Shown piece after piece: positions 1 to 64,000 of a stretch of 64,000 bases of DNA. The notes under the pieces were generated by a model. The model was given only the letters and a program-made list of their open reading frames with translations. It was not told the DNA's origin and made no database searches. This stretch comes from Mesorhizobium japonicum MAFF 303099 (GTDB lineage: Bacteria > Pseudomonadota > Alphaproteobacteria > Rhizobiales > Rhizobiaceae): assembly GCF_000009625.1 (NCBI RefSeq), contig NC_002678.2:372001-436000 (forward strand). Direction: 5' to 3'. How positions within the stretch are numbered: position 1 is the first letter of the stretch; each line of letters begins with the position of its first letter. The translations under genes and the position numbers were made by a program.

Positions 1-1269
1 GCGGCCGACGATGAATTTCTGCAGGTTTCCGCCCGAAAGTGCTGCCGCTTCCGGATCCGGCGCGCTCTTGCGCACGTCCATCGCCTCGATGATGCGTTGC
101 GAGGCCGCGTAAATGGCGCCGCTCTTGACCATTCCACCGGTGCCGACAAACGCCTTGCCGTCCGTGGCATGGCGCGACAGCAAAAGGTTTTCCGAAAGTT
201 TCATGCGCGGTGCGGCACCATGGCCGAGGCGCTCTTCCGGCACGAAGGCGGCCCCCAGCAGGCGCCGTCCGGTGATGGTCAGCCCACCGGCATCCTTGCC
301 GCGGATGCGCACCGAGGCGGCGTCCTGCTGCAACACTTCGCCGGAGACGGATTCGAAGAACTCGCCCTGGCCGTTGCCGGCGACACCGGCAATGCCGATC
401 ACCTCGCCGGCGCGGACGTTGAGGCTGATGGCCTTGAGCGGAATGGAGAACGGCGTCGCCGGCTTGCGAGTGAGGCTACGGATTTCAAGCAGCGGCTGCG
501 CGGTCTCGATCCCTTCGACGGGTGCACGCACCACGGCCTGCACCTCGTTGCCGACCATCATGCGCGCGAGCGAGGCGGCTGTCTCCTCGCGCGGGTTGCA
601 ATGGCCGACCACCTTGCCATGCCGCAACACGGTGGCGCGGTCGCAGATGCGTTTGACCTCTTCCAGCCGGTGCGAAATGTAGAGGATCGATTTGCCTTCC
701 GCGCGCAGCCGCTCCAGCGTCTCGAACAGCTTGTCTGCTTCCTGCGGCGTCAGCACCGAGGTCGGCTCGTCAAGGATGATGAGTTGCGGCGTCTGCAGCA
801 GGCAGCGGATGATCTCGATGCGCTGGCGCTCACCGACCGACAGGTCGCCGACCAGCGAGTCCGGATCGAGCGGCAGGCCGTAACTGTAGGAAAGCGCCCT
901 CGCCTTTGCCGCGATGCTGCTGATCGGCGAGCCGTCATCGAGCGACAGCGCGATGTTCTCGGCCGCGGTCAGCGCCTCGAACAGCGAAAAATGCTGGAAC
1001 ACCATGCCGATGCCGAGCTTCTTGGCGGCACCCGGGCTGGTGATCCGCACCGCCTGGCCGTTCCAGAAAATCTCGCCGGAATTGGGCTCCAGCGAGCCGA
1101 ACAGCATCTTGACCAGCGTCGACTTGCCGGCGCCGTTCTCGCCGAGCAGCGCGTGGATTTCACCTTTGGCGATGTTGAGATCGATATGGTCGCACGCAGT
1201 CAACGTGCCGAATATCTTGGTCAGGCCACGAACCTCGAGCAGGTTCGCCCCATCATGATTTGCACTCAC
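1..1269 (-). CDS. Sugar/nucleoside ABC transporter ATP-binding protein (partial, C-terminus missing)
   Basis: This is a duplicated-ATPase subunit of the kind that energises ribose, simple-sugar or BMP-type nucleoside importers at the inner membrane. The reverse strand reads with no stop from about 1281 to the window edge. The first half has a Walker A motif (GENGAGKS), the signature LSVGERQR and Walker B (LIILDEPT); a second ATPase half follows, with LSGGNLQKF close to the edge. About 423 codons are visible and the family usually has about 500, so roughly 80 residues lie outside. I prefer the GTG at 1269 to the ATG at 1281, because GGGAGG sits just upstream of the GTG. The permease and binding-protein genes would lie to the left. 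The exact substrate cannot be told. Confidence 0.9.
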   Translation of the reverse strand, partial: MSANHDGANLLEVRGLTKIFGTLTACDHIDLNIAKGEIHALLGENGAGKSTLVKMLFGSLEPNSGEIFWNGQAVRITSPGAAKKLGIGMVFQHFSLFEALTAAENIALSLDDGSPISSIAAKARALSYSYGLPLDPDSLVGDLSVGERQRIEIIRCLLQTPQLIILDEPTSVLTPQEADKLFETLERLRAEGKSILYISHRLEEVKRICDRATVLRHGKVVGHCNPREETAASLARMMVGNEVQAVVRAPVEGIETAQPLLEIRSLTRKPATPFSIPLKAISLNVRAGEVIGIAGVAGNGQGEFFESVSGEVLQQDAASVRIRGKDAGGLTITGRRLLGAAFVPEERLGHGAAPRMKLSENLLLSRHATDGKAFVGTGGMVKSGAIYAASQRIIEAMDVRKSAPDPEAAALSGGNLQKFIVGR

Positions 1270-1281
1270 AGTGCCTCCCAT

Positions 1282-1580
1282 CTGGTTCACCAGATATGTT
1301 CTGTGTTCCCGCAAGTATGGTAGGCGCCGCCGGCTCTCAACGGAAAGCGGCACGCGTCTTGAAAGAGCTTCAAGAATTTCAGCGGAAATTCAAGGGATAG
1401 CAAGCCCGGCGGGACTAGGGGACTGTAATTCGCTCTGGCGAGTCATATGGTGGTGGTTTCGAGAACCCGAGCGCAGCGGACATTTGGGTCCGTGAGCTCA
1501 GTTCTACTGCGACGCAGTAGAACGGGGAAGCGCAGAAAACGCCATCAGATGGCTGCCAGGGCAGAGTTTCCAGACAGTCT
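1282..1580. other. Intergenic stretch with a perfect inverted repeat
   Basis: No convincing gene lies here. The one clear structure is a perfect hairpin at 1501-1523, with arms GTTCTACTGC and GCAGTAGAAC around a 3-base loop. It lies just downstream of the qor stop codon and could end qor transcription, but no T run follows on either strand, so it may be only a dispersed palindrome. Confidence 0.5.
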
Positions 1581-2558
1581 CTAAGGGATGAGAATGGTCG
1601 TCCCTGTCGTCCTGCGCCCCTCGAGGTCGGCATGTGCCTTGCCTGCATCCTTCAGCGCATAGCGCTGGTTGATCTGGATCTTGACGGCGCCGCTGAGCAC
1701 CACGTCGAACAGCGCGGCCGCGGAGGCGTCGAGGTCCTCGCGTTTTGCGTTGTAGACGAACAGCGTCGGCCTTGTGGCGAACAGCGAGCCCTTCTGTGCC
1801 AGCAATGACATCGAGAAGGGCGGGATCGGTCCCGACGACTGGCCGAAGCTGACGAACATGCCGAGCGGCTTCAAGCAATCGAGCGAGGCCGGGAATGTGT
1901 CATTGCCCACCGAATCGTAGACGACATCGCATTTTTTGCCGCCGGTGATGGCGGCGACGCCGGCGACGAAATCCTGCTCCCTGTAGTTGATGACATGGTC
2001 GAAACCGTGCGCCTTGGCGAGCTCGATCTTGTCGGTGGAGCTTGCAGTGCCGATGACGGTTGCGCCGAGATGTTTCGCCCACTGACCCAGAATGAGGCCA
2101 ACGCCGCCGGCCGCGGCATGGAACAGGATGGTGTCACCCGCCTTCACCTTGAAGGTCCGGCGAAGCAAATATTCGGCGGTCATGCCTTTCAGCATCATCG
2201 CGGCCGCCTGCTCGTCGCTGATGCCATCGGGAATCTTGACCACGAGGCCGGCGGCGATGACGCGTTGCTCGGCATAGGCACCGACATTCGTCGAATAGGC
2301 GATCCGGTCGCCTGGCTTCAGCCAGTCGACGCCCTCACCGACCTCCCGCACCACGCCGGCGGCTTCGCTGCCCGGAATGAGCGGAAAGCCCCCGGGCGGC
2401 GGATAAAGGCCTGAGCGATGATAGACATCGATGAAGTTGAGGCCGATCGCCGTATGCCTGACCAGGATCTGCCCGGAACCCGGTTGGCCGGGATCGGCGT
2501 CCTCATAGGTCAGAACTTCCGGGCCGCCATGGGCGTGGATGCGGATTGCTTTGGACAT
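1581..2558 (-). CDS. qor: NADPH:quinone oxidoreductase, zinc-independent MDR family
   Basis: A cytosolic medium-chain reductase expected to reduce quinones with NADPH. The 325-residue length is normal for Qor. The N-terminal GroES-like fold begins with a typical start (ADPGQPGSGQILVRHTAIGLN), and the nucleotide-binding loop AAAGGVG is at about residues 148-154. The cysteine ligands of zinc alcohol dehydrogenases are absent, as expected for quinone reductases. The start ATG has AGGAA about ten bases upstream. The gene is followed after 28 bases by the separate pcs unit on the same strand. A crotonyl-CoA reductase-like or other enoyl reductase role cannot be excluded. Confidence 0.88.
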   Translation of the reverse strand: MSKAIRIHAHGGPEVLTYEDADPGQPGSGQILVRHTAIGLNFIDVYHRSGLYPPPGGFPLIPGSEAAGVVREVGEGVDWLKPGDRIAYSTNVGAYAEQRVIAAGLVVKIPDGISDEQAAAMMLKGMTAEYLLRRTFKVKAGDTILFHAAAGGVGLILGQWAKHLGATVIGTASSTDKIELAKAHGFDHVINYREQDFVAGVAAITGGKKCDVVYDSVGNDTFPASLDCLKPLGMFVSFGQSSGPIPPFSMSLLAQKGSLFATRPTLFVYNAKREDLDASAAALFDVVLSGAVKIQINQRYALKDAGKAHADLEGRRTTGTTILIP

Positions 2559-2586
2559 GGACTGGGATTCCTATGGGAGAGGCTGG

Positions 2587-3420
2587 TCAGGCCTTTTTGG
2601 CGCCGAGATTTGGAAAGAACTGCATGATGCCACCGATGCAGGCCAGGTAAAGCCCGGTAATGGTGATGCCGATCTTGATGAAGGTGCTGACCTGTGCGCC
2701 CAGCACACCGATCTGATCGTAGAAGGCGGCAAGCGCCGCCTGCGCAAGGGCAAGCGCGCCGAAAGCACACCACAAAAGGGTCATTGTGAGATTGAAGGGC
2801 CGCAGCCGCACGACCCGCACCGGATGAATGAAATTGATCGGGACGAACGTCAGGATACCGGCCACCACCACCACCGCGAACGACACCCATTGTCCCGGCT
2901 CAATGACGAACAGCGTGAACACCACCATGTTCCAGACCACCGGGAATCCCTTGAAGAAATTCTCCTTCGTCTTCATGCCGGTGTCGGCATAGTAGATCGC
3001 GCTGGAGACGACGATGATCGCCGCGGACAAGAACGACAGGCCCTCGCCCATGAAGCCGCGCTGGTAGAGCGCGAAGGCCGGAATCAGCACATAGGTCACG
3101 TAGTCGATGATGTTGTCGAGGAGCTCGCCCGACCAGGTCGGCAGGATTTCCTTGACCTCGAGCTTCCTGGCGATAGGCCCGTCGATGCCGTCGACGAACA
3201 GCGCCAGTCCAAGCCACCAGAACATTGCCGTCCAGCGTTCCTCGCTCGCCGCCACCAGCGACAGGAAGGCAAGGAACGAGCCCGACGCCGTCAGCAGATG
3301 GACGGAGAACGCCCTCGCCTGCGGCCAGGTGACCTTCTTCTTCGGTCGCGGAATCCGGTCCGTGAGCTTCTTGGCGGCTTTCCGTGCCGCCATGTTCCTG
3401 GCCGATGTGTTCTTGCTCAC
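2587..3420 (-). CDS. pcs: Phosphatidylcholine synthase
   Basis: An integral membrane enzyme that condenses choline with CDP-diacylglycerol to make phosphatidylcholine, a route typical of rhizobia and other host-associated bacteria. The CDP-alcohol phosphotransferase core is visible as FVDGIDGPIARKLEV followed by GELLDNIIDY, and several hydrophobic segments fill the rest. I chose the GTG at 3420 because it overlaps the stop codon of the DUF1326 gene by four bases (GTGA), the classical coupling layout. A longer TTG start at 3432 and an ATG at 3393 are alternatives. The protein ends in a lysine/alanine tail. It is the third gene of a DUF2182-DUF1326-pcs unit. Confidence 0.92.
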   Translation of the reverse strand: MSKNTSARNMAARKAAKKLTDRIPRPKKKVTWPQARAFSVHLLTASGSFLAFLSLVAASEERWTAMFWWLGLALFVDGIDGPIARKLEVKEILPTWSGELLDNIIDYVTYVLIPAFALYQRGFMGEGLSFLSAAIIVVSSAIYYADTGMKTKENFFKGFPVVWNMVVFTLFVIEPGQWVSFAVVVVAGILTFVPINFIHPVRVVRLRPFNLTMTLLWCAFGALALAQAALAAFYDQIGVLGAQVSTFIKIGITITGLYLACIGGIMQFFPNLGAKKA

Positions 3421-4016
3421 GGGCCTCGCCAATCCAGCTTGCAGATTTCGGCCGAGCGGCCGGCAAAATTCCAGTTGCGGCCAAAGGCTCGCATCTTGCT
3501 CTTGTCAGACCTCGCCACGATGATCTCCGGTGCAATCCAGTATTCCGAATTGGTGATCACCGTATCCTTCTCGCGATCCTTGCCCGCGATTGGCGTGACC
3601 GCGCCATCGATGATCTTCGGTATCTGGAAGATACGCATCTTGTCTCGTGTCTCATAGGTGATCGGCAGGAATTTTCCGACCAGGATCGACAGCAGCGATG
3701 TGGTTCCGCCGGCCTTGCCGGTGAAAATCTTCGTCAAGGCCTTTACCGCGTAGATCGAGGCGCGTTTGTCGATGAAGAGGCCAGCAGTCCAGTTGCCGCG
3801 GCTCATGTAACCGGGGATTTCCATGATCAGCCCAAGGTTGAGGCCGGACAGGTCGACCTCGCCGAAATGGCCGGCATCGATACGGAAACCAGCCCAGGTC
3901 TGGCAATAGCCCTCGGTCGGAGCGTGATTTCCGAGCGACAGCACGCAAGGGCAAAAAACCGTGCAATTGCAGGAGAGTACGAGCTCTCCTTTCATTGCCC
4001 AGCCCTGATCGGTCAT
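3417..4016 (-). CDS. DUF1326 domain protein with N-terminal cysteine cluster
   Basis: A protein of unknown function in the DUF1326 family. Near the N-terminus it has the family's cysteine cluster (CNCTVFCPC, then SLGN and a further Cys in EGYCQTW), which suggests metal or haem binding or redox chemistry; that is inference. The rest has no recognisable catalytic motif. The ATG at 4016 is preceded by GGGGGAAG at good spacing, so I prefer it to the GTG at 4034. It starts 14 bases after the DUF2182 gene ends, and its stop codon overlaps the pcs start. The tight packing suggests all three are translated from one message. Confidence 0.85.
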   Translation of the reverse strand: MTDQGWAMKGELVLSCNCTVFCPCVLSLGNHAPTEGYCQTWAGFRIDAGHFGEVDLSGLNLGLIMEIPGYMSRGNWTAGLFIDKRASIYAVKALTKIFTGKAGGTTSLLSILVGKFLPITYETRDKMRIFQIPKIIDGAVTPIAGKDREKDTVITNSEYWIAPEIIVARSDKSKMRAFGRNWNFAGRSAEICKLDWRGP

Positions 4017-4030
4017 TGAACTTCCCCCAC

Positions 4031-4960
4031 TCACAGCGAGACTACTAGCAGCGCGGCTGCCCAGACAAGCAGTATCGCACCGGCCAGCCGGGTTGGAAGA
4101 CGGCCCGGCGTCTGTTTTTCAATCAGGGTGAACAGGCCGATCAGCGCCATCCAGAAGATGTTCATCACGCCGACGGCGAACATCACCAGCATCAGCGCCC
4201 AGCAGCAGCCGAGGCACCAGATGCCTTGCGCCGCACCGAGCCGGAAGACGCGGACGGGTTTGGCGCTCCAGTTCGAAAACAGGATCGAGAACGGGTTGCG
4301 GCATTTCTTCAGGCAGGCCTCCTTGAGGCCGCTAAACTGGTAGAGGCCTGCCACCAGCAGTGCGAGCGCCCCGGCAACACCAAGCAGCGGATCGTAGATT
4401 TCGCCGGATGCGGCGAATGCATGCACGCAGAGCGTCAGGGCCGTGAACAGCATCGAGGCGGCGAGCCAGACACCGAGATAGCCGGCAACCAGCACCAGCG
4501 GATGGACGACCGGCTCGCCCTTGATCCGGGCCGTATCGGCGATCTCGCAATAGGTGCGGATCATCGGTGCCGCGGATGGCAGCATCGCGGCGATGGCCAT
4601 CAGGAACCACATCAGGATCAGCGCCAGGGCACGCGGGACGATGCTTGCATCCAGTGGCGCCGGCGACAGGCAGAGCGCGAAGAACGGCTCCAGGAAATCG
4701 GGCAGCGGCAATTGCGGCAGGCCACGCAGGAGTGCGTCGCCAGGCGCGCTGCCCCGGGCCTCGGCACCGCGAATCGCCATCGTGGCCAGCGACGACCAGG
4801 CGAGCAGAATGCTGGCGCCGACGACGATATTGACCGTCAAACGTGGGTTGCGCGCAACATCAGCCGTGGCGCGGCCGGCGCGGTCGAGATGGCTGAAATC
4901 GTCCTGGTGGCCGGTCATGATACCCGAATGAGCCGAATCGCCGCGTTGATCAATCCGCAT
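4031..4960 (-). CDS. DUF2182 family integral membrane protein
   Basis: A multi-pass inner-membrane protein of the DUF2182 family, annotated elsewhere as a predicted metal-binding membrane protein. The family signatures are visible: a segment ending MLPSAAPMIRTYCEIAD, then LYQFSGLKEACLKKC, then GIWCLGCCWALMLVMF, with at least five hydrophobic stretches. The paired cysteines and methionines suggest metal handling, which is inference. The start is uncertain: candidates at 5011, 4960 and 4918 all lie upstream of the first membrane segment, and I chose the ATG at 4960 because of an upstream AGGT. It leads the unit with DUF1326 and pcs and faces the divergent hydroxylase gene at 5031. Confidence 0.82.
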   Translation of the reverse strand: MRIDQRGDSAHSGIMTGHQDDFSHLDRAGRATADVARNPRLTVNIVVGASILLAWSSLATMAIRGAEARGSAPGDALLRGLPQLPLPDFLEPFFALCLSPAPLDASIVPRALALILMWFLMAIAAMLPSAAPMIRTYCEIADTARIKGEPVVHPLVLVAGYLGVWLAASMLFTALTLCVHAFAASGEIYDPLLGVAGALALLVAGLYQFSGLKEACLKKCRNPFSILFSNWSAKPVRVFRLGAAQGIWCLGCCWALMLVMFAVGVMNIFWMALIGLFTLIEKQTPGRLPTRLAGAILLVWAAALLVVSL

Positions 4961-5030
4961 GAACTGACCTATATGCTTCTCGATTGGCAGGTCTGGTGGC
5001 CCGCCTCGCATCGCAAGCCGGAAACCGATC

Positions 5031-6245
5031 TTGGAGCATCAGGAAACAGCGCGAATACTGATTGCCGGAACCGGTCCGGCGGGGCTGATCGCGGCGCTGG
5101 CTTTCGCCGATGCCGGCTTCCCGGTGACGCTGGTCGGGCCTGAGGCGTCAGCCCCCGATGGCCGCACCACTGCGCTGATGAACCCTGCCCTGAAAGTGCT
5201 TGAGCGGCTCGACGTCCTCGAAGCCATCAGGCCCAAGGCCGCTCCCTTGAAAGTCATGCGCATCGTCGACGCGACCAGCCGGCTGATCCGCAGCCCCGTC
5301 GTTACCTTCCGCGCAAGCGAGATCGATGAGGACCAGTTCGGGCTGAACCTGCCCAACAGCGTCTTTGGCCCGGCGCTTGCCGACAAGGTGGCCGCCCATC
5401 CCGGGATCGAATGGCGCAGGTCGATGGTGAAGACCTGGCATCTCGATGCCGATCGGGCTCATGCCGTTCTCGCCGACGGCAGCGAGGTTGGCGCGTCACT
5501 GGCGGTCGCCGCCGATGGACGCCAGTCGCCTGCGCGTGAGGCGGCGGGCATTTCGACCGGTTCGCACGCCTATCCGCAGGCCGCGCTCGTGCTTAATTTC
5601 GGCCATAGAAGCGAGCATGCCTTCACCTCGACCGAGTTCCACACAGAAACCGGTCCGTTCACACAGGTTCCGTTGCCTGGCAATCGCTCAAGCCTCGTCT
5701 GGGTGGTGAAGCCCGAGACCGCCAAGGAGCTTGCCGCACTGGATGACGCAACGCTCTCGCTGCGGGTCGAGCAGCAAATGCAATCGATGCTGGGTCGGGT
5801 GACGGTAGAGCCGGGCCGCCAGATCTACCCGCTTTCGACCGTGACGCCCCTGCGCTTCGCGCGAGACAGGGTGGCGCTTGTCGGCGAAGCCGCGCATGTG
5901 TTCCCGCCGATCGGTGCGCAAGGCCTCAACCTTGGCATCAGGGATATCGACGATCTGGTTGGAATTGCAAAAGAAAACGGTGGAGATCCAGGCGCGGCCA
6001 AGGCCCTTGCCGCCTACGATTTCAAGCGCCGGCCCGATATTCTGGCGCGCAGCAGCGCAGTCAACCTGCTCAACCTGTCGCTGCTCTCCGATATGCTGCC
6101 GGCGCAGATGGCACGCGGCGCCGGTCTCGGCGTGCTCGGCGGCTTTGCACCGCTGCGCGCCTTCTTCATGCGCGAAGGCCTTCGTCCCGGCAGTGGTTTT
6201 GCAGCACTCGCAGGCGGCCTACGAAAACCCATGCGGCGGCAGTAG
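5031..6245 (+). CDS. UbiH/VisC-type FAD-dependent hydroxylase
   Basis: A flavoprotein monooxygenase of the family that hydroxylates the ubiquinone ring, probably using NADPH and O2 at the membrane face. The dinucleotide-binding loop GTGPAG is at residues 13-18. The second FAD motif reads VALVGEAAHVFPPIGAQGLN, including the conserved GDAAH-like core (here GEAAH). The 404 residues match the family. The start is a TTG preceded by GGAAA; no in-frame ATG lies nearby upstream. It is divergent from the DUF2182 unit. Which ring position it modifies cannot be told from sequence alone, so no symbol is given. Confidence 0.85.
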   Translation: MEHQETARILIAGTGPAGLIAALAFADAGFPVTLVGPEASAPDGRTTALMNPALKVLERLDVLEAIRPKAAPLKVMRIVDATSRLIRSPVVTFRASEIDEDQFGLNLPNSVFGPALADKVAAHPGIEWRRSMVKTWHLDADRAHAVLADGSEVGASLAVAADGRQSPAREAAGISTGSHAYPQAALVLNFGHRSEHAFTSTEFHTETGPFTQVPLPGNRSSLVWVVKPETAKELAALDDATLSLRVEQQMQSMLGRVTVEPGRQIYPLSTVTPLRFARDRVALVGEAAHVFPPIGAQGLNLGIRDIDDLVGIAKENGGDPGAAKALAAYDFKRRPDILARSSAVNLLNLSLLSDMLPAQMARGAGLGVLGGFAPLRAFFMREGLRPGSGFAALAGGLRKPMRRQ

Positions 6246-6393
6246 CGATCTTGCGGATTTTATCGCGACATCGCGACATCAATCAAAACCTTTGCGCCGC
6301 ATTCTGCGTAGCTTGAAGGCGCTTAAACGCTTCGGGATTGAATTGACTCGGAGTCTGCGCCAAATAAAGTCAAGGAATTCAGTGGTGAGTACG

Positions 6394-6717
6394 ATGAAAA
6401 CGGCTAAATTCGCGATCGGACAGGTGGTTCGCCACCGGCTGTTTCCGTTTCGAGGCATCATTTTCGACGTCGATCCGCAATTCGCCAACACCGACGAATG
6501 GTATGAAGCCATTCCCGCCGATGTGCGGCCACGCAAGGATCAGCCGTTCTACCATCTGCTCGCCGAGAATTCGGAAACCGAATACATCGCTTATGTGTCG
6601 GAGCAGAATCTCCTCGAGGATCGGTCAGGCGAGCCGGTCCGCCACCCGCAGATCAAGGAGATGTTCGACAAGAGGCCGGACGGGCGTTACGAGCCGAAAC
6701 GTCAGTCCAGGCACTGA
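6394..6717 (+). CDS. hspQ: Heat shock protein HspQ (hemimethylated-DNA-binding family)
   Basis: A small cytosolic protein of the HspQ/YccV family, known in enterobacteria to bind hemimethylated DNA and influence Lon proteolysis. The whole 107-residue protein fits the family: it opens with KFAIGQVVRHRLFPFRGIIF, then DVDPQFANTDEWY, then QPFYHLLAEN. The ATG at 6394 is used here, but an in-frame GTG at 6385 lies at better spacing from AAGGAA (6372-6377) and may be the real start, adding three residues. A strong hairpin terminator follows at 6769. The upstream region may hold a heat-shock promoter, but I could not identify one. Confidence 0.92.
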   Translation: MKTAKFAIGQVVRHRLFPFRGIIFDVDPQFANTDEWYEAIPADVRPRKDQPFYHLLAENSETEYIAYVSEQNLLEDRSGEPVRHPQIKEMFDKRPDGRYEPKRQSRH

Positions 6718-6768
6718 CCTTCGGCATTCTGGTCGTCGGTCAGGAAATCCAGGCCAAGGCCAGGCACG

Positions 6769-6797
6769 AAAAAAGCGGGGCATGACCCCGCTTTTTC
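6769..6797. terminator. Bidirectional rho-independent terminator between hspQ and the IalB-like gene
   Basis: The arms GCGGGG and CCCCGC enclose a CATGA loop. Six A precede the hairpin and five T follow it, so either strand reads as stem plus T run. It sits between two convergent genes and should end both. Confidence 0.9.
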
Positions 6798-6825
6798 TTT
6801 GACCCGAGAATGACCAAGCCGGTGA

Positions 6826-7464
6826 TCAGTTGGCAGTCTTGGCCTTGTCCTGCTCATCCTTGAGCTTCTTGGCGAAGTCCTGGTTGTTCTTGGCGACGAA
6901 GTCCTGGAGCTTCTTCTGCCGGTCCTCGATGTCCGACTGCTGCAGCGGCGGGCCGTCATAGGCGCCGCTGAAGCCCTGGAGCGCGATCTTGATCGGATTG
7001 GCCTGGTTCTGGAAATTGATCGAGGTCAGCGTGATCCCCTGACCCTTCTTGAACGAGGCGACGAGCTGGTCGGTCAGCGGCACTTCGGCCACGCAACGAT
7101 CCGGGAAGCAGATGACATAGTCGAGCTTTACCGCCTTGCCGGTGTCGATCTGCAGGCCGATGCCGGGAGGCACCAGGCGGCCGGTCGGGACCGTCACCTG
7201 AAACACCTTGCGGTTCACCTTGCCCTTGAGTTCGATCAGGCTGACACCGGTAACGAGCTGGCCATTGCCGGCAGTGACGATGTTCTGGACGTTGCAGATA
7301 TCGACGTCTTCCTGCTTGGTGCAGGCCTTGAACCAGCCCTGTGGAATCTGTTGCTGCTGCTGCGCGGAAGCAGAGGGAAGTCCTGCGCCCAGAAAGCCGA
7401 CCACGCCCGCGGCCATGACCGAAAGGCGGTACGCATTGCTGTTCAGGCTCATCATGTCGTGCAC
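6826..7464 (-). CDS. Invasion-associated locus B (IalB) family periplasmic protein
   Basis: A secreted protein of the IalB family, named for a Bartonella protein involved in erythrocyte invasion and widespread in Rhizobiales, where its role is unclear. An N-terminal signal sequence of about 34 residues ends in SASA, followed by a Q-rich start of the mature part. The typical core is present: GWFKACTKQEDVDICNVQN, then LDYVICFPDRCVAEVPL with paired cysteines. The C-terminus is a charged, lysine-rich, coiled-coil-like tail. The start could be the first Met or Met4/Met5. It is convergent with hspQ and shares its terminator. Confidence 0.87.
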   Translation of the reverse strand: MHDMMSLNSNAYRLSVMAAGVVGFLGAGLPSASAQQQQQIPQGWFKACTKQEDVDICNVQNIVTAGNGQLVTGVSLIELKGKVNRKVFQVTVPTGRLVPPGIGLQIDTGKAVKLDYVICFPDRCVAEVPLTDQLVASFKKGQGITLTSINFQNQANPIKIALQGFSGAYDGPPLQQSDIEDRQKKLQDFVAKNNQDFAKKLKDEQDKAKTAN

Positions 7465-7518
7465 TTTCCTCTCAAATAATCCCGGAACCGGCTTCTCTAC
7501 GCCGTGTGGTCCAGCTAC

Positions 7519-7541
7519 CTGTTGCCGAAATGAGGCAACAG
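7519..7541. repeat. Hairpin in the IalB/solute-binding protein intergenic region
   Basis: Perfect 8-base arms CTGTTGCC and GGCAACAG enclose a 7-base loop, between two divergent genes. No T run follows. It could be an operator or a leader hairpin for either gene; the function is not evident. Confidence 0.45.
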
Positions 7542-7690
7542 AATGACTTCGGACGGCGTGTTACACTGCAAGCGGTGCCGAATCCAGCCCCGCTCACTTG
7601 TAATTCTTGATGACACGATTGGCCGGCACACGACTGCCTCATGCTAGGGTGCGCACCGAATCATCAAGCCGACCTGTTTAGGAGACGGTC

Positions 7691-9511
7691 ATGGGCCGCG
7701 TTCTTGTTTGGCTGATCACCGCGATATCGCTTTTTACCCTTTCGCCGCGGCCGGCCATGTCGGAACCGAAGCATGCCATCGCCATGCAGGGCGAGCCGGC
7801 ACTGCCGCCCGACTATACCCATTTCGACTACGTCAATCCCGATGCGCCAAAGGGGGGCAGCATCACCTATTGTGTTGTCGGCAGCTTCGACAACCTCAAC
7901 CCTTTCATCCTGAAAAGCCTACGCACGACGGCGCGCGGCATGATGGATCTGACCTATGGCAATCTCGTTTTCGAGCCGCTGATGCAGCGCAATTACGACG
8001 AGGCCTTCAGTCTCTATGGCCTGCTCGCCGACAGCGCGGACATGGATTCCGAGCGCAAGTCGATCGAATTCCATCTCAATCCCAATGCAAAGTGGTCGGA
8101 TGGCGAGCCGGTGACGCCGGAGGATGTGCTGTTCACCTATGATGTCTTCACCGACAAGGGCCGCCCGCCCTACAACGCACGCATGAGCCTGATCGCCAAG
8201 CTTGAAAAGACGGGTGATCACAGCGTGCGCTTCACCTTCAATGACAAGGCCAATCGCGAAACACCCATGATCATCGCGCTGACGCCGATCCTGCCGAAAC
8301 ATGCCTTCGACAAGGAGACTTTCGACAAGACAACGCTGAAACCGCTGATTGGCAGTGGACCTTATACCATTGCCCAGGTGGCGCCGGGCCAGCGCATCGT
8401 GTTCAAGCGCAACCCCGATTATTGGGGCAAGGATGTCCCGGCCAAGCGCGGCTTCGACAATTACGGCCAGATCACCATCGAATATTTCCTCAACGCCAAC
8501 GCCAAGCTCGAGGCCTTCAAGAAAGGCCTCTGCGCCATCGATGATGACGGCGATCCGGTCAAACGGGAGCGTGATCTGGACTTCCCGGCCTTCCACAGGG
8601 GTGAGGTGGTTTCTGAAACCTTCGACACCGGCATTCCGCCGGTGGTGACCGGTTTCCTGTTCAACACGAGGCTGCCGAAGTTCTCCAATCCGGTGGTTCG
8701 ACGCGCGCTCGGCATGCTTTACGATTTCGAATGGGCGAACAAGAATCTGTTCGGCGGCAAATACACCCGCACGATGAGTTACTGGCAGAACTCCGAGCTT
8801 TCAGCGCTCGGCCATCCGGCCGACGACAGGGAAAAGGCCCTGCTCGCCCCCTACCCCGGCCGTGTGCCGCCCGATGTCATGGACGGCACCTGGAAACCGC
8901 CCGTGACCGACGGTTCGGGGCAGGACCGCAAAGTGCTGAAGGCGGCTTTCGATCTCCTGAAAAGCATCGGTTACCACGTGCAGGACGGTACGATGCTCGA
9001 TCCCGACGGCAAACCTTTCGGATTCGAGATCCTGACTGCTTCGCAAGACGAGGAACGGCTGGCCGGCATCTATCAGCGCACACTGGAGAAGATCGGCATC
9101 AATGTCAGCATCCGTAGCCTCGACGGCGATCAGATCCAGTCACGCAAGCAGCGCTTCGATTTCGAGGCTCTGATCGGATCCAGCGGCTTCAACAATTCGC
9201 TGTCGCCAGGCTTCGAACAGCTTGGACGCTGGAGCTCCGAGGCGGCCAAGGCCGAAGGCTCGTTCAATCTCGCCGGCGTTGCCGATCCGGCGGTCGATGC
9301 GGCGATCGAAGCGATGCTGCGCGCCCGCTCGAAGGAGGATTACGTCGCCGCCGTCCGCGTTCTCGACCGGCTGTTGATCTCGGGCAACTACATGGTGCCC
9401 ATGCAGTACAACACGCAGCAGTGGCTTGCTTACTGGAATTATCTGGAACATCCGAAGAAGACGCCCATATTCGGTTATCAGCTGCCGACATGGTGGCGCA
9501 AACCGAACTGA
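7691..9511 (+). CDS. Extracellular solute-binding protein, family 5 (YejA-like)
   Basis: A periplasmic oligopeptide-binding protein for an ABC importer. A signal peptide of about 24 residues ends near PAMS, and the mature protein begins with the YejA-type signature FDYVNPDAPKGGSITY. Other family marks are FHLNPNAKWSDGEPVTPEDV, GSGPY and the segment LYDFEWANKNLFGGKYTRT, which is characteristic of YejA rather than DppA/OppA. The 606-residue length fits. The start has TAGGAG seven bases upstream. No permease or ATPase genes lie alongside, so it either works with a transporter encoded elsewhere or duplicates its binding protein. In rhizobia Yej systems affect tolerance of host peptides, but this copy's ligand is unknown. 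Confidence 0.9.
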   Translation: MGRVLVWLITAISLFTLSPRPAMSEPKHAIAMQGEPALPPDYTHFDYVNPDAPKGGSITYCVVGSFDNLNPFILKSLRTTARGMMDLTYGNLVFEPLMQRNYDEAFSLYGLLADSADMDSERKSIEFHLNPNAKWSDGEPVTPEDVLFTYDVFTDKGRPPYNARMSLIAKLEKTGDHSVRFTFNDKANRETPMIIALTPILPKHAFDKETFDKTTLKPLIGSGPYTIAQVAPGQRIVFKRNPDYWGKDVPAKRGFDNYGQITIEYFLNANAKLEAFKKGLCAIDDDGDPVKRERDLDFPAFHRGEVVSETFDTGIPPVVTGFLFNTRLPKFSNPVVRRALGMLYDFEWANKNLFGGKYTRTMSYWQNSELSALGHPADDREKALLAPYPGRVPPDVMDGTWKPPVTDGSGQDRKVLKAAFDLLKSIGYHVQDGTMLDPDGKPFGFEILTASQDEERLAGIYQRTLEKIGINVSIRSLDGDQIQSRKQRFDFEALIGSSGFNNSLSPGFEQLGRWSSEAAKAEGSFNLAGVADPAVDAAIEAMLRARSKEDYVAAVRVLDRLLISGNYMVPMQYNTQQWLAYWNYLEHPKKTPIFGYQLPTWWRKPN

Positions 9512-9527
9512 AAGTCCGGAGATCGAG

Positions 9528-10208
9528 ATGAGCGAAGCGAACGCCGTAACCGTCGATGTGGTGTCGGATGTCGTCTGCCCCTGGTGCTTCATCGGCCAGA
9601 AGCGGCTGGACAAGGCGGTTGCCGCGGCCGGCGATGTCGATGTGCATATACGCTGGCGACCGTTCCAGCTCGATCCGACCATTCCGCCGCAAGGCAAGGA
9701 CCGCCGGGAGTATATGCTTGCCAAGTTCGGCAGCGACGAGCGCATTCGCGAGATTCATGCCCGCATCGAGCCGCTTGGCGAGGCAGAGGGCATTTCCTTT
9801 GCCTTCGATGCCATCAAGGTGGCGCCGAACACGCTCGATGCGCACCGCCTGATCCGCTGGGCGGGTGCTGCCGGTGAAGCCGTGCAGAACAGGCTGGTCC
9901 GCCGCCTCTTCCAGTTGAATTTCGAGGAAGGCGTCAACATCGGCGACCATGCCGTGTTGGTCGAAGCCGCCCGCGAGGCCGGCATGGATGCCTCCGTGGT
10001 CGCCACGCTCTTGCCGACCGACGCCGATGTCGAAGCGGTGCGCACGGAGATCGCCACGGCGTCGCGCATGGGCATATCGGGCGTGCCGTGCTTCCTGCTC
10101 GAAGGCAAATATGCCGTGATGGGTGCTCAGGACGTCGACACGCTGGCGGATGCCATCCGCCAGGTGGCGGCGGCGAAGGCACGGGGCGAATTGGACAAGG
10201 TCGGCTGA
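9528..10208 (+). CDS. DsbA-family oxidoreductase (FrnE-like)
   Basis: A thioredoxin-fold protein of the DsbA/FrnE/2-hydroxychromene isomerase family. The active-site motif CPWC appears early, in VVSDVVCPWCFIGQKRL, and the family's cis-proline region reads GISGVPCFLLEGKYAVMGAQ. No signal peptide is visible, which argues for a cytosolic FrnE-type role (disulfide handling or isomerisation) rather than periplasmic DsbA. The ATG at 9528 lies 16 bases after the binding-protein stop codon with GGAGA upstream, so the two genes are probably co-transcribed. The substrate is unknown. Confidence 0.88.
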   Translation: MSEANAVTVDVVSDVVCPWCFIGQKRLDKAVAAAGDVDVHIRWRPFQLDPTIPPQGKDRREYMLAKFGSDERIREIHARIEPLGEAEGISFAFDAIKVAPNTLDAHRLIRWAGAAGEAVQNRLVRRLFQLNFEEGVNIGDHAVLVEAAREAGMDASVVATLLPTDADVEAVRTEIATASRMGISGVPCFLLEGKYAVMGAQDVDTLADAIRQVAAAKARGELDKVG

Positions 10209-10241
10209 GGCCGGGCCATTCCTTCGCCTGCGAGCGCAGGC

Positions 10242-10694
10242 CTACTTCACCGTCACCTTGGCCTTGCTGATGAAAAATCCATGGCCGTTGCTTGCCGCGC
10301 AGATCAGGCCCTTCGTTGACGATTGGCAGGAAAACGGCCCAGCGCTCCAGCTGTTGCCGTAGGCGAGCCTTGTGACATCGCTGCAGCAAGGCTGTTCGCC
10401 GGGGTTCTTGATCAGCGTCGCCGGCCCCTTGGGGCCGAGGATGATGGTGATGTAGCTCGGCTCGACGCGCGAGCAACTCAGTTCAGGGCCGCCATCCTGA
10501 GGCTCATACGTGTTGGTGCCGCCTTTCGGCGTGTAGATGCAGCCAATGTTGTCGGACGGTGTGTTGAACTCGATCTGGCCCTCAGCGCTGGCCGGAATGC
10601 TCTGTTCGGCTGCATTCGCCAAAGATCCCCAAGTAAAGAGGGATAACCAGGCGATGAGGATGAAAGCCGCTGATGCGGTTGCGCGCGTGAACAT
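10242..10694 (-). CDS. Secreted DUF6636-like protein
   Basis: A probable exported protein of about 150 residues with no known function. The ATG at 10694 starts a signal peptide (hydrophobic AAFILIAWLSLF, cleavage near LANAA) and has AGGAA upstream. The open frame extends further upstream to 10772, but that extension has no signal character. The mature part includes FNTPSDNIGCIYTPKGG and several cysteines (GCIY, LSCSR, QPCCSD, PFSCQ, LICAAS), the cysteine-rich beta pattern I associate with DUF6636. It is convergent with the DsbA-family gene. Confidence 0.72.
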   Translation of the reverse strand: MFTRATASAAFILIAWLSLFTWGSLANAAEQSIPASAEGQIEFNTPSDNIGCIYTPKGGTNTYEPQDGGPELSCSRVEPSYITIILGPKGPATLIKNPGEQPCCSDVTRLAYGNSWSAGPFSCQSSTKGLICAASNGHGFFISKAKVTVK

Positions 10695-11015
10695 GGGGAA
10701 GCTTTCCTGTTGGACGACCATGGGTGTCGGCAACACCTCGAAAGGTTCAATCCCGAACCCGGGAATTGTCAACGCCGCTCCAGCCGATCGATTCCAGCGC
10801 CATGGTCAGGCATGTCGGATTCAAGGGCGGTGAAGTGGTGATCGACAAATAAGCCTCACCGCAAAGACCCTTTCTGGTCATTTCTCGGCCTCCGGAAATG
10901 CCGATCGCGGCAGGAATCAGACGTCAAAGGACGGTCGGTTTTCGGGAATTTGGTTAGCCCCAACGAAAAAACGGCTCGCCGGACAAGCCAGAATGAGTCA
11001 CGAAATCGTGTGAGA

Positions 11016-11034
11016 ACCTTCCCTTAGGGAAGGT
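11016..11034. repeat. Short palindrome of the rhizobial ACCTTCCC type
   Basis: ACCTTCCC, TTA, GGGAAGGT is a perfect 8-base inverted repeat in an otherwise empty intergenic stretch (10773-11204). Short palindromes with these arms are scattered through Mesorhizobium intergenic DNA as I remember it. No other feature is seen in this gap upstream of the palindromic site at 11205. Confidence 0.5.
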
Positions 11035-11204
11035 GATGGCGCGCCATATCGAAATCAAGTAACCATCTGACATTGTTGCGTTAAATCGCCTTTCCACCGG
11101 CTTCCGCGAAACGTTCGAAAGCCCGTTCTGTTGCCTTCAAGACACGCCCGGATCTTCAAATCTCGCCGAACCTCTACAAAAATTAATGGAAAATGATCAA
11201 TTGG

Positions 11205-11221
11205 TGTTACCATCCGTAACA
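11205..11221. promoter_or_regulatory. Operator-like palindrome upstream of the SbmA/BacA-like transporter
   Basis: TGTTAC and GTAACA form perfect 6-base arms around a 5-base spacer, in an A+T-rich stretch just upstream of the transporter's open frame. The size and symmetry suit a dimeric helix-turn-helix regulator. I cannot name the regulator. Confidence 0.45.
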
Positions 11222-11339
11222 AAACAAAAAAGGTTTGGGCGGGATCGTGATTCGGATCGGCAGACGATCGCAGGAGTCAGTACCGGATAGACTACACCGC
11301 GGCCCCGCAGGGCGGTCGCATTTGACGCCGGTATCCTCG

Positions 11340-13232
11340 ATGCGCAGTTTCTGGGGGCTGATGAAGGCCTACTGGTTCTCCGAGCGCTGGAAGGAAGCCT
11401 GGACGCTCACTGTCGTCATCGCCCTGCTGACGGCGCTTTCCAGCAAGGCCGGCGTCTGGTTTGCCTTGGCATTGGGCGAGTTGGGCAATTCGATCGCCTT
11501 CTTCCACGATGCGGCCAACACCAGCCCGCTGCAGGCAATTCTGACCAATGCCGGCATACTTGTGCTGCTGGTCGTGCTCAAGGATGCCGGCTTCACCGGC
11601 GTGCGCGGTCTTGTCTCGGCAACCCTGCACCGAAAGTGGCGCGGCTGGCTGAATAGCCAGTTCAACAAGGCTCTGCTCGACGGCAATCATACCCACTTCC
11701 ATGCTCAGCATGGTTCGGCGGCTGGCGGTATCGTCGCACCCGACAACATCGACCAGCGCATCCAGGAATCGATCAAGGACATGACGGGCGGGGCGATCGG
11801 TCTCGCCATGGGCGTTCTGGGTGTTGCGACCTCGCTCTATTTTATCGGCGAAAATCTGATCGGATCCTCGGTAGAGGTCAAAGGACTGGAGTTCCTCGGC
11901 GGTTATGGCAGCGCAGTGCTGGCCTTCCTCGCCGTCGCCATTTACGTGCCGTTGAACACTTGGATTGCGGTCAAGCTTGGCCGCTTGCTCGAGCGGCTCA
12001 ATATCCGCATGCAGCAGGCCGAGGGCAGCTACCGCAGTGAACTGACGACGTTCCTGCGCCGCAGCTTCCATGTCGCCGCCTCGCATGGCGAAGATGTGCA
12101 AAAGTCGATGCACGACAAGCTCTATGTCGATATCGACAAGACCTGGGGCAAGCTCAATGTCGTCAACAATGGCTACACGTCGTTCGAGCTGATCTACAAC
12201 TTCCTCGGCGCCCGGATCGTCGCCTATGGTCCCGGTCTGGTGTCGTTCATACACAATCGCTTGGACTACAAGGGCTACATAACCGGCTCCGAAATGGTCG
12301 CCCAGTTGATCAGCCAGTGCTCGTGGTTCATCCATGTCATGCCCGCCATCGCCACGCTGCGCGCCAACAGCCAGCGTGTCACGGAACTGGCGAACGCGAT
12401 CGAGAACGTCCAGCATCCGCAGGCGTTCTACAGCCAGACCGGTCAGTCCGACTTCCACTATGCCAGCCAGAACCCTGTTTTCGGCCTGACCATCCAGAAG
12501 CTCGAACTGGCACATCAGGGCGAGGACGCGACACCGTTCCTCAGTGCCGCCAATTTGCGCTTCCGGCGCGGCGAGTGGACGTTCCTCAAAGGCGAATCCG
12601 GTTGCGGCAAGACTTCGCTGATCAAGGCGATCAACGGCCTCTGGCCTTATGGCCGCGGCACCATTGTCTTCCCCGACGGGGTGAAGAGTTTTTACGCCGC
12701 CCAGGAGGTCAAGCTCCAGCAGGTGTCGCTGAAACAGCTGGTCTGCCTGCCGGGCTCCGAGCACGACCATGGCGATGCCCAGGTCGCGTCGGCGCTGCAC
12801 AAGGCGGGCCTTGGCGACTTCATCGAGCATATGGCCAATGAAAGCCGTGAAGGCAAAAGCTGGGATCAGGTCTTGTCGGGCGGCCAGAAGCAGAAGCTGG
12901 TGGTGGCCCGCATCATCCTGCAGCAGCCGGGGCTGCTGTTCCTCGACGAGGCGACCGGCGCCCTCGACCCGGAGGGCAAGATTGCCTTCCACCAGGCGAT
13001 CAAGGACAACTGCCCCGATGTCACCGTGATCAGCGTCATGCACGAAGCAGTGGCGCCACGATCGGCTGCCGGCACCGAGTTCTACCACTCGATCGTGTTG
13101 ATCGCCGACGGCGTCGCCACCAAGAAGCCGCTGACTCCGACCCTGCCAGTCGAACTCACCACGATTCTGACCCAGCCACGGCCGGTCGAGGATAAATGGC
13201 TGCGTTTCTCGCGCCGGCTGAAGCAGAAATAA
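11340..13232 (+). CDS. SbmA/BacA-like ABC transporter, fused permease and ATPase
   Basis: An inner-membrane transporter with an N-terminal membrane domain of the SbmA/BacA-like class and a C-terminal ATPase, the YddA/BclA layout. The membrane domain carries the family signature APDNIDQRIQESIKDMT. The ATPase has Walker A (KGESGCGKTS), signature LSGGQKQK, Walker B (GLLFLDEATGALD) and an H-loop histidine (VMHEAV). Relatives import peptides or peptide-like antibiotics, and BclA of Bradyrhizobium is needed for symbiosis with legumes that make NCR peptides. I chose the ATG at 11340 because homology-like sequence starts there; the frame is open back to a TTG at 11235, with aaaaaagg before it. The substrate is inferred only from the family. 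Confidence 0.85.
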   Translation: MRSFWGLMKAYWFSERWKEAWTLTVVIALLTALSSKAGVWFALALGELGNSIAFFHDAANTSPLQAILTNAGILVLLVVLKDAGFTGVRGLVSATLHRKWRGWLNSQFNKALLDGNHTHFHAQHGSAAGGIVAPDNIDQRIQESIKDMTGGAIGLAMGVLGVATSLYFIGENLIGSSVEVKGLEFLGGYGSAVLAFLAVAIYVPLNTWIAVKLGRLLERLNIRMQQAEGSYRSELTTFLRRSFHVAASHGEDVQKSMHDKLYVDIDKTWGKLNVVNNGYTSFELIYNFLGARIVAYGPGLVSFIHNRLDYKGYITGSEMVAQLISQCSWFIHVMPAIATLRANSQRVTELANAIENVQHPQAFYSQTGQSDFHYASQNPVFGLTIQKLELAHQGEDATPFLSAANLRFRRGEWTFLKGESGCGKTSLIKAINGLWPYGRGTIVFPDGVKSFYAAQEVKLQQVSLKQLVCLPGSEHDHGDAQVASALHKAGLGDFIEHMANESREGKSWDQVLSGGQKQKLVVARIILQQPGLLFLDEATGALDPEGKIAFHQAIKDNCPDVTVISVMHEAVAPRSAAGTEFYHSIVLIADGVATKKPLTPTLPVELTTILTQPRPVEDKWLRFSRRLKQK

Positions 13233-13328
13233 CGTTGATTTCACCACGACTTGCCGGGCAGCACGGCGGTCGGCGGTCACAGTATCGCGATCGGAGCCAT
13301 CGGGCGCCGTTTTCCTCACTCACCGCGA

Positions 13329-13356
13329 TTGACTCGGCAAGGCGCGCCCCTATGTT
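13329..13356 (+). promoter_or_regulatory. Candidate sigma-70 promoter for mgtE
   Basis: TTGACT, a 16-base spacer and TATGTT lie about 150 bases upstream of the mgtE start. The -35 match is good and the -10 moderate. No Mg-sensing leader structure was recognised in the stretch between this site and mgtE. Confidence 0.4.
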
Positions 13357-13504
13357 GCGCCGGCTTGCTGATAGTCAAACGCGAACCCGCAAGCGGAAAG
13401 GTCACCGCGCCATGCCTGGCGACAGTATTAGTCGAACGCAACCGCCGTCCGTCTACACGTGACCCCACATGGTTCATGTCCTGCCGGACGGCAAGGAGTG
13501 AACC

Positions 13505-14869
13505 ATGAATGATTTTTCCCCCGTGGCGGACGACGAGGCCGTTGCCATCGCCCGCATCCTTGCAAACGACCATGTCGCCGACGTGGTCGAGGCGCTCAAC
13601 CATGAATCGCGCGAAACCGCGACGGATCTGCTTTGCGCCGTACCCTTCGAACGGCTGGTCGAGATCTTCGACCAGCCCGAACTCGACGGTGCGCCCGAAC
13701 TCGCGGACGCCCTGCCCCGCGCTAAGGCAAGCAAGCTGCTCACCGCCATGTCGGTCGACCGTGCGGCCGACATACTGCGCGAGCTCGACGAGCCGGCGCG
13801 ATCCGAACTGCTCGGCGCACTGGCGCCGCCGCTGCGCGCCACTCTGCTTTCCATCCTGGGCTATCCCGAAGGCAGCGCCGCTTCGATCATGACGACGGAG
13901 TTCGTCAGCGTTCCCTCGGACTGGACCGTCGGGCGCACGCTCGACTACATCCGCAAGGTCGAGCGGACGCGCGAAACCGTCTACGCGATCTACATCGTCG
14001 ATCCGCAAACGCATCTCCTGGTGCGGTCGACCGGCCTGCGCCGGCTCATTACTGGTGAGCCGGACGACCCGGTCCTGTCGGTGGCACCGGACCGCGTGCC
14101 GGTCACGGTCACCCCGCTGACCGATCGTGAAACCCTGGCGCAGACGATCTCCAAATATGATCTTCTCGCCGTGCCGGTCGTCGACCATGGCAAGATCCTC
14201 GGCATCGTCACCATCGACGACATCATCGACACGATGATCGAAGAAACGACGGAGGATGTGCACCGCTTCGGCGGCATGGAAGCGCTCGACGAGCCCTACA
14301 TGAAGATGAGCTTCCTCGCCATGATCCAGAAGCGCGCCGGCTGGCTGTGCGCGCTGTTTCTCAGTGAAATGCTGACCGCCAATGCCATGCAGAGCTACGA
14401 GAGCGAGTTGGAAAGGGCGATCGTGCTCACCCTCTTCATCCCGCTGATCATGAGCTCCGGCGGCAATTCCGGCTCGCAGGCGACCTCGCTGGTCATTCGG
14501 GCGATGGCGCTGCGCGAGATTGGCCTCGGCGACTGGTGGCGGGTTGCCTTGCGCGAACTGCCGACCGGCCTGGTGCTGGGATCGATCCTTGGCGTTGTCG
14601 GCGTCTGCCGCATCACGCTGTGGCAGTATTTCGGTTTCTACGATTACGGCCCGCACTGGCCGCTGATTGCCGCGACGGTTGGCGCTGCACTGGTCGGCAT
14701 CGTCACCTTCGGCTCCCTCTCGGGGTCGATGCTGCCCTTCGCGCTGAAACGGGTCGGTTTCGACCCCGCCAGCGCATCGGCGCCGTTTGTCGCCACGCTG
14801 GTCGATGTCACCGGGCTGGTGATCTATTTCTCGGTGGCGCAGGTCATCCTGCGCGGCACGCTGCTGTAG
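13505..14869 (+). CDS. mgtE: Magnesium transporter MgtE
   Basis: A Mg2+-selective channel/transporter of the inner membrane. The layout is complete for the family: an N-terminal helical MgtE domain (to about residue 125), two CBS domains (about 130-250, with YAIYIVDP and LLAVPVVDHGKILGIVTIDD), a linker helix, then five membrane helices. The pore signature PLIMSSGGNSGSQ is intact. At 454 residues it is standard. The start has AAGGAG seven bases upstream. It is convergent with gor, with about 100 bases between them. Confidence 0.95.
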   Translation: MNDFSPVADDEAVAIARILANDHVADVVEALNHESRETATDLLCAVPFERLVEIFDQPELDGAPELADALPRAKASKLLTAMSVDRAADILRELDEPARSELLGALAPPLRATLLSILGYPEGSAASIMTTEFVSVPSDWTVGRTLDYIRKVERTRETVYAIYIVDPQTHLLVRSTGLRRLITGEPDDPVLSVAPDRVPVTVTPLTDRETLAQTISKYDLLAVPVVDHGKILGIVTIDDIIDTMIEETTEDVHRFGGMEALDEPYMKMSFLAMIQKRAGWLCALFLSEMLTANAMQSYESELERAIVLTLFIPLIMSSGGNSGSQATSLVIRAMALREIGLGDWWRVALRELPTGLVLGSILGVVGVCRITLWQYFGFYDYGPHWPLIAATVGAALVGIVTFGSLSGSMLPFALKRVGFDPASASAPFVATLVDVTGLVIYFSVAQVILRGTLL

Positions 14870-14975
14870 CCGTATTGCTGTCTCCGCCGCTGGCCATGGC
14901 CGGCGGCGGCTTCCGCCTTTCAGGCTTGCCTGCCGTAGATGCTTCCGTCGACTTTTATGGAGCAAGCCGCGCTCG

Positions 14976-16367
14976 TCACTGGACGCGCTGGCCGTCCTTC
15001 ACGCGGTAGGTCGGCTTGTACATGGTGACGAGTTCTTCCGCCGCGGTCGGGTGCACGGCCATTGTGCGGTCGAAATCATCCTTGCTCAGGCCGGCCTTCA
15101 GCGGAATACCGAGCAGCTGCGCCATTTCGCCGGCATCCGGCCCCAATATGTGGGCGCCGAGCACTTTGCGGGAAGCGCCGTCGACCACCAGCTTTATCAG
15201 CATCTTCTCGTCGCGGCCCGAGAGCGTATGCCGCATCGGCCGGAAGCTGGCGCGGTAGATTTCGACATCGGCGAAACGCTTCACGGCTTCGTCTTCCGAC
15301 AGACCGACAGTACCGATTTCAGGCTGCGAGAAGACCGCGGTGGCGATGGTGTCGTGGTCGGGCGCGGTCGGATTCCCCTTGAATGCCGTCTCGACAAAGC
15401 ACATCGCTTCGTGGATCGCCACCGGTGTCAGCTGCACGCGGTTGGTGACGTCGCCGATCGCCCAGATATTGTCGATGTTGGTGCGGGAGTACTCGTCGAC
15501 CTTGATCGCGCCGGCTTGGGTCATCTCGAGGCCGATGCCTTCCAGACCCATATTCTCGGTGTTGGGAATGCGCCCGATGGCCAGCATGACCTGGTCCACC
15601 GTCAGGGTCTGGCCGCTGGTGAGAAGGGCGTCGAGCCGGCCGTCCGGCCGCTTGTGCACCCGCTCGCTCACTGCATGGCAAAGTATCTTGATCCCCTTCT
15701 TTTCCATGGTCTCGTGCAGCGTGCGGCGCAGATCCATGTCGAAGCGGCTGAGGATCTCCTTGCCGCGATAGACCAGCGTGGTGTCGACGCCGAGGCCGTG
15801 GAAAATGTTGGCGAACTCGACCGCGATATAGCCGCCGCCCTCGATCATGATCGCCTTCGGCAGTTCCTTGAGGTCGAAAGCCTCGTTGGAAAAGATGCAA
15901 TGCTCATGGCCGGGAAGCGCCGGGTGGGCCGCCGGACGGCCGCCGGTGGCGATCAGGATTTGGTCGGCGGTGACGGTGCGGTCGTCGTCCAGGAGATGCA
16001 CCACATGCGGGTCTACGATCATCGCCCGCGAAGGGAAGGTCTCGCCGCCGGCGCCCTCGACATTCTTCTTGTAGATTGCCTCCAGCCGGCTGATCTCGCG
16101 GTCCTTGTTGGCGACCAGTGTCTGCCAATTGAAACTGGCCTCCGGCACCGTCCAGCCATAGCCGGCGGCATCGGCAAAATGCTCCGGAAATTGCGAGGCG
16201 TAGACATAGAGTTTTTTCGGCACGCAGCCGCGGATGACACAGGTGCCGCCAAATCGGTATTCCTCGGCGATGCCGACGCGCTTGCCGAGTGTCGCGGCAA
16301 CGCGCGCCGCCCTCACCCCACCGGAGCCGCCGCCGATGACGAAAAGATCGTAGTCATAACCGGCCAT
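14976..16367 (-). CDS. gor: Glutathione-disulfide reductase
   Basis: A cytosolic FAD flavoenzyme that reduces oxidised glutathione with NADPH. The FAD loop IGGGSGG is at residues 11-17 and the redox-active cysteines are C43 and C48 in GGTCVIRGCVPKK. The C-terminal interface holds the catalytic histidine in VHPTAAEE. The NAD(P)-binding loop is GGGYIAVEF. The ATG at 16367 has AAGGAG eight bases upstream; the open frame continues further upstream, but that part encodes nothing recognisable. At 463 residues it is a normal GR. Confidence 0.93.
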   Translation of the reverse strand: MAGYDYDLFVIGGGSGGVRAARVAATLGKRVGIAEEYRFGGTCVIRGCVPKKLYVYASQFPEHFADAAGYGWTVPEASFNWQTLVANKDREISRLEAIYKKNVEGAGGETFPSRAMIVDPHVVHLLDDDRTVTADQILIATGGRPAAHPALPGHEHCIFSNEAFDLKELPKAIMIEGGGYIAVEFANIFHGLGVDTTLVYRGKEILSRFDMDLRRTLHETMEKKGIKILCHAVSERVHKRPDGRLDALLTSGQTLTVDQVMLAIGRIPNTENMGLEGIGLEMTQAGAIKVDEYSRTNIDNIWAIGDVTNRVQLTPVAIHEAMCFVETAFKGNPTAPDHDTIATAVFSQPEIGTVGLSEDEAVKRFADVEIYRASFRPMRHTLSGRDEKMLIKLVVDGASRKVLGAHILGPDAGEMAQLLGIPLKAGLSKDDFDRTMAVHPTAAEELVTMYKPTYRVKDGQRVQ

Positions 16368-16429
16368 GGGGCGGCTCCTTGAACGTCGGAAAATGTGAGT
16401 GACAGGTAGGCCGCCAATGGCCAAAAGAA

Positions 16430-16450
16430 AAGCCCGGACAAGCCGGGCTT
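16430..16450 (-). terminator. Rho-independent terminator of the DUF2059 gene
   Basis: AAGCCCGG and CCGGGCTT enclose a 5-base loop, and on the minus strand the stem is followed by TTTCTTTT. It lies about 40 bases past the stop codon of the DUF2059 gene and should end the rpiA-DUF2059 message. Confidence 0.85.
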
Positions 16451-16488
16451 CACAGATGGCCGCAAGGCCACATTTTGAAAACGCAGGA

Positions 16489-17127
16489 TCAGTTCTGCGT
16501 GCCGTCGGCGGGAGCGGAGCCGTCGGCCGGCGCCGAGCCGTCGGCAGGTGCGGCGCCATCCGCCGGAGCCGCATTGTCGGCCGGAGCAGCTCCATCAGCG
16601 GGCGCAGGGGCAGCCGGCGCCTTTGCCTTGGCGGCCGCGGCCAGCGTTTCGCCGACCTGCTGGGCGAGATCGCGGGCAAGGCCGTTCTGCCAGATGTCGG
16701 CAGCCTTGACCAAATCACGCGTCACGGTCGGGCCGCTGTCGAGCAGCTTCTTGCCGGAGTCGGAGCTGTAGAAGGCCGCGATCTCGTTGAGTTCCTTTTC
16801 GGAAAACACCTTCGCATAGGCAAGGGCTGCTTCCTTCTCGAGATCGGCGCGGCGCGAGGCCAGCGCCAGCGCCTTCTCGTTGATCGTCTTGCCGATCAGC
16901 TCCTGCATATCCGGGTTTTTCTGGATGAGCTGCGATTCGAGCGCGGCGGCCGCCTGCGGCAGGATGTTGTCGAACGGGTCGGTCGCATGGATCGCCGCGA
17001 CCGCAGCGCGGGCGGCCTTCAGGTGCGACTCCGTGACGTCCTGCGAAAACGCCGGCGACGAGAAGGCGAAAACGGCTGAAGCCGCCAGAACGACGCAAAG
17101 GCCGCGAACCCGGTTATGCAACATCAT
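16489..17127 (-). CDS. Secreted DUF2059 domain protein with C-terminal PADG repeats
   Basis: An exported protein of about 212 residues. A signal peptide ends at about residue 28 (AFSSPAFSQ). The DUF2059 core follows, with [19 protein letters not shown] as its best mark, and then an Ala/Pro-rich tail built from imperfect APADG units. The function of DUF2059 is unknown; the tail looks like a flexible periplasmic linker. The start ATGATG overlaps the end of rpiA by 14 bases, so it is probably translated from the same message. An ATG one codon later (17124) is an equal choice. A terminator follows at 16430. Confidence 0.87.
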
Positions 17128-17845
17128 GGTTGGTAGAACTCCCTGGTTTTCGGGCGGCATGGACGGTTTGGATGCCGTCGCCGCCGGCGATGATGGCCGT
17201 TGACGCCAGCCCGATGAAAAGACCATGCTCGACCACGCCCGGAATGGCGTGGAGAGCATTCGAAAGCGCTCTTGTATCCGGAATGCGGCCAAAAGATGCA
17301 TCGAGGATAAAATGGCCGCCGTCTGTAACAAAAGCCTGGCCTCCCGTCATCCTCAATGTAATCGGACCGGAAAGGCCGAGATCCGCAGCCGTCTTGGCTA
17401 TGGCGATCTCGGTGGCGCGCAGGCCGAACTGGTTGACTTCGATCGGCAGCGGAAACCGGCCGAGCGTCTCGACCATCTTCGAGCGGTCGGCGATGACGAT
17501 CATGCGCTGCGAGGCTGCGGCAACGATCTTTTCGCGCAGCAGTGCGCCGCCGCCGCCCTTGATCAAGGTCAGTTCCGGATCGACCTCATCGGCGCCGTCG
17601 ACCGTAAGATCGAGCTCGGGAGTTTCCTCCAATGTCGACAGCGGCACGCCAAGCTCACGGCAAAGTGCCGCGGTGCGCTCGGACGTCGGCACACCGATGA
17701 CGGTCATGCCGGTGGCGACCTTGTCGGCGAGCAGTCGCACGAACTCTTCGGCAGTCGTGCCGGTGCCGATGCCGAGCCGCATGCCGTCGCTGACATGGGC
17801 AAGGGCGGCCCGCGCGGCCTCGACTTTCAACTGTCTTGCATCCAT
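17114..17845 (-). CDS. rpiA: Ribose-5-phosphate isomerase A
   Basis: A cytosolic enzyme interconverting ribose-5-phosphate and ribulose-5-phosphate in the pentose phosphate pathway. All signature motifs are present: GTGTTAE at residues 27-33, DGADEVD at 83-89 and [11 protein letters not shown] at 96-106, the last two forming the active site. The length of 243 residues is slightly above the usual 220-235. The ATG at 17845 matches the family N-terminus ([15 protein letters not shown]); the open frame extends further upstream without homology. It is the first gene of a two-gene overlap with the DUF2059 gene. Confidence 0.94.
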
Positions 17846-18027
17846 GCTGCTGCTTGCTGCCCCGGGGAACCTTGTGTTTCGGGCTCCTAGCATTTTTGCC
17901 GGCCGGGTCAAAGCTTTTGACCGTGCTCAAAGCCTTTGATCATTGGGCGCCTGTCCACCGCTTTGCTTGCCTTGACGCGCCGCAGCCGCTATCGCCTGCC
18001 AATGCACAAACCTGCGCAGGATGGATC

Positions 18028-18711
18028 ATGAGTCGCCCGATCATCGTGTTCGACCTCGACGGAACGCTGATTGACACAGCGCCGGACCTGCTCGACAGCC
18101 TCAACCACAGCCTGGCCGCCAGCGAACTCACGGCTGTCGACGAGGCCGGCTTCAGGCGCTTCGTCGGCCATGGCGGCCGCGTGATGATAGAGCGGGCGCA
18201 CGCCGCCCAGCAGCGCTCGCTCGACGTTGCCGAGCACGACCGGCTGCTAAAACTGTTCCTCGATCATTACACCGACAACATCCCCGGCAAATCGCGCCCC
18301 TACCCCGGTGTCATCGAGGCGATCGCGCGCTTCGAGAAGGCTGGCTATCTCCTGGCCATTTGCACCAACAAATACGAAGCCAACTCGCTGGCGCTGATCG
18401 AAGCGCTTGGCTTGACCAGGCATTTCGCGGCTATCGCCGGCCAGGACACGTTCGCCTTCCGCAAGCCCGACCCGCGCCACCTGACGGAAACCATCCGGCT
18501 GGCCGGCGGCGATGCGCACCGCGCCCTGATGGTCGGCGATTCGCAAACCGACATCGACACCGCCAAGGCCGCCGGCATTCCGGTGGTGGCGGTCGATTTC
18601 GGCTACACCGACCGGCATGTCCGCGAATTCGAACCTTCGGCGGTGATCTCGCATTTCGACGCATTGACCGTGGAATTGGCGGAGCGGCTGATCCGCGCCG
18701 CGGGACACTGA
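18028..18711 (+). CDS. gph: Phosphoglycolate phosphatase (HAD superfamily)
   Basis: A HAD hydrolase expected to dephosphorylate 2-phosphoglycolate formed during DNA repair. Motif I is D9-L-D-G-T, motif II lies in AICTNKYEANS, and motif III/IV reads KPDPRHL with MVGDSQTDIDTAKAAGIP. The 227-residue size fits Gph. The ATG at 18028 follows an AGGA. It is divergent from rpiA and upstream of the valine tRNA. Other phosphatase substrates are possible, since HAD specificity is hard to read from sequence. Confidence 0.85.
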   Translation: MSRPIIVFDLDGTLIDTAPDLLDSLNHSLAASELTAVDEAGFRRFVGHGGRVMIERAHAAQQRSLDVAEHDRLLKLFLDHYTDNIPGKSRPYPGVIEAIARFEKAGYLLAICTNKYEANSLALIEALGLTRHFAAIAGQDTFAFRKPDPRHLTETIRLAGGDAHRALMVGDSQTDIDTAKAAGIPVVAVDFGYTDRHVREFEPSAVISHFDALTVELAERLIRAAGH

Positions 18712-18787
18712 GCGAACAGCAACAAGAATACCGCCGGGCTCTGAAATGGCGCAGAATCCGATCTCTGAAAGAACGCCGGAGAGCGCC

Positions 18788-18816
18788 TTGACTTAACCGG
18801 CCGGCCTCCCTTATAT
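18788..18816 (+). promoter_or_regulatory. Sigma-70 promoter of the valine tRNA
   Basis: TTGACT, exactly 17 bases, then TTATAT, ending 30 bases before the tRNA 5' end. Both hexamers are close to consensus and the spacing is ideal. Confidence 0.8.
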
Positions 18817-18846
18817 CGCGGCTCGCTTGGCCTTCGGGCAACGAGC

Positions 18847-18921
18847 GGGCGATTAGCTCAGCGGGAGAGCACACCCTTCACACGGGTGGGGTCGCAGGTT
18901 CAATCCCTGCATCGCCCACCA
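18847..18921 (+). tRNA. tRNA-Val (anticodon CAC)
   Basis: A complete cloverleaf can be folded by eye. The acceptor stem is GGGCGAT with ATCGCCC, the D stem is GCTC/GAGC, and the anticodon stem CACCC/GGGTG carries loop TTCACAC. The T stem is GCAGG/CCTGC with loop TTCAATC. The CCA end is encoded. The anticodon CAC reads the GUG codon. Confidence 0.97.
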
Positions 18922-19081
18922 TCTTCCCAAATGGTTTTCCAGCCTTAGCCCGTTAATGCTTTGTCGGCAGCGGCGCGGCGAATTGCAGTTTGCGCGGACA
19001 TGGCCGGGCACGCTTGGCCTCCCATCCGGAACCAACCACCCGGCCAGCGAGTTTCCTTGCGTCGAAACTTGAGGGAAAACC

Positions 19082-19339
19082 ATGTCCAGATTTCTCGTGG
19101 CAACCAGCGTCGCCGTTTTTCTCGCTGCCGGACCCGCTCTGGCTGCGGATGACAAGCCGCTGCCGCCGCCCAACGCCAAGAAGCTGTCGGAGATCCTCGC
19201 CAAGGTCGAGCAGCGCGATGGCTTTCGCTATGTGAAAGAGGTCGACTGGGACAATGGCGCCTATACCGTCACCTACTACACGTCGGACAAGGCGAAGGTC
19301 GAAATCACCTACGATCCAGTGACGGCCGAGCCTAAGTAA
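19082..19339 (+). CDS. Small secreted PepSY-domain protein
   Basis: An 85-residue exported protein. The signal peptide (MSRFLVATSVAVFLAAGPALA) is followed by a single PepSY-like module: KLSEILAKVEQRDGFRYVKE, then WDNGAYTVTYY and a C-terminal strand. PepSY modules are thought to bind or inhibit proteases or act as envelope regulators; the partner here is unknown. The start has GAGGG upstream. It stands alone between the tRNA and an LprI-like gene. Confidence 0.85.
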   Translation: MSRFLVATSVAVFLAAGPALAADDKPLPPPNAKKLSEILAKVEQRDGFRYVKEVDWDNGAYTVTYYTSDKAKVEITYDPVTAEPK

Positions 19340-19486
19340 GAGCTGCCGGCAGAGCCTCTTCATTTCGACGGGTCTGCCCGTTTTCTCCGTGCACCTGGAC
19401 GGCCAATCCGATTGCCGCAAATTGTCCATCCTTGGCGTGTGATATGCACGCCAGGCGTGGGCAGCGCTGTTGGCTTGGGGGCAGTC

Positions 19487-20227
19487 ATGCGATTTTCCGT
19501 TCGAACCGATGTCATACTCGTTCTCGCCGTCATCCTGGCTGGCGGCATGCTTGCAACGCCTTCTGCGCGGGCCGACGGACCGTCCTTCGACTGTGCCAAG
19601 GCGAGCCTGCCGGCAGAGAAGGCGATCTGCGCCGATCCGCAGCTGTCGGCCATCGATTTGCTGGTCGCCAAGGCCTACAAGGGTTTCGAGCCAGCCTTCG
19701 GCGGCGACAAGCGCAAGATCGCCCGCGGGCTGATTGCCGACCGCAATGCCTGCAAGAGCGATACAGCCTGCATCGTCAGCGCGCTGAACAACGCCTTGCA
19801 GACCTATGGCAATGCGCCGTCCTGGGTGCAGGACTACAACATCGCGCTGATCGGCAAGAAGGCTCTGGATACCGCCGCGCGCAATCCCGGCAACAATGAC
19901 CAGCCCCTGCCCTCGGCCGTCGGGCAATGCGCGTCCACCCATATCAAGACGCTGACCGCGCGGCTCGGCGACGCTCCGCTCGAAACCGCCTCGCCCGATG
20001 CGGGCAGCGCAGCCACCTTCACCAATGGCGGCGGGGCTGTCTCCTATGATCGCGAACCGGGCCTTGCCGCCTCGAAGGTCGGCGAACCCGTGGTGATGTG
20101 CCTGATCGCGGTTCCCAGGGATTGTCCGAAGGGCGACGACCGTGGCCGGGTCTATTATTCGATCGATCTTGTTGCGAAAGGTTCGTGGGCCTTGCCGGAC
20201 TCCGAGCATCTGTGTGGCGGCGCCTGA
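19487..20227 (+). CDS. Secreted LprI/DUF1311-like protein
   Basis: An exported protein of 246 residues. The signal peptide ends around PSARA, and the mature N-terminus has the LprI-type motif FDCAKASLPAEKAICADPQL, with paired cysteines followed by a further Cys pair in NACKSDTACI. Proteins with this module include lysozyme inhibitors of mycobacteria, but most are uncharacterised. The C-terminal half contains further cysteines (GQCASTH, VVMCLIAVPRDCP) and no catalytic motif. The ATG at 19487 fits the signal peptide and follows GGGGG; the frame is open from 19412. Confidence 0.75.
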   Translation: MRFSVRTDVILVLAVILAGGMLATPSARADGPSFDCAKASLPAEKAICADPQLSAIDLLVAKAYKGFEPAFGGDKRKIARGLIADRNACKSDTACIVSALNNALQTYGNAPSWVQDYNIALIGKKALDTAARNPGNNDQPLPSAVGQCASTHIKTLTARLGDAPLETASPDAGSAATFTNGGGAVSYDREPGLAASKVGEPVVMCLIAVPRDCPKGDDRGRVYYSIDLVAKGSWALPDSEHLCGGA

Positions 20228-20345
20228 TCGGCGTGCTTCGTGTCCACAAAGCCTGCCAAAGCGTCCCGCTCTGTGCCTGCCCTTGCGCCGGATCGTCTTT
20301 GATGGCTGACTGAACCGGTTGACTGCGCCGCATGGGGGTATGGGC

Positions 20346-20822
20346 ATGGCGACGGCGAAGTATGTGATGAAACGCATCCTGATGATGCTGGCCGGCTATC
20401 TGGTCGCCGTGCTGGTTGGCCTGGTCGCCGTGGCGGCGATCTACGCCGCGCTCAGTTCGCTGCCCAACGCGCCGGCCTATTTCGATGTCATGGGCGTCAG
20501 CCCGATCGCCGTTTTGGTGGTGCCACCGCTCGGCATGTTCGTCTATTTCCTGACGATTGTCGTGACCGGGCTGCAGACGCTGATCTTCGCGCTGATTGCC
20601 GAGTTCTTCTCGTTGCGCAATGCCCTGATGCACATGGTCTTCGGCGCCGCTGCCGCCGCCGGTGGCTTCTTCCTGATCTGGCCGGTTCCGGCGGAGGATA
20701 TGGATCCGGAGCGCTGGGCCGACATCGGCATCATCGCAGCCGCCGGCCTCGTCGCCGGATTGATCTACTGGCTGATCGCCGGGCGGGAGGCGGGTTTCCG
20801 CCGCCCGTTGTCGCAAATCTAA
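20346..20822 (+). CDS. Four-helix membrane protein of unknown function
   Basis: A 158-residue protein with about four hydrophobic segments: MMLAGYLVAVLVGLVAVAA, VLVVPPLGMFVYFLTIVV, MVFGAAAAAGGFFLIW and IGIIAAAGLVAGLIYWLIAG. No family or motif was recognised. The ATG at 20346 follows GGGGGT; an earlier ATG at 20319 is in frame. It converges on the L,D-transpeptidase gene, with four bases between the stop codons. Confidence 0.72.
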   Translation: MATAKYVMKRILMMLAGYLVAVLVGLVAVAAIYAALSSLPNAPAYFDVMGVSPIAVLVVPPLGMFVYFLTIVVTGLQTLIFALIAEFFSLRNALMHMVFGAAAAAGGFFLIWPVPAEDMDPERWADIGIIAAAGLVAGLIYWLIAGREAGFRRPLSQI

Positions 20823-20826
20823 TCGA

Positions 20827-22707
20827 TCAGCTCGACGGCGAGCGCACGGCCTCGGTGGCGTCCAGGGCCTGCTTCAGCCGCGAATCGCGGTCATAAACGT
20901 CGCTGAAATACTCGACCTTGCCGGACATGTCGGGCCAGGCGGTGAAATAGGCGACATAGACCGGAATCTTGCGTGTCACATCCTCGGTCGAATGTCCGTG
21001 CTTGAGCTTCTCGGCGACATAGTCGACCGAGGTGCCGAGCACCGCCGCCGCCATGCCGCGCGGATCCTGCAGGCGCACGCAACCATGGCTGAGCGCACGC
21101 ATGTCCTGCTTGAAGAACGATTTCTGCGGCGTGTCGTGCATGTAGATCGCGTGCTTGTTGGGGAACAGGATCTTCAGTTCGCCCAGCGCATTGGCCTCGC
21201 TCGGCTGCTGGCGCACACTGTAGGGAATGTTGGCGCCATAAGCGCCCCAATTGACCGCCGACGAGGGAATGCGCTTGCCGCGCGAATCCGTCACTTCGTA
21301 GCCGGCCCGGTCGAGATAGCCGGGATCGCTGCGCAATCTGGGCAGCATCTCATTGACGATGATCGACTGCGGCACGCCCCAATAGGGATGGAAGTCGACC
21401 TGCTTGATCTGGTCGTAGAAGAAAGCCGTCTGGTTGGTCACCCGGCCGACGACGACGCGCGTCTTCAGCTTCTCCTCGCCATTGTCGATATAGCTCGCGG
21501 TGAACGCCGGCTGGTTGATGAAGACACGCGGGCTGCCGAGATCGGAAGGCAGCCAGCGCAGTTCCTCAAGCGCCACCTGCACCTTGAGCAGCCTGTCGGC
21601 CTTCGACGTGCCGGCCAGCAAGGCGACGGTGCGCGGACCGATGACGCCGTCGCCCTTCATGCCTTCCTTCACCTGCACCGCCTTGATCAGCGGCACCAGC
21701 TCGGGAACATAAACCTCGCTGCTCGCGAGCCGCGACAGCAGCTCGCCATAGGTGCCGCCCATATTGTCATCGAGATTGCGCGCGATCAGCGACAGCAGTT
21801 TTGGCAGCTCGGGGCTGGTCTCGCCGGGCTTCAGCAGCAGTTTGGGATCGACGACGATCTCATTTTCCGCACTGGCCTGCAGGGCCTCCAGTTCGACGCG
21901 CAGCGCCTGATATTCCGCATTCTGCGGATGCCGTGATTCGAGATAGGTGCGCACTTCCTGCGTATGCGCCAGCGTCTTCAGCACGCCGACCATGTCGAGC
22001 GGCTTGGCCGGGAAATCATAGTAACCGGTCATCCGGTTGGGCTCGACACGGCCGTTCTGGGCGTCATGGGCGTAGCGCAAGACGCGTGCCGACAGCGCCA
22101 TCTCGAAGCGCACGAGTTCCCTGAGCTTGGCCGCGTCATCCGTTGAGGCCGAAGTCGTGGCCGGCACATCGACCGTATAGTCGGCGGGCGTCAGGCCATA
22201 GCTCGCGGCCTCGCCCAGCACCCGCACCGCATCCTGGGCGCGGTTGTTGGGGCTGGTTCCGTTCACCCAGATGAAGTCCGGATTGGCCGAGTAATAGGCG
22301 ATCAGTGCCTTCGCGATGTCGGGCTCGGCATAGAGTTCGTAGTCGCTGAGACCAGCAATGGCGTCGTGGAAAGCAGCCCCCGTTGCCGACGGAACGAACG
22401 CCGCGTCCTGCGGCGTCGCCGGCTGAGGCGCGGCGGACAGCGTCGAGAAGTCGACGCGAATAAGCTTGTCAGCCTTGTAGGTGTAATAGGACGGTCCGCT
22501 GATCTTCGCGCCGCCACCGCCGCCGGCCGGGACTTTGGGTTTGTGCTTTGGCGGAGGCGGAAATTCCCCCTGCGGCTCATGCCTGACGCCGCCGCCGAAC
22601 AGCATGTCGAAGAGCCCCTGAGCGCCTGCCTGAGGCGCGCCAAGAGCGAGCGTTGCAGCGATCGCCACAAGCGGCATCGCGGTTGCTTTTTTACCGAGGA
22701 ATTTCAT
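20827..22707 (-). CDS. Murein L,D-transpeptidase (YcbB-like)
   Basis: A periplasmic enzyme that makes 3-3 cross-links in peptidoglycan or attaches proteins to it. A signal peptide (to about residue 29) is followed by a proline/glycine-rich linker, a YcbB-type scaffold domain and a peptidoglycan-binding module (KEGMKGDGVIGPRTVALLAG). The YkuD catalytic domain has the catalytic cysteine at about 543 in SHGCVRLQDP and the upstream histidine in IYMHDTPQKSFF. The 626-residue size is typical of YcbB/LdtD. Such enzymes matter in rhizobia, which rely heavily on 3-3 cross-links. Confidence 0.92.
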   Translation of the reverse strand: MKFLGKKATAMPLVAIAATLALGAPQAGAQGLFDMLFGGGVRHEPQGEFPPPPKHKPKVPAGGGGGAKISGPSYYTYKADKLIRVDFSTLSAAPQPATPQDAAFVPSATGAAFHDAIAGLSDYELYAEPDIAKALIAYYSANPDFIWVNGTSPNNRAQDAVRVLGEAASYGLTPADYTVDVPATTSASTDDAAKLRELVRFEMALSARVLRYAHDAQNGRVEPNRMTGYYDFPAKPLDMVGVLKTLAHTQEVRTYLESRHPQNAEYQALRVELEALQASAENEIVVDPKLLLKPGETSPELPKLLSLIARNLDDNMGGTYGELLSRLASSEVYVPELVPLIKAVQVKEGMKGDGVIGPRTVALLAGTSKADRLLKVQVALEELRWLPSDLGSPRVFINQPAFTASYIDNGEEKLKTRVVVGRVTNQTAFFYDQIKQVDFHPYWGVPQSIIVNEMLPRLRSDPGYLDRAGYEVTDSRGKRIPSSAVNWGAYGANIPYSVRQQPSEANALGELKILFPNKHAIYMHDTPQKSFFKQDMRALSHGCVRLQDPRGMAAAVLGTSVDYVAEKLKHGHSTEDVTRKIPVYVAYFTAWPDMSGKVEYFSDVYDRDSRLKQALDATEAVRSPSS

Positions 22708-22917
22708 GGATCACCCGCTCCGGTCGCAACCGGTTCCCGTTCCGCACGCTAAACCGTCTCGCTCACCGCATGGCGGATGTAAGGCGCGACTATACCGATT
22801 CATACCGATTTCGTTAAGCTTCCATAAATTTTGGAAAGCCTGTTGCAGAACGGTTTCACAAGATAGTGACGGCTGGAGCGCGGGTGTTTCGCTCCGGCCC
22901 TGGGAATGCCGCAGAAT

Positions 22918-23664
22918 TCAGGCGTTGGCGCCGCCATCGATGGTCAACGCCGCGCCCGTGACGAAACGTCCTTCCGGACCGGCGAGCCAGGCAACCATGC
23001 CGGCGATGTCATCGGCCTTGCCGAATCGCGGCGTCGCCATCTTTTGGCGCTGGTGTTCGGCATGCGGTCCATCCGCCGGGTTCATGTCGGTGTCGGTCGA
23101 ACCGGGATGGACGACATTGGCGGTGATGCCGCGCGAACCGAGGTCGCGTGCGAGTGCCTTGGTCAAGCCGACCAGCGCCGCCTTGCTGGCGGAATAGGCG
23201 CCGAGGTTGGTGTCGGTGACGCGTTCGGCGAGATTGCTGCCGATCGAGATGATTCGGCCACCCTCGCCCATATGTGCCGCAGCCGCTTTCGAGGCGATGA
23301 ACGGGGCTCTGAGATTGACCGACATGGTTTCGTCGAAGTCGGCTAACGACAATGTGTCGATGGGTGCCGCGCGCCAGATGCCGGCACTGTTGACCAATAT
23401 GTCGAGCCGGCCGAAGGCGGCGGCGGTCTCGTCAACGGCCCTGTCTATGGCCTCAGCATCGCGGTTATCTGCCCTGATCGCGATGGCGCGGCCGCCCTTG
23501 GCTTCAATCTCGGCGACGACCGAGCGGGCCTGTTCCTCGCCATGCACATAGGTCAGCGCGACATCGGCGCCATCTGCCGCGAGCCTTCGCGCAATCGCCG
23601 CGCCAATGCCCCGGCTGCCGCCGGTGACGAGTGCCGCCTTGCCGTTCAAATTGCTGGAAGACAT
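22918..23664 (-). CDS. Short-chain dehydrogenase/reductase
   Basis: A cytosolic NAD(P)-dependent oxidoreductase of the classical SDR family. The nucleotide loop TGGSRGIG is near residues 15-22, followed by NSAGIW and the catalytic pair YSASK, where tyrosine and lysine have normal spacing. I chose the ATG at 23664 because GGAGA lies six bases upstream; a Met four codons earlier is in frame. It is divergent from a TetR regulator, and each start is flanked by a copy of the same palindromic box, so it is the likely target of that regulator. The substrate is unknown. Confidence 0.88.
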   Translation of the reverse strand: MSSSNLNGKAALVTGGSRGIGAAIARRLAADGADVALTYVHGEEQARSVVAEIEAKGGRAIAIRADNRDAEAIDRAVDETAAAFGRLDILVNSAGIWRAAPIDTLSLADFDETMSVNLRAPFIASKAAAAHMGEGGRIISIGSNLAERVTDTNLGAYSASKAALVGLTKALARDLGSRGITANVVHPGSTDTDMNPADGPHAEHQRQKMATPRFGKADDIAGMVAWLAGPEGRFVTGAALTIDGGANA

Positions 23665-23679
23665 CGGTTTCTCCATTTA

Positions 23680-23752
23680 TGTAGCGATTGATACACAAAT
23701 ATCTGGCAGCCTTGCTCGACCGCGTCAACTCATTTATGTATCGATCAACACA
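23680..23752. promoter_or_regulatory. Two matching operator boxes between the SDR and TetR genes
   Basis: Box 1 at 23680-23695 reads TGTAGCGATTGATACA; box 2 at 23737-23752 reads TGTATCGATCAACACA. Both are imperfect TGT-N10-ACA palindromes, both are preceded by the same TTTA, and they lie 57 bases apart. Each sits close to one of the two divergent starts. They are probable binding sites of the adjacent TetR protein. Confidence 0.65.
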
Positions 23753-23764
23753 GAAAAGAAGAAC

Positions 23765-24379
23765 ATGTCGGACAGAGGACGTCCCCGTACCTTCGACCGA
23801 ACCGCCGCCCTGCGGCGCGCGATGGAGCTGTTTTGGGCCAAGGGCTATGGGGGTACGTCGATCGCCGAGTTGACGACGGCGATGGGTATCAATTCGCCCA
23901 GCCTCTATGCCGCCTTCGGCAGCAAGGAGGCGCTGTTCCTCGAAGCGACCGAATATTACACGCAAGCCGAAGGAACCGAGATATGGGCCGCCTTGGACGA
24001 GGCGCCGACGGCATGCCAGGCGATCGAGAATTTTCTGCGGCGCACAGCCAAGGCCTATTCGCAGACCGATCGGCCGCAGGGCTGCTTGATTGCGCTGGGC
24101 GCCCTGCATGAGGACTCAAGCAGCGGTGCCATCTGCACGGATTTGCGCCGCCGCCGCGCCGAAAATCTTACCACCCTGCGCAAGCGCCTGGAGCGCGGTG
24201 TGGCCGAGGGCGAATTGCCTGCCGACTTCGACTGCGATGCCGTGGCGACCTTCTACGCCACGGTCCAGCACGGCATGTCCATCCAGGCGCGTGACGGCGC
24301 GTCGTGCCTCGCGCTGATGGCGACCGTCGCTGGCGCGATGGCTGCCTGGCAGGTACTCGCAGGCCCCGACAGAGCGTGA
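23765..24379 (+). CDS. TetR/AcrR family transcriptional regulator
   Basis: A dimeric DNA-binding repressor of 204 residues. The N-terminal helix-turn-helix is plain: MELFWAKGYGGTSIAELTTA, then INSPSLYAAFGSKEALFLEA. The C-terminal ligand domain includes RPQGCLIALGALH, a motif of the AefR/YxaF-like subgroup. The ATG at 23765 follows AAGAAG. It is divergent from the SDR gene, with paired palindromes in between, which suggests autoregulation and control of the reductase. The inducer is unknown. Confidence 0.9.
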   Translation: MSDRGRPRTFDRTAALRRAMELFWAKGYGGTSIAELTTAMGINSPSLYAAFGSKEALFLEATEYYTQAEGTEIWAALDEAPTACQAIENFLRRTAKAYSQTDRPQGCLIALGALHEDSSSGAICTDLRRRRAENLTTLRKRLERGVAEGELPADFDCDAVATFYATVQHGMSIQARDGASCLALMATVAGAMAAWQVLAGPDRA

Positions 24380-24437
24380 CAAACGCTGGCCATTATGGTG
24401 GAAATCCAGCCAAACGCGCGGTCGGGAGGAACAAGCT

Positions 24438-24833
24438 GTGAAAAAGGGTTATCGCGAACTGCTGGACGAGGCCAACGCCGAGATCGAAGTGGTTTCGCCT
24501 GAAGAAGCGGCAGGATTGCTCGAGGACGAAGGCACCATCTTCGTCGACCTGCGCGACCCGCGCGAGGTCGAACGCGACGGCGGGATCCCCGGCGCCAAAC
24601 ATGTCACACGCGGCATGCTGGAATTCTGGATCGATCCGGAAAGCCCCTATCACAAGCCATTCTTCGCCTCGGGAAAGAGCTTCGTGTTCTTCTGTGCCGG
24701 CGGCTGGCGTTCGGCGCTCGCCACCAAGACGGCGCAGGACATGGGCCTTGTGCCCGTCAAGCACATCCTTGGCGGCTATACCGCCTGGAAGGCGGCAGGA
24801 CTGCCTGTCGAGCCCGGCGAGAAGAAGAAATAA
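24438..24833 (+). CDS. Rhodanese-like sulfurtransferase domain protein
   Basis: A single-domain rhodanese of 131 residues. The active-site cysteine is C86 in the loop CAGGWRS, with the expected arginine at 91. The upstream CH2A motif IFVDLRDPREVERDGGIPGA and the C-terminal CH2B stretch ILGGYTAWKAAGLPV are both present. The start is GTG with GGGAGG upstream. It may carry persulfide sulfur for biosynthesis or detoxification; no neighbour points to a partner. Confidence 0.9.
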   Translation: MKKGYRELLDEANAEIEVVSPEEAAGLLEDEGTIFVDLRDPREVERDGGIPGAKHVTRGMLEFWIDPESPYHKPFFASGKSFVFFCAGGWRSALATKTAQDMGLVPVKHILGGYTAWKAAGLPVEPGEKKK

Positions 24834-24837
24834 CCCA

Positions 24838-24885
24838 ATGCATGTCGCTCAAAAGTGGTCGCGGTTTTGAGACAACGGCATGCTT
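24838..24885. repeat. Rhizobial palindromic intergenic element
   Basis: The element starts ATGCATG and ends CATGCTT. Inside it CTCAAAA and TTTTGAG form perfect arms around a 10-base loop. Elements with the same outer CATGTCG and inner AAAA/TTTT arms are common between genes in Mesorhizobium as I remember them. It follows the rhodanese stop codon and may serve as a terminator or RNA-stabilising hairpin. Confidence 0.55.
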
Positions 24886-24902
24886 AGCACGAGGACAGCG
24901 GC

Positions 24903-25814
24903 TCAATGCAGCCGCGACGGCTCGCGGTGTTCCGCGACGAAGGCGACTGCGCGTTCGACCACGCCCTTGTCCGCAAGAATGCGGCGGTGGCCGAGACCGT
25001 CGGCCCAATGCAGCCGCACATGACCGCCGGCGCCGGCATAGCGCTTTGCATGCTCGGCCGGCACCTCGCGATCGTCCTGCGCGTGGATGACCAGCGTCGG
25101 CACGGGCGCCTGGGCAAGCTGGCGGTCGCCAGTGAATTCATGCAGCGGCCGGCCGGACAGGTGCTGGACGCAGTCCGCCATCGCCACCTGCGAGCGCGGC
25201 CCGACATTGAGCATGCGGCTGAAGTCGGCGAAGATCACCGGCAAGGAGCTCGGTGCTGCGATCAGCACGAGACGTCCGGCCGCCAGCGGCGGAATGTTCT
25301 TGATGGAACCGGCGATCGCATTGGCGGCGACGGCGCCACCGAAGGAATGCCCCACCGCCGCGACGAACGGGCCGAACCATTCGCCGGCGACCCGCACTGC
25401 GTCGACCGCATTCGCCATGTTCAGGTGTCGGCCCTGCGAATGGCCATGCCCCGGCAGGTCCAGGGAAACGACCCTGTAGCCGGCCGCGCGGTAGCCCTCG
25501 ATCAAGGCGCGCATATATTCGGTACGCGAACGCCAGCCATGAACGACAAGCACGGTGCCGAGCGCCGCCCTGCCCGGCTCCGGCCGGAATTCGTGCACCA
25601 TGACGCAGCCGGTTGCCGTCTTCAGCCGATGATGGCGCGCCTCGGTCATGAACTCCGCGGCCCGGCCGATGGCGCGGCGCTCGCCGTCGGTCAGCGCCCT
25701 GGCGCTCGGCGTGCGGCAGAACAGTTCGAAAGCCGCGCGCCCGGTGATGCGTGGCGCAATATGTTCGGCCGCACCAAATACGCTCCGGATGACCTTCAGC
25801 CCGATTGATGCCAT
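24903..25814 (-). CDS. Alpha/beta hydrolase
   Basis: A 303-residue serine hydrolase. The nucleophile elbow GHSFGG is intact. The oxyanion region reads VLVVHGWRSRTEYM, and a late acid and histidine are plausible in IHAQDDREVP and ADGLGHRRIL. No signal peptide is evident. It is divergent from a MarR regulator whose start overlaps tandem palindromes, so it is probably controlled by that regulator. The substrate is unknown; esterase or lysophospholipase activity would fit. Confidence 0.86.
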   Translation of the reverse strand: MASIGLKVIRSVFGAAEHIAPRITGRAAFELFCRTPSARALTDGERRAIGRAAEFMTEARHHRLKTATGCVMVHEFRPEPGRAALGTVLVVHGWRSRTEYMRALIEGYRAAGYRVVSLDLPGHGHSQGRHLNMANAVDAVRVAGEWFGPFVAAVGHSFGGAVAANAIAGSIKNIPPLAAGRLVLIAAPSSLPVIFADFSRMLNVGPRSQVAMADCVQHLSGRPLHEFTGDRQLAQAPVPTLVIHAQDDREVPAEHAKRYAGAGGHVRLHWADGLGHRRILADKGVVERAVAFVAEHREPSRLH

Positions 25815-25833
25815 AGTGAGAATCCATCCATAC

Positions 25834-25867
25834 GTTCAAGCATGAACATAATAGTTCAAAGATGAAC
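25834..25867. promoter_or_regulatory. Tandem GTTCA-N4-TGAAC operators between hydrolase and MarR genes
   Basis: Two perfect palindromes, GTTCAAGCATGAAC (25834-25847) and GTTCAAAGATGAAC (25854-25867), are spaced exactly 20 bases start to start, about two helical turns. The second covers the MarR start codon. This is a textbook autorepression layout for a MarR dimer pair. Confidence 0.75.
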
Positions 25868-26314
25868 AATAAACAAGAGCTACCCTGGGACAACCCGCGT
25901 TTTCGCAACTGGGTCGCGGTGGCGCGCGCCAGTCATGTGCTGGAGCGCACGCTGGCGGTGAAACTCGCGCCGCTGGACCTGAAGCCGGCGCAGCTCGACG
26001 TGCTGATGAACCTCTACCGCCATCCCGGCATGTCGCAGCACGACCTTGCCCGCAAGCTGCTCGTCGGCCGCTCCAACATCACCATGCTGTTGCCCCAGCT
26101 GGAGACGCGCGGCCTGCTGCGCCGCGAAGGCGACGAGAAGGACAAGCGCATCTTGCGGCTTGCCCTCACAGAGGCCGGCGAGGCGCTGCTGATGCAGGCG
26201 CTGAAAGTGCACATGGCGTTGATCGAAAAAGCGATGAGCCAGTCGACGCCGGAGCAGTGCGACATGATCGGCGAACAGATGCGCAAGATCTACGAGGTGC
26301 TGAAGGAGGCCTGA
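25862..26314 (+). CDS. MarR family transcriptional regulator
   Basis: A 150-residue winged-helix regulator. The recognition region reads MSQHDLARKLLVGRSNITML, and the wing has the family signature RREGDEKDKRILRLALTEAG. The length and helical ends are typical. The start codon lies inside the second of two tandem palindromes, so the protein very likely represses its own gene and the divergent hydrolase. The ligand is unknown. Confidence 0.92.
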   Translation: MNNKQELPWDNPRFRNWVAVARASHVLERTLAVKLAPLDLKPAQLDVLMNLYRHPGMSQHDLARKLLVGRSNITMLLPQLETRGLLRREGDEKDKRILRLALTEAGEALLMQALKVHMALIEKAMSQSTPEQCDMIGEQMRKIYEVLKEA

Positions 26315-26330
26315 CGGCCCTTTCAGTCAC

Positions 26331-26942
26331 TCACCACATGGTCTTCTTCGCCCGCTCCGGCCATTCCCTGTCGTAGGTTTCGCCGTCGATGTTCTTGCGG
26401 CTGGTGATTTCCAGGATTTTTCCGGGCGTCGGCAGCGATTTCGGATCGACATGTTTTGCCGGATTCCAAAGCTCCGACCGAACGATGGCGCGGGCACACT
26501 GGAAATAGACCGAATCGACGTCGATGACGGTCACCGAGCGCGCCGCCTTGCCGTCCACCATGAAGGATGCGCAAAGTTCGGCGTCCGTGGTGATATGCGC
26601 GCGGCCGTTGATGCGCAGCGTCGTGCCGGAGCCCGGCACCAGGAACAGCAGCCCGAGACGCGGATCCCGGATGATGTTGCGCAGCGAATCGGCGCGATTG
26701 TTGCCCCGCCGGTCCGGCATCATCACTGTCTTGGGGTCAACAATGCGCACGAATCCGGCGAGATCGCCGCGCGGCGAACAATCCAGTCCCTCCGGACCGC
26801 TGGTGGCAAGCGCTACAAAGGGCGAAGCCGCGATGAAGGCGGCATATTCGGGAATGACGTGGTCGAGTTCCTTGACCAGCGAGGCTTCGCCTGGAACGCC
26901 GTAGAGCGCCTCGAGTTGTTCGACCGTGGTGATAACCGGCAT
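26331..26942 (-). CDS. Pyridoxamine 5'-phosphate oxidase-family flavoprotein (MSMEG_1061-like)
   Basis: An FMN-binding split-barrel protein of 203 residues. Typical pieces are PFVALATSGPEGLDCSPRGD, RRGNNRADSLRNIIRDPRLG and LFLVPGSGTTLRINGRA, which match the PPOX-class subgroup with an MSMEG_1061-type annotation. It lacks the residues that define true PdxH, so pyridoxal synthesis is unlikely. Reductase activity on an unknown substrate is possible. It is convergent with the MarR gene. Confidence 0.85.
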   Translation of the reverse strand: MPVITTVEQLEALYGVPGEASLVKELDHVIPEYAAFIAASPFVALATSGPEGLDCSPRGDLAGFVRIVDPKTVMMPDRRGNNRADSLRNIIRDPRLGLLFLVPGSGTTLRINGRAHITTDAELCASFMVDGKAARSVTVIDVDSVYFQCARAIVRSELWNPAKHVDPKSLPTPGKILEITSRKNIDGETYDREWPERAKKTMW

Positions 26943-27005
26943 CGTTTTTGTCTCCGAACCTTTGCCGGCGCTACTCCAGATGTGTGACGCCCTTACGACG
27001 CCAGA

Positions 27006-27359
27006 TTAGCGATCGCGGCTCAAGCCCTTTTCCGCAAGCTCCGCCAGATAGGCATTCCAGCGCTCATCCTTCTCATGGCCGAGCGTATGCAGGTAGTTCC
27101 AGGTGAAAATGCCGGTGTCGTGGAAATCATCGAAGGTGATGCGCACCGCATAGTTGCCGACCGGCTCGATCTTCAGAATGGCCACATTGCGCTTGCCGGG
27201 AACCGTCACACGCTGGTCGGGCGAATGACCCTGCACCTCGGCCGATGGCGAGGCAACGCGCAAAAGCTCAGCAGGCAATTCGAATGGCTGGTGATTGGGA
27301 AAGGTGACCGACAGCAGCTTGCGGTCCTTGGAGACCCGGAGTTCTTTTGGCGCGGTCAT
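27006..27359 (-). CDS. DUF971 (gamma-butyrobetaine hydroxylase N-terminal-like) protein
   Basis: A 117-residue protein made of one DUF971 domain. The key parts are LRVSKDRKLLSVTFPNHQPF and AVRITFDDFHDTGIFTWNYL, the latter being the family signature. This domain forms the N-terminus of gamma-butyrobetaine hydroxylase and occurs alone near iron-sulfur cluster genes in bacteria. It lies divergent from moaA, an Fe-S enzyme, so a part in cluster assembly or repair is a reasonable guess. Confidence 0.88.
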   Translation of the reverse strand: MTAPKELRVSKDRKLLSVTFPNHQPFELPAELLRVASPSAEVQGHSPDQRVTVPGKRNVAILKIEPVGNYAVRITFDDFHDTGIFTWNYLHTLGHEKDERWNAYLAELAEKGLSRDR

Positions 27360-27556
27360 GCTGTTTGATCCCGTATCGATTGCCCTTCCCTACGCCGCTT
27401 CGCGACAGGGGAAAAGTCCTGATGGAACAACCGACATACCGTGTCGGCTCCGGGATGTTACCAAAGATCGAGAAGCGGTATCTTGAATGGCGGGCTGGAT
27501 CGTATCACATAGCTGTATATAACGGCGCCCGGTAACGGCCACGGAAACGCTCGAAC

Positions 27557-28552
27557 ATGAACATGATCGACCCCTTCGGTCGCACGATCAGCTATCTCAG
27601 AGTGTCGGTCACCGACCGCTGCGATTTTCGCTGCACCTATTGCATGGCCGAAGACATGGCCTTCCTGCCGAAGAAGGACCTGTTGTCGCTGGAAGAGCTG
27701 GACCGGCTCTGCAGCGTCTTCATCGAGAAGGGCGTCAGACGGCTGCGGCTCACCGGCGGCGAGCCACTGGTGCGCAAAAACATCATGCATCTGGTGCGCC
27801 AGCTCTCGCGCCACCTCGACAGCGGCGCGCTGGAAGAACTGACGCTGACCACCAACGGCTCGCAGCTGTCGCGCTTCGCCGCCGAGCTCGCCGATTGCGG
27901 CGTCAAGCGCATCAACGTCTCGCTCGACACGCTCGATGCCGACAAGTTCCACCAGATCACCCGCTGGGGCCATCTCGACAAGGTCATGCAAGGCATCGAT
28001 GCCGCTCAGGCGGCCGGGCTGAAGGTCAAGCTCAACGCGGTGGCGTTGAAGGATTTCAACGACGCCGAACTGCCCGACATGATGCGCTGGGCGCATGGCC
28101 GCGGCATGGATCTCACCGTCATCGAAACCATGCCGATGGGCGAGATCGACGCCGATCGCACCGACCAGTATCTGCCGCTGTCGCTGCTGCGCGCCTCGCT
28201 GGAGCGTCAGTTCACGCTGACCGACATTCCCTTCAAGACCGGTGGCCCTGCCCGATACGTCCACGTCGCCGAGACCGGCGGAAAGCTCGGTTTCATCACA
28301 CCGATGACGCATAATTTCTGCGAAAGCTGCAACCGCGTCCGGCTGACCTGCACCGGTACGCTCTATATGTGCCTTGGCCAGGAAGACGCGGCCGACCTGC
28401 GCGCGCCGTTGCGTGCATCCGAAGGCAACGAACTTGTCGCCGACGCCATCGACGAGGCCATCGGCCGCAAGCCGAAAGGCCATGATTTCATCATCGACCG
28501 CCGCACCAGCCGTCCCTCGGTTTCCCGGCATATGAGCGTCACCGGCGGCTGA
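27557..28552 (+). CDS. moaA: GTP 3',8-cyclase MoaA
   Basis: A radical-SAM enzyme that starts molybdenum cofactor synthesis by converting GTP to the 3',8-cyclo product. The SAM-binding cluster cysteines are C22, C26 and C29 in CDFRCTYC. The second cluster lies in [19 protein letters not shown]. The C-terminal Gly-Gly needed for activity is present (TGG at the end). At 331 residues it is complete. The mobA and mobB genes follow about 2 kb downstream on the same strand, so this is a Moco gene neighbourhood with three unrelated genes inserted. Confidence 0.96.
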
Positions 28553-28608
28553 TTTTTTCTCCGATTTGGTGCAAGATTATCTTTGGTCACAAGGGCCAAG
28601 GGGGCATC

Positions 28609-29103
28609 GTGCTGCGTCTTTATCGTATCGGCTTGTCGGCGCTGACCACAGTTCTGTCCTTGGCGACGCCAGTCACAACAACTGCAAACGCCAAGCCCTT
28701 CACCTATGTGAACGCGCGCTTCGGCACCGTCTGCACTTTTCCCGACGAGATATTCACCGATCGTCAGCCTGAGCCGGAAAATGGCGACGGACAGGTCTGG
28801 CTGAGCGCGGACGGCGCCAGCCTGACCTGCTCCGGCATCCTCAACGTCGATGACGACACGCCGAAAAGCTTTGTCGCCGATGAAAAGGCAAGCAAGGAAC
28901 CTGGCTACACCGTTACCTACAGCAAGACCGGCAAGAACTGGGCGGTGTTGTCGGGCATGAAGGATGGCAATATCTTTTACGAGCGGCGCCTGTTCGGCAG
29001 GGATGGCGTCATCCGCACCGTCTGGATCGATTATCCGCCGGCCTTGAAGGCGAAATACGATCCGCTCGTCGGCGCCATTGCCGCAAGCCTCAAGGGGCAG
29101 TGA
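28609..29103 (+). CDS. Small secreted protein of unknown function
   Basis: A 164-residue exported protein. The start is GTG with AAGGGGG upstream, and the signal peptide ends near TTANAK. The mature part begins FTYVNARFGTVCTFPDEIF and has two cysteines that could pair. No catalytic motif was recognised. The VNARFGTVCTFP opening recurs in uncharacterised rhizobial secreted proteins as far as I remember. It lies 56 bases after moaA. Confidence 0.75.
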   Translation: MLRLYRIGLSALTTVLSLATPVTTTANAKPFTYVNARFGTVCTFPDEIFTDRQPEPENGDGQVWLSADGASLTCSGILNVDDDTPKSFVADEKASKEPGYTVTYSKTGKNWAVLSGMKDGNIFYERRLFGRDGVIRTVWIDYPPALKAKYDPLVGAIAASLKGQ

Positions 29104-29223
29104 GTGTTTCCGATCACACCCCAGAAAAAGTCTTGCTTGCAAACCGCCGCCGGATTTACCGCCAGCCTGTTCCGGCCTAGCCTTTCGCCAGAAGCGGCTC
29201 TTCGCTGATAGGGGGAATACACC

Positions 29224-29583
29224 ATGCGCAAACTCGTTCTTTCTCTCGCATTGCTTGGCCTCACGGCCCTGCCCGCGGCGGCGCAGTCGATCGGCGGCAC
29301 CTACACCGTCGCCGGCACCAATTTCGACGGTTCGAAATATGATGGCGAAGCCACCATCACGCTGACCAGCGGGACGACCTGCGCGATCCACTGGGAGACC
29401 GGCGGTTCTTCGTCCGACGGCATCTGCATGCGCAACGACGACGCGTTCTCCGCCGGCTATGTCATGGGCAAGGACATCGGCCTCGTCGTCTACAAGGTCG
29501 AGGATGACGGGTCGCTGCATGGCCTGTGGACCATCGCCGGCAAGGAAGGCAACGGCACCGAAGTGCTGACGCCGAAGAAATAG
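29224..29583 (+). CDS. Small secreted beta-rich protein
   Basis: A 119-residue exported protein with a signal peptide ending at PAAAQ. The mature part is rich in Gly, Thr and Asp and reads like a small beta barrel or sandwich (GGTYTVAGTNFDGSKYDGEA). Two cysteines lie in TTCAIHW and GICMRN. Similar proteins in rhizobia are sometimes annotated as fibronectin-binding-like, without evidence I can see here. The start has GGGGG upstream. Confidence 0.78.
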   Translation: MRKLVLSLALLGLTALPAAAQSIGGTYTVAGTNFDGSKYDGEATITLTSGTTCAIHWETGGSSSDGICMRNDDAFSAGYVMGKDIGLVVYKVEDDGSLHGLWTIAGKEGNGTEVLTPKK

Positions 29584-29670
29584 ACATCGGCAGCCTACGC
29601 AGGTTCCGGGAGGCGAAGCCGCCTCCCGACCAGATTCGCGCCGAATCCAGGACATGATTTCACATCGGCG

Positions 29671-30684
29671 ATGACGAATGCCCCGGTCCTGGCCCAGCCC
29701 TTTGCCATTGCTGTTTCTTGGCGGGCTGTTACAGGCTTGCTGCCCAAGCAACCGGTGGATGCCTTGCCTCTTTCCCCAAATCTTCGCGGCGCGTTGTTCA
29801 TGATGGTGGCGATGGTTGGCTTCACGCTCAATGACGCCATCACCAAATACTCTTCCCAATCGATGAACATGGCGCAGGTCATGCTGATTAGAGGAGCCTT
29901 TGCCTCGCTCTTCGTCGGCCTCCTGGCCTGGCAACGCGGCGCGCTTTTGCGGCCGGGCCTGATGCTGCAGCCGCTGGTGGCGATGCGTGTCCTGGGCGAA
30001 GCAGGCGCCACCGTGTCATTCCTCGTGGCGCTTGCCCATTTGCCGATCGGCAGTGTGTCAGCCGTTCTTCAGGCGCTGCCGCTGGCAGTGACGATGGGGG
30101 CAGCACTGTTTTTCGGCGAAGCGGTCGGCTGGCGGCGCTGGCTGGCGATCGCCGCCGGTTTTGCCGGCGTGATGGTCATCGTGCGGCCGGGATTCGACGG
30201 CTTCACTATATATTCCCTTTGGGCGCTGGCCAGCGTCGCCTGCTGCACCGTGCGTGATCTCGCCACCAGGCGCATTCCCCAAACCACACCGACCATGCTG
30301 GTCTCGACCGCGACCGCACTGGCGATGACCGTCGTTGGCGCGGTGCTGTTGGTGCCGATGGGCGGCTGGACGCCCATGACCGGCAAAAGCACGGCGCTGC
30401 TGGCTTTGGCTGCGGTGCTCGTGCTGATCGGTTATCAGTTCATCATCATGGCAATGCGCTCGGGCGAGATCTCCTTCATCGCGCCGTTCCGCTACACCGC
30501 GCTCCTCTGGTCCATCCTGCTTGGCTTGATCGTCTTCGGCGACATACCTGACATGCCGATGGTTGTCGGCGCGACGATCGTCGTCGGCTCGGGTCTTTAT
30601 GCACTCTACCGCGAGCGTGTGGTCGGCCGGCGAAGGATCGTCGCCGAAACGACCGGGCCGGCCATGGCGCCGGATGGAATCTAG
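29671..30684 (+). CDS. DMT-superfamily (EamA) transporter
   Basis: An inner-membrane drug/metabolite transporter with about ten hydrophobic segments arranged as two EamA repeats. The first repeat starts LRGALFMMVAMVGFTLNDAI. The second includes FIAPFRYTALLWSILLGLIVFGDIPD, a strong EamA signature. The 337-residue length is a little long for the family because about 35 residues precede the first helix; a GTG at 29756 may be the real start. The substrate is unknown, and the gene is not obviously linked to the Moco genes around it. Confidence 0.85.
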   Translation: MTNAPVLAQPFAIAVSWRAVTGLLPKQPVDALPLSPNLRGALFMMVAMVGFTLNDAITKYSSQSMNMAQVMLIRGAFASLFVGLLAWQRGALLRPGLMLQPLVAMRVLGEAGATVSFLVALAHLPIGSVSAVLQALPLAVTMGAALFFGEAVGWRRWLAIAAGFAGVMVIVRPGFDGFTIYSLWALASVACCTVRDLATRRIPQTTPTMLVSTATALAMTVVGAVLLVPMGGWTPMTGKSTALLALAAVLVLIGYQFIIMAMRSGEISFIAPFRYTALLWSILLGLIVFGDIPDMPMVVGATIVVGSGLYALYRERVVGRRRIVAETTGPAMAPDGI

Positions 30685-30727
30685 CCGGCTCTTGTGATTT
30701 CCGGCGGCTGGCGTACAGGCTCGATGC

Positions 30728-31354
30728 ATGAGGCGAGATATTGCAGGGATCGTCCTGGCCGGTGGCCAGTCAAGGCGGATGGGAGGCGGCGACAAGAGCC
30801 TGTTGCCGCTCGGCAGCGGCAGCGTGCTTGACCAAATCCTGTCGCGCTTTGGCCCGCAGATCGAAATCCTGGCGCTGAGCGCCAATGGCGATCCCGAACG
30901 CTTTTCCCGTTTCGGACTGCCCGTGCTTGCCGACACCGTCGAAGGCTTTGCCGGGCCGCTTGCCGGAATCCTAACGGGCCTCGAATGGGCCATTGCCGGC
31001 ACGCCTTGCAAGGCCGTCGTAACCGCCGCAGGCGACACGCCGTTCCTGCCGCTTGATCTCGTCGATCGCCTGGCGGCGGCAGCCCGCGACCATCCCGGTT
31101 CCATTGCCGTCGCCTCCTCGGCCGGTAGGCGGCACCCGACCTTTGCGCTGTGGCCGACCGAATGCCGCGATGCTTTGCGGCATTTCCTGGTCGATGAGGA
31201 CAACAGGCGCGTTTCGGACTTCATCGAGCGCCATGGTCACGTGGAGGTGGAATTCCGGTTCGTGCAATCCGCTGGGCTCGATCCTTTCTTCAACATCAAT
31301 GTGCCTGATGACCTTGCCCAGGCCGCGCGCCTGTTGCAGAGCATGACATCATGA
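30728..31354 (+). CDS. mobA: Molybdenum cofactor guanylyltransferase MobA
   Basis: A cytosolic enzyme that attaches GMP to molybdopterin to form the guanine dinucleotide cofactor. The nucleotide-binding signature LAGGQSRRMGGGDKSLLPLG is intact near the N-terminus. The conserved GPLAGILTGLEW and AAGDTPFLP follow, and the C-terminal FFNINVPDDL is typical. At 208 residues it is complete. Its stop overlaps the mobB start (ATGA), so the two are coupled. Confidence 0.94.
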   Translation: MRRDIAGIVLAGGQSRRMGGGDKSLLPLGSGSVLDQILSRFGPQIEILALSANGDPERFSRFGLPVLADTVEGFAGPLAGILTGLEWAIAGTPCKAVVTAAGDTPFLPLDLVDRLAAAARDHPGSIAVASSAGRRHPTFALWPTECRDALRHFLVDEDNRRVSDFIERHGHVEVEFRFVQSAGLDPFFNINVPDDLAQAARLLQSMTS

Positions 31355-31854
31355 ACATCTTCGGCATCACCGGCTGGAAAAACTCCGGCAAGACCACCCT
31401 CACCGAAAAGCTGGTCGCCGAGCTTGTGCGGCGCGGCTGGAAGGTCTCGACGGTCAAACATGCCCATCATGATTTCGACATCGACAAGCCGGGCGCCGAC
31501 AGCTTCCGCCATCGGCAGGCTGGCGCCACCGAGGTTGCGATCGTCTCCGGCAACCGCTGGGCGCTGATGCACGAATTGCGCGGCGAGGATGAGCCGCCGC
31601 TGGAAAGCATCCTCTCGCGACTCGCCCCATGCGACATCGTGCTGGTCGAAGGCTACAAGCGCGAATCCCACCGCAAGATCGAAACACGGCGCCTGGAGGC
31701 GAAGGACCGGACGCCGCTTTCGGCGGGCGATCCCAACATTGTCGCCATCGCCGCCGATTTCGCCGTCACGGACAAGAGCCTGCCGGCATTCGATCTCGAC
31801 GACGTAAAATCGATAGTCGACTTCATCGAGCGTACCACCGGCCTCGTTGCTTGA
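31351..31854 (+). CDS. mobB: Molybdopterin-guanine dinucleotide biosynthesis protein MobB
   Basis: A GTP-binding accessory protein of molybdenum cofactor maturation. The P-loop reads GWKNSGKTTL at the N-terminus, followed by KHAHHDFDIDKPGADSFRHR, the family hallmark, and LVEGYKRESHRKIE. At 167 residues it is standard. The start overlaps the mobA stop by four bases. The pair works after moaA in the same pathway. Confidence 0.94.
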   Translation: MNIFGITGWKNSGKTTLTEKLVAELVRRGWKVSTVKHAHHDFDIDKPGADSFRHRQAGATEVAIVSGNRWALMHELRGEDEPPLESILSRLAPCDIVLVEGYKRESHRKIETRRLEAKDRTPLSAGDPNIVAIAADFAVTDKSLPAFDLDDVKSIVDFIERTTGLVA

Positions 31855-32012
31855 GATGTAACGTGACGGCAGAAGCCCATTGCCGATTTCGGTGGTTTTG
31901 CAGTTGCTTTTTTCTTGGAAAGAATGGGAGTATCGCCTCAGCGGGCGGTCAAAAGCACCGCCCCATAGAGCCGTTTCGGAACGACGGTCGGGACCATAAA
32001 GAGAGGACTATC

Positions 32013-32798
32013 ATGCGTATTGCACTGCGTATCGCGCTCGCCGCATCGGCTGCGCTGCTGACGCTCGGCGTCGCCCAGGCCCAGGAAAAGACCCTGCGGA
32101 TCGGCACCGAAGGCGCCTATCCCCCGTTCAACAACCTCACCTCCGACGGCAAGCTCGTCGGCTTCGATATCGACATCGCCCAGGCGCTTTGCGATCAGAT
32201 GAAGGTGAAGTGCACCTTCGTCGCCCAGGATTGGGACGGCATCATCCCGGCACTTCAGGCCGGCAAGTTCGACGCCATCGTCGCTTCGATGTCGATCACG
32301 CCTGAGCGCAAGGAGAAGGTCGACTTCACCCACAAATACTACAACACACCCTCGGCTCTCGCAGTGCCGAAAGACAGCACGCTGAAGGGCGTGACCAAGG
32401 CAGATCTCGCCGGCAAGACCATCGGCGTCGCCACGACGACCACCCATTTCAACTATGCCTCGAAGACCTACACCGACAGCACCGTGAAGGGCTATCCGAG
32501 CAGCCCCGAGGAGCAGGCAGATCTGGCCAATGGTCGTCTGGACGCCATCGAGGACGATATCGTCGTGCTCCAGCAGTGGCTGGACTCGCCTGATGGCGCC
32601 TGCTGCAAGATTCTCGGCCAGCCCTCGCCGCAACCGGTCGAGATCTTCGGGCCGGGCGCCGGCATAGCCGTGCGCAAGGGCGAGACCGATCTGGTCAACA
32701 AGCTCAATGAGGCCATCGACGCCATCCGCGCCAATGGAAAATACAAGGAAATCAACGACAAGTACTTCAAGTTCGACGTCTTCGGCGCCGAGTCCTGA
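32013..32798 (+). CDS. Amino-acid ABC transporter substrate-binding protein
   Basis: A periplasmic binding protein of the cationic/polar amino-acid family (solute-binding family 3). The signal peptide (MRIALRIALAASAALLTLGV) is cleaved near AQAQ. The mature start KTLRIGTEGAYPPFNNLTSD and VGFDIDIAQALCDQMKVKC are classical. SMSITPERKEKVDFTHKYY confirms the family and suits lysine/arginine/ornithine or octopine-type ligands. The ATG has AGAGAGGA upstream. A strong hairpin at 32809 separates it from the two permease genes, which would give more binding protein than permease. Confidence 0.93.
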   Translation: MRIALRIALAASAALLTLGVAQAQEKTLRIGTEGAYPPFNNLTSDGKLVGFDIDIAQALCDQMKVKCTFVAQDWDGIIPALQAGKFDAIVASMSITPERKEKVDFTHKYYNTPSALAVPKDSTLKGVTKADLAGKTIGVATTTTHFNYASKTYTDSTVKGYPSSPEEQADLANGRLDAIEDDIVVLQQWLDSPDGACCKILGQPSPQPVEIFGPGAGIAVRKGETDLVNKLNEAIDAIRANGKYKEINDKYFKFDVFGAES

Positions 32799-32808
32799 TA
32801 GACGGATC

Positions 32809-32837
32809 AAGACGGCGGGGAAATTCCCCGCCGTCTT
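32809..32837 (+). terminator. Attenuating hairpin after the binding-protein gene
   Basis: Perfect 12-base arms AAGACGGCGGGG and CCCCGCCGTCTT enclose a 5-base loop, followed by T-rich sequence. It lies 11 bases past the stop codon and 40 before the permease gene. It probably ends most transcripts and protects the binding-protein message. Confidence 0.85.
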
Positions 32838-32876
32838 TCTATTCATCTTGGAACGCCGTGGAGATAAGACCCGTCA

Positions 32877-33596
32877 ATGCCAGCCCAAAGCATATGGACA
32901 CTTCTCAGTTGGGGACCTGACGGCTGGAGTGACGACATTGCCTATGGCGTCATTGTAACGGTTCTGCTCGCGCTGGCGACGCTCCCCATTGGGTTGACGA
33001 TTGGCTTTTTCATTGCGCTCGGCAAGCAGTCCGAGGAGCCGTCGCTGCGCCTCGCCGCCAATATCTACACCACGGTCTTTCGCGGCCTGCCGGAACTGGT
33101 GACGCTTTTCCTGTTCTTCTTCGGCATGCCGATCCTGCTGCAGCATCTCATCCGGTATTTCCGCCCCGAGGCGACCATCGACGTCAACAGCTTCGTCGCC
33201 GGCATGATCGTGCTCTCGCTGATCTTCTCGTCCTATGCCAGCGAGGTTTTCCTCTCGGCCTTCCGCGCCATCCCGAAGGGGCAGTATGAGGGTGGCTATT
33301 CCATTGGTCTGTCCAAATGGCAGACCATGCGCCTGGTGATCCTGCCGCAGCTGTTGCGCATTGCCTTCCCCGGCCTCGAGAACTGCTGGCTCAGCCTGCT
33401 CAAGGACACGTCGCTGGTTTCGGTCGTCGGTCTTGCCGAGACACTGCGCAATGCCGGCGTGGCGGCTCGCGTCACCAAACATTCGTTCCTGTTTTACAGC
33501 ATTGCGGCTCTGGTCTTTCTCGGTCTGGCCGTCGTGTCATCCTTCGCCACCGGTGCCATTTTGCGCTCGCTTGGCAAACGGGAGGCACAACGATGA
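32877..33596 (+). CDS. Amino-acid ABC transporter permease (HisQ-like)
   Basis: An inner-membrane permease of 239 residues with about five membrane segments. The family marks are FRGLPELVTLFLFFFG near residues 62-77 and the ATPase-contact loop EGGYSIGLSKWQTMRLVILP (EAA motif). It overlaps the next permease by four bases. The two form the heterodimeric channel for the upstream binding protein. No ATPase gene is adjacent. Confidence 0.92.
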   Translation: MPAQSIWTLLSWGPDGWSDDIAYGVIVTVLLALATLPIGLTIGFFIALGKQSEEPSLRLAANIYTTVFRGLPELVTLFLFFFGMPILLQHLIRYFRPEATIDVNSFVAGMIVLSLIFSSYASEVFLSAFRAIPKGQYEGGYSIGLSKWQTMRLVILPQLLRIAFPGLENCWLSLLKDTSLVSVVGLAETLRNAGVAARVTKHSFLFYSIAALVFLGLAVVSSFATGAILRSLGKREAQR

Positions 33597-34414
33597 GCGC
33601 CACCGCCGCCATGGTCGAACGGCCGCCACCGCGGACCCGCGGCTGGCCGCGACCGCGCATCGTCGGCTACGCGCTGGTCTGCCTATGGATCGCCTTTGGC
33701 CTTGGCATCGTCGGCTATCTTGTCTTTGCCTGGAACCCGGTCTTCTTCGCCAAATATGCGCCGGCCTATCTGAGCGGACTGGGCGTTACCTTGTCGCTGG
33801 TCGCCATTTCAATGGTGCTTGGCGCCGTCCTGTCGATGCCCGTTGCTTACGGGCGCATGTCCAGAAACCGGATCCTGTCCGGCCTTGCTTACTGTTACGT
33901 CTATTTCTTTCGAGGCACGCCGCTGCTGGTTCAGACGTTCCTGATCTATTACGGGCTGGGGTCGTTCAGGCCGGAACTCCAGATGATCGGGCTTTGGGAT
34001 TTCTTCAAGGACGCCTTCAACTGCGGCGTCTTCGCCTTTGCGCTCAACACCGCCGCCTACCAGGCCGAAATCCTGCGCGGCGCCATCGAAAGCGTGCACA
34101 GGGGCCAATGGGAAGGCGCTGCATCCCTCGGCCTGCACAAATTGCAGACGCTGCGCAAGATCATCCTGCCGCAAGCTCTGATCGTCGCCTTGCGGCCCTA
34201 CGGCAATGAGCTGATCCTGATGGTCAAGGCGTCCGCCATCGTCGCCATCATCACCGTCTACGACCTGATGGGCAATGCGAAACTCGCCTTTGCCAATTCC
34301 TTCGATATCCAGGCCTATATCTGGGTCGCCCTGGTGTACCTGGTGATGGTCGAGTTGTTGCGCCATGCGATCGAATGGATCGAGCGCCGGATCACCATTC
34401 ACCTGAAGCGTTGA
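33593..34414 (+). CDS. Amino-acid ABC transporter permease (HisM-like)
   Basis: The second inner-membrane permease of the transporter, 273 residues. It shows FRGTPLLVQTFLIYYGLG and the EAA loop EGAASLGLHKLQTLRKIILP, followed by ALRPYGNELILMVKASAIVA, typical of HisM. The ATG overlaps the stop codon of the first permease (ATGA). An N-terminal proline/arginine-rich cytosolic stretch of about 25 residues precedes the first helix. The operon appears to stop here without an ATP-binding subunit. Confidence 0.92.
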   Translation: MSATAAMVERPPPRTRGWPRPRIVGYALVCLWIAFGLGIVGYLVFAWNPVFFAKYAPAYLSGLGVTLSLVAISMVLGAVLSMPVAYGRMSRNRILSGLAYCYVYFFRGTPLLVQTFLIYYGLGSFRPELQMIGLWDFFKDAFNCGVFAFALNTAAYQAEILRGAIESVHRGQWEGAASLGLHKLQTLRKIILPQALIVALRPYGNELILMVKASAIVAIITVYDLMGNAKLAFANSFDIQAYIWVALVYLVMVELLRHAIEWIERRITIHLKR

Positions 34415-34520
34415 CCCGTTTTCGGCTGTGCCAGTCGATCGCACCACGCGCGTCTTGACGAATTAAGCGCAGGGCCTAGAGCTTTCCCAGCAATTTCGTT
34501 TCCGTCTGAAGGGCAAGCTC

Positions 34521-35390
34521 ATGGCATCTGTGGCATTTCTCGGTCTTGGCGTGATGGGCTACCCCATGGCCGCGCACCTCAGGAACAAGGGTGATCACGA
34601 CGTCACCGTCTACAACCGCACCAAGACCAAGGCCGAGCAATGGGTCGACCAGCATGGCGGCAGCCTTGCGGTGACGCCGGCAGACGCAGCTAAGGACAAG
34701 GATTTCGTCTTTTCCTGCGTCGGCAATGACGACGATCTGCGCTCGGTGACGACTGGTCCCGAAGGCGCCTTCAAATCGATGAAGAAAGGTTCGGTCTTCA
34801 TCGACAACACCACTGCCTCGGCGGAAGTCGCGCGCGAACTGGCGGCAGCAGCGGAGGCAGGTGGATTTTCGTTTCTCGACGCGCCGGTCTCCGGTGGCCA
34901 GGCCGGCGCGGAGAACGGCGTGCTGACCGTCATGGTCGGCGGCGATCAGGCTGCCTACGACAGAGCGAGGCCCGTTATCGATGCCTATGCCCGCATGGTC
35001 GGGCTGATGGGGTCGGCGGGCGCTGGCCAGCTCACCAAGATGATCAACCAGATCTGCATCGCCGGGCTGGTGCAGGGCCTGTCGGAAGGCATCCATTTCG
35101 GCAAAAAGGCCGGGCTCGACATCGAGAAGGTGATCGAGGTGATTTCCAAGGGTGCCGCCGGTTCCTGGCAGATGGAAAACCGCCACAAGACGATGAATGC
35201 CGGCAAATATGATTTCGGCTTTGCCGTCGACTGGATGCGCAAGGATCTTGGCATCTGCCTGGCGGAGGCCGACCGCAACGGCGCCAAGCTGCCGGTGACC
35301 GCGCTTGTCGACCAGTTCTACAAGGATGTGCAGGCCATGGGCGGCAAGCGCTGGGACACGTCCTCGCTGCTCGCGCGCCTGGAGAAGTAG
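34521..35390 (+). CDS. 3-hydroxyisobutyrate dehydrogenase-type NAD(P)-dependent oxidoreductase
   Basis: A cytosolic beta-hydroxyacid dehydrogenase of 289 residues. The cofactor loop GLGVMGYPMA starts at about residue 7, the substrate motif DAPVSGGQAGAENG is intact, and the catalytic lysine lies in GAGQLTKMINQ. The residue after the glycine loop (YNRTKTK) suggests NADP. Likely substrates are 3-hydroxyisobutyrate, tartronate semialdehyde or succinic semialdehyde; sequence does not decide. AAGGGCAAG precedes the start. Confidence 0.9.
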   Translation: MASVAFLGLGVMGYPMAAHLRNKGDHDVTVYNRTKTKAEQWVDQHGGSLAVTPADAAKDKDFVFSCVGNDDDLRSVTTGPEGAFKSMKKGSVFIDNTTASAEVARELAAAAEAGGFSFLDAPVSGGQAGAENGVLTVMVGGDQAAYDRARPVIDAYARMVGLMGSAGAGQLTKMINQICIAGLVQGLSEGIHFGKKAGLDIEKVIEVISKGAAGSWQMENRHKTMNAGKYDFGFAVDWMRKDLGICLAEADRNGAKLPVTALVDQFYKDVQAMGGKRWDTSSLLARLEK

Positions 35391-35396
35391 GGGGCC

Positions 35397-36101
35397 ATGT
35401 CCCTGCCCGCCCCAGACTGGACGGCGCACGACATCATCGCACATCTGCGCTCAATCGGCACCGACGAAAACCGCGCCGGCATGGCGCGGTTCGGCATCAA
35501 CATCGCGACCGCGCTTGGTGTCGGCAATACGGATTTGCGGCCCTTGGCGCGCAAGCTGAAGCGCAATCACGAACGATCCCTGGCGCTGTGGGCCAGCGGC
35601 ATTCGCGAAGCACGGCTCGTTGCGGCTTTCACTGGCGAATCGAAGAGGATCACCATCGAGGAATGCCGCCGCTGGGCCGGCGATTTCAATTCCTGGGAAG
35701 TCGTCGATACCGTCTCCGACCTGTTCGTCGACACGCCGTTCTGGCGTGCGCTGATTGAGGAGTTTGCGGGCGACGAGCGCGAATTCGTCCGCCGCACGGC
35801 CTTTGCCATGCTGGCATGGGCGGCCGTGCATTTGAAAAAGGAGCCGGACGCGACGTTCCTGTCCTATCTACCATTGATCGAAGTCCACGCCGGCGATGAG
35901 CGCAACTTCGTCAGGAAAGCAGTCAACTGGGCGCTGCGGCAGATCGGCAAGCGATCGATGAGCCTGCACACCCCTGCCCTGGCGCTGGCGCAGAAGCTTG
36001 CCGACTCCCCAGACAAAACCGCGCGCTGGATCGGCAAGGATGCTGTGAAGGAATTGTCGGATGCCAAAACGCTCGAACGCCTCGCCAGCAGAAAAATTTG
36101 A
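35397..36101 (+). CDS. DNA alkylation repair protein (AlkD-like HEAT-repeat glycosylase)
   Basis: A 234-residue all-helical protein of the AlkD family, which excises bulky or charged alkylated bases. Family marks are the motif FGINIATALGVGNTDLRPLA, the helix pair LWASGIREARLVAAF and WAGDFNSWEVVDTVSD, where the conserved Trp and Asp of the active cleft occur. It starts six bases after the dehydrogenase stop and overlaps the acetyltransferase start by 41 bases, so the three are likely one transcript. Confidence 0.87.
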   Translation: MSLPAPDWTAHDIIAHLRSIGTDENRAGMARFGINIATALGVGNTDLRPLARKLKRNHERSLALWASGIREARLVAAFTGESKRITIEECRRWAGDFNSWEVVDTVSDLFVDTPFWRALIEEFAGDEREFVRRTAFAMLAWAAVHLKKEPDATFLSYLPLIEVHAGDERNFVRKAVNWALRQIGKRSMSLHTPALALAQKLADSPDKTARWIGKDAVKELSDAKTLERLASRKI

Positions 36102-36639
36102 CCTCGCCAACATCCGCTTCATCGAGGTGACGCCGGCAACACGCGGCAGCTTTGAGACCCTGTTCGAGCAGCCGGGTGCGCCAAAATACTGCTGGTGCAT
36201 GGCCTGGCGGCACTCTGGCCGCGAGCACATCCAGAACGATGAAAAGAAGCGCCAGATGATGGCGCGCATCGATGCCGGAGCCCCGGTCGGCATCGTCGCT
36301 GAGATCGACGGCAAGAGCATTGCCTGGTGTTCGGTCGCTCCGCGCGACACCTATCGCAGGCTTTCAAAGCGGCAGGATGACAGCGAGACCGGCGTATGGT
36401 CGATCGTCTGCTTCTATGTGCCGAGGGCTCTGCGCGGCGGCGGCCTTGCCTCGGCCTTGCTCGATGCAGCCATCGATCATGCCTTCGCCAAGGGCGCGCG
36501 CATCATCGAGGCCTATCCCGTGGCCGAGGCGTCGCCGAGTTACCGTTTCATGGGCTTTCGCGATATGTTCGCGTCGCGCGGCTTCCGTGAGGTCGGCATG
36601 GCCGGTTCTCGCCGACATGTGATGCGGCTCGAGCATTGA
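36061..36639 (+). CDS. GNAT family N-acetyltransferase
   Basis: A 192-residue acetyl-CoA-dependent acyltransferase. The acetyl-CoA loop is degenerate but recognisable as VPRALRGGGLASALLDAAID, following the strand VWSIVCFYV. An N-terminal cysteine pair (KYCWCMAWR) is unusual for plain GNATs but occurs in this subgroup. The ATG has AAGGA eight bases upstream and lies inside the end of the AlkD-like gene. The substrate is unknown. Confidence 0.85.
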   Translation: MPKRSNASPAEKFDLANIRFIEVTPATRGSFETLFEQPGAPKYCWCMAWRHSGREHIQNDEKKRQMMARIDAGAPVGIVAEIDGKSIAWCSVAPRDTYRRLSKRQDDSETGVWSIVCFYVPRALRGGGLASALLDAAIDHAFAKGARIIEAYPVAEASPSYRFMGFRDMFASRGFREVGMAGSRRHVMRLEH

Positions 36640-36684
36640 CGTCATTTGGCATGGCGTCTTTACTCGCCTCCAAAGGGAGCGGCC

Positions 36685-37152
36685 ATGAACCATTTCACGT
36701 CAATCACAGGGCTCGCGGCCGCGCTGTCTCTCTGCGCTGCCGGCGCCTCGGCCGAGACCATGCACATCTTCTGGAAGGATTTGCGCCCGGCGACCCAGTT
36801 AGCCGGCTATGCATTGCCGGTCGATCGCGACGGCGATCTCGTCTATCAGTTCCTGCTGGTGCCATGGACGGGCGCATGCAGCCACATGCCGACGCCGCCG
36901 CCCAATCAGATCGTGCTGGTCACGCCAGCCCATCCCTACAAGATGTCGCAAGCCTACCAGTCGGTCGCCGTCACCGGCGCCCTGAAGCCGGACATCGAAA
37001 AGAGCCAGCTGTTCATTCTGGATGGCGTCAGCGTCATCCAGTCCGGTTATAGCGTGCGCAAAGCGGATGTGATCGGCGTCGACACCGTGCCGGACACTGT
37101 CACCCTGCCGGTGAACTCGCCCTGGAGTTTCCTCAACAAGAAGAAGAACTGA
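36685..37152 (+). CDS. Secreted DUF3299 protein
   Basis: A 155-residue exported protein. The signal peptide ends near GASAE. The DUF3299 core reads ATQLAGYALPVDRDGDLVYQ, then FLLVPWTGACSHMPTPPPNQ, with the conserved Cys-His in GACSH. The function is unknown; the family occurs with envelope and secretion genes and may bind metal. The start follows AAAGGGAG. The C-terminus is lysine-rich. Confidence 0.87.
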   Translation: MNHFTSITGLAAALSLCAAGASAETMHIFWKDLRPATQLAGYALPVDRDGDLVYQFLLVPWTGACSHMPTPPPNQIVLVTPAHPYKMSQAYQSVAVTGALKPDIEKSQLFILDGVSVIQSGYSVRKADVIGVDTVPDTVTLPVNSPWSFLNKKKN

Positions 37153-37166
37153 GCGGCGCCGCCCGC

Positions 37167-37658
37167 TCAGGCGGCGTTGGCGCCGGATTCCTTGTCCAGC
37201 ACCATGTAGTCGAGCGGGATTTCGGTCGTATACTTGATTTGCTCCATGGCGAAGGACGACGACACGTCACGGATTTCGATCTTGGCGATCAGCCGCTTAT
37301 AGAAGGCGTCGTAGGCGGCGATATCAGGCACCACGACGCGCAAGAGATAGTCGACGTCGCCGCTCATGCGGTAGAACTCGACCACCTCGGGAAACTCCTG
37401 GATGACCTCGGAAAAGCGGCGCAGCCATTCGTGGCTGTGCGAATTCGTGCGAATCGAGACGAAGACGGTGACCCGCACATTGACCTTCTCATGGTCGAGA
37501 ATAGCGACGCGCCGCTTGATGACGCCCTCCTCCTCGAGCTTCTGGATGCGGCGCCAGCAGGGCGTGGTCGACAGGCCGACTTTCTTGGCGACATCGGCAA
37601 CCGCGAGTGTAGCGTCCTCCTGTAGAAGGCGGAGAATTTTTCGGTCAAGGCGGTCCAT
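37167..37658 (-). CDS. Lrp/AsnC family transcriptional regulator
   Basis: A 163-residue feast/famine regulator. The helix-turn-helix reads VADVAKKVGLSTTPCWRRIQ, and the RAM effector domain follows with YRMSGDVDYLLRVVVPDI, typical of the LrpA/BkdR branch. The ATG at 37658 has AGGAG upstream; the open frame extends to 37712 without homology. It probably binds an amino acid. It converges on the DUF3299 gene. Confidence 0.92.
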   Translation of the reverse strand: MDRLDRKILRLLQEDATLAVADVAKKVGLSTTPCWRRIQKLEEEGVIKRRVAILDHEKVNVRVTVFVSIRTNSHSHEWLRRFSEVIQEFPEVVEFYRMSGDVDYLLRVVVPDIAAYDAFYKRLIAKIEIRDVSSSFAMEQIKYTTEIPLDYMVLDKESGANAA

Positions 37659-37765
37659 TAGAGGCTCCTGAGGAATAGTTTGGCTATATTCCCCTTTATT
37701 CGGGGCTTTCACAAGAAAGAAATTCTGCCAATCGCCATGAAAGCGAGTGATTTCTTGCTGAATGT

Positions 37766-38383
37766 CTAACCGAGGCGATAGCGGATTTCCGAGCGCAGGA
37801 AAGGCAGCAAATCCATTTCAAACCACGGATTCTGCTTCAACCAGCCGCTGTTGCGCCAGGATGGATGTGGCAGCGGCAGCACTTTTGCGCCGACGGAATT
37901 CTCCCAGATGGCGCGCCAGTCCATCACCGTTTCCGTCAGCGAGGGCCGGCGCGCGGCGGCCATATGCCAGGACTGCGCGTAGATGCCAATCGTCAGCACC
38001 AGGTCGATCCGCGGCATCAGCGCCATCAAAGGCGCACGCCAGGCTGGCGCGCATTCGCGCCTTGGCGGCAGGTCACCACCCTTGGCATCCTGGCCGGGAA
38101 AGCAGAAGCCCATCGGCACGATGGCGAATTTCTCGATGTCGTAGAATTCGTCGCTGGTCACGCCGAGCCAACTGCGCAGGCGGTCGCCCGAGGCATCGGT
38201 GAACGGCATGCCCGACAGGTGCACCTTGGTTCCCGGCGCCTGGCTGGCAATCAGGATGCGGGCGCTGGACGAGGGCCGCAGCACCGGCCTCGGCTCATGC
38301 GGCAGCGGCTTGCCGACGGGATTTTCAACGCAGATACGGCAGGCCCTGACCGTTGCCGCGAGGCTGTCCAGTTCCACGCTCAA
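37766..38383 (-). CDS. Uracil-DNA glycosylase family protein
   Basis: A roughly 205-residue protein of the uracil-DNA glycosylase superfamily. The N-terminal cysteine motif VRACRICVENP begins the usual four-cysteine arrangement, and RILIASQAPGTKVHLSGMPF carries the catalytic-site glycine/proline loop (QAPG). LPLPHPSWRN is the late His-Pro-Ser motif. I set the start at the TTG 38383, which overlaps the stop of the upstream GST gene; a GTG at 38377 is equally possible. Much of the longer open frame upstream is the GST gene read in another frame. Confidence 0.83.
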   Translation of the reverse strand: MSVELDSLAATVRACRICVENPVGKPLPHEPRPVLRPSSSARILIASQAPGTKVHLSGMPFTDASGDRLRSWLGVTSDEFYDIEKFAIVPMGFCFPGQDAKGGDLPPRRECAPAWRAPLMALMPRIDLVLTIGIYAQSWHMAAARRPSLTETVMDWRAIWENSVGAKVLPLPHPSWRNSGWLKQNPWFEMDLLPFLRSEIRYRLG

Positions 38384-38991
38384 GCGGCCGCACTCGGCCG
38401 GCTGGAGATCGCCTGATGCCAGCGCAGCACGTTGGTGCATTCCTCCGGCACCTTGATGCGCGCCGGCTTCATGAAGTCGATCGCGATCAGGCCGGTGATA
38501 TCCGCAATCGAATAGCTGTCGCCGGCGGCGAATTCCCGGTTCGCCAACTCGCCGTCGAGGAGTTTCAGGAATTCGATTGCTTTCGGCTTGTTGGCCTCGC
38601 CCCATTCGGGGATCTGCGGGATTTCCCATTCCTTCATGGCCGGATGGATATGGCGAAAGGCCTGCGCGACGCAGCTGAGCAGCTTGAACTCCATCCGCCT
38701 CTGCCACATCTCGACCTGTGCCTTGCCCAGCGCGCCGCGCCCGAACAGGGCCGGCTCCGGATGCAACTCCTCGAAATAGCGGCAGATGGCGACGGATTCG
38801 GTGATGACGGTGCCATCGTCAAGCTCCAACACCGGCAGGCGCTGCAAAGGGTTGCGCGAACTCACCGTTTGGCCTTTGTGCTCCAGCGCGCCCATGTCGA
38901 CGGACACCAGCGGAACCGCGATCCCCTTTTCGGCGAGGAAGACACGTACCCGCCGCGGATTGGGTGCCCGGCCACCGTCGAAGAGCTTCAT
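38380..38991 (-). CDS. Glutathione S-transferase
   Basis: A 203-residue cytosolic GST. The thioredoxin-like N-terminus shows the conserved cis-Pro and Glu-Ser pair in RLPVLELDDGTVITESVAIC. The helical C-terminal domain ends SYSIADITGLIAIDF, which contains the N-capping Asp. The ATG at 38991 follows GGGAGGAT. The stop overlaps the start of the glycosylase gene, so the two are probably co-transcribed. Confidence 0.9.
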   Translation of the reverse strand: MKLFDGGRAPNPRRVRVFLAEKGIAVPLVSVDMGALEHKGQTVSSRNPLQRLPVLELDDGTVITESVAICRYFEELHPEPALFGRGALGKAQVEMWQRRMEFKLLSCVAQAFRHIHPAMKEWEIPQIPEWGEANKPKAIEFLKLLDGELANREFAAGDSYSIADITGLIAIDFMKPARIKVPEECTNVLRWHQAISSRPSAAA

Positions 38992-39025
38992 ATCGATCCT
39001 CCCTTTCCTTCCAAGCCGATACACC

Positions 39026-39649
39026 TCACCAGAAGCGAAAAATCTCCCGCACGGCGTCGCCGATCGACGCCAGCGTGCCGTGTTTTCGCTCCACGACCTC
39101 GCCGTGATGGCTGTCGCGCCAGTCCTGCGGCTGATCGAACGTACCCGCCCAGATACCGACCTTTGCGGCGCGGGCGGTTGCTTCCTCGCTTTCGAAGTCG
39201 CCAAAGGCAACCGCCCATCCCGCTTCGACCTGAGCGCGGTTGAGGTCGGTGCCGCCGGCCTTGCAGTCGCCAAGCAACCGGCCGTAGCGATCCCGCTGCC
39301 AGCCGCTGCAGGTGACGGGCCTGCCGGCGATCAGGCGCACCAGCGACTGGCGCGCAAGCGTGCCGCAGGCATAGTCGACGCCGTTCCTGCGGCAGGTCTG
39401 AGTGTATTCCGGAGCGTCGATGCCGCGCATGCGGATGCGCTCGGTGCCGAGCGTGATCGAATCGCCGTCATTGATGATGGCCGCGCCTTGCGTCTGACGC
39501 GTCTCCACCCGATCCAGGCGCGCCGCCAACAGGATCAGCAGCCCCAGAATGATGATGGTCAGCCCATAGTCCAGCACCTTGCGCCACAGGCTCCTCGGGC
39601 GCGGCGCCGCGTACCGCCGGCGCGATCTCGGCGACCAGGAACGGCTCAT
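39026..39649 (-). CDS. Membrane-anchored thermonuclease (SNase) family protein
   Basis: A 207-residue protein with a basic N-terminus, one membrane helix (YGLTIIILGLLILLAARL, about residues 28-45) and a staphylococcal-nuclease fold outside. The family motifs are visible: INDGDSITLGTERIRMRGID with the metal-binding Asp, then DRYGRLLGDC with the catalytic-type Arg. Two cysteine pairs may form disulfides. It is probably a periplasmic nuclease or DNA-binding relative. It precedes the GST gene on the same strand. Confidence 0.87.
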   Translation of the reverse strand: MSRSWSPRSRRRYAAPRPRSLWRKVLDYGLTIIILGLLILLAARLDRVETRQTQGAAIINDGDSITLGTERIRMRGIDAPEYTQTCRRNGVDYACGTLARQSLVRLIAGRPVTCSGWQRDRYGRLLGDCKAGGTDLNRAQVEAGWAVAFGDFESEEATARAAKVGIWAGTFDQPQDWRDSHHGEVVERKHGTLASIGDAVREIFRFW

Positions 39650-39725
39650 ATGGCAAACGGTTGGTTAATCATTCGAACGTAGCTTAACACCTTGAAATCG
39701 CTGCGCGCATAAATTGAAGTTTTTG

Positions 39726-41246
39726 ATGCCCTTGCAACGCTCGAACACAGCGGACAAGTTCATTGTGGACCGCAGGAAACCCCATCGCAACAGCGATGTG
39801 GCGCGCGCGGTGCGCAAGACGCGCGACCGTCTTTCGCAGCAGGCCGGCAATCCCGATTTCGACCGCGAATTGTTGAAACTCCATGCCGGCGCCATGACAA
39901 GCGGCGCCGTGGTGATCCCGTTGCTCGTCCTGGCGATCGCCGCTGCCGGCTGGCTCGCCGGCGTCGGCAACGAGATCGGGCTCTGGGCGTTGTTCACGCT
40001 CACTTGCTATACGATCGTCGCCTTCATGGCGCGACGCATCGAGCGCACGGAAGCGTCCGAGCTTAACCCCTTGCAAACGCGACGGGAATTCCTGGTAGGC
40101 CATTTCCTTTGCGGCCTCGGCTGGGGCTGGTTCGTCGTGCTCGGCTGCGGCGCCTGCGCGGTCGACCAGTTTCCGGTGGTCAAGGCGGTGGTGCTGCTTC
40201 TTGCCATGGCCGGGACGGCGCTCATGGCCTCATCGCTGAGCGGCGCGCTGCTGGCGACTTTCGCCGTACCGGTGGCGCTCTATGCCTATGTCGGTACCAG
40301 GCTGTGGATGCCGGTGGAGGCGATGATGGCCGGGCTGCTTGTCCTGTCGCTGCCTTTCTTCGTCTATGTCGCCCGTCAGCTCAACCGCGCCTCGCTGATG
40401 CTGTTGTCGTTCCGCTCCGAAAAGGATGCGCTGATCGCCGAGCTGGAGACAGCGAAATCCATGTCGGACGAGGCGCGGCGGCGGGCCGAGGACGCCAATC
40501 TGGCAAAGTCGCGTTTCCTCGCTTCGATGAGCCACGAATTGCGCACGCCACTCAACGCCATTCTCGGCTTTTCCGAGGTTATGGCGAACGAGGTGCTGGG
40601 GCCTATGAGCAATCCCACCTATCGCGATTATGCCCATGACGTGCATGATTCCGGCCAGCACCTGCTCGACCTGATCAACGAAATCCTCGATCTGTCGCGC
40701 ATAGAAGCCGGTCGCTACCAGCTCAACGAAGAGCCGGTGATGTTGCTCAACATCGTCGAGGATTGCTGCCATATGATGGAGTTGAAGGCGCGCAACAAGG
40801 ATATCCGCGTCGTCCAGGATTTCGAACAGACATTGCCGCGGCTGTTCGCAGACGAGCGCGCCGTGCGCCAGATCACGCTCAACCTTCTGTCCAATGCCAT
40901 AAAGTTCACCGCCACCGGCGGCGAAATCCGCGTCCGCGTCGGCTGGACGGCGGGCGGCGGGCAATACATCTCCGTCAAGGACAATGGTCCGGGGATTCCC
41001 GAGGACGAGATCCCGGTCGTGCTCTCGGCCTTCGGCCAGGGCTCGATCGCCATCAAGAGCGCCGAACAAGGCACCGGGCTCGGCCTGCCGATCGTGCAAG
41101 GCCTGCTTGCAATGCATGGCGGCGAGTTCGAACTTCATTCCAAACTGCGTGAAGGCACGGAGGCGATTGCCATCTTCCCCCTGAGCCGGGTGATGGAAGA
41201 ACTGCCGGCGTTGCCGACCGCGGCGGTGGCGGCGCGACGGCGGTAA
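39726..41246 (+). CDS. Membrane histidine kinase (PdhS/PleC/DivJ-like)
   Basis: A sensor kinase of 506 residues. About six membrane helices span residues 58-220, with no separate periplasmic sensor. The dimerisation domain has the phosphorylated histidine at H270 in SMSHELRTPLNAILGFSEV, with the DHp sequence (NEVLGPM, YRDYAHDVHDSGQHLLDLIN) typical of the DivK-linked PdhS group. The ATPase domain shows NLLSNAIKFT, DNGPGI and GTGLGLPIV. No response regulator lies next to it, as usual for this group. The ATG at 39726 is preferred to the TTG at 39714. A role in cell-cycle or envelope control is inferred. Confidence 0.87.
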   Translation: MPLQRSNTADKFIVDRRKPHRNSDVARAVRKTRDRLSQQAGNPDFDRELLKLHAGAMTSGAVVIPLLVLAIAAAGWLAGVGNEIGLWALFTLTCYTIVAFMARRIERTEASELNPLQTRREFLVGHFLCGLGWGWFVVLGCGACAVDQFPVVKAVVLLLAMAGTALMASSLSGALLATFAVPVALYAYVGTRLWMPVEAMMAGLLVLSLPFFVYVARQLNRASLMLLSFRSEKDALIAELETAKSMSDEARRRAEDANLAKSRFLASMSHELRTPLNAILGFSEVMANEVLGPMSNPTYRDYAHDVHDSGQHLLDLINEILDLSRIEAGRYQLNEEPVMLLNIVEDCCHMMELKARNKDIRVVQDFEQTLPRLFADERAVRQITLNLLSNAIKFTATGGEIRVRVGWTAGGGQYISVKDNGPGIPEDEIPVVLSAFGQGSIAIKSAEQGTGLGLPIVQGLLAMHGGEFELHSKLREGTEAIAIFPLSRVMEELPALPTAAVAARRR

Positions 41247-41278
41247 CGGACCTCGTCAGCGTCCGATGTGCCTTGCAC

Positions 41279-42277
41279 CTAGATCCGAACCGCCGCCGCC
41301 ATGCCTGAACTGGTTAGCGCCGCCGCCTTGACCAGGCCCGCGCCAAGTGCAGCCCCTGCCCCTTCGCCATGGCCTATGCCGAGGTCGAGCAGCGGACGGA
41401 AGCCAAGCAGCTCGGCGGCCCTGGTATGCGCGGGCTCCGGCGACAGGCTGGCGAGAAGACAATGATCCAGGGCCCCAGGATTCGCGGCATAAAGCACCGC
41501 CGCGGCAGCCGTTGTGGCAAAGCCGTCGAGCAGCACGGGAATCTTCTGCATCCGCGCGGCGAGGATGGCGCCGGCTATCGCGGCGAACTCGCGGCCGCCG
41601 ACCCGGCGCAGCACTTCCAACGGGTCGTCGAGATGGCCGTGGTGAAAGGCCAGCGCCGCATCGACCACATCCGCCTTGCGCGCCTGCATTGCCGCGTCGG
41701 CGCCGGATCCCGGGCCAACCCAATCGGCACCCCTGCCTCCGAACAGCGCGGCAAACAGGGCGGCGGCGACGGTGGAATTGCCGACGCCGAGATCGCCGAG
41801 GCAAAGCAGATCGGTGCCGCCGGCGATCGCTTCCATGCCGAAGGCCATGGTCGCCGCGCATCCGCGCTCGTCAAGCGCGGCATCCTCTGCGATGTCGCCG
41901 GTCGGGATATGCAGGGCAAGATCGAACACCTTCAATCCCAGATCATAGGCAATGCAGATCTGGTTGATCGCCGCACCGCCTGCCGCGCAAAGCTCGACCG
42001 CGTTGGCGGTTGCCGCCACCGGGCGCGGCGAAATGCCATGACGGGTCACGCCGTGATTGCCGGCAAAGACCGCCATCAACGGCCGTGTCACCGCGGGCGG
42101 AGACCGGCCGCTCCAGGCGGCAAGCCACGCGGCGATGTCCTCGATGCGGCCGAGCGAATGCGCCGGCTTGTCGGCCTTGGCAAACAGCGCGCGCACGCGC
42201 GCTTCGGCTTTGAGATCGGCTGCCGGCATATTGTCGAGCAGGTTGCGAAAATCGTCGAAAGGCAGAGCGCTGGTCAT
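41279..42277 (-). CDS. cobT: Nicotinate-nucleotide-dimethylbenzimidazole phosphoribosyltransferase
   Basis: A cytosolic enzyme that makes alpha-ribazole phosphate for the lower ligand of cobalamin. Typical motifs are MAVFAGNHGVTRHGIS, LGDLGVGNSTVAAA and DLGIGHGEGAGAALG, the last containing the catalytic glutamate. The 332-residue length is standard. The ATG at 42277 was chosen; an ATG at 42292 is in frame with AGGA too close. No other cobalamin gene and no B12 riboswitch is visible nearby. Confidence 0.93.
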   Translation of the reverse strand: MTSALPFDDFRNLLDNMPAADLKAEARVRALFAKADKPAHSLGRIEDIAAWLAAWSGRSPPAVTRPLMAVFAGNHGVTRHGISPRPVAATANAVELCAAGGAAINQICIAYDLGLKVFDLALHIPTGDIAEDAALDERGCAATMAFGMEAIAGGTDLLCLGDLGVGNSTVAAALFAALFGGRGADWVGPGSGADAAMQARKADVVDAALAFHHGHLDDPLEVLRRVGGREFAAIAGAILAARMQKIPVLLDGFATTAAAAVLYAANPGALDHCLLASLSPEPAHTRAAELLGFRPLLDLGIGHGEGAGAALGAGLVKAAALTSSGMAAAVRI

Positions 42278-42474
42278 GTCGTGAGCAATCATTCCTGGAT
42301 TTGGTGAGCGGCATAGCTGCGTTGCGTGATCGGCACAACCTCTCCCAAACATCCGCCTTGATTGCCGCAAAGATGGCCCGGGAAGGCGCGATCGCGAGGG
42401 CTTGCATTGGCTTTGCCGTTGCACCATGTGTCGGTGGAAGAGCGGAGTCCGCATGGATCCCTCGAGAGAAAGTC

Positions 42475-42705
42475 ATGACGGCCATCGAATCCCCCTGCAT
42501 CCTGGTCTGTTCGATCGATATGAAAACCGGCTTCTGCTTCGGTTGCGGCCGCACCCGCGAGGAAATCGGCGCCTGGATGGGAATGACGCCCGAAACGCGC
42601 CGCAATGTGATGGCCGAACTGCCGGCCCGACTGGAAACGGTCGAGCGCCGGCCGCGCCGCGAAACGCGCCGCACCCGCATGGCGCGCGAACGCGACGCAC
42701 TCTAG
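42475..42705 (+). CDS. DUF1289 small cysteine-motif protein
   Basis: A 76-residue protein. The DUF1289 signature covers almost all of it: SPCILVCSIDMKTGFCFGCG, then RTREEIGAWMGMT. The four cysteines suggest binding of zinc or an iron-sulfur cluster. The C-terminal tail is rich in Arg and Glu. The ATG at 42475 follows GAGAGAAAG. Small proteins like this often sit beside cobalamin and protease genes in rhizobia. An intergenic repeat follows immediately. Confidence 0.88.
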   Translation: MTAIESPCILVCSIDMKTGFCFGCGRTREEIGAWMGMTPETRRNVMAELPARLETVERRPRRETRRTRMARERDAL

Positions 42706-42806
42706 GGCAGTTCACCGTTTCACGGAAACGGCGAACCGCTCCAACTCTTTGTTTTAACGCAATTCTTATGGGAAAACCCGTCACGCTTTTCCTGGAATTG
42801 CTCTAG
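42706..42806. repeat. Rhizobial two-hairpin intergenic repeat
   Basis: Two hairpins lie side by side. The first has CCGTTTC and GAAACGG (42715-42731). The second has outer arms GCAATTC and GAATTGC (42759-42801) and inner arms GGAAAA and TTTTCC. The combination, ending GGAATTGCTCTAG, matches a repeat family I remember as very common between genes in Mesorhizobium and relatives. It separates the DUF1289 gene from the protease gene. Confidence 0.7.
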
Positions 42807-42816
42807 CGAGGAACGG

Positions 42817-43524
42817 ATGAGCAGCCGACTGTTCTGGATTCTGATGGCGGTGATCGGCGTGGGAGCGGCCCTGCTCGTGCTCAATGATTCCGCCGGCAGC
42901 ACGCTTGGCGTCGAGAATTACGATTTTGGCCGGCTGATCTGGCTTGGCGCCTTTGGTGCCCTGATCGGCGCCGGCTTGCTGCGCTCCGGCCGCCCGTTGG
43001 GCGACATGGCCCGCAATTTCGGCGCCTGGGCGGCAATCGTGCTGGCGCTGATCGCCGGCTACCAATATCGCTACGAACTGCAGGACATCGCCAGCCGGGT
43101 GACCGCGGGCCTCGTTCCCGGCAGCCCGCTGGCGCTTGGCGTCGAGGACGGCCACGCTACAGTGACCCTCGACAAGGCTGACAACGGCCATTTCGAAGCG
43201 CGCATCCTGGTCAACGGCAAGCCGGTCCGGGCTGTTGTCGACACCGGCGCGACCAGCACGGTGCTGACGTCGGAAGATGCCCAGGCCGCCGGCTTCAACC
43301 CGGCAGCGCTCAACTACACGATACCGGTTTCGACAGCCAACGGCATGGCGCGCGCCGCGGCGGTCAAGACCGATGCGGTGGCGATCGGCGGCATCGTGCG
43401 CAAGGACATGCCGGTGATGGTCGCGGCACCCGGCATGCTGAGCCAGAGCCTGCTCGGCATGAATTTCATCGGCTCCTTGTCAGGCTTCGACGTGCGCGGC
43501 GACCGCATGATCCTGCGGGACTGA
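42817..43524 (+). CDS. TIGR02281-type membrane-anchored retropepsin-like aspartic protease
   Basis: A 235-residue clan AA aspartic protease. Two or three N-terminal membrane segments (about residues 5-22, 40-55 and 70-82) are followed by a single retropepsin domain. The catalytic motif is D142-T-G-A in VRAVVDTGATSTVLT, and a hydrophobic late motif SLLGMNFIG completes the flap/fold pattern. It would act as a dimer, probably facing the periplasm. The start follows GAGGAA. It converges with dusA, with two bases between the stop codons. Confidence 0.9.
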   Translation: MSSRLFWILMAVIGVGAALLVLNDSAGSTLGVENYDFGRLIWLGAFGALIGAGLLRSGRPLGDMARNFGAWAAIVLALIAGYQYRYELQDIASRVTAGLVPGSPLALGVEDGHATVTLDKADNGHFEARILVNGKPVRAVVDTGATSTVLTSEDAQAAGFNPAALNYTIPVSTANGMARAAAVKTDAVAIGGIVRKDMPVMVAAPGMLSQSLLGMNFIGSLSGFDVRGDRMILRD

Positions 43525-43526
43525 GC

Positions 43527-44525
43527 CTAGGCCGCTTCGGCGGCCGCTCCACTGAATTCGACGGCGGCGAACGCCGTCTTCAGCACGTCAGGCCCGGCGC
43601 CGGGCCGGTTTGCGTCGGTGGACAGGATCTGACGGTAGCGGCGTGCACCGGGCAGCCCATGGAACAGCCCGACCATATGGCGGGTGACATGGCCGAGCCG
43701 CCCGCCCTGTTCGATGTGGCGCGCTGCATAGTCCGCCATGGCATCGATCAGCGCGGCGAAATCGAACGCCTCAGGCTTCGCGCCGTAGAAGCCGGCATCA
43801 ACGCCGGCCAGAATGCCTGGCGTGTGGTAGGCGGCGCGGCCGAGCATGGCGCCGTCGACATGATCGAGATGCGCCCGCGCCTCTTCAAGTGATTGAATGC
43901 CACCGTTGATACCAATGAATTCGTTCGGTTTTTTGGCTTTCAGCCGATAGACCCTGTTATAGTCGAGCGGCGGGATGTCGCGGTTTTCCTTGGGGCTCAG
44001 CCCTTCCAGCCAAGCCTTGCGCGCATGCACCCAAAGCGCGTCGGCGCCGGCGTTGAAAACCCCATCTGCCAGCGCATCAAGCGCCGGCTCCGGATTCTGC
44101 TCGTCGACGCCGATGCGGCACTTGACGGTAACGGGTATTGCCACCGCCGCCTTCATCGCCGTGACGCAACCGGCGACGAGGTCAGGCACTTTCATCAGGC
44201 AGGCGCCGAACGTGCCCGATTGGACGCGATCGGACGGACAGCCGACATTGAGGTTGACCTCGTCATAGCCGAAGGCTTCGCCAATGCGCGCCGCCTCGGC
44301 AAGTTTCGCCGGATCCGAGCCGCCGAGCTGTAGCGCGACCGGATGTTCCGCGTCATCAAAGCCGAGCAGCCGTTCGCGCGCGCCATGGATCACAGCATCG
44401 GCCACCACCATCTCGGTATAAAGCAGTGCACGGCTCGTCAGCTGGCGATGGAAGAACCGGCAATGCCGGTCCGTCCAGTCCATCATGGGTGCAATAGCCA
44501 GTCTATGGTCTTGATATTTCAACAT
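43527..44525 (-). CDS. dusA: tRNA dihydrouridine(20/20a) synthase DusA
   Basis: A flavin enzyme that reduces uridines 20 and 20a in the tRNA D-loop. The FMN-binding start LAIAPMMDWTDRHCRFFHRQ and the catalytic cysteine in NLNVGCPSDRVQSGTFG are intact; VKCRIGVDEQ and INGGIQSLEE follow. The 332 residues are full length. The 5' end of dusA is a known target for integrative elements, and a decayed integrase lies about 110 bases upstream of this start, so this gene marks the edge of the accessory region. Confidence 0.95.
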   Translation of the reverse strand: MLKYQDHRLAIAPMMDWTDRHCRFFHRQLTSRALLYTEMVVADAVIHGARERLLGFDDAEHPVALQLGGSDPAKLAEAARIGEAFGYDEVNLNVGCPSDRVQSGTFGACLMKVPDLVAGCVTAMKAAVAIPVTVKCRIGVDEQNPEPALDALADGVFNAGADALWVHARKAWLEGLSPKENRDIPPLDYNRVYRLKAKKPNEFIGINGGIQSLEEARAHLDHVDGAMLGRAAYHTPGILAGVDAGFYGAKPEAFDFAALIDAMADYAARHIEQGGRLGHVTRHMVGLFHGLPGARRYRQILSTDANRPGAGPDVLKTAFAAVEFSGAAAEAA

Positions 44526-44633
44526 TTTTTCTTCAAATTGTTAGAACCTGCCAAGTGCACACGAATTTACGCCAGAATGCGACCCTTTCGCCACGTTTCG
44601 ATCTCTCAGCGCGCACGGGGCGCACACGAAAAA

Positions 44634-44850
44634 ATGGCCACCTAAACAAAGCTATCGTCCGGTTCCTGGCGTATCCAAGTCCATCGCAAAGGTCGCTACG
44701 TCAGCGGGACCTTCCTGCGCCGAGACGATGCACGGCGTTGGGCGACCCAAAACCGATAGCGCGCCTGAAACCTTTCGGCGAACTCATCGACCCTCATATC
44801 GACGACATGTGCGACGTAGGCAAGTCCCCCGCAGTTCGCGAACGGCGCGA
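44634..44850 (+). pseudogene. Decayed tyrosine-type site-specific integrase (N-terminal remnant)
   Basis: Reading from the ATG at 44634 gives MAT, a stop codon, then TKLSSGSWRIQVHRKGRYV and TFLRRDDARRWATQ, ending at a stop at 44757. After a frame change the next part reads FGELIDPHIDDMCDVGKSP. These are consecutive pieces of the arm-binding and core-binding N-terminus of phage/island integrases that begin MATITKLPSGSW. The catalytic domain is missing. The in-frame stop, the frameshift and the truncation make it non-functional. The remaining stretch to 45085 holds nothing else that I recognise. Confidence 0.75.
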
Positions 44851-45085
44851 CCATCACCGTGCCCCACGGCATTCGCCAATAGATGCAATTCCTCGATTGC
44901 TGCCCTTACTGCCCTGTTTCCAGGTCCAGTCCATGGCGCACATCTCTCACATAGCGCCTATCTTGTGGCGATCCCCCGTCTACAATCAATGATTCTGTCA
45001 AAGAGTGCCTGTATTTGATTGTGCGCTAATATACGTTTTCGGCTAGGTAGGCACTGGGGCTATCGAATCAGACGAAGGAAATTGG

Positions 45086-46376
45086 ATGGCCACTCTCCAC
45101 TACGCATCAGGCGGATCAGCGACGGACGTCGCAACCACCGGGTTCAATCTTGTCGACGTTTCATCCGTGGACGAACTCAACGCCTTGCCGGCTGGCACGA
45201 AAGGTCTGGTCTGGCTCGATGAAGCCAATGGCGCGACCTCGTCTTTCATTCAGAAAGTCACGCCCTTCATCGGCAATCCGAATGTGTTCGGCTTCTTCCT
45301 CGTCGACGAGCCCGATCCCACGGGCAAATGGGGAACCTATGCCACAGCCGACAATCTGAAGGCGGACCAACCTGCCCGGCGCCAAGACCTTCATCACCAT
45401 GATGAACATGGGGTCTTCGGCTGATCCCGATTTTTCAAACACTTTCAATCCCGCCAACACGCATATCGACTATTACGGCGTGGATCCCTACCCGGTGCGC
45501 ACTGGCACAAGCACCGTCGACTACAACATGATCGACAGGACCGTGGCGGCGGCGGTCGCCTCGGGCGTTCCGCTCAGCCAGATCGTTCCGGTTTATCAGA
45601 CGTTCGGCGGCGGCAACTACACCACCGATACGGGCGGCCAATATGTCCTTCCCAGCGTCGCCCAGGAGCAGACCATGCTGGACCACTGGGCCAAGGTGGC
45701 GCCATCGCCCGCCTTCGACTATGCCTATGCCTGGGGTTCTCAACAGGGCGACACCGCGCTTGGCAACTCGCCGGCGCTGCAGGCCTTGTTCCAGCAACAT
45801 AATCTCAGCAGCGCCGCAAGCGGCCCTGCCACCCCTCCCCCGAGCACCTCTGGCGCCTCCAGCACTCCTAGCACTCCTAGCACTCCCAATACCCCCGATA
45901 CCCATGTGAGCCTTGGCACCGCTAGTACACCGAGCACTCCAGTTGTCGCCAACCCCAGCGATGGTAGTCATCATCACACCAACGGTGCCGATTTGATCGA
46001 CAGAACCGACGGCGTCCATCATGTCCCCAATGCCAACCACTGGGTGACAGAGTCGGCCGGTGGCCCCGGGCGCAGAGGACTCGCCTCACTGGCCGATGTC
46101 GGCAGCGATGCCTTCGCATTCAATACTGCTCTTACGGCCGGGAGGGCCGACCGGGCTACGGACTTCAGCCAACAAAAGATTCATCACGACCACGCTTTGG
46201 GGCTTCACACGGGCGCTCCGCCAAATGGCGCTCTCTTCGCCGGCATGGGCACGCATGATGGTAGCGACCATATCATCTATAACAGTTCGACCGGTGCGCT
46301 CTCTTTCGACGACCACGGCACCGGAGGTGCGCATCACATAGAATTCGCCCATTTTCCTGGTGCCTCTATGATTTGA
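45086..46376 (+). pseudogene. Frameshifted RTX-type secreted glycoside hydrolase-like protein
   Basis: Two overlapping frames form one gene. Frame 1 (45086-45424) starts with a good AAGGA site and reads through FGFFLVDEPDPTGKW. Frame 2 carries on with LPGAKTFITMMNMGSS and HIDYYGVDPYPVRTG, a TIM-barrel-like hydrolase layout with a possible catalytic Glu in VDEPD. Removing one C at 45371/45372 joins them. A Ser/Thr/Pro linker (ASSTPSTPSTPNTP) follows, and the C-terminus has the serralysin-type secretion module DHIIYNSSTGALSFDDHGTG. It would be exported by a type I system. The frameshift may be a real mutation or a sequencing error. The substrate is unknown. Confidence 0.65.
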
Positions 46377-46760
46377 AAGGGCCTTTAGAACGGCCAACAT
46401 TGACCGAAGCCTCGCAAATCGCTCTTCGACCAAGTCTGTGACCCTTGAAGAGCGTTCGAGAAGATGGTTGGGCGCCTCTGCATGGAGCCGTTCGCTGGCG
46501 AAGGCGCAGGGCAACCCGGACGGAGGCTCAGGTTTGCCGCACGACCGGGCTTGGGGCCCTTTCGCGACCGTTCTTTGGCCTTTCGTCGAGCCTCACCAGA
46601 CGCGCTTCCTTGTAAGTCGCCGCCTGGAGATTGCCCTTTCGATAATTTCGAACGGATCGTAGACAATCGCCATAGCCGGTTGGATTTGGACGACAACCCT
46701 GCCAGCCGAACCGGGCTTGCCGACCACAACTCGCGATCGGCCGTGCGCGCACTCGTTCTA
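46377..46760. other. Intergenic stretch without a recognisable gene
   Basis: Short open frames on both strands look like coincidental reading of high-GC DNA. No motif, repeat or RNA was recognised. It separates the frameshifted hydrolase from the end of the minus-strand YcaO/TfuA operon and may hold that operon's terminator, though no strong hairpin was seen. Confidence 0.4.
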
Positions 46761-47489
46761 TCAGTCGCCAAGTCTTCCCCCGCGGTGCCCCATCATCATC
46801 CGGGAAGCATACATCGTGGGCGAGCGCTTACCCGGCATATTGGCTTCGAGAACGATCTGCTCGACGAACCCCTGGTTCGTTTCGAATTCAATGCACTCGT
46901 CGAGCTTGTCGACAATCCAAAGCATGTATCTATCCGCCACACTCGGCTGATCATTTTTCTTGTCATAGCCGCAATCGTCGGCTGGAATTTCTTGAGGAAA
47001 GGCGGAGATCAACATGATTTTTGGTTTTGGTAGATCATAGCAATGTCCTTCATAGGAATAACCCACAATAATACCACAAGACAGCAATTTTCTTTCCCTT
47101 GCCGCCTCTTCGATTGTTAATAACGTTGATAAAGCAATTTTTCCAAAATTTCGCGTGTCGAGGGCAATTTGGTACGACATTCCTACAGGCCATGGAAATG
47201 GCGGCGTGGTAATAAGTGTTTTGAATATTTCTTCGTCAGATAATATATTTTCTCCTGCAGCTCTTAAGCCTTCTAATATTTTATTTATTTCAGCATTTGC
47301 TTTTTCATCTTTTTTGAGGTCTCCAGTAGACATGTTTGAAGAAATACTTGTGTTCTTTGTGCCGACGGCCTTTGTGCTCCCTGGGAACACGAGACCGCCA
47401 CTCCCGGGGATGCCGTAGAGCCTTACTTGGCTGGCGTTATATGCGCCACCGGGAAAAGTCAGTGTCGGTCGGTGAAAATCGTCACTCAT
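46761..47489 (-). CDS. Orphan protein, last gene of the YcaO/TfuA operon
   Basis: I do not recognise this 242-residue protein. The ATG at 47489 has a strong GGAGGAG site seven bases upstream, and it lies 29 bases after the metallopeptidase gene, so it is translated and almost surely in the same operon. The N-terminal 60 residues are rich in Gly, Ser and Thr (LTFPGGAYNASQVRLYGIPG) and look unstructured. The rest is a mixed alpha/beta domain with a few cysteines (LLSCGIIVGY, DDCGYDKK). The DNA is visibly richer in A+T than its neighbours, which suggests separate acquisition. It could be a substrate, an immunity protein or an accessory factor; nothing decides. Confidence 0.7.
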   Translation of the reverse strand: MSDDFHRPTLTFPGGAYNASQVRLYGIPGSGGLVFPGSTKAVGTKNTSISSNMSTGDLKKDEKANAEINKILEGLRAAGENILSDEEIFKTLITTPPFPWPVGMSYQIALDTRNFGKIALSTLLTIEEAARERKLLSCGIIVGYSYEGHCYDLPKPKIMLISAFPQEIPADDCGYDKKNDQPSVADRYMLWIVDKLDECIEFETNQGFVEQIVLEANMPGKRSPTMYASRMMMGHRGGRLGD

Positions 47490-47518
47490 GTTGTTACTCC
47501 TCCGTTGCAATCACCAGT

Positions 47519-48736
47519 TCATAATATTTCCCGCCACCTGAAGTTCTCCTCGAAGCTTGCCGCCACGGCCGGGCGGATGCGGTCGGACACTTCGATGATG
47601 GTGGAGGCTGCGATTGCGAATGTGAGATGGTCGGCATCGAGGCGCGTCCACGCGCGCGCGAGCGAAAGCGCGACATCGTCGCGCGCCTTGATTAGCTCGG
47701 TCTTGAAAAGGAAGGGACGGGCCCGGAACGCATCGCCCGTGAAGTTAGAGATGCGCCGCATATCGGCTTCACTAACCTGCCTGATGTCGAAGCGAAGCAG
47801 GCGCTCGTCGGCCAGGCCCTGCCGCACCAAGCCGGCATGGTAGAGATCGACCAGGGTATCGAAGATCGCTCCCGTGAATGGGCGAGACCGGTCATGAATC
47901 TCTTCGGTTACTTCCGTCATCTTGCGCGAGTTACTGGCAAGGCGGATCTGGCGGTCGCCCGTCAGTTCGCCGATGCGGTTGAGCTCGTTGAGGACAAGCA
48001 GGTTTGCCTGGCTGTGCCGTAACAATCGATCCATCCCGCTGTCGAAATGCAGGAACGAAAGCAGCGAAATAAGATCGGCGTTGGCTTCGTGGAACGGCCC
48101 GAAGTCGCCGTCCTGCAGGCCTTTCGTGGGCACTCCGAAGAGAGAAAAGAGTATTGAGTGACCCATTTCATGCGCGATCACGTCGAAGTTGAGGGCGTAC
48201 GGATGGCCGCGCCCGTCGGCTCCACGCTCGCGGCCAAGCTCCAGATAGCCATACCCCGATTGCGCATTCTCCCAGTCAATCCAGGGAATGATCTCAAGCC
48301 GCTCGTATGTTTCGGCGAAGTACCAGACAATCGGTTTGCCCAGATAGCTTTCCCAGATGTCCAGCACCCGACTCGCAGCCGCGAACGCATGCGCTGCCAG
48401 GAACTGGCGCGAGTGAAGAGAGAGGTTGTCGAAATGACCATCAAAGCCGGGTTCGGCTGGTGGGAAATACGCGCCGACGAAGGGCGGCAGGTAGGGATAC
48501 TCGTACGGCTGCTTGGCCAGCACGGGATCACGCACGTATATACGATGATCCTCCGGGCCTGGATGGATCAAACCAGGCGATGTTGAAATCCAGACCACCT
48601 CAGGTTTCTCGTAACCAGAAACGTAAGGCGCTTGTGGGTATAGCAGGAAGCGCGTTCCGGCCGACATCCCCGCCCGACCGGCGACATCAAGCGCGTTCAA
48701 CTGCGCGGCCCCTCTCATAGTCTGCGACACTAGCAC
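47519..48736 (-). CDS. Zinc metallopeptidase (gluzincin-like) in the YcaO/TfuA operon
   Basis: A 405-residue protein with a thermolysin-type zinc site: H189-E-M-G-H193 in DVIAHEMGHSILF and a third ligand candidate E217 in FHEANADLISLL. No signal peptide is evident, so it is probably cytosolic. The start is GTG at 48736; an ATG at 48718 is in frame. It lies 49 bases after the TfuA-like gene. In a peptide-modification operon such a peptidase could remove a leader peptide, which is inference. Apart from the zinc site I recognise no close family. Confidence 0.8.
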   Translation of the reverse strand: MLVSQTMRGAAQLNALDVAGRAGMSAGTRFLLYPQAPYVSGYEKPEVVWISTSPGLIHPGPEDHRIYVRDPVLAKQPYEYPYLPPFVGAYFPPAEPGFDGHFDNLSLHSRQFLAAHAFAAASRVLDIWESYLGKPIVWYFAETYERLEIIPWIDWENAQSGYGYLELGRERGADGRGHPYALNFDVIAHEMGHSILFSLFGVPTKGLQDGDFGPFHEANADLISLLSFLHFDSGMDRLLRHSQANLLVLNELNRIGELTGDRQIRLASNSRKMTEVTEEIHDRSRPFTGAIFDTLVDLYHAGLVRQGLADERLLRFDIRQVSEADMRRISNFTGDAFRARPFLFKTELIKARDDVALSLARAWTRLDADHLTFAIAASTIIEVSDRIRPAVAASFEENFRWREIL

Positions 48737-48785
48737 GAAGCCTGTACTTCGTAAAATGCACCAAGTATCAGCGGCAACTCTGTCG

Positions 48786-49511
48786 TCAGATTGCTAACCC
48801 GGCGTCCTCCAAATCTTGGACGAACCCGACCGTCATTCTGAAATTTTTCAATTCCGCCGGCACCAATGCATTTTCGTGCATAAATTGCAGAGCTGACAGT
48901 GCGTCGCGCTTCTTTTGCTGAACGAAAGCTCCTGCGAGAATTTGCCGGCAGGTTTGCAAGTCATGGTCACCGGCTTCCGGCAATGCCTCGCGGACCATTC
49001 GCGACAGCGTGCGTTCCCGAAAATTGAGGTTCCGGGCCGCACTCTCGAGCTTTCCGGACAAATCGGTGGAGATCAGGTTCCGCCTCCAAGCAACGCGGAC
49101 GGTCATTCGTAAATCAACCAAAGCGTGCGTTAGTGGCGAGAAATTCACCGCCTTCGGACCATAGAGCACTGCCACTGCGTCATCAGGCAGGACAGCAAAG
49201 CGGCGGTACCATCGGTAGATAAGGCCAACGCCGTGCATGTATGGGTAAAGCTCCGCGGCTCGCAAGGCTCCCATGCTTCCAGCACCTATCACCGGGATGC
49301 CCTGGCTGATCGCCCACAGTATCTCCTTGTGCCTCACTGCCGGCTCAGCCTGGAAAGCGCCATCTATGATGACAATTGCAGCGGGGTCATAACGTTGCAC
49401 CGCAGCTACGATCGAGCCTTGCACCGCGGGCGCCAGACAGATCACGTCGGCCACCTGCTGTGCCTCTGCATGCGATAGCGTAGGGCCGGTGAAAACGAGC
49501 CGAGGTCGCAT
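48786..49511 (-). CDS. TfuA-like protein, partner of the YcaO enzyme
   Basis: A 241-residue protein with the TfuA core: HKEIL at 61-65 and GAGSMGALRAAE at 76-87, with the strand AAIVIIDGAF before them. TfuA was named for trifolitoxin production in Rhizobium leguminosarum. YcaO-TfuA pairs are known to install thioamide bonds in peptides and in methyl-coenzyme M reductase, with TfuA thought to deliver sulfide. The ATG is four bases after the YcaO stop and has GGAG upstream, so the two are translationally linked. This strongly suggests joint action on a peptide substrate. Confidence 0.88.
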   Translation of the reverse strand: MRPRLVFTGPTLSHAEAQQVADVICLAPAVQGSIVAAVQRYDPAAIVIIDGAFQAEPAVRHKEILWAISQGIPVIGAGSMGALRAAELYPYMHGVGLIYRWYRRFAVLPDDAVAVLYGPKAVNFSPLTHALVDLRMTVRVAWRRNLISTDLSGKLESAARNLNFRERTLSRMVREALPEAGDHDLQTCRQILAGAFVQQKKRDALSALQFMHENALVPAELKNFRMTVGFVQDLEDAGLAI

Positions 49512-49515
49512 CCGC

Positions 49516-50664
49516 TCACTCCACCAAAGGGTACAATTGGGGGATAACCATCCTGACGACCGACAGTCGGTTCCAAGGGCTGGTGTTTAGACGGATCAGA
49601 TACACGGCATTGATTCCGCTTTCCTCCAATCTCGCGAGAAGGCTGCCACGCAAGGTCTGTCCGCCCGCCGCTCGATAGGCACGCTGGCGGGCGAAGCTCA
49701 CGTCCTTACGGCCGCCGGTGATCAGCTGGCGGTGCGCCTCGATAAGCTGCCAGTCGGGATATCTCGGATAAGACGCCCGGGTCATGTCATCGCGCGCACC
49801 CGAGATCGCCGCAAGCCGCGCCTGCGCCGCCTCGCGAATCGCTTGGACGGCAGCTGCCGCCGGATCGAATGCAGCGGCCGAGCCATCGGCTGGCAGATGG
49901 AGCAATGCCGTCTCGCGAGGATTGCTCTCCATCAAATGGCACCAAATCACAGGCAGGCCAACAGGCGATGGCGCAAGCCAAAGGCCGACGATCATGTCTT
50001 TTCGTGCAAGTTCACCCAATAGGGCCAAGACCCTTGCGTCATCGATGGTCGCTGGATCGATTCGCTGGTGTTGCAGAAAACCATGGGTCTGGAGAGCGCG
50101 GGCGATCGCATCACGTTCGACGCACTCCAATATGCCGTGTGTGATGGCGTCTGTTTCATCAAGCGCGGCCGCCAGTCCGGTTGTCGTTGGCGTGAAAATT
50201 CCGTCACAGGGGCTGGGCGGTACGAGATAGGCCGTGTGCACCAATTCCAGCGGAACGAAGTCGCATTTGCCCCCCAGCAGGTTCTCCGCTGAGACCCAGG
50301 CCGTATCCTTGTCGCGCCAATCAGCAAACGTAGGCTCTCGCAGCCAAGTTTCATATCGCCCGGAGGGTATCTCGAGCGACTTGGCCGAACCGTGGATGAC
50401 GTCAAAATATTCGATGCGCTCTGCGAAAAACCCTTCAGCGGATTCCAAAATTGCCGATATCGCAGCGCGGGCCAGGCTGACGCCCTTTCCCTGCGCGACC
50501 GCGTTTGAAAGCGAGAACGGCCTCGTTGCCTGCACGACCGGGATGCCAACACGGTCCAGGCCGGTAATGTCCGCAATACGGGTGATGCCCAACGCTTGTC
50601 GCATCGACATCAGATAGGTCAGCGCTTCGTCTGCCGGAGGACCAACGCGCTCATAGTGTTCCAC
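49516..50664 (-). CDS. YcaO-family cyclodehydratase/thioamidation enzyme
   Basis: A 382-residue ATP-dependent enzyme that activates backbone amides. The ATP/Mg site is recognisable: QGKGVSLARAAISAILESAE (residues 58-77, with KG and the Glu pair) and ECVERDAIARAL (180-191). The C-terminus ends VIPQLYPLVE and lacks the PxPxP motif of azoline-forming YcaOs, which fits a thioamide or other role. The GTG start overlaps the stop of the cyclase/ATPase gene by one base. The adjacent TfuA partner points to thioamide formation on a ribosomal peptide. No precursor peptide gene was identified. Confidence 0.88.
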   Translation of the reverse strand: MEHYERVGPPADEALTYLMSMRQALGITRIADITGLDRVGIPVVQATRPFSLSNAVAQGKGVSLARAAISAILESAEGFFAERIEYFDVIHGSAKSLEIPSGRYETWLREPTFADWRDKDTAWVSAENLLGGKCDFVPLELVHTAYLVPPSPCDGIFTPTTTGLAAALDETDAITHGILECVERDAIARALQTHGFLQHQRIDPATIDDARVLALLGELARKDMIVGLWLAPSPVGLPVIWCHLMESNPRETALLHLPADGSAAAFDPAAAAVQAIREAAQARLAAISGARDDMTRASYPRYPDWQLIEAHRQLITGGRKDVSFARQRAYRAAGGQTLRGSLLARLEESGINAVYLIRLNTSPWNRLSVVRMVIPQLYPLVE

Positions 50665-53600
50665 TATCGGCCGGCCCGCAGTTCCGGCTCAGGGTTCACG
50701 ATCAGCGGCTCGCCGGGCTCAACCGACTTCCTTGCCGCTTCGACACGGTCGTTGTAGCTCCGAAGCAGCCCGGGCGAGAGATTTGACGCGCTGAGCGTCT
50801 CGTAGGCCGCGATGAGGATGGGAACGGCATTTTGCTCGGCTGCAGTATTGAGGCTCTGCTCAAGGGCAGCTGCCACCCGGCCGGCCGGCGCCCTGTCAAG
50901 GACGAGAAGTTGTGCAATTCGCCGGTGTAGTTCCGCCAGCCAATATCGGCTGCCACCCGCCTCGGCCTGAGCCACCGCCGAATGAAGCAGGGCAAGCGCG
51001 TGACTGATCGCACCCGAGCGGGCGAGAAGTTCTGCCAGCATGCCGCAATAGACTGGCTCGTCCTCGGGTGTCTGCACTTGTCCATGCAGGCCGAGGCCCT
51101 CGCGCATCTTGTCCTTGCCCCGCTCAAGCTGGCCAGCGTTGCCATCGCACCAGCCCTCGAAGATTTGTGCCGAGACGACTAGCGAAGGCAGGTGATGAAG
51201 CGCGGTCAGCTGTCGCAGATCCTCAATCACGTTACGCAACGAAGCGAAGTCGCGGCGATAGCAACTCAGCATCGCGTCGTTGATACAGGCATGCGCAATG
51301 CTGCTGACATGGCCAGTCCGCTGCGCCCAGCGACGGGCCTCCGACATGGAGCGGAGAGCGCTCGTTGCACGTCCCGAAAACCACAGCGACAGTGCACGAT
51401 GCGCCAAGCCGCACACGCGCGCGTCGTGCCCCCCAAAACGCGTGGCATTCGCGTGCCCCTGGCCCACGTCATAGAGCGGCAATCCAGAATCAATCGCGGC
51501 TATGCATCCACCATGGTCTCCGCGATTGAAATCGACTGCCCATAAGCAGTGCCTAGCCTGAAGCTGAATCTCGGGGTCGTTAACCTCCTTTAGATCACTG
51601 ACGACGGCCTGCGCCCGCTCGCCATCAACGACCGAACCCGTGAACCACCAACCCCAATAGATTGGGAACCATTTGGCGCGCTCCGCTATCGGCCGACGCC
51701 GTGCGATCTTTACGCCTTCGTCATAGAGCATGCGGGCGTGCTCGGAATTTGGCCCTTCGACGGCGGTCAGTATCGGCCCGAGCGCCACCATCGCCGAGAG
51801 CCGCAGCGCATCCCGTTTGTCATGATCAGAAACTTGCCCGCAAAGCGCAATGGCATGCTCGAGCAGCTGCCTTGCCTCAGCCATGGCCGAGCGGGACGAG
51901 CTTTCCATGCCGGCATTGACGAACTCGCCGATCGCTTCGTCAAGCAGGCCTGCTCGCTCAGCATGATCGGCAAGAGCTGCCGTTGTTAGCCAGCCAACGA
52001 GGCTGCGGTTGCGGCTAGCCACCGCATAAAGACGCCGATGCAGAGTCTGACGCCGTTTCCGCAGCGTTGCATTATAGATCGTCTCTTGGATAAGCGCATG
52101 CCGAAATGCGTACACTGTTGCTGCTGCGTGCCTGGCGCGTACGAAGCCTGCCTCAACCAGGGCATCGAGCGCCGCAGAGATTGTGCCTGGGTCAAATTCC
52201 GGCAAGAGCGCCGACAGCAAGTCCAGGCTGAATCTGTTGCCGGCGACGGCGGCCGCACGCGCCACCTCGCGGGCGCGGCCGAGAGGCTCCAGCCGGGCAT
52301 CTAACACTGTTTCCAACACGGCCGCGCGGCCGAGCGAAACGCCTTGTGGCAGTTGCTCTGTACCGCTAGCGGCATTCTCCGCCATCCATTGGCAAACCTC
52401 CTCGATGAACAGGGGTACACCGCCGGTGACGCGCTCGACCAACTCTTTCAGCTCAGGCGCAGGCGCTGGCTTGCCTTGAGGCCACATCGTTGCGATTGCC
52501 CGCAACGTGTCAGCATGCTCAAGGGGAGCGAGCAGGACATGCTTGCTTTTTTCGTCTAGCCAGACGCCAGATTCCGGCCTCGTCGTTGCGATCAAGAGCA
52601 CGGGGCAACTAGGAACCAGCTTTGCAAGTTCACCCAGCAGTTGCTTCGACGTCAGGTCGATCCAGTGAATATCTTCAACGATCAGGATCACCGCGCCACT
52701 GGCGCACGTTGCTTGTAACGCATGGCGTGCAGCCCATTCGGCCTTCTCCCGGATCATTTCCGGATCCATCTCATGGAAACTGGACCTCACGCCTTCCACA
52801 CCGAGCAGGAAGGAAAAGATGTCGACGACTTCGGGGTCGTGAACGCCATGTGCGGCGAACACCTCGGCCACAAGCGCAGGGGTGAGTGCACGCTCGCCGT
52901 CGTCGAAATTGCCCAGCATCGCCTGCCGCAGTGGATGCAGCGTCGAACGCGAGTCGCCTGGCATACATTGGAAGAGGAGCAACCTGTTGCGTTGGAAGCG
53001 GGTTCGCCGGCGCACCTCGTGCAGGATGCGCGACTTGCCAATGCCGGCTTCGCCCTCGATCACGATGACCTGGCCACGTCCCGAAACGGCTTCATTCCAA
53101 CATTCACGTATCAACTTGGCCTCATCCGTGCGGTCGATCAAGGGGCTGGTGAGGCGTCCGAACGCGAAGAAACGGTCTACACCCCGCTTGTGGCTCAGCG
53201 CCTGCCAGACCTGCTCGGGTTGCGCGAAGCCTTTGATGACGTGAGAACCGCAGAAGCTAAATACGTGTGAACGCCGTGTCAGATTGCGTGTCTCGTTGCA
53301 CACGACGACAGTATCTGGCCGGGCGATTGCCTGCAGCCTAGTTGCCAGCGCAAATGCAGGGCCGGTTACCGTGTCCTGCGCTACACCGGTGTCGCCCTTC
53401 AGGATTAGCGTCATCGAGGTCGCCACACCGACCCTCACATGTAGGTCGCTCCTCCCTTTCTCCGCGGCAAGGAGCTTGCACGCCCTGACGATCTCAAGTC
53501 CGGCGCTGATCGTCAGCGACGCCGCATCCTTCGCACCCAGATCGACTGGGAACACAGCGACGCCGCCGTCGCCGACCTCGACCCTCACGGTTCCGGAGCA

Positions 53601-53831
53601 CGATACGATCGCTTCCTTGGCGGCCATTTGAAACGCCAAGATAAGTTCCTCAAAATCTTCGATGCCGAGCAGGCCGAGCAACTCGGTGGAGGCTACGAGA
53701 TCGTAACAAAGGGCGGTTAGAACGCGCCGTTCATGACGGGCTCCGACGGCGTCGTCCATCAACCCCCTGCCGATCGGAAGGTGCGAGCCAGTCCCCGCGC
53801 TCGGAACATCAACTCGGCTCTTATGCGACAT
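50664..53831 (-). CDS. Cyclase-homology/AAA ATPase regulator with TPR-like tail
   Basis: A 1055-residue cytosolic protein. The N-terminus is a class III cyclase homology domain with metal-type aspartates D44 (CYDLVAST) and D88 (EVGDGGVAVF). The ring-binding asparagine expected in GxAxNLAAR is alanine (A161 in GPAFALATRLQ), while R165 is kept, so cyclase activity is doubtful. An AAA/STAND ATPase follows, with P-loop GEAGIGKS (260-267) and Walker B VILIVEDIHWID. The remainder is helical and TPR-like. The ATG at 53831 follows GAGG. As first gene of the operon it probably senses a signal and controls the YcaO/TfuA genes or their product; no DNA-binding domain is visible. Confidence 0.85.
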   Translation of the reverse strand: MSHKSRVDVPSAGTGSHLPIGRGLMDDAVGARHERRVLTALCYDLVASTELLGLLGIEDFEELILAFQMAAKEAIVSCSGTVRVEVGDGGVAVFPVDLGAKDAASLTISAGLEIVRACKLLAAEKGRSDLHVRVGVATSMTLILKGDTGVAQDTVTGPAFALATRLQAIARPDTVVVCNETRNLTRRSHVFSFCGSHVIKGFAQPEQVWQALSHKRGVDRFFAFGRLTSPLIDRTDEAKLIRECWNEAVSGRGQVIVIEGEAGIGKSRILHEVRRRTRFQRNRLLLFQCMPGDSRSTLHPLRQAMLGNFDDGERALTPALVAEVFAAHGVHDPEVVDIFSFLLGVEGVRSSFHEMDPEMIREKAEWAARHALQATCASGAVILIVEDIHWIDLTSKQLLGELAKLVPSCPVLLIATTRPESGVWLDEKSKHVLLAPLEHADTLRAIATMWPQGKPAPAPELKELVERVTGGVPLFIEEVCQWMAENAASGTEQLPQGVSLGRAAVLETVLDARLEPLGRAREVARAAAVAGNRFSLDLLSALLPEFDPGTISAALDALVEAGFVRARHAAATVYAFRHALIQETIYNATLRKRRQTLHRRLYAVASRNRSLVGWLTTAALADHAERAGLLDEAIGEFVNAGMESSSRSAMAEARQLLEHAIALCGQVSDHDKRDALRLSAMVALGPILTAVEGPNSEHARMLYDEGVKIARRRPIAERAKWFPIYWGWWFTGSVVDGERAQAVVSDLKEVNDPEIQLQARHCLWAVDFNRGDHGGCIAAIDSGLPLYDVGQGHANATRFGGHDARVCGLAHRALSLWFSGRATSALRSMSEARRWAQRTGHVSSIAHACINDAMLSCYRRDFASLRNVIEDLRQLTALHHLPSLVVSAQIFEGWCDGNAGQLERGKDKMREGLGLHGQVQTPEDEPVYCGMLAELLARSGAISHALALLHSAVAQAEAGGSRYWLAELHRRIAQLLVLDRAPAGRVAAALEQSLNTAAEQNAVPILIAAYETLSASNLSPGLLRSYNDRVEAARKSVEPGEPLIVNPEPELRAGR

Positions 53832-53850
53832 GTCACCCTCGCTGACAGGG

Positions 53851-53868
53851 CATACTATCAAAAGTATG
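53851..53868. promoter_or_regulatory. Inverted repeat upstream of the YcaO/TfuA operon
   Basis: CATACT and AGTATG form perfect 6-base arms around a 6-base spacer, 20 bases upstream of the first gene of the operon. The size suits an operator; the sequence does not match a terminator. Confidence 0.45.
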
Positions 53869-53880
53869 ACAGAGCACAAA

Positions 53881-54195
53881 TTACAGAGCGGCGATCGCCG
53901 GAACGTGCGACGGCTGCTCAGGACCTCTCGCCTGTGGGTTGGCGGAACTCAACCCCAAATTCCAGAGGCAGACATGCGACGGCCTAAGCCCAGACGTCCC
54001 GGCAAACGCAACATCCAGCGCCGTCGCCACCGCGATCGGAGTTGGCAAAGCCGGCCGGACTCGGTCGGAAGGCGGCGCCGGCGAAGAAAGGCCCTGTGAA
54101 GCGAAAAGCAAAAATAGTCCCACCCCTAGCACGCAAGCCTTAATCGCGCTTTGGCAATCACGCCTTGTAAGAATGCGGCCGACCTCATAGTCCAT
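53881..54195 (-). CDS. Possible small exported protein upstream of the operon
   Basis: An open frame of 104 residues on the operon strand, ending 49 bases before the regulator gene. After a charged start (MDYEVGRILTRRD) comes a hydrophobic stretch (ACVLGVGLFLLFAS) like a signal peptide, then a Pro/Ala-rich tail. No family was recognised and no good ribosome site precedes the ATG at 54195. The frame is open back to 54264. It might be a small secreted or precursor peptide or a chance frame; I lean slightly toward chance. Confidence 0.3.
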   Translation of the reverse strand: MDYEVGRILTRRDCQSAIKACVLGVGLFLLFASQGLSSPAPPSDRVRPALPTPIAVATALDVAFAGTSGLRPSHVCLWNLGLSSANPQARGPEQPSHVPAIAAL

Positions 54196-54338
54196 CCGGT
54201 AAACCCAAACCTTTCGCGCCCACCTCCTTGGCGTAAGCAAGATTTCGCACGTTTGCAGGTCCAACGCCCACCACTTGCGGCCGTTCCTATACTGAGCAAT
54301 ACTGCTCTTGGAGAAGTGCGGGTTGTTGGGGGTGTACT

Positions 54339-54578
54339 ATGCCAATTTACGATGTAGCAGAGATGCGTCTCGATCGAATTGTTAGGTCGAAGGCAGTCGA
54401 AGCATGTAGTCCAGACGCGGCTGCATTGATCATGAATTCACGCAGATCAATCTCCCAAAAATGGGAGAAAGATTGGGTCCGGGTGACTGACGAAAATGAT
54501 GGGCGAGTATTCGCTTACACAATCGCCAGGCGCGAACGGATGACCGACGATAAGGAGGTCGACGATCCATATGTGTGA
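54339..54578 (+). CDS. Small hypothetical protein
   Basis: A 79-residue acidic/basic protein without a recognised family. It starts MPIYDVAEMRLDRIVRSKAV and ends DDKEVDDPYV. A GGGGG stretch lies seven bases before the ATG, which supports translation. No signal peptide or membrane segment is seen. It is divergent from the YcaO/TfuA operon. Confidence 0.5.
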   Translation: MPIYDVAEMRLDRIVRSKAVEACSPDAAALIMNSRRSISQKWEKDWVRVTDENDGRVFAYTIARRERMTDDKEVDDPYV

Positions 54579-54752
54579 GGTGCGGCAGACCTGAAAAGCG
54601 GGCCGCCCGTCGGACGCCATTCCGGGCAACCTCCAACGGAAATTTGCCAGTTCAATGATCGGATGACGTGGCGAAAACTCGCCGGGGCCGCTAATAGGGG
54701 GACGACGGACTTCGTGAGACATTGCTTAACCGTCAGTTTTTAAAGCAGGAGC

Positions 54753-54947
54753 ATGGCCGACACCAAACCGTCGCCCGCAACTGTAGAAATCAGCCAATCC
54801 TTGGGCGAGTGGGTTGTTACGATCGTAACAGCGGATGGTCACACCTATTCTAGAGCCTTCGAACGTGAGTCCGATGCCGTCGCTTTCGCTGTGAATCAGC
54901 GTTTGCACCTGGGATTGCAACTTCCGTCGCCCGACCAGTCGCCCTGA
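54753..54947 (+). CDS. Small hypothetical protein
   Basis: A 64-residue protein, probably a small beta-hairpin/helix domain (SLGEWVVTIVTADGHTYSRA, then FERESDAVAFAVNQRL). AGGAG lies almost directly before the ATG, which is too close for good initiation, so the start may be poorly used. The sequence looks protein-like, and similar small proteins occur in rhizobial accessory regions as I remember. The function is unknown. Confidence 0.5.
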   Translation: MADTKPSPATVEISQSLGEWVVTIVTADGHTYSRAFERESDAVAFAVNQRLHLGLQLPSPDQSP

Positions 54948-54960
54948 ACCGGCACCTTGC

Positions 54961-55152
54961 TTACGCCTTTGTCCTCTTGGGCTGACCAAGGGTCAGGAAG
55001 CCATCCCTTATCAGGTCCAACGCGTCGAGCGCGTCTTCATCCAACAAGTTTGTCAAGGGCACTCCACCCACGCGCACAACCTTGTTGTTGTCTATGTCGT
55101 AGACCTCCCAGAGCCCATCACTGACCCTTCGGATTGCGTGCCGTCTCTCCAT
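54961..55152 (-). CDS. Small hypothetical protein
   Basis: A 63-residue protein (MERRHAIRRVSDGLWEVYDI, then LLDEDALDALDLIRDGF). It has protein-like composition, no signal peptide and no known family. Its stop lies 14 bases from the end of the preceding small gene on the other strand. No strong ribosome site was seen. The stretch from 55153 to the metallopeptidase end at 55400 holds nothing recognisable. Confidence 0.45.
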   Translation of the reverse strand: MERRHAIRRVSDGLWEVYDIDNNKVVRVGGVPLTNLLDEDALDALDLIRDGFLTLGQPKRTKA

Positions 55153-55399
55153 AAGGGGTCTCTAATAAACGAGTCACCGAAGCGCCAGCAAGAAAACTCG
55201 ATCCAAAGAGTTAACGGTGGAAAACCATGCTCGCTTTGGCGACAAGGCTGAACCGAAGCCCGCCCGAGACAGTTTTGCCCCGTCCGAGGCGGGCTGTGGA
55301 AGCGCGCTCGGCACGAGCCTTTTCGATCGTCGCGAAGCCTTTGCCTCCTGCCGGTTCCGTGCGGTTTCCGAAGATCGCGGGTGGCGGGTTTGCTGCTGA

Positions 55400-56314
55400 T
55401 CAGACGATGCGCAACAGCTCGCGCAGGCGGACCGGTAATCTGGGCGAAGCCTGTAGCTCGGCGCAGCTCGCCTCCCATTGCCGCAGATATTCACCAATGG
55501 CCAGGCCGCTGCGGCCGGGCCAGCGGTTGAGTGCCCCCAGCGCCTCGATGCAGTCCGGCGCGCGGTCGTATTCGGCGAGGATGGTCAGCGACATAGCCTG
55601 GGCGAACGGATTAAGGGCGGGCATTTCGATCTCGCCGCGATGATCGGTGAACCACGCCGCGGCGTCGCGGGTGAGCCCCTGGCTATCGGCGAGAGCCGTA
55701 TAGCGGTCGATGATATCCTGGCGGTATCGGGCGATGGCATCGCCGAAGGCGTTGTCGCCGGCGAAGGGCGGGGCCTCCTTCCAGCTTCTTGCCAGACGCC
55801 CGAGCCCGCGCAGTGAGTGGGCCTCCACCATGGCCTCCTCGAGCCATTGGCATGGCGGCGCCGGCCTGGCGTCCGGTTGCCAGCTGTTGCAGAGCACATG
55901 GCCGAGCTCGTGGCCGAACTGGTAGGCGAGCTTCGACCAGTCCCGCTCGCCGATGTCCACGATGATCCAGGCCATGCTGGTGCCGTCCGGATGCAGCCAG
56001 ATGGCCGGCGTGCCGGAAGTGTGTTCGTCGACACGCAGCCGCGTCGGCTGGCGGTCGGAGACAAGGCGGACGCCGTCGAGGCAGGCATGCCGCATTCGCT
56101 CGACGACCTGATCAGCCGCACCCTCAAGCATGCGGCCCCAGTCGCCGGCAAGCTCGATGGGCGCGGTCAAGAGGGTTGGCTGTGGGCGGGCCGAGGGAGT
56201 TTTAGGGCGCATGGCTGCGTAGGCTTTCCGAGAGCGGCTCAGCAGCGCAGCTGGTGCCAAGCTGGTAGCCAACGAGACGGCCGCAAGTATACTGAACTTT
56301 CGCCTGTTCGTCAG
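55400..56314 (-). CDS. Tat-exported zinc metallopeptidase-like protein
   Basis: An exported protein of about 304 residues. The N-terminus TNRRKFSILAAVSLATSLAP is a twin-arginine signal. The zinc motif H135-E-L-G-H139 (YQFGHELGHVLCNSW) is followed by a glutamate-rich helix WLEEAMVEAHSL that can supply the third ligand. The start is unclear: the best ribosome site (AAAGGAG) points to a CTG at 56314, while the frame stays open to 56674 over sequence without homology. A non-standard start or an N-terminal frame error is possible. It shares a zinc-peptidase theme with the YcaO operon, but no direct similarity was seen. Confidence 0.68.
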   Translation of the reverse strand: MTNRRKFSILAAVSLATSLAPAALLSRSRKAYAAMRPKTPSARPQPTLLTAPIELAGDWGRMLEGAADQVVERMRHACLDGVRLVSDRQPTRLRVDEHTSGTPAIWLHPDGTSMAWIIVDIGERDWSKLAYQFGHELGHVLCNSWQPDARPAPPCQWLEEAMVEAHSLRGLGRLARSWKEAPPFAGDNAFGDAIARYRQDIIDRYTALADSQGLTRDAAAWFTDHRGEIEMPALNPFAQAMSLTILAEYDRAPDCIEALGALNRWPGRSGLAIGEYLRQWEASCAELQASPRLPVRLRELLRIV

Positions 56315-56478
56315 CTTATGCTCCTTTGTCCAAACATACCCATCGAGGTGTGGTGCGGAGCGCGCGATCGCTAGACTTACCGCAACCCCACACCCATTGA
56401 ACAACGCGTAGGGTGGTATGTAATTTGCTAAGTTGCCTTTGCAGCGACGACGAGCATTTGAATCGGTAATGGCACTGG

Positions 56479-57090
56479 TCATGCACCGATTTGCGCCATG
56501 TCCCACAGACACATCGCCTTCGATGCGTAGTGTTCCTCCGGCATAATCAGGAGTGGCAGCGGCAACGAGAATGGCGGTTGCTGTAAGTTGAGAAACCCGA
56601 ATCCGCCCGTTTCCCGCGCAATGTCCTGTGCCGAGGTCGAGTGGCTTGAGGTGAACAGCCAGCGCGCGCCGCATTTTTTGAAGTTGCGAAGCGCGCGCCA
56701 GATGTCGGGTTCGGTCAGATGCTGCAGACAGTCGCGTGAAAAAATGAGGTCAACGTTCGGCAGTGGTTCAACAGCCAGATCGAGCACGTGAAATTCGCGA
56801 TCCGCATATCGCACACGGTTCGTTTCGATGACTTCTGGAACAATGTCGCAACCGATGTAGTGCATTTTGCCCAAGTCGACGAAGCGCATCCAGTTGAAGT
56901 CGCCGCAGGGCGCATCAAGCATGGACTTCACATCCAGTGCGCGCAAAAGCATCGGCAATACGGTTCGCACGCGATGCGTCGTCGCGTACGCTGAACCGAG
57001 CCCGGAGCGCGATTCCGCGGAGCCCCACTCGTTGCTTTGGTAAATGCGCGCGAAAGCTTCGCGGGAATCATCAGGCGTGCCTTGCGTCAT
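56479..57090 (-). CDS. Class I SAM-dependent methyltransferase
   Basis: A 203-residue methyltransferase. Motif I reads MLDAPCGDFNWM, the acidic motif II DREFHVLDLAV, and motif IV LIFSRDCLQHLTEPDI. The subgroup resembles methyltransferases of glycan clusters, but the acceptor cannot be named. The ATG at 57090 has GAGGTG upstream at good spacing; a TTG at 57168 is the longest start. It lies next to the FkbM gene and the large glycosyltransferase, so a role in modifying a surface glycan is likely. Confidence 0.82.
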   Translation of the reverse strand: MTQGTPDDSREAFARIYQSNEWGSAESRSGLGSAYATTHRVRTVLPMLLRALDVKSMLDAPCGDFNWMRFVDLGKMHYIGCDIVPEVIETNRVRYADREFHVLDLAVEPLPNVDLIFSRDCLQHLTEPDIWRALRNFKKCGARWLFTSSHSTSAQDIARETGGFGFLNLQQPPFSLPLPLLIMPEEHYASKAMCLWDMAQIGA

Positions 57091-57383
57091 CGAATGCACC
57101 TCATCGACGCCGGTGACGTGCTCGATCCCGATTCCAGCCGCATTGATTGAAAACGGAAAAGTCGTCAAGCACGCTTACTGGAAGGGAATAGGGCACTATG
57201 CGACAAATTTCAACGAATTCGATGTCGGCGCGCGTTGTTGCGGGCCAGCGTCATCAGCGTGGAACTCGTTTTCCAACCGCCTGACCAGGCCAATCCCGCC
57301 GGCGTCCATCTCGACCCTTTTTGCAAAATGGCCAAACTCGCTTACCATCATCCCAAAATCAGGGATCAAGGGAGGGGTCTTTC

Positions 57384-58484
57384 GTGGGTGCGAGTTTCAA
57401 CCAGGCCGGGTTCGTCAAGCGAATATTTACTTCGCATGGAACTACCCTCTTCGTAGACACTTCGTCTGGCGAGCTTCGGCATGGGCTTATGGAGTATAGC
57501 CCAAACAATGTGTTGCTGACTAAAGATGGCAAATCGGCTCATATTCGTTTCGTTGATGGACCGACTGATATTGTCTATTTCACTGAGTACTCTGCAATCT
57601 CGGGTTCTAAGAGAATAGATGGGATCGATGCTCTCAATTTAATGCCCGATAACACGCTGACGATCGTGGATCTGCCCAGAAACAAATTTGGGCTTGTTCA
57701 AAATGGGACCTTTCTGTCCGCACGATCTGATGGTCGGATTACTCTATCCGCTCCGCTATGCAGAGGTTGGGAAAATTTCCATTTCCGCAAAGATGCGTCT
57801 GAGGTAAGCGGAGTTATTGTTAGTCACCGCATTGATGGTAAGATTATCACCTTCTTCATACAGGACCGAACCGACATAATTCAGTCTATCTTATTTGGAG
57901 GGGACTTTTATGAGCGCGACACGCTCGATCTGATTCGCGATCGCTCTACACCAGGCAAAGTGTTTGTCGATATTGGCGCGAATATAGGTAATCACTCTAT
58001 CTTTATGTCAAAATTCTGCAGTCCATCTGAGGTGATCGTTTTTGAACCCAATCCGAAAGCGATTGAAATACTTAAGTTAAACGTCCTATTGAACGCTTGC
58101 GCAAACATAAACACGAGCTATCTCGGCCTCGCCCTTGGTTCAAAAGCGGCCCAAATGCGTGTCTTTTCGCCGGATCCCAATAATATGGGTCGAGCCCAAA
58201 TGCTCGACGACGATGATGGAAATGTCAAATGCGTCGCTGGAGACCTCCTCTTGCAACAGAAACCGGTTGGCCTCTTGAAGATTGATGTGGAAGGTTCAGA
58301 GTTCGAGGTGCTCAGAGGAATGCAGGGGACGATCGAAACTTGGCGCCCGAACATACTTATCGAAGTGTGGCCGCAAAGCCAGCAAGATCTTTTCTCGTGG
58401 TGCGACTCTTTCCGCTACGTTGTCCAAGAAACTTTTCCCACGGACAATAACTATTTCTTGGCGCCCATTGAGAGGCAGTCTTGA
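57384..58484 (+). CDS. FkbM family methyltransferase with extra N-terminal domain
   Basis: A 366-residue protein. The C-terminal half is an FkbM-type O-methyltransferase: motif I VFVDIGANIGNHSIF (DIGAN at 196-200), then VIVFEPNPKAIEILKLNV and GLLKIDVEGSEFEVLRGM, which is the family hallmark. The first 150 residues are beta-rich and of unknown function (RFVDGPTDIVYF, then NTLTIVDLPRNKFGLVQNGT). The GTG at 57384 has GGGAGGGG six bases upstream, so I prefer it to longer starts. The DNA is visibly A+T-rich against the flanking genes. It probably methylates a sugar made by the neighbouring glycosyltransferase. Confidence 0.85.
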   Translation: MGASFNQAGFVKRIFTSHGTTLFVDTSSGELRHGLMEYSPNNVLLTKDGKSAHIRFVDGPTDIVYFTEYSAISGSKRIDGIDALNLMPDNTLTIVDLPRNKFGLVQNGTFLSARSDGRITLSAPLCRGWENFHFRKDASEVSGVIVSHRIDGKIITFFIQDRTDIIQSILFGGDFYERDTLDLIRDRSTPGKVFVDIGANIGNHSIFMSKFCSPSEVIVFEPNPKAIEILKLNVLLNACANINTSYLGLALGSKAAQMRVFSPDPNNMGRAQMLDDDDGNVKCVAGDLLLQQKPVGLLKIDVEGSEFEVLRGMQGTIETWRPNILIEVWPQSQQDLFSWCDSFRYVVQETFPTDNNYFLAPIERQS

Positions 58485-58529
58485 GGCGAAGCAAGAAGTG
58501 TCGGGCTGAACGTGCGATCGACGCCAAGT

Positions 58530-61325
58530 TCACTGCCGATTCGCGACTTCCCGATCTGATGCCTGCTCGTCGTCGTGAATGACCAGTGGCGGCATGCAGA
58601 CGAACGCATGCATCGAGTCATACACCGCGGACATTGCGCAGTCGATGCCCTCATCCTCGAGGACCACTCCAGTCCCAGGAAACGGAATAAGCCGCTTTCG
58701 AAGAGGTAGGCATTTTTCAAGAAGTACTTGAGCTCCCCTTGGAGTTACTGAATAAGCCATTGCACCAAAGGAATGGACTAGTCGGATAAGAGATCGCGGA
58801 TAGGTTTCAGATTGAAATTGGGCCGGAATCTGTTTGTGTTGTCGGTTGTAGAACTCCAGCTTGGCTTTGGAGAAATCGAAGTTCAACCACAGGAATAGAG
58901 GGTCGAAATTGAATCCCCACTTTACCATATCCCAGTTCTCTGGAGCCATGGACAGAATGCGAGTCGACTCCTCAAGAAAGTTGAACGACGAGTAGACGTC
59001 GTCCTCGAAAATGGTAATTGGCCGCTTCTCGGATACCGCTAACTTCCACAAGTTGATGTGCGATAGAGCACATCCCAATGCGCCCGGCAGATACCCGCAA
59101 TCCTCGGCAATCACTCCATCGTCCACCAAGGCTTGCAAGGTCGACCTATCGAGGGATGCTCCGTCGACGGCCGATACCCGAATTGTATTGGCGGCTAGAT
59201 GAGGATTCCTATCTTGATATTTGCGCCAGCGCTCGACGCTGCTGTCCAAGTTTATTAGGTGAATTTGCGGCGGCTCGACATGTCGATCTGGCATCGGTAC
59301 GGCGCCCGGAGGCGTGGCGGCAGTGAATACCGGCGTGTCGCCGGCACCGTGCAACAGCGCTCGGGCGCGCTCGATCCCGTCACTCACATAATATTGGCCA
59401 TCGCCGAAGGTGATGTAGCCATAGACTTGTCGGTTATCCATATACTGGACGATGCCGGCCTTGCGGGCGCTGTCGGCAAAGATCACGTACTCGTAGCGCG
59501 ATGTCGCGTCCTCGTATGTCAGTTCGGGCAGTACGTCGGCGCGGACAAGATAGGTGCAGTGCACAAGCGGCATCTCGATAATGCCGCGCACGTGGCGGTT
59601 GAGCACCCACCCATATTGATCGCACTGCATATAGTAGCCGTTGGCGTCGATTTCGGCGTGGTAGTTCGAATAGTATTGCCCGGGAGAGATGGAGCGAAGC
59701 AGGGGAGCGACGATCGGCACGTCGAGCGCGACAAGCTCGCGTAGCGTGGCCGGTCGCACGAAATTATCGACGTCGGCAACGAAATAGAAATCGCAGCTGT
59801 GTTCGAGAGTTTTCCGCAAACTTATGTTGCGGATTCGGCCAAGCACCCTGAAGCGCGTCTCGTTCCATTCGTGTTCGCCAAACTGCTCGACTCTATCGGC
59901 CACGTTGGAGGCATCGAATTCAACCGCGGCATAGAGGTGACCAACGCGCTCCACCCATTCGCGCAGTATGTGCTCGGTCCTGTCGGTGTTGTTGTTTGTC
60001 CTGATGTACAGGACGATCGACGCCTTGGGGTAGTCGAGCGCCTCGATGCACTCGAGGTACAGCGGCAGTGCCGGCTCTTTCTGCTTTGCGAGGATTGTCA
60101 CCAGGATGCGCGGCGTGCCCTCGATGCGCGACCGCAACGACCGCTGCCGGACAAGCCTGTGCTGGTCGATCAAGCTCTCGGTCCCGAACGCCCCAAGTTT
60201 CGGCGGCTCATTGACCGGAAGCTTGCCGGTGGCGAAGCGAGCGTTGGCCACCACACGCTTCGCCATTTCCGCAGGCAATTTGTCGGAGGCGAGCAATTTT
60301 AGACAAGCGTCGAGCGATTCCCGGTAGGCGCCTGCCCAGTAGGCATTGACAGCAAACTCGTCGAGCAGTCCGTAATCGTAAACCCAGGGCTGAATGAAAA
60401 GTCCGGCGGGTTGAACAAGGTCGAGCCCTCGACGCGCAAATTCCGTTCCTTCCGCATTCCGGCCCTGGTTGCGGCAATAGAGGCTCGCAGCGTGTAGAGC
60501 CTCCGCGCGGGCGGGGACGACCTGCGCCGCGCGCTCAAAGGCGGCAACGACCTCGTCGAATGGCCGCCCCAATGCTGCCATGAGGTTGCCCGCCTCAAGC
60601 AGGCTGACATAGACCTCCTCGTCCCAAAAACCTAGATCGGCGCGCTTCAGATAGTTCGCGAGTGATTTTTCACGCTCGCCGGAATCCCTGTAGCTCTGCG
60701 CCAGATAGAAGGTGTATCGCGAAACAAGAAAGGGGTCGGTCTCCGTTGCAAGCGCATTTTCAAGAACGGCCGAGTCGTCCTGGTACTTTCGTGGGTTTTG
60801 ACTGCGTGCTCCGCCACGCCCCGTCGCCACGCGAAAACCCTTGGCGGTCTCCCGCGTGAGATGGCCAGGAGGGGCCTCGAGATATTCGTGCAGGACGCCC
60901 TTGAAGGCGAACGGCAGACGGTTGCGGCAGATCTGCGGGCGATAAAACGAAATGCCACCATGTAACACCTCGACGTCGTATAAATCGTGTTCCATCTGCG
61001 ACTTGAACCTGATCGGATCGAAGTCGGCGTCCCGGATCAGAACATCGTCCGCGTCGATGATCATTGCATAGTCGACAGTCTCGACTTTACGCAATCGTTC
61101 AAGGGCGAAGGTCCGGTTGTACGCGAAGTCCCGCCATGGCTCGTCAATGACAGCGCCTTGGACACCGTTATCGGCGAGAAAGCCGCGTATCAGGTCTTGC
61201 GTGCCGTCCTCGGAACCGGTGTCGACGATGAGCACGTAGTCGACAAGGGGGAGCACGCTGGCGAGGCATTGCAGGATGACCTTCGTCTCGTTCTTGACAA
61301 TCATGCACAGGCCGATGGTGCTCAT
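58530..61325 (-). CDS. Multidomain glycosyltransferase: GT2 + TPR + collagen-galactosyltransferase-like pair
   Basis: A 931-residue cytosolic protein with four parts. Residues 1-170 are a GT2 domain (MIVKNE, VDTGSEDGTQD, DADD at 91-94). Residues 195-360 are TPR-like helices. Residues 404-645 form a second transferase domain (PRILVTILAKQKEPALPLYL, FVADVDNF with DVD at 518-520, IVAPLLRS, YYSNYHAEIDANGYY). Residues 687-920 are a GT25 domain (IHLINLDSSVERW, GALGCALSHINLWKLA, FEDDVY at 773-778). From memory, the order and motifs of the last two domains match animal procollagen galactosyltransferase. The ATG overlaps the stop of the preceding truncated GT2 gene. A collagen-like protein is encoded about 1.5 kb away. 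The acceptor and sugar are inferred. Confidence 0.85.
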   Translation of the reverse strand: MSTIGLCMIVKNETKVILQCLASVLPLVDYVLIVDTGSEDGTQDLIRGFLADNGVQGAVIDEPWRDFAYNRTFALERLRKVETVDYAMIIDADDVLIRDADFDPIRFKSQMEHDLYDVEVLHGGISFYRPQICRNRLPFAFKGVLHEYLEAPPGHLTRETAKGFRVATGRGGARSQNPRKYQDDSAVLENALATETDPFLVSRYTFYLAQSYRDSGEREKSLANYLKRADLGFWDEEVYVSLLEAGNLMAALGRPFDEVVAAFERAAQVVPARAEALHAASLYCRNQGRNAEGTEFARRGLDLVQPAGLFIQPWVYDYGLLDEFAVNAYWAGAYRESLDACLKLLASDKLPAEMAKRVVANARFATGKLPVNEPPKLGAFGTESLIDQHRLVRQRSLRSRIEGTPRILVTILAKQKEPALPLYLECIEALDYPKASIVLYIRTNNNTDRTEHILREWVERVGHLYAAVEFDASNVADRVEQFGEHEWNETRFRVLGRIRNISLRKTLEHSCDFYFVADVDNFVRPATLRELVALDVPIVAPLLRSISPGQYYSNYHAEIDANGYYMQCDQYGWVLNRHVRGIIEMPLVHCTYLVRADVLPELTYEDATSRYEYVIFADSARKAGIVQYMDNRQVYGYITFGDGQYYVSDGIERARALLHGAGDTPVFTAATPPGAVPMPDRHVEPPQIHLINLDSSVERWRKYQDRNPHLAANTIRVSAVDGASLDRSTLQALVDDGVIAEDCGYLPGALGCALSHINLWKLAVSEKRPITIFEDDVYSSFNFLEESTRILSMAPENWDMVKWGFNFDPLFLWLNFDFSKAKLEFYNRQHKQIPAQFQSETYPRSLIRLVHSFGAMAYSVTPRGAQVLLEKCLPLRKRLIPFPGTGVVLEDEGIDCAMSAVYDSMHAFVCMPPLVIHDDEQASDREVANRQ

Positions 61326-61714
61326 GCGATTCCTTCAGCTGAGCAGCGGTCGTTGCGCGCCTGCTCGAAATTGTGGAATGGGAATTCGTGCAGCTCGCCC
61401 GGCAGGCTGCGGGCAGCGAAGAACGATTTGATGAAATCCTGGGTCCCGTCGGTCGAGCCGGTATCGCCGATGACACAGCAGTCGATGTGGTCGACAACCG
61501 CCCCGAGACAGCGTTGAAGGTTCGCCATCTCGTTCTTGACGATCATGTTGAGGCAGAGCCGCTTGCCGTGTGTCACCTTCGAATTGTCAGCGATCGAGGG
61601 AAGTGGCGATCGGACGGATGATTCAGTCCTGCTTTGTCTCGCCTTCGGGGCGGACTGCGTCGATGCGGATGCCAAGTCCCGGTCGCCCATGCCTTCAGCC
61701 CGCATATCGTTCAT
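61322..61714 (-). CDS. Truncated GT2 glycosyltransferase domain
   Basis: A 130-residue open frame holding only the first part of a GT2 fold: RLCLNMIVKNEMANLQRCLG, then CVIGDTGSTDGTQDFIKSF, ending soon after FEQARNDRC. The DxD metal site and acceptor half are missing. The sequence parallels the N-terminus of the next gene, and its stop overlaps that gene's start (ATGA). It is most likely the remnant of a tandem copy after recombination. It may still be translated and serve to couple translation of the large gene. Confidence 0.6.
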   Translation of the reverse strand: MNDMRAEGMGDRDLASASTQSAPKARQSRTESSVRSPLPSIADNSKVTHGKRLCLNMIVKNEMANLQRCLGAVVDHIDCCVIGDTGSTDGTQDFIKSFFAARSLPGELHEFPFHNFEQARNDRCSAEGIA

Positions 61715-62502
61715 CCTGCCAGCTCGACCGCCAGTATAGTCTCTATTCCCGAATATCGGATCATTCGTTCTATCGGTTCCTACGGGATCGTCGTGAGGAA
61801 ACCGTGCTTAACCTGATTCATCATGGTTACCCCAAGCCATTTCTCCGGCGGGCTGCAAGGACCATGGGAGGCGATTGCAGGCATGGTGCGCTCCAACCTG
61901 TTCAAGCGGAGAAACCTCGCCGCAATTTGCGCACTGTCTGCTTTCCCGCCTTTTATCAATTTTCAACTCATAAATTACAAATTCCTAAAATTCTAACCAC
62001 TAATATACGATGTCAAGTGGCGGCAAGGCTCACGGCTGCTTACGCCGAATTTGTGAGGAGTGGGTCAGAGGGTGCTGGGTAGCAAAGCAAATCGCGTATG
62101 AGGCGCGACCGGGGTGCGCTCGTTGTAGGCCGCGTTCGTCCCTCTGCAGAAGGACAGACGGCTTCAATTCCCTCGCGCCGAGACATTGGTGTCATCATTC
62201 GTTTGAAGGACGACGGACGTCTCATTTCGGAGCTTTCTAACGGTTGACGCCCAGCCTTCGGCGTACCTGGAGGGATTGCGTTGTGGGTGGGTTGATATCG
62301 CCTGCCGACCGGCGAAGCTGTGGTGCGGCACTTGGCTACTGCATCCGGCGACCGACTGCAGGGTCGCCACCGCTTCCGCGATCTCCTCCACGGAGAACCA
62401 ACGCGGCACGGTTCGATCCCACATGGCGCGACGCCAAGCGTTGGAAATTGGGGGGGCACAAATAACGGTGCGGCACGACCGCCGCTGACCAGGGAGGGAA
62501 TT
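61715..62502. other. Intergenic stretch with A+T-rich core
   Basis: About 790 bases between divergent units. The part around 61960-62020 is strikingly A+T-rich and is a plausible promoter zone for one or both sides, but no clear -35/-10 pair was found. Open frames in 62040-62500 on both strands have no recognisable product. A small remnant of another gene cannot be ruled out. Confidence 0.4.
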
Positions 62503-62811
62503 ATGAGCTACGCACCAGCGTTTGCGGCGATCGAAGTCACCGTTATGGGCGCTTTGCCGGTCGGAAGTACGACCGGAAATGTAAATTACTTTATCGTGGA
62601 TACGGCCAAAGATGCGATAGTCGGCCAGGTCGTCCTTCCCAACGCCGTCAGGCAAAGTCAGTCCGTCGTTCTCACCGTCAAGGTTCCAAGCAACGTAAGC
62701 TCGCTGGCGATCGGGACGTTTGACGACGCTGGGAATTTCCAGGCCTCCACCTTTCTCAGCGTAGACAGCCCCGTCGCTGCTCATCCCGGCGGCGCCGTCG
62801 GGCCATCCTGA
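62503..62811 (+). CDS. Small beta-sandwich-like protein, single module
   Basis: A 102-residue protein without a named family. The strong GGGAGGG site before the ATG supports translation. It reads as one beta-rich module: [40 protein letters not shown], then [18 protein letters not shown], ending Gly/Pro-rich. The same pattern recurs inside the next gene ([33 protein letters not shown]). No signal peptide is visible. It is probably co-expressed with, and perhaps assembles with, the DUF4347 collagen-like protein. Confidence 0.72.
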
Positions 62812-62911
62812 AGATAACCGCCCAGTCTCCATGCTTTTTTCCCGTGGCCACGCCGGGCGAGCCTGCGTGCCGCTAAACCTTAAGTTGAATTCGAGCCCAC
62901 AGGAGCCGGTG

Positions 62912-64000
62912 ATGGCCCGCGCCTCGGAAATCCTCTTTTTAGATCCTTCAATCCCTGATCTCGAAACCGCTCTGAGAAACGTGCGGCCGGAGGTGGACGC
63001 TATCGTGCTCGACAAACGCCAGCCCGCGGCGCGGCAAATGGCGGAGGCTCTAGAAGGGCGCAACGGGTTGGACGCGGTGCACATCCTAGCTCACGGCGCG
63101 CCGGGACGTCTCGGCTTTGGCTCGGGCGAGTGGTCGAGCGACACTCTGGTGCGCGACGCTGCGAACCTAGCCGCCATCGGCAGGGCCTTGGCCGATTGTG
63201 GCGGCCTGCGGCTGTGGAGCTGCGAGACCGGTTACGGCGCGGCGGGCGAAGCGTTTGTAAAGGCTCTCTCCGAGGCGACCGGCGCTGGCGTATCGGCTGC
63301 CGTAGGACTGGTTGGCGCCGAAGCGTTGGGCGGGCGATGGGACCTGCCGATATCCCCTATGTCCCGTGTTGCGCCGCCGCTAACCAACACGGGAACGGCA
63401 AGTTACGCAGGTGTTCTGAGCCTTGAAGTGACACTTACTGGGTCACTCGATACTGCTGGTTCTATCAGCCAGAAGGCAGTTCAGTATTATATCACGAATT
63501 CGTCTAACGTAATTGTCGCTAGCTTTACGTTACCATCAAAATCATCTGCTCAATTCTCTTCCGTCGCTATGATTGTCGACGTTCCAGTAAGCGGGACTTA
63601 TACGATAACAGCGCTTGTTCAAGATGATACGGACGATAACAATCAATGGTCAGTTGTTTCTGCTGGCACATTCAATCTGAGCAACAATTCGGTTACTTCT
63701 GGCCCGTCCAGCAATTCCGACGGTGTCTTTACTCTTACAGGGGTTTCTTCCACCAGCAACAGTGGTTCGACAGGCCCGACGGGTGCGACCGGCGCCACGG
63801 GTGCGACCGGCGCCACGGGCCGTACGGGTTCGACCGGGGCTACAGGCTCGACCGGCGCCACGGGTGCGACCGGCGCTACGGGCCATACGGGTTCGACGGG
63901 TGCCACAGGCTCGACCGGCGCCACAGGCTCGACCGGGGCGACTGGCTCGACAGGTGCGACTGGCTCGACTGGGGCAACAGGCGCCACAGGTTCGACTGGG
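62912..64000 (+). CDS. DUF4347 protein with collagen-like Gly-Xaa-Thr repeats (partial)
   Basis: The reading frame is open to the window edge (363 residues seen). Residues 1-150 are a DUF4347 domain, with [17 protein letters not shown] around H61 and [13 protein letters not shown] around C104, then LGGRWDL. DUF4347 usually heads very large secreted or surface proteins. Residues 170-260 are a beta module like the preceding small protein. From G285 a collagen-like repeat starts: 26 Gly-Xaa-Thr triplets before the edge, with Xaa mostly Ala or Ser, and no Lys. AGGAG lies six bases before the ATG. The many Thr residues are potential O-glycosylation sites. The protein is probably exported, perhaps by a type I route. 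Confidence 0.85.
63764..64000 (+). repeat. Tandem repeat coding for collagen-like triplets
   Basis: A 9-base period codes Gly-Xaa-Thr, often doubled to an 18-base unit alternating Ala and Ser at Xaa (ggtgcgaccggctcgacc type). It runs past the window edge. Such arrays change length by slippage and recombination. Confidence 0.9.

Follow-up and report, generated by a model that had tools for sequence, protein, structure and literature searches.

The question raised by this locus is whether a giant bacterial collagen-like protein is glycosylated by the enzymes encoded beside it. The window, that is, the whole stretch of 64,000 nucleotides analysed here (C1:372001-436000 of a 7.6-Mb genome), ends within a gene for a collagen-like protein, 26 Gly-X-Thr triplets of which fall inside it. 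Near this gene an earlier note had placed a 931-residue glycosyltransferase, an FkbM protein and a second methyltransferase, and had proposed an island for glycosylation of the collagen-like protein. All of these open reading frames (ORFs) are present, and the inventory has to be extended by a 130-residue fragment, a 143-residue ORF and a metallopeptidase ORF, which are also members of the locus. Based on the observed anatomy, linkage, motif conservation and cassette exchange described below, the locus is probably dedicated to a Gly-X-Thr collagen that is O-glycosylated on Thr in the cytoplasm and exported by type I secretion, its helix being stabilised thereby.

Organization of the locus

The features are listed in window coordinates, followed by those beyond the window end. 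The G+C fraction drops to 0.54 within the cassette.

55400..56674 (-): predicted exported Zn-metallopeptidase ORF, conserved left flank of the cassette
56479..57168 (-): class-I SAM methyltransferase, cassette gene (PF13649, E 2.4e-7)
57321..58484 (+): FkbM-family methyltransferase with an additional N-terminal domain, cassette gene (PF05050, E 4.1e-16; TIGR01444, E 6.9e-34)
58530..61325 (-): 931-residue modular predicted glycosyltransferase (GT2, TPR, COLGALT GalT-N-like, GT25/GalT-C-like)
61322..61714 (-): 130-residue GT2 fragment, apparent relic (partial PF00535)
62380..62811 (+): 143-residue ORF, conserved right flank
62912..64000 (+): start of collagen-like protein 1, within the open frame 62831-64000 (+)
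69274 (C1:441274): end of collagen-like gene 1, outside the window
69759-79196 (C1:441759-451196): collagen-like gene 2, outside the window
79386-81698: ABC exporter gene, after collagen-like gene 2, outside the window
81740-83146: HlyD gene, after the ABC gene, outside the window
83176-84909: Sel1-repeat gene, after the HlyD gene, outside the window

Collagen-like proteins and their export

The collagen-like frame in the window consists of DUF4347 and the 26 triplets, which run up to the window end (PF01391 on this fragment, E 2.2e-13 by Pfam). After completion of the cut gene past the window, a total of 563 unbroken triplets was found, and the neighbouring gene carries 742, so that the repeat is not a product of chance. 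Protein 1 is composed, in this order, of DUF4347, a beta-rich stretch, the 563 Gly-X-Y triplets and a C-terminal tail of about 147 residues, and protein 2 of DUF4347, a longer middle part, the 742 uninterrupted triplets and a tail related to that of protein 1; both end in LKDLLKPHE. Thr occupies the Y position in 558 of the 563 triplets of protein 1 and 710 of the 742 of protein 2 (97% of Y positions over both), and the X position is mostly Ala, Ser or Asp, with Pro in four and 38 triplets, respectively. As given in the cited part of PMC8968730, the collagen helix rises 0.29 nm per residue, from which helices of about 490 nm (protein 1) and 645 nm (protein 2) are predicted. The same part of that source names Thr as the residue most often found at Y in bacterial collagens (31.6% across all bacteria) and describes BclA as glycosylated; the Gly-X-Y domains of this locus are rich in Y-Thr, as are those of glycosylated bacterial collagen-like proteins.

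Counted over runs of at least 12 triplets and after composition filters, Y-Thr exceeded 90% of triplets in 34 of 36 measurable genus loci, the exceptions being G094 (69%) and the unrelated G092. Outside the genus it was 93-100% at five measured places and about half at G278 (54%) and G213 (49%), and the low values at these three loci count against the preferred explanation. A Y-Thr content as high as that of most genus loci would be expected with Thr as the acceptor. It argues against the improbable alternative that the cassette acts on non-collagen parts (DUF4347, the beta-rich stretch or the C-terminal tail) or on another protein such as the 143-residue ORF or flagellin, as does the detection of DUF4347 in one of the eight outside places with collagen. 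In support of this alternative, the 143-residue ORF and the DUF4347 region are likewise conserved beside the cassette, flagellin is the substrate of GmaR, which the enzyme resembles in part (see below), and the halved Y-Thr at two outside places weakens the argument for a Thr acceptor.

The absence of Lys pointed out in the earlier note holds for protein 1 (none of 563 triplets) and fails for protein 2, in which 25 of the 742 triplets are Gly-Pro-Lys, all within the last 15% of the repeat. In G019, G103, G007, G015, G091 and G094, too, the repeat carries Lys blocks at its C-terminal end or close to it.

The collagen-like genes are adjoined by the ABC (PF00664/PF00005) and HlyD (PF13437) genes, the arrangement of type I secretion, with exporter genes beside the substrate gene. 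The ABC protein matched TIGR01846 with E 4e-154 and 514 bits, under the cut-off of 726. The C-terminal tail of the collagen proteins is conserved, mostly ending in (L/M)KD(L/I)LKP plus two residues. Substrates of type I exporters are usually unglycosylated, which counts against the preferred explanation.

Relationship of the 931-residue enzyme to COLGALT1

The predicted glycosyltransferase, of which the named relatives with the highest identity are from Mesorhizobium, comprises GT2 (about residues 1-190), TPR (about 190-375), COLGALT GalT-N-like (about 402-660) and GT25/GalT-C-like (about 685-918) modules. The link to animal collagen galactosyltransferases, previously drawn through GT25, proved stronger than had been claimed: in a phmmer comparison with human COLGALT1 (9evj chain), residues 404-918 aligned with 24-531 at E 9.6e-39, the homology covering both domains and not GT25 alone, and COLGALT1 was the top fold match of the predicted structure, with 22-27% identity in structure alignments. 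The model differed from COLGALT1 by an rmsd of 14 A at a pTM of 0.42, and the domain arrangement is therefore not confirmed by the model.

Three acidic metal motifs, DADD (91-94), DxDN (518-521) and EDD (774-776), are kept in all 30 aligned sequences. The second of these, DVDN in this enzyme, is the counterpart of the first DXD of COLGALT (166-168), and the third that of its catalytic EDD (435-437). The second DXD (461-463) is not kept, being replaced by NWD (797-799) here and reading DWD in 24 of the 30 sequences, and RMQV (471-474 in COLGALT) is absent from the aligned place. COLGALT activity requires the first DXD, the second DXD and RMQV, according to the cited part of PMC3244457; EDD is the catalytic motif of the active COLGALT domain, and the GalT-N domain of human COLGALT1 is described as catalytically dormant, according to that of PMC13382579. 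Judging from the alignment, the COLGALT motifs are thus kept only in part.

Retention of EDD, together with the 25 Gly-Pro-Lys triplets of protein 2, would fit true COLGALT chemistry, in which galactose is added to hydroxylysine in the Gly-Pro-Lys block. This is, however, very improbable, because Lys is absent from protein 1 and from most measured repeats at neighbouring loci, this enzyme lacks both RMQV and the initial Asp of DXD 461-463, and both matches of the genome to the 2OG-oxygenase family PF13640 lie more than 1 Mb from the locus, with none at the locus.

For the preferred reading, glycosylation on Thr, the N-terminal module has to be considered. Residues 1-284 of the predicted structure superpose on SunS at 3.5 A, and GmaR matches residues 4-154 in sequence; with the SunS model of NCBIfam (TIGR04195), the score of 26.9 bits stayed far below the equivalog cut-off of 350. 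Both SunS and GmaR act on peptide or protein, GmaR being a modifier of flagellin. As a candidate initiator on collagen, this SunS/GmaR-like module is as good as the COLGALT-like half.

Linkage within and beyond the genus

A total of 28 among 146 genus genomes matched the COLGALT-like region at E 1e-30: 12 with a single open frame across both halves, two with an interrupted frame (G134 and G017), one with the N half only (G116), a further five with a GT25 half at 61-71% and the other eight with one at about 40%. All 28 places lie within the collagen locus. Collagen triplets are visible in the adjoining gene at 25, and the other three end in locus markers at the contig end, namely, G047 (DUF4347 gene), G081 and G068 (143-residue ORF); for G068 the collagen and exporter genes sit on a separate contig. 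Counting among the matches listed, with up to 40 candidates scored in each genome, five or more PF01391 matches were found in 26 of the 28 COLGALT-matching and 25 of the 118 other genus genomes (Fisher p 1.4e-12), and the contrast was weaker for any collagen match (27/28 against 72/118, p 8e-5). As a control, GT25 gave 38 matches in 12 genomes, 11 in the collagen locus and 27 at least 250 kb away from it by coordinates, collagen genes elsewhere being considered among the matches listed only. Three of these 27 are also in long frames (801, 709 and 1048 residues), and fusion alone is therefore no marker of the collagen type.

In the order-wide sample, at least 12 of 397 genomes matched the COLGALT-like region, a lower bound because three candidates were scored where a genome had more than three. 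Nine of these genomes lie outside the genus and provide 11 places, at eight of which a collagen gene is present in the stretch read. Co-occurrence, within the genus and at these eight places, is the part of the proposed glycosylation island that has been borne out. G281, G175 and G450 carry the full set of metallopeptidase homologue, ABC, HlyD, Sel1 and collagen genes, and G332 has the exporter genes and the metallopeptidase homologue before its contig ends. At two of the 11 places, namely, G255 and the second copy in G278, the stretch read contains no collagen, which counts against the preferred explanation.

Nine of the 11 outside matches cover the GalT-N half only, with a GT2-TPR module in front and no GT25. 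Set against the dormancy ascribed to the human GalT-N domain in the cited part of PMC13382579, this also counts against the preferred explanation.

The COLGALT-N search at the class level (E 1e-20) identified one of 385 genomes, the window's own, and within this thin class sample the COLGALT-like family seems to be centred on Hyphomicrobiales. L028, a Methylobacterium locus with GT2-TPR only (44%), has no collagen run within its 21 kb, and hence the GT2-TPR module by itself is not diagnostic. L021-L026 were taken as the same loci as G020, G019, G043, G098, G134 and G081 and counted once; L027 (M. loti CJ3sym), with an adjoining collagen frame and a glycosyltransferase cut by the contig data, is outside all counts. 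Altogether, collagens, ABC/HlyD, Sel1, metallopeptidase and cassette are linked across Mesorhizobium and, in variably complete form, in other Hyphomicrobiales.

This linkage, at 28 of 28 genus and 8 of 11 outside places in or beside the collagen locus, makes it unlikely that the target is LPS, capsule or another surface polysaccharide and that the collagen genes adjoin only through clustering of surface genes, even though LPS biosynthesis is the role given for the GT25 family and further GT25 genes exist elsewhere in the same genomes. No polymerase or flippase was detected among the eight cassette proteins scanned with Pfam, and the resemblance of the N-terminal module to SunS and GmaR also points to a peptide or protein acceptor.

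Exchange of the cassette between conserved flanks

The loci consist of a variable block between a conserved left flank (metallopeptidase ORF) and a conserved right flank (143-residue ORF, collagens and exporter). The type A cassette contains the COLGALT-like enzyme and varying methyltransferases, while types B and C contain an enzyme of about 1270 residues (GT2-TPR-Gly_transf_sug), further GT2-TPR proteins and often GT25, either alone or fused to a GT1-like region. Among the 72 genus genomes with collagen matches and no COLGALT-like match, 13 were read, mostly picked for many collagen matches. The same locus was found in 12, ten with the enzyme of about 1270 residues or a shortened form, G094 with a different GT2-TPR enzyme and G015 cut before the cassette; G092 was rejected as a member, its collagen-like gene being unrelated. 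Since 11 of the 13 hold another cassette, the system can do without the COLGALT-like module, which also counts against the preferred explanation.

The DNA from 61341 to at least 61575 shares 78-96% identity with the 5' end of the gene for the enzyme of about 1270 residues in type-B/C loci, reaching 95.6% against the type-B gene of G006 at 61351-61575. By this identity, the 130-residue ORF is a relic of the N terminus of a type-B glycosyltransferase left by cassette exchange, which would mean that the COLGALT-type cassette replaced a type-B one, leaving a scar. The relic DNA is common to G017 and G019, and part of it is found in G013 and G134, indicating that the exchange predates the strain of the window. 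Seven changes of cassette type are required on a tree of 24 ABC proteins, at least five of them forced by well-supported branches; type-B G007 and G024 group with type-A G000, G017 and G019, with ABC identity to G000 of at least 97.8%. Two alleles of the GT25 half occur within type A, the identity being 82-91% in G020 and G134 and 59-68% in the others, whereas GalT-N stays 85-99% identical.

The methyltransferases differ from locus to locus. Copies of the class-I methyltransferase, a candidate glycan-capping enzyme, are 93-94% identical in six type-A loci (G020, G019, G013, G134, G017 and G043) and were not found in the remaining genus loci read. The FkbM protein has homologues of 50-59% identity in four other loci, in both cassette groups (G075; G048, G102, G103); a structure model of it from a five-row alignment (pLDDT 43) was discarded.

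In the left flank, the metallopeptidase homologues are 65-88% identical in genus loci; for five loci of other genera the figure is 48-65%. Of 41 homologues at the loci, 40 contain HExxH with EExxVE after it, and a loose twin-arginine-type signal pattern fits 15 of the 41, including the window copy, which matched no family of Pfam or NCBIfam at E 0.1. Its true start is probably near 56314, with a twin-arginine-like signal, in which case the overlap with the class-I methyltransferase ORF would vanish. By analogy with animal procollagen proteinases, it may be a processing peptidase. In the right flank, the 143-residue ORF is a relative of the beta-rich stretch that follows DUF4347 in the collagen-like proteins, and at most of the genus loci read its homologues (about 53-68%) lie immediately upstream of the collagen genes.

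Proposed pathway

Gly-Ala-Thr repeats without modification are poor helix formers. In the preferred explanation, unfolded collagen chains would be glycosylated in the cytoplasm by the 931-residue enzyme, the first sugar being placed on Y-position Thr (or Ser) by the SunS/GmaR-like GT2-TPR module and sugars being added or extended by the COLGALT-like GalT-N/GT25 half, and the glycan would perhaps be capped by the neighbouring methyltransferases. The type I exporter would then release the glycosylated chains, with trimerisation outside the cell, where glycosylated Thr in place of hydroxyproline would stabilise the nearly proline-free helix and the C-terminal Gly-Pro-Lys-Gly-Asp-Thr block of protein 2 may nucleate it. 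In this way, glycosylated rods with lengths of about 0.5 and 0.65 micrometres would form on the surface or within the matrix, and a cassette swap would yield a different glycan, much as exchanges do at O-antigen and capsule loci.

A full collagen-maturation pathway of Hyphomicrobiales, with COLGALT-related enzymes acting on Gly-X-Thr, methyl capping, export, a processing metallopeptidase, exchangeable serotype-like glycans and rods of at least 0.5 micrometre, is a tentative and rather doubtful extension; if true, the bond between the COLGALT family and collagen would have arisen in bacteria either ahead of animals or independently of them. The findings suggest that bacteria possess a collagen-glycosylation pathway of their own and bear on how they stabilise collagen triple helices without hydroxyproline, a role of glycosylated Thr becoming directly testable. 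They offer a bacterial counterpart for the human COLGALT family, adjoining a collagen-like candidate substrate, point to a fibre glycan exchanged by recombination among soil and root bacteria, and could yield recombinant glycosylated collagen.

Comparison with known systems

A literature search, covering the best matches among open-licence papers, found no report of this locus. Glycosylated collagen-like protein is already known; new is a COLGALT-homologous, cassette-exchanged locus with type I export and giant Gly-X-Thr collagens. Human COLGALT1 (GLT25D1) shares with the 931-residue enzyme the homology over both glycosyltransferase domains, the first DXD and the catalytic EDD, and a collagen-like candidate substrate gene adjoins the bacterial gene. 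The bacterial enzyme differs in its fusion to a GT2-TPR module, in NWD for the second DXD, in the lack of RMQV, in belonging to a bacterium without a secretory pathway to the ER, and in its likely acceptor, Thr and not hydroxylysine. SunS/ThuS and the GlcNAc transferase GmaR share the GT2 fold and TPR-like helices, but match just one of the three modules.

In the BclA spore systems, glycosyltransferase genes are located nearby and are of families other than those at this locus. The spore collagens (Bacillus BclA and the C. difficile BclA proteins) have a similar Thr-rich Gly-X-Y repeat, known in their case to be glycosylated (cited part of PMC8968730); the present system differs in being Gram-negative, with type I export in place of the exosporium, an exchangeable cassette and a much longer, nearly proline-free repeat.

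Capsule and O-antigen loci likewise keep their flanks conserved while the glycosyltransferase block between them varies and is exchanged, but the conserved neighbouring product here is a protein fibre and not a lipid-linked polysaccharide.

N-terminal domain common to three proteins

Comparison by eye identified a common N-terminal domain, with the pattern HGTxxxVDxxxGELRHG ... DGRxTLSxxxCxxxExF, in the FkbM protein, in a GT25 protein of type-B cassettes (the alternative glycosyl-/methyltransferase block) and in another methyltransferase, and this domain is perhaps a docking module common to the three proteins. The genes carrying it are:

window 57321-58484 (+), FkbM protein
L082:5754-8066 and L064:15104-17170, at loci of compared genomes

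Collagen-like and other giant frames

In five of the compared genomes (G013, G137, G024, G044 and G046) the collagen repeats are spread across at least two frames that overlap, a pattern that points to errors of assembly or frameshifts within the repeat. Directly behind the collagen locus of another genome, G102, lies a further giant frame, followed by an ABC-like gene:

L084+L085, stitched coordinates 25696-39652, frame of 3913 aa that opens with DUF4347 fragments

This frame may encode another giant substrate of type I secretion.

Other features of the window

An imperfect tandem repeat (unit 18/36 bases) is located at 16501-16596. Further features are:

46761-47510 and 47519-48736, two unassigned ORFs that no Pfam family matches at E 0.01
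48786-50664 (-), adjoining TfuA-like and YcaO genes, next to these ORFs
50664-53879 (-), protein of 1071 aa in which a weak cyclase match precedes an AAA ATPase domain

The TfuA-like/YcaO pair and the two ORFs may form a small cluster for peptide modification; the pairing of TfuA with YcaO is associated with thioamide formation in peptides.
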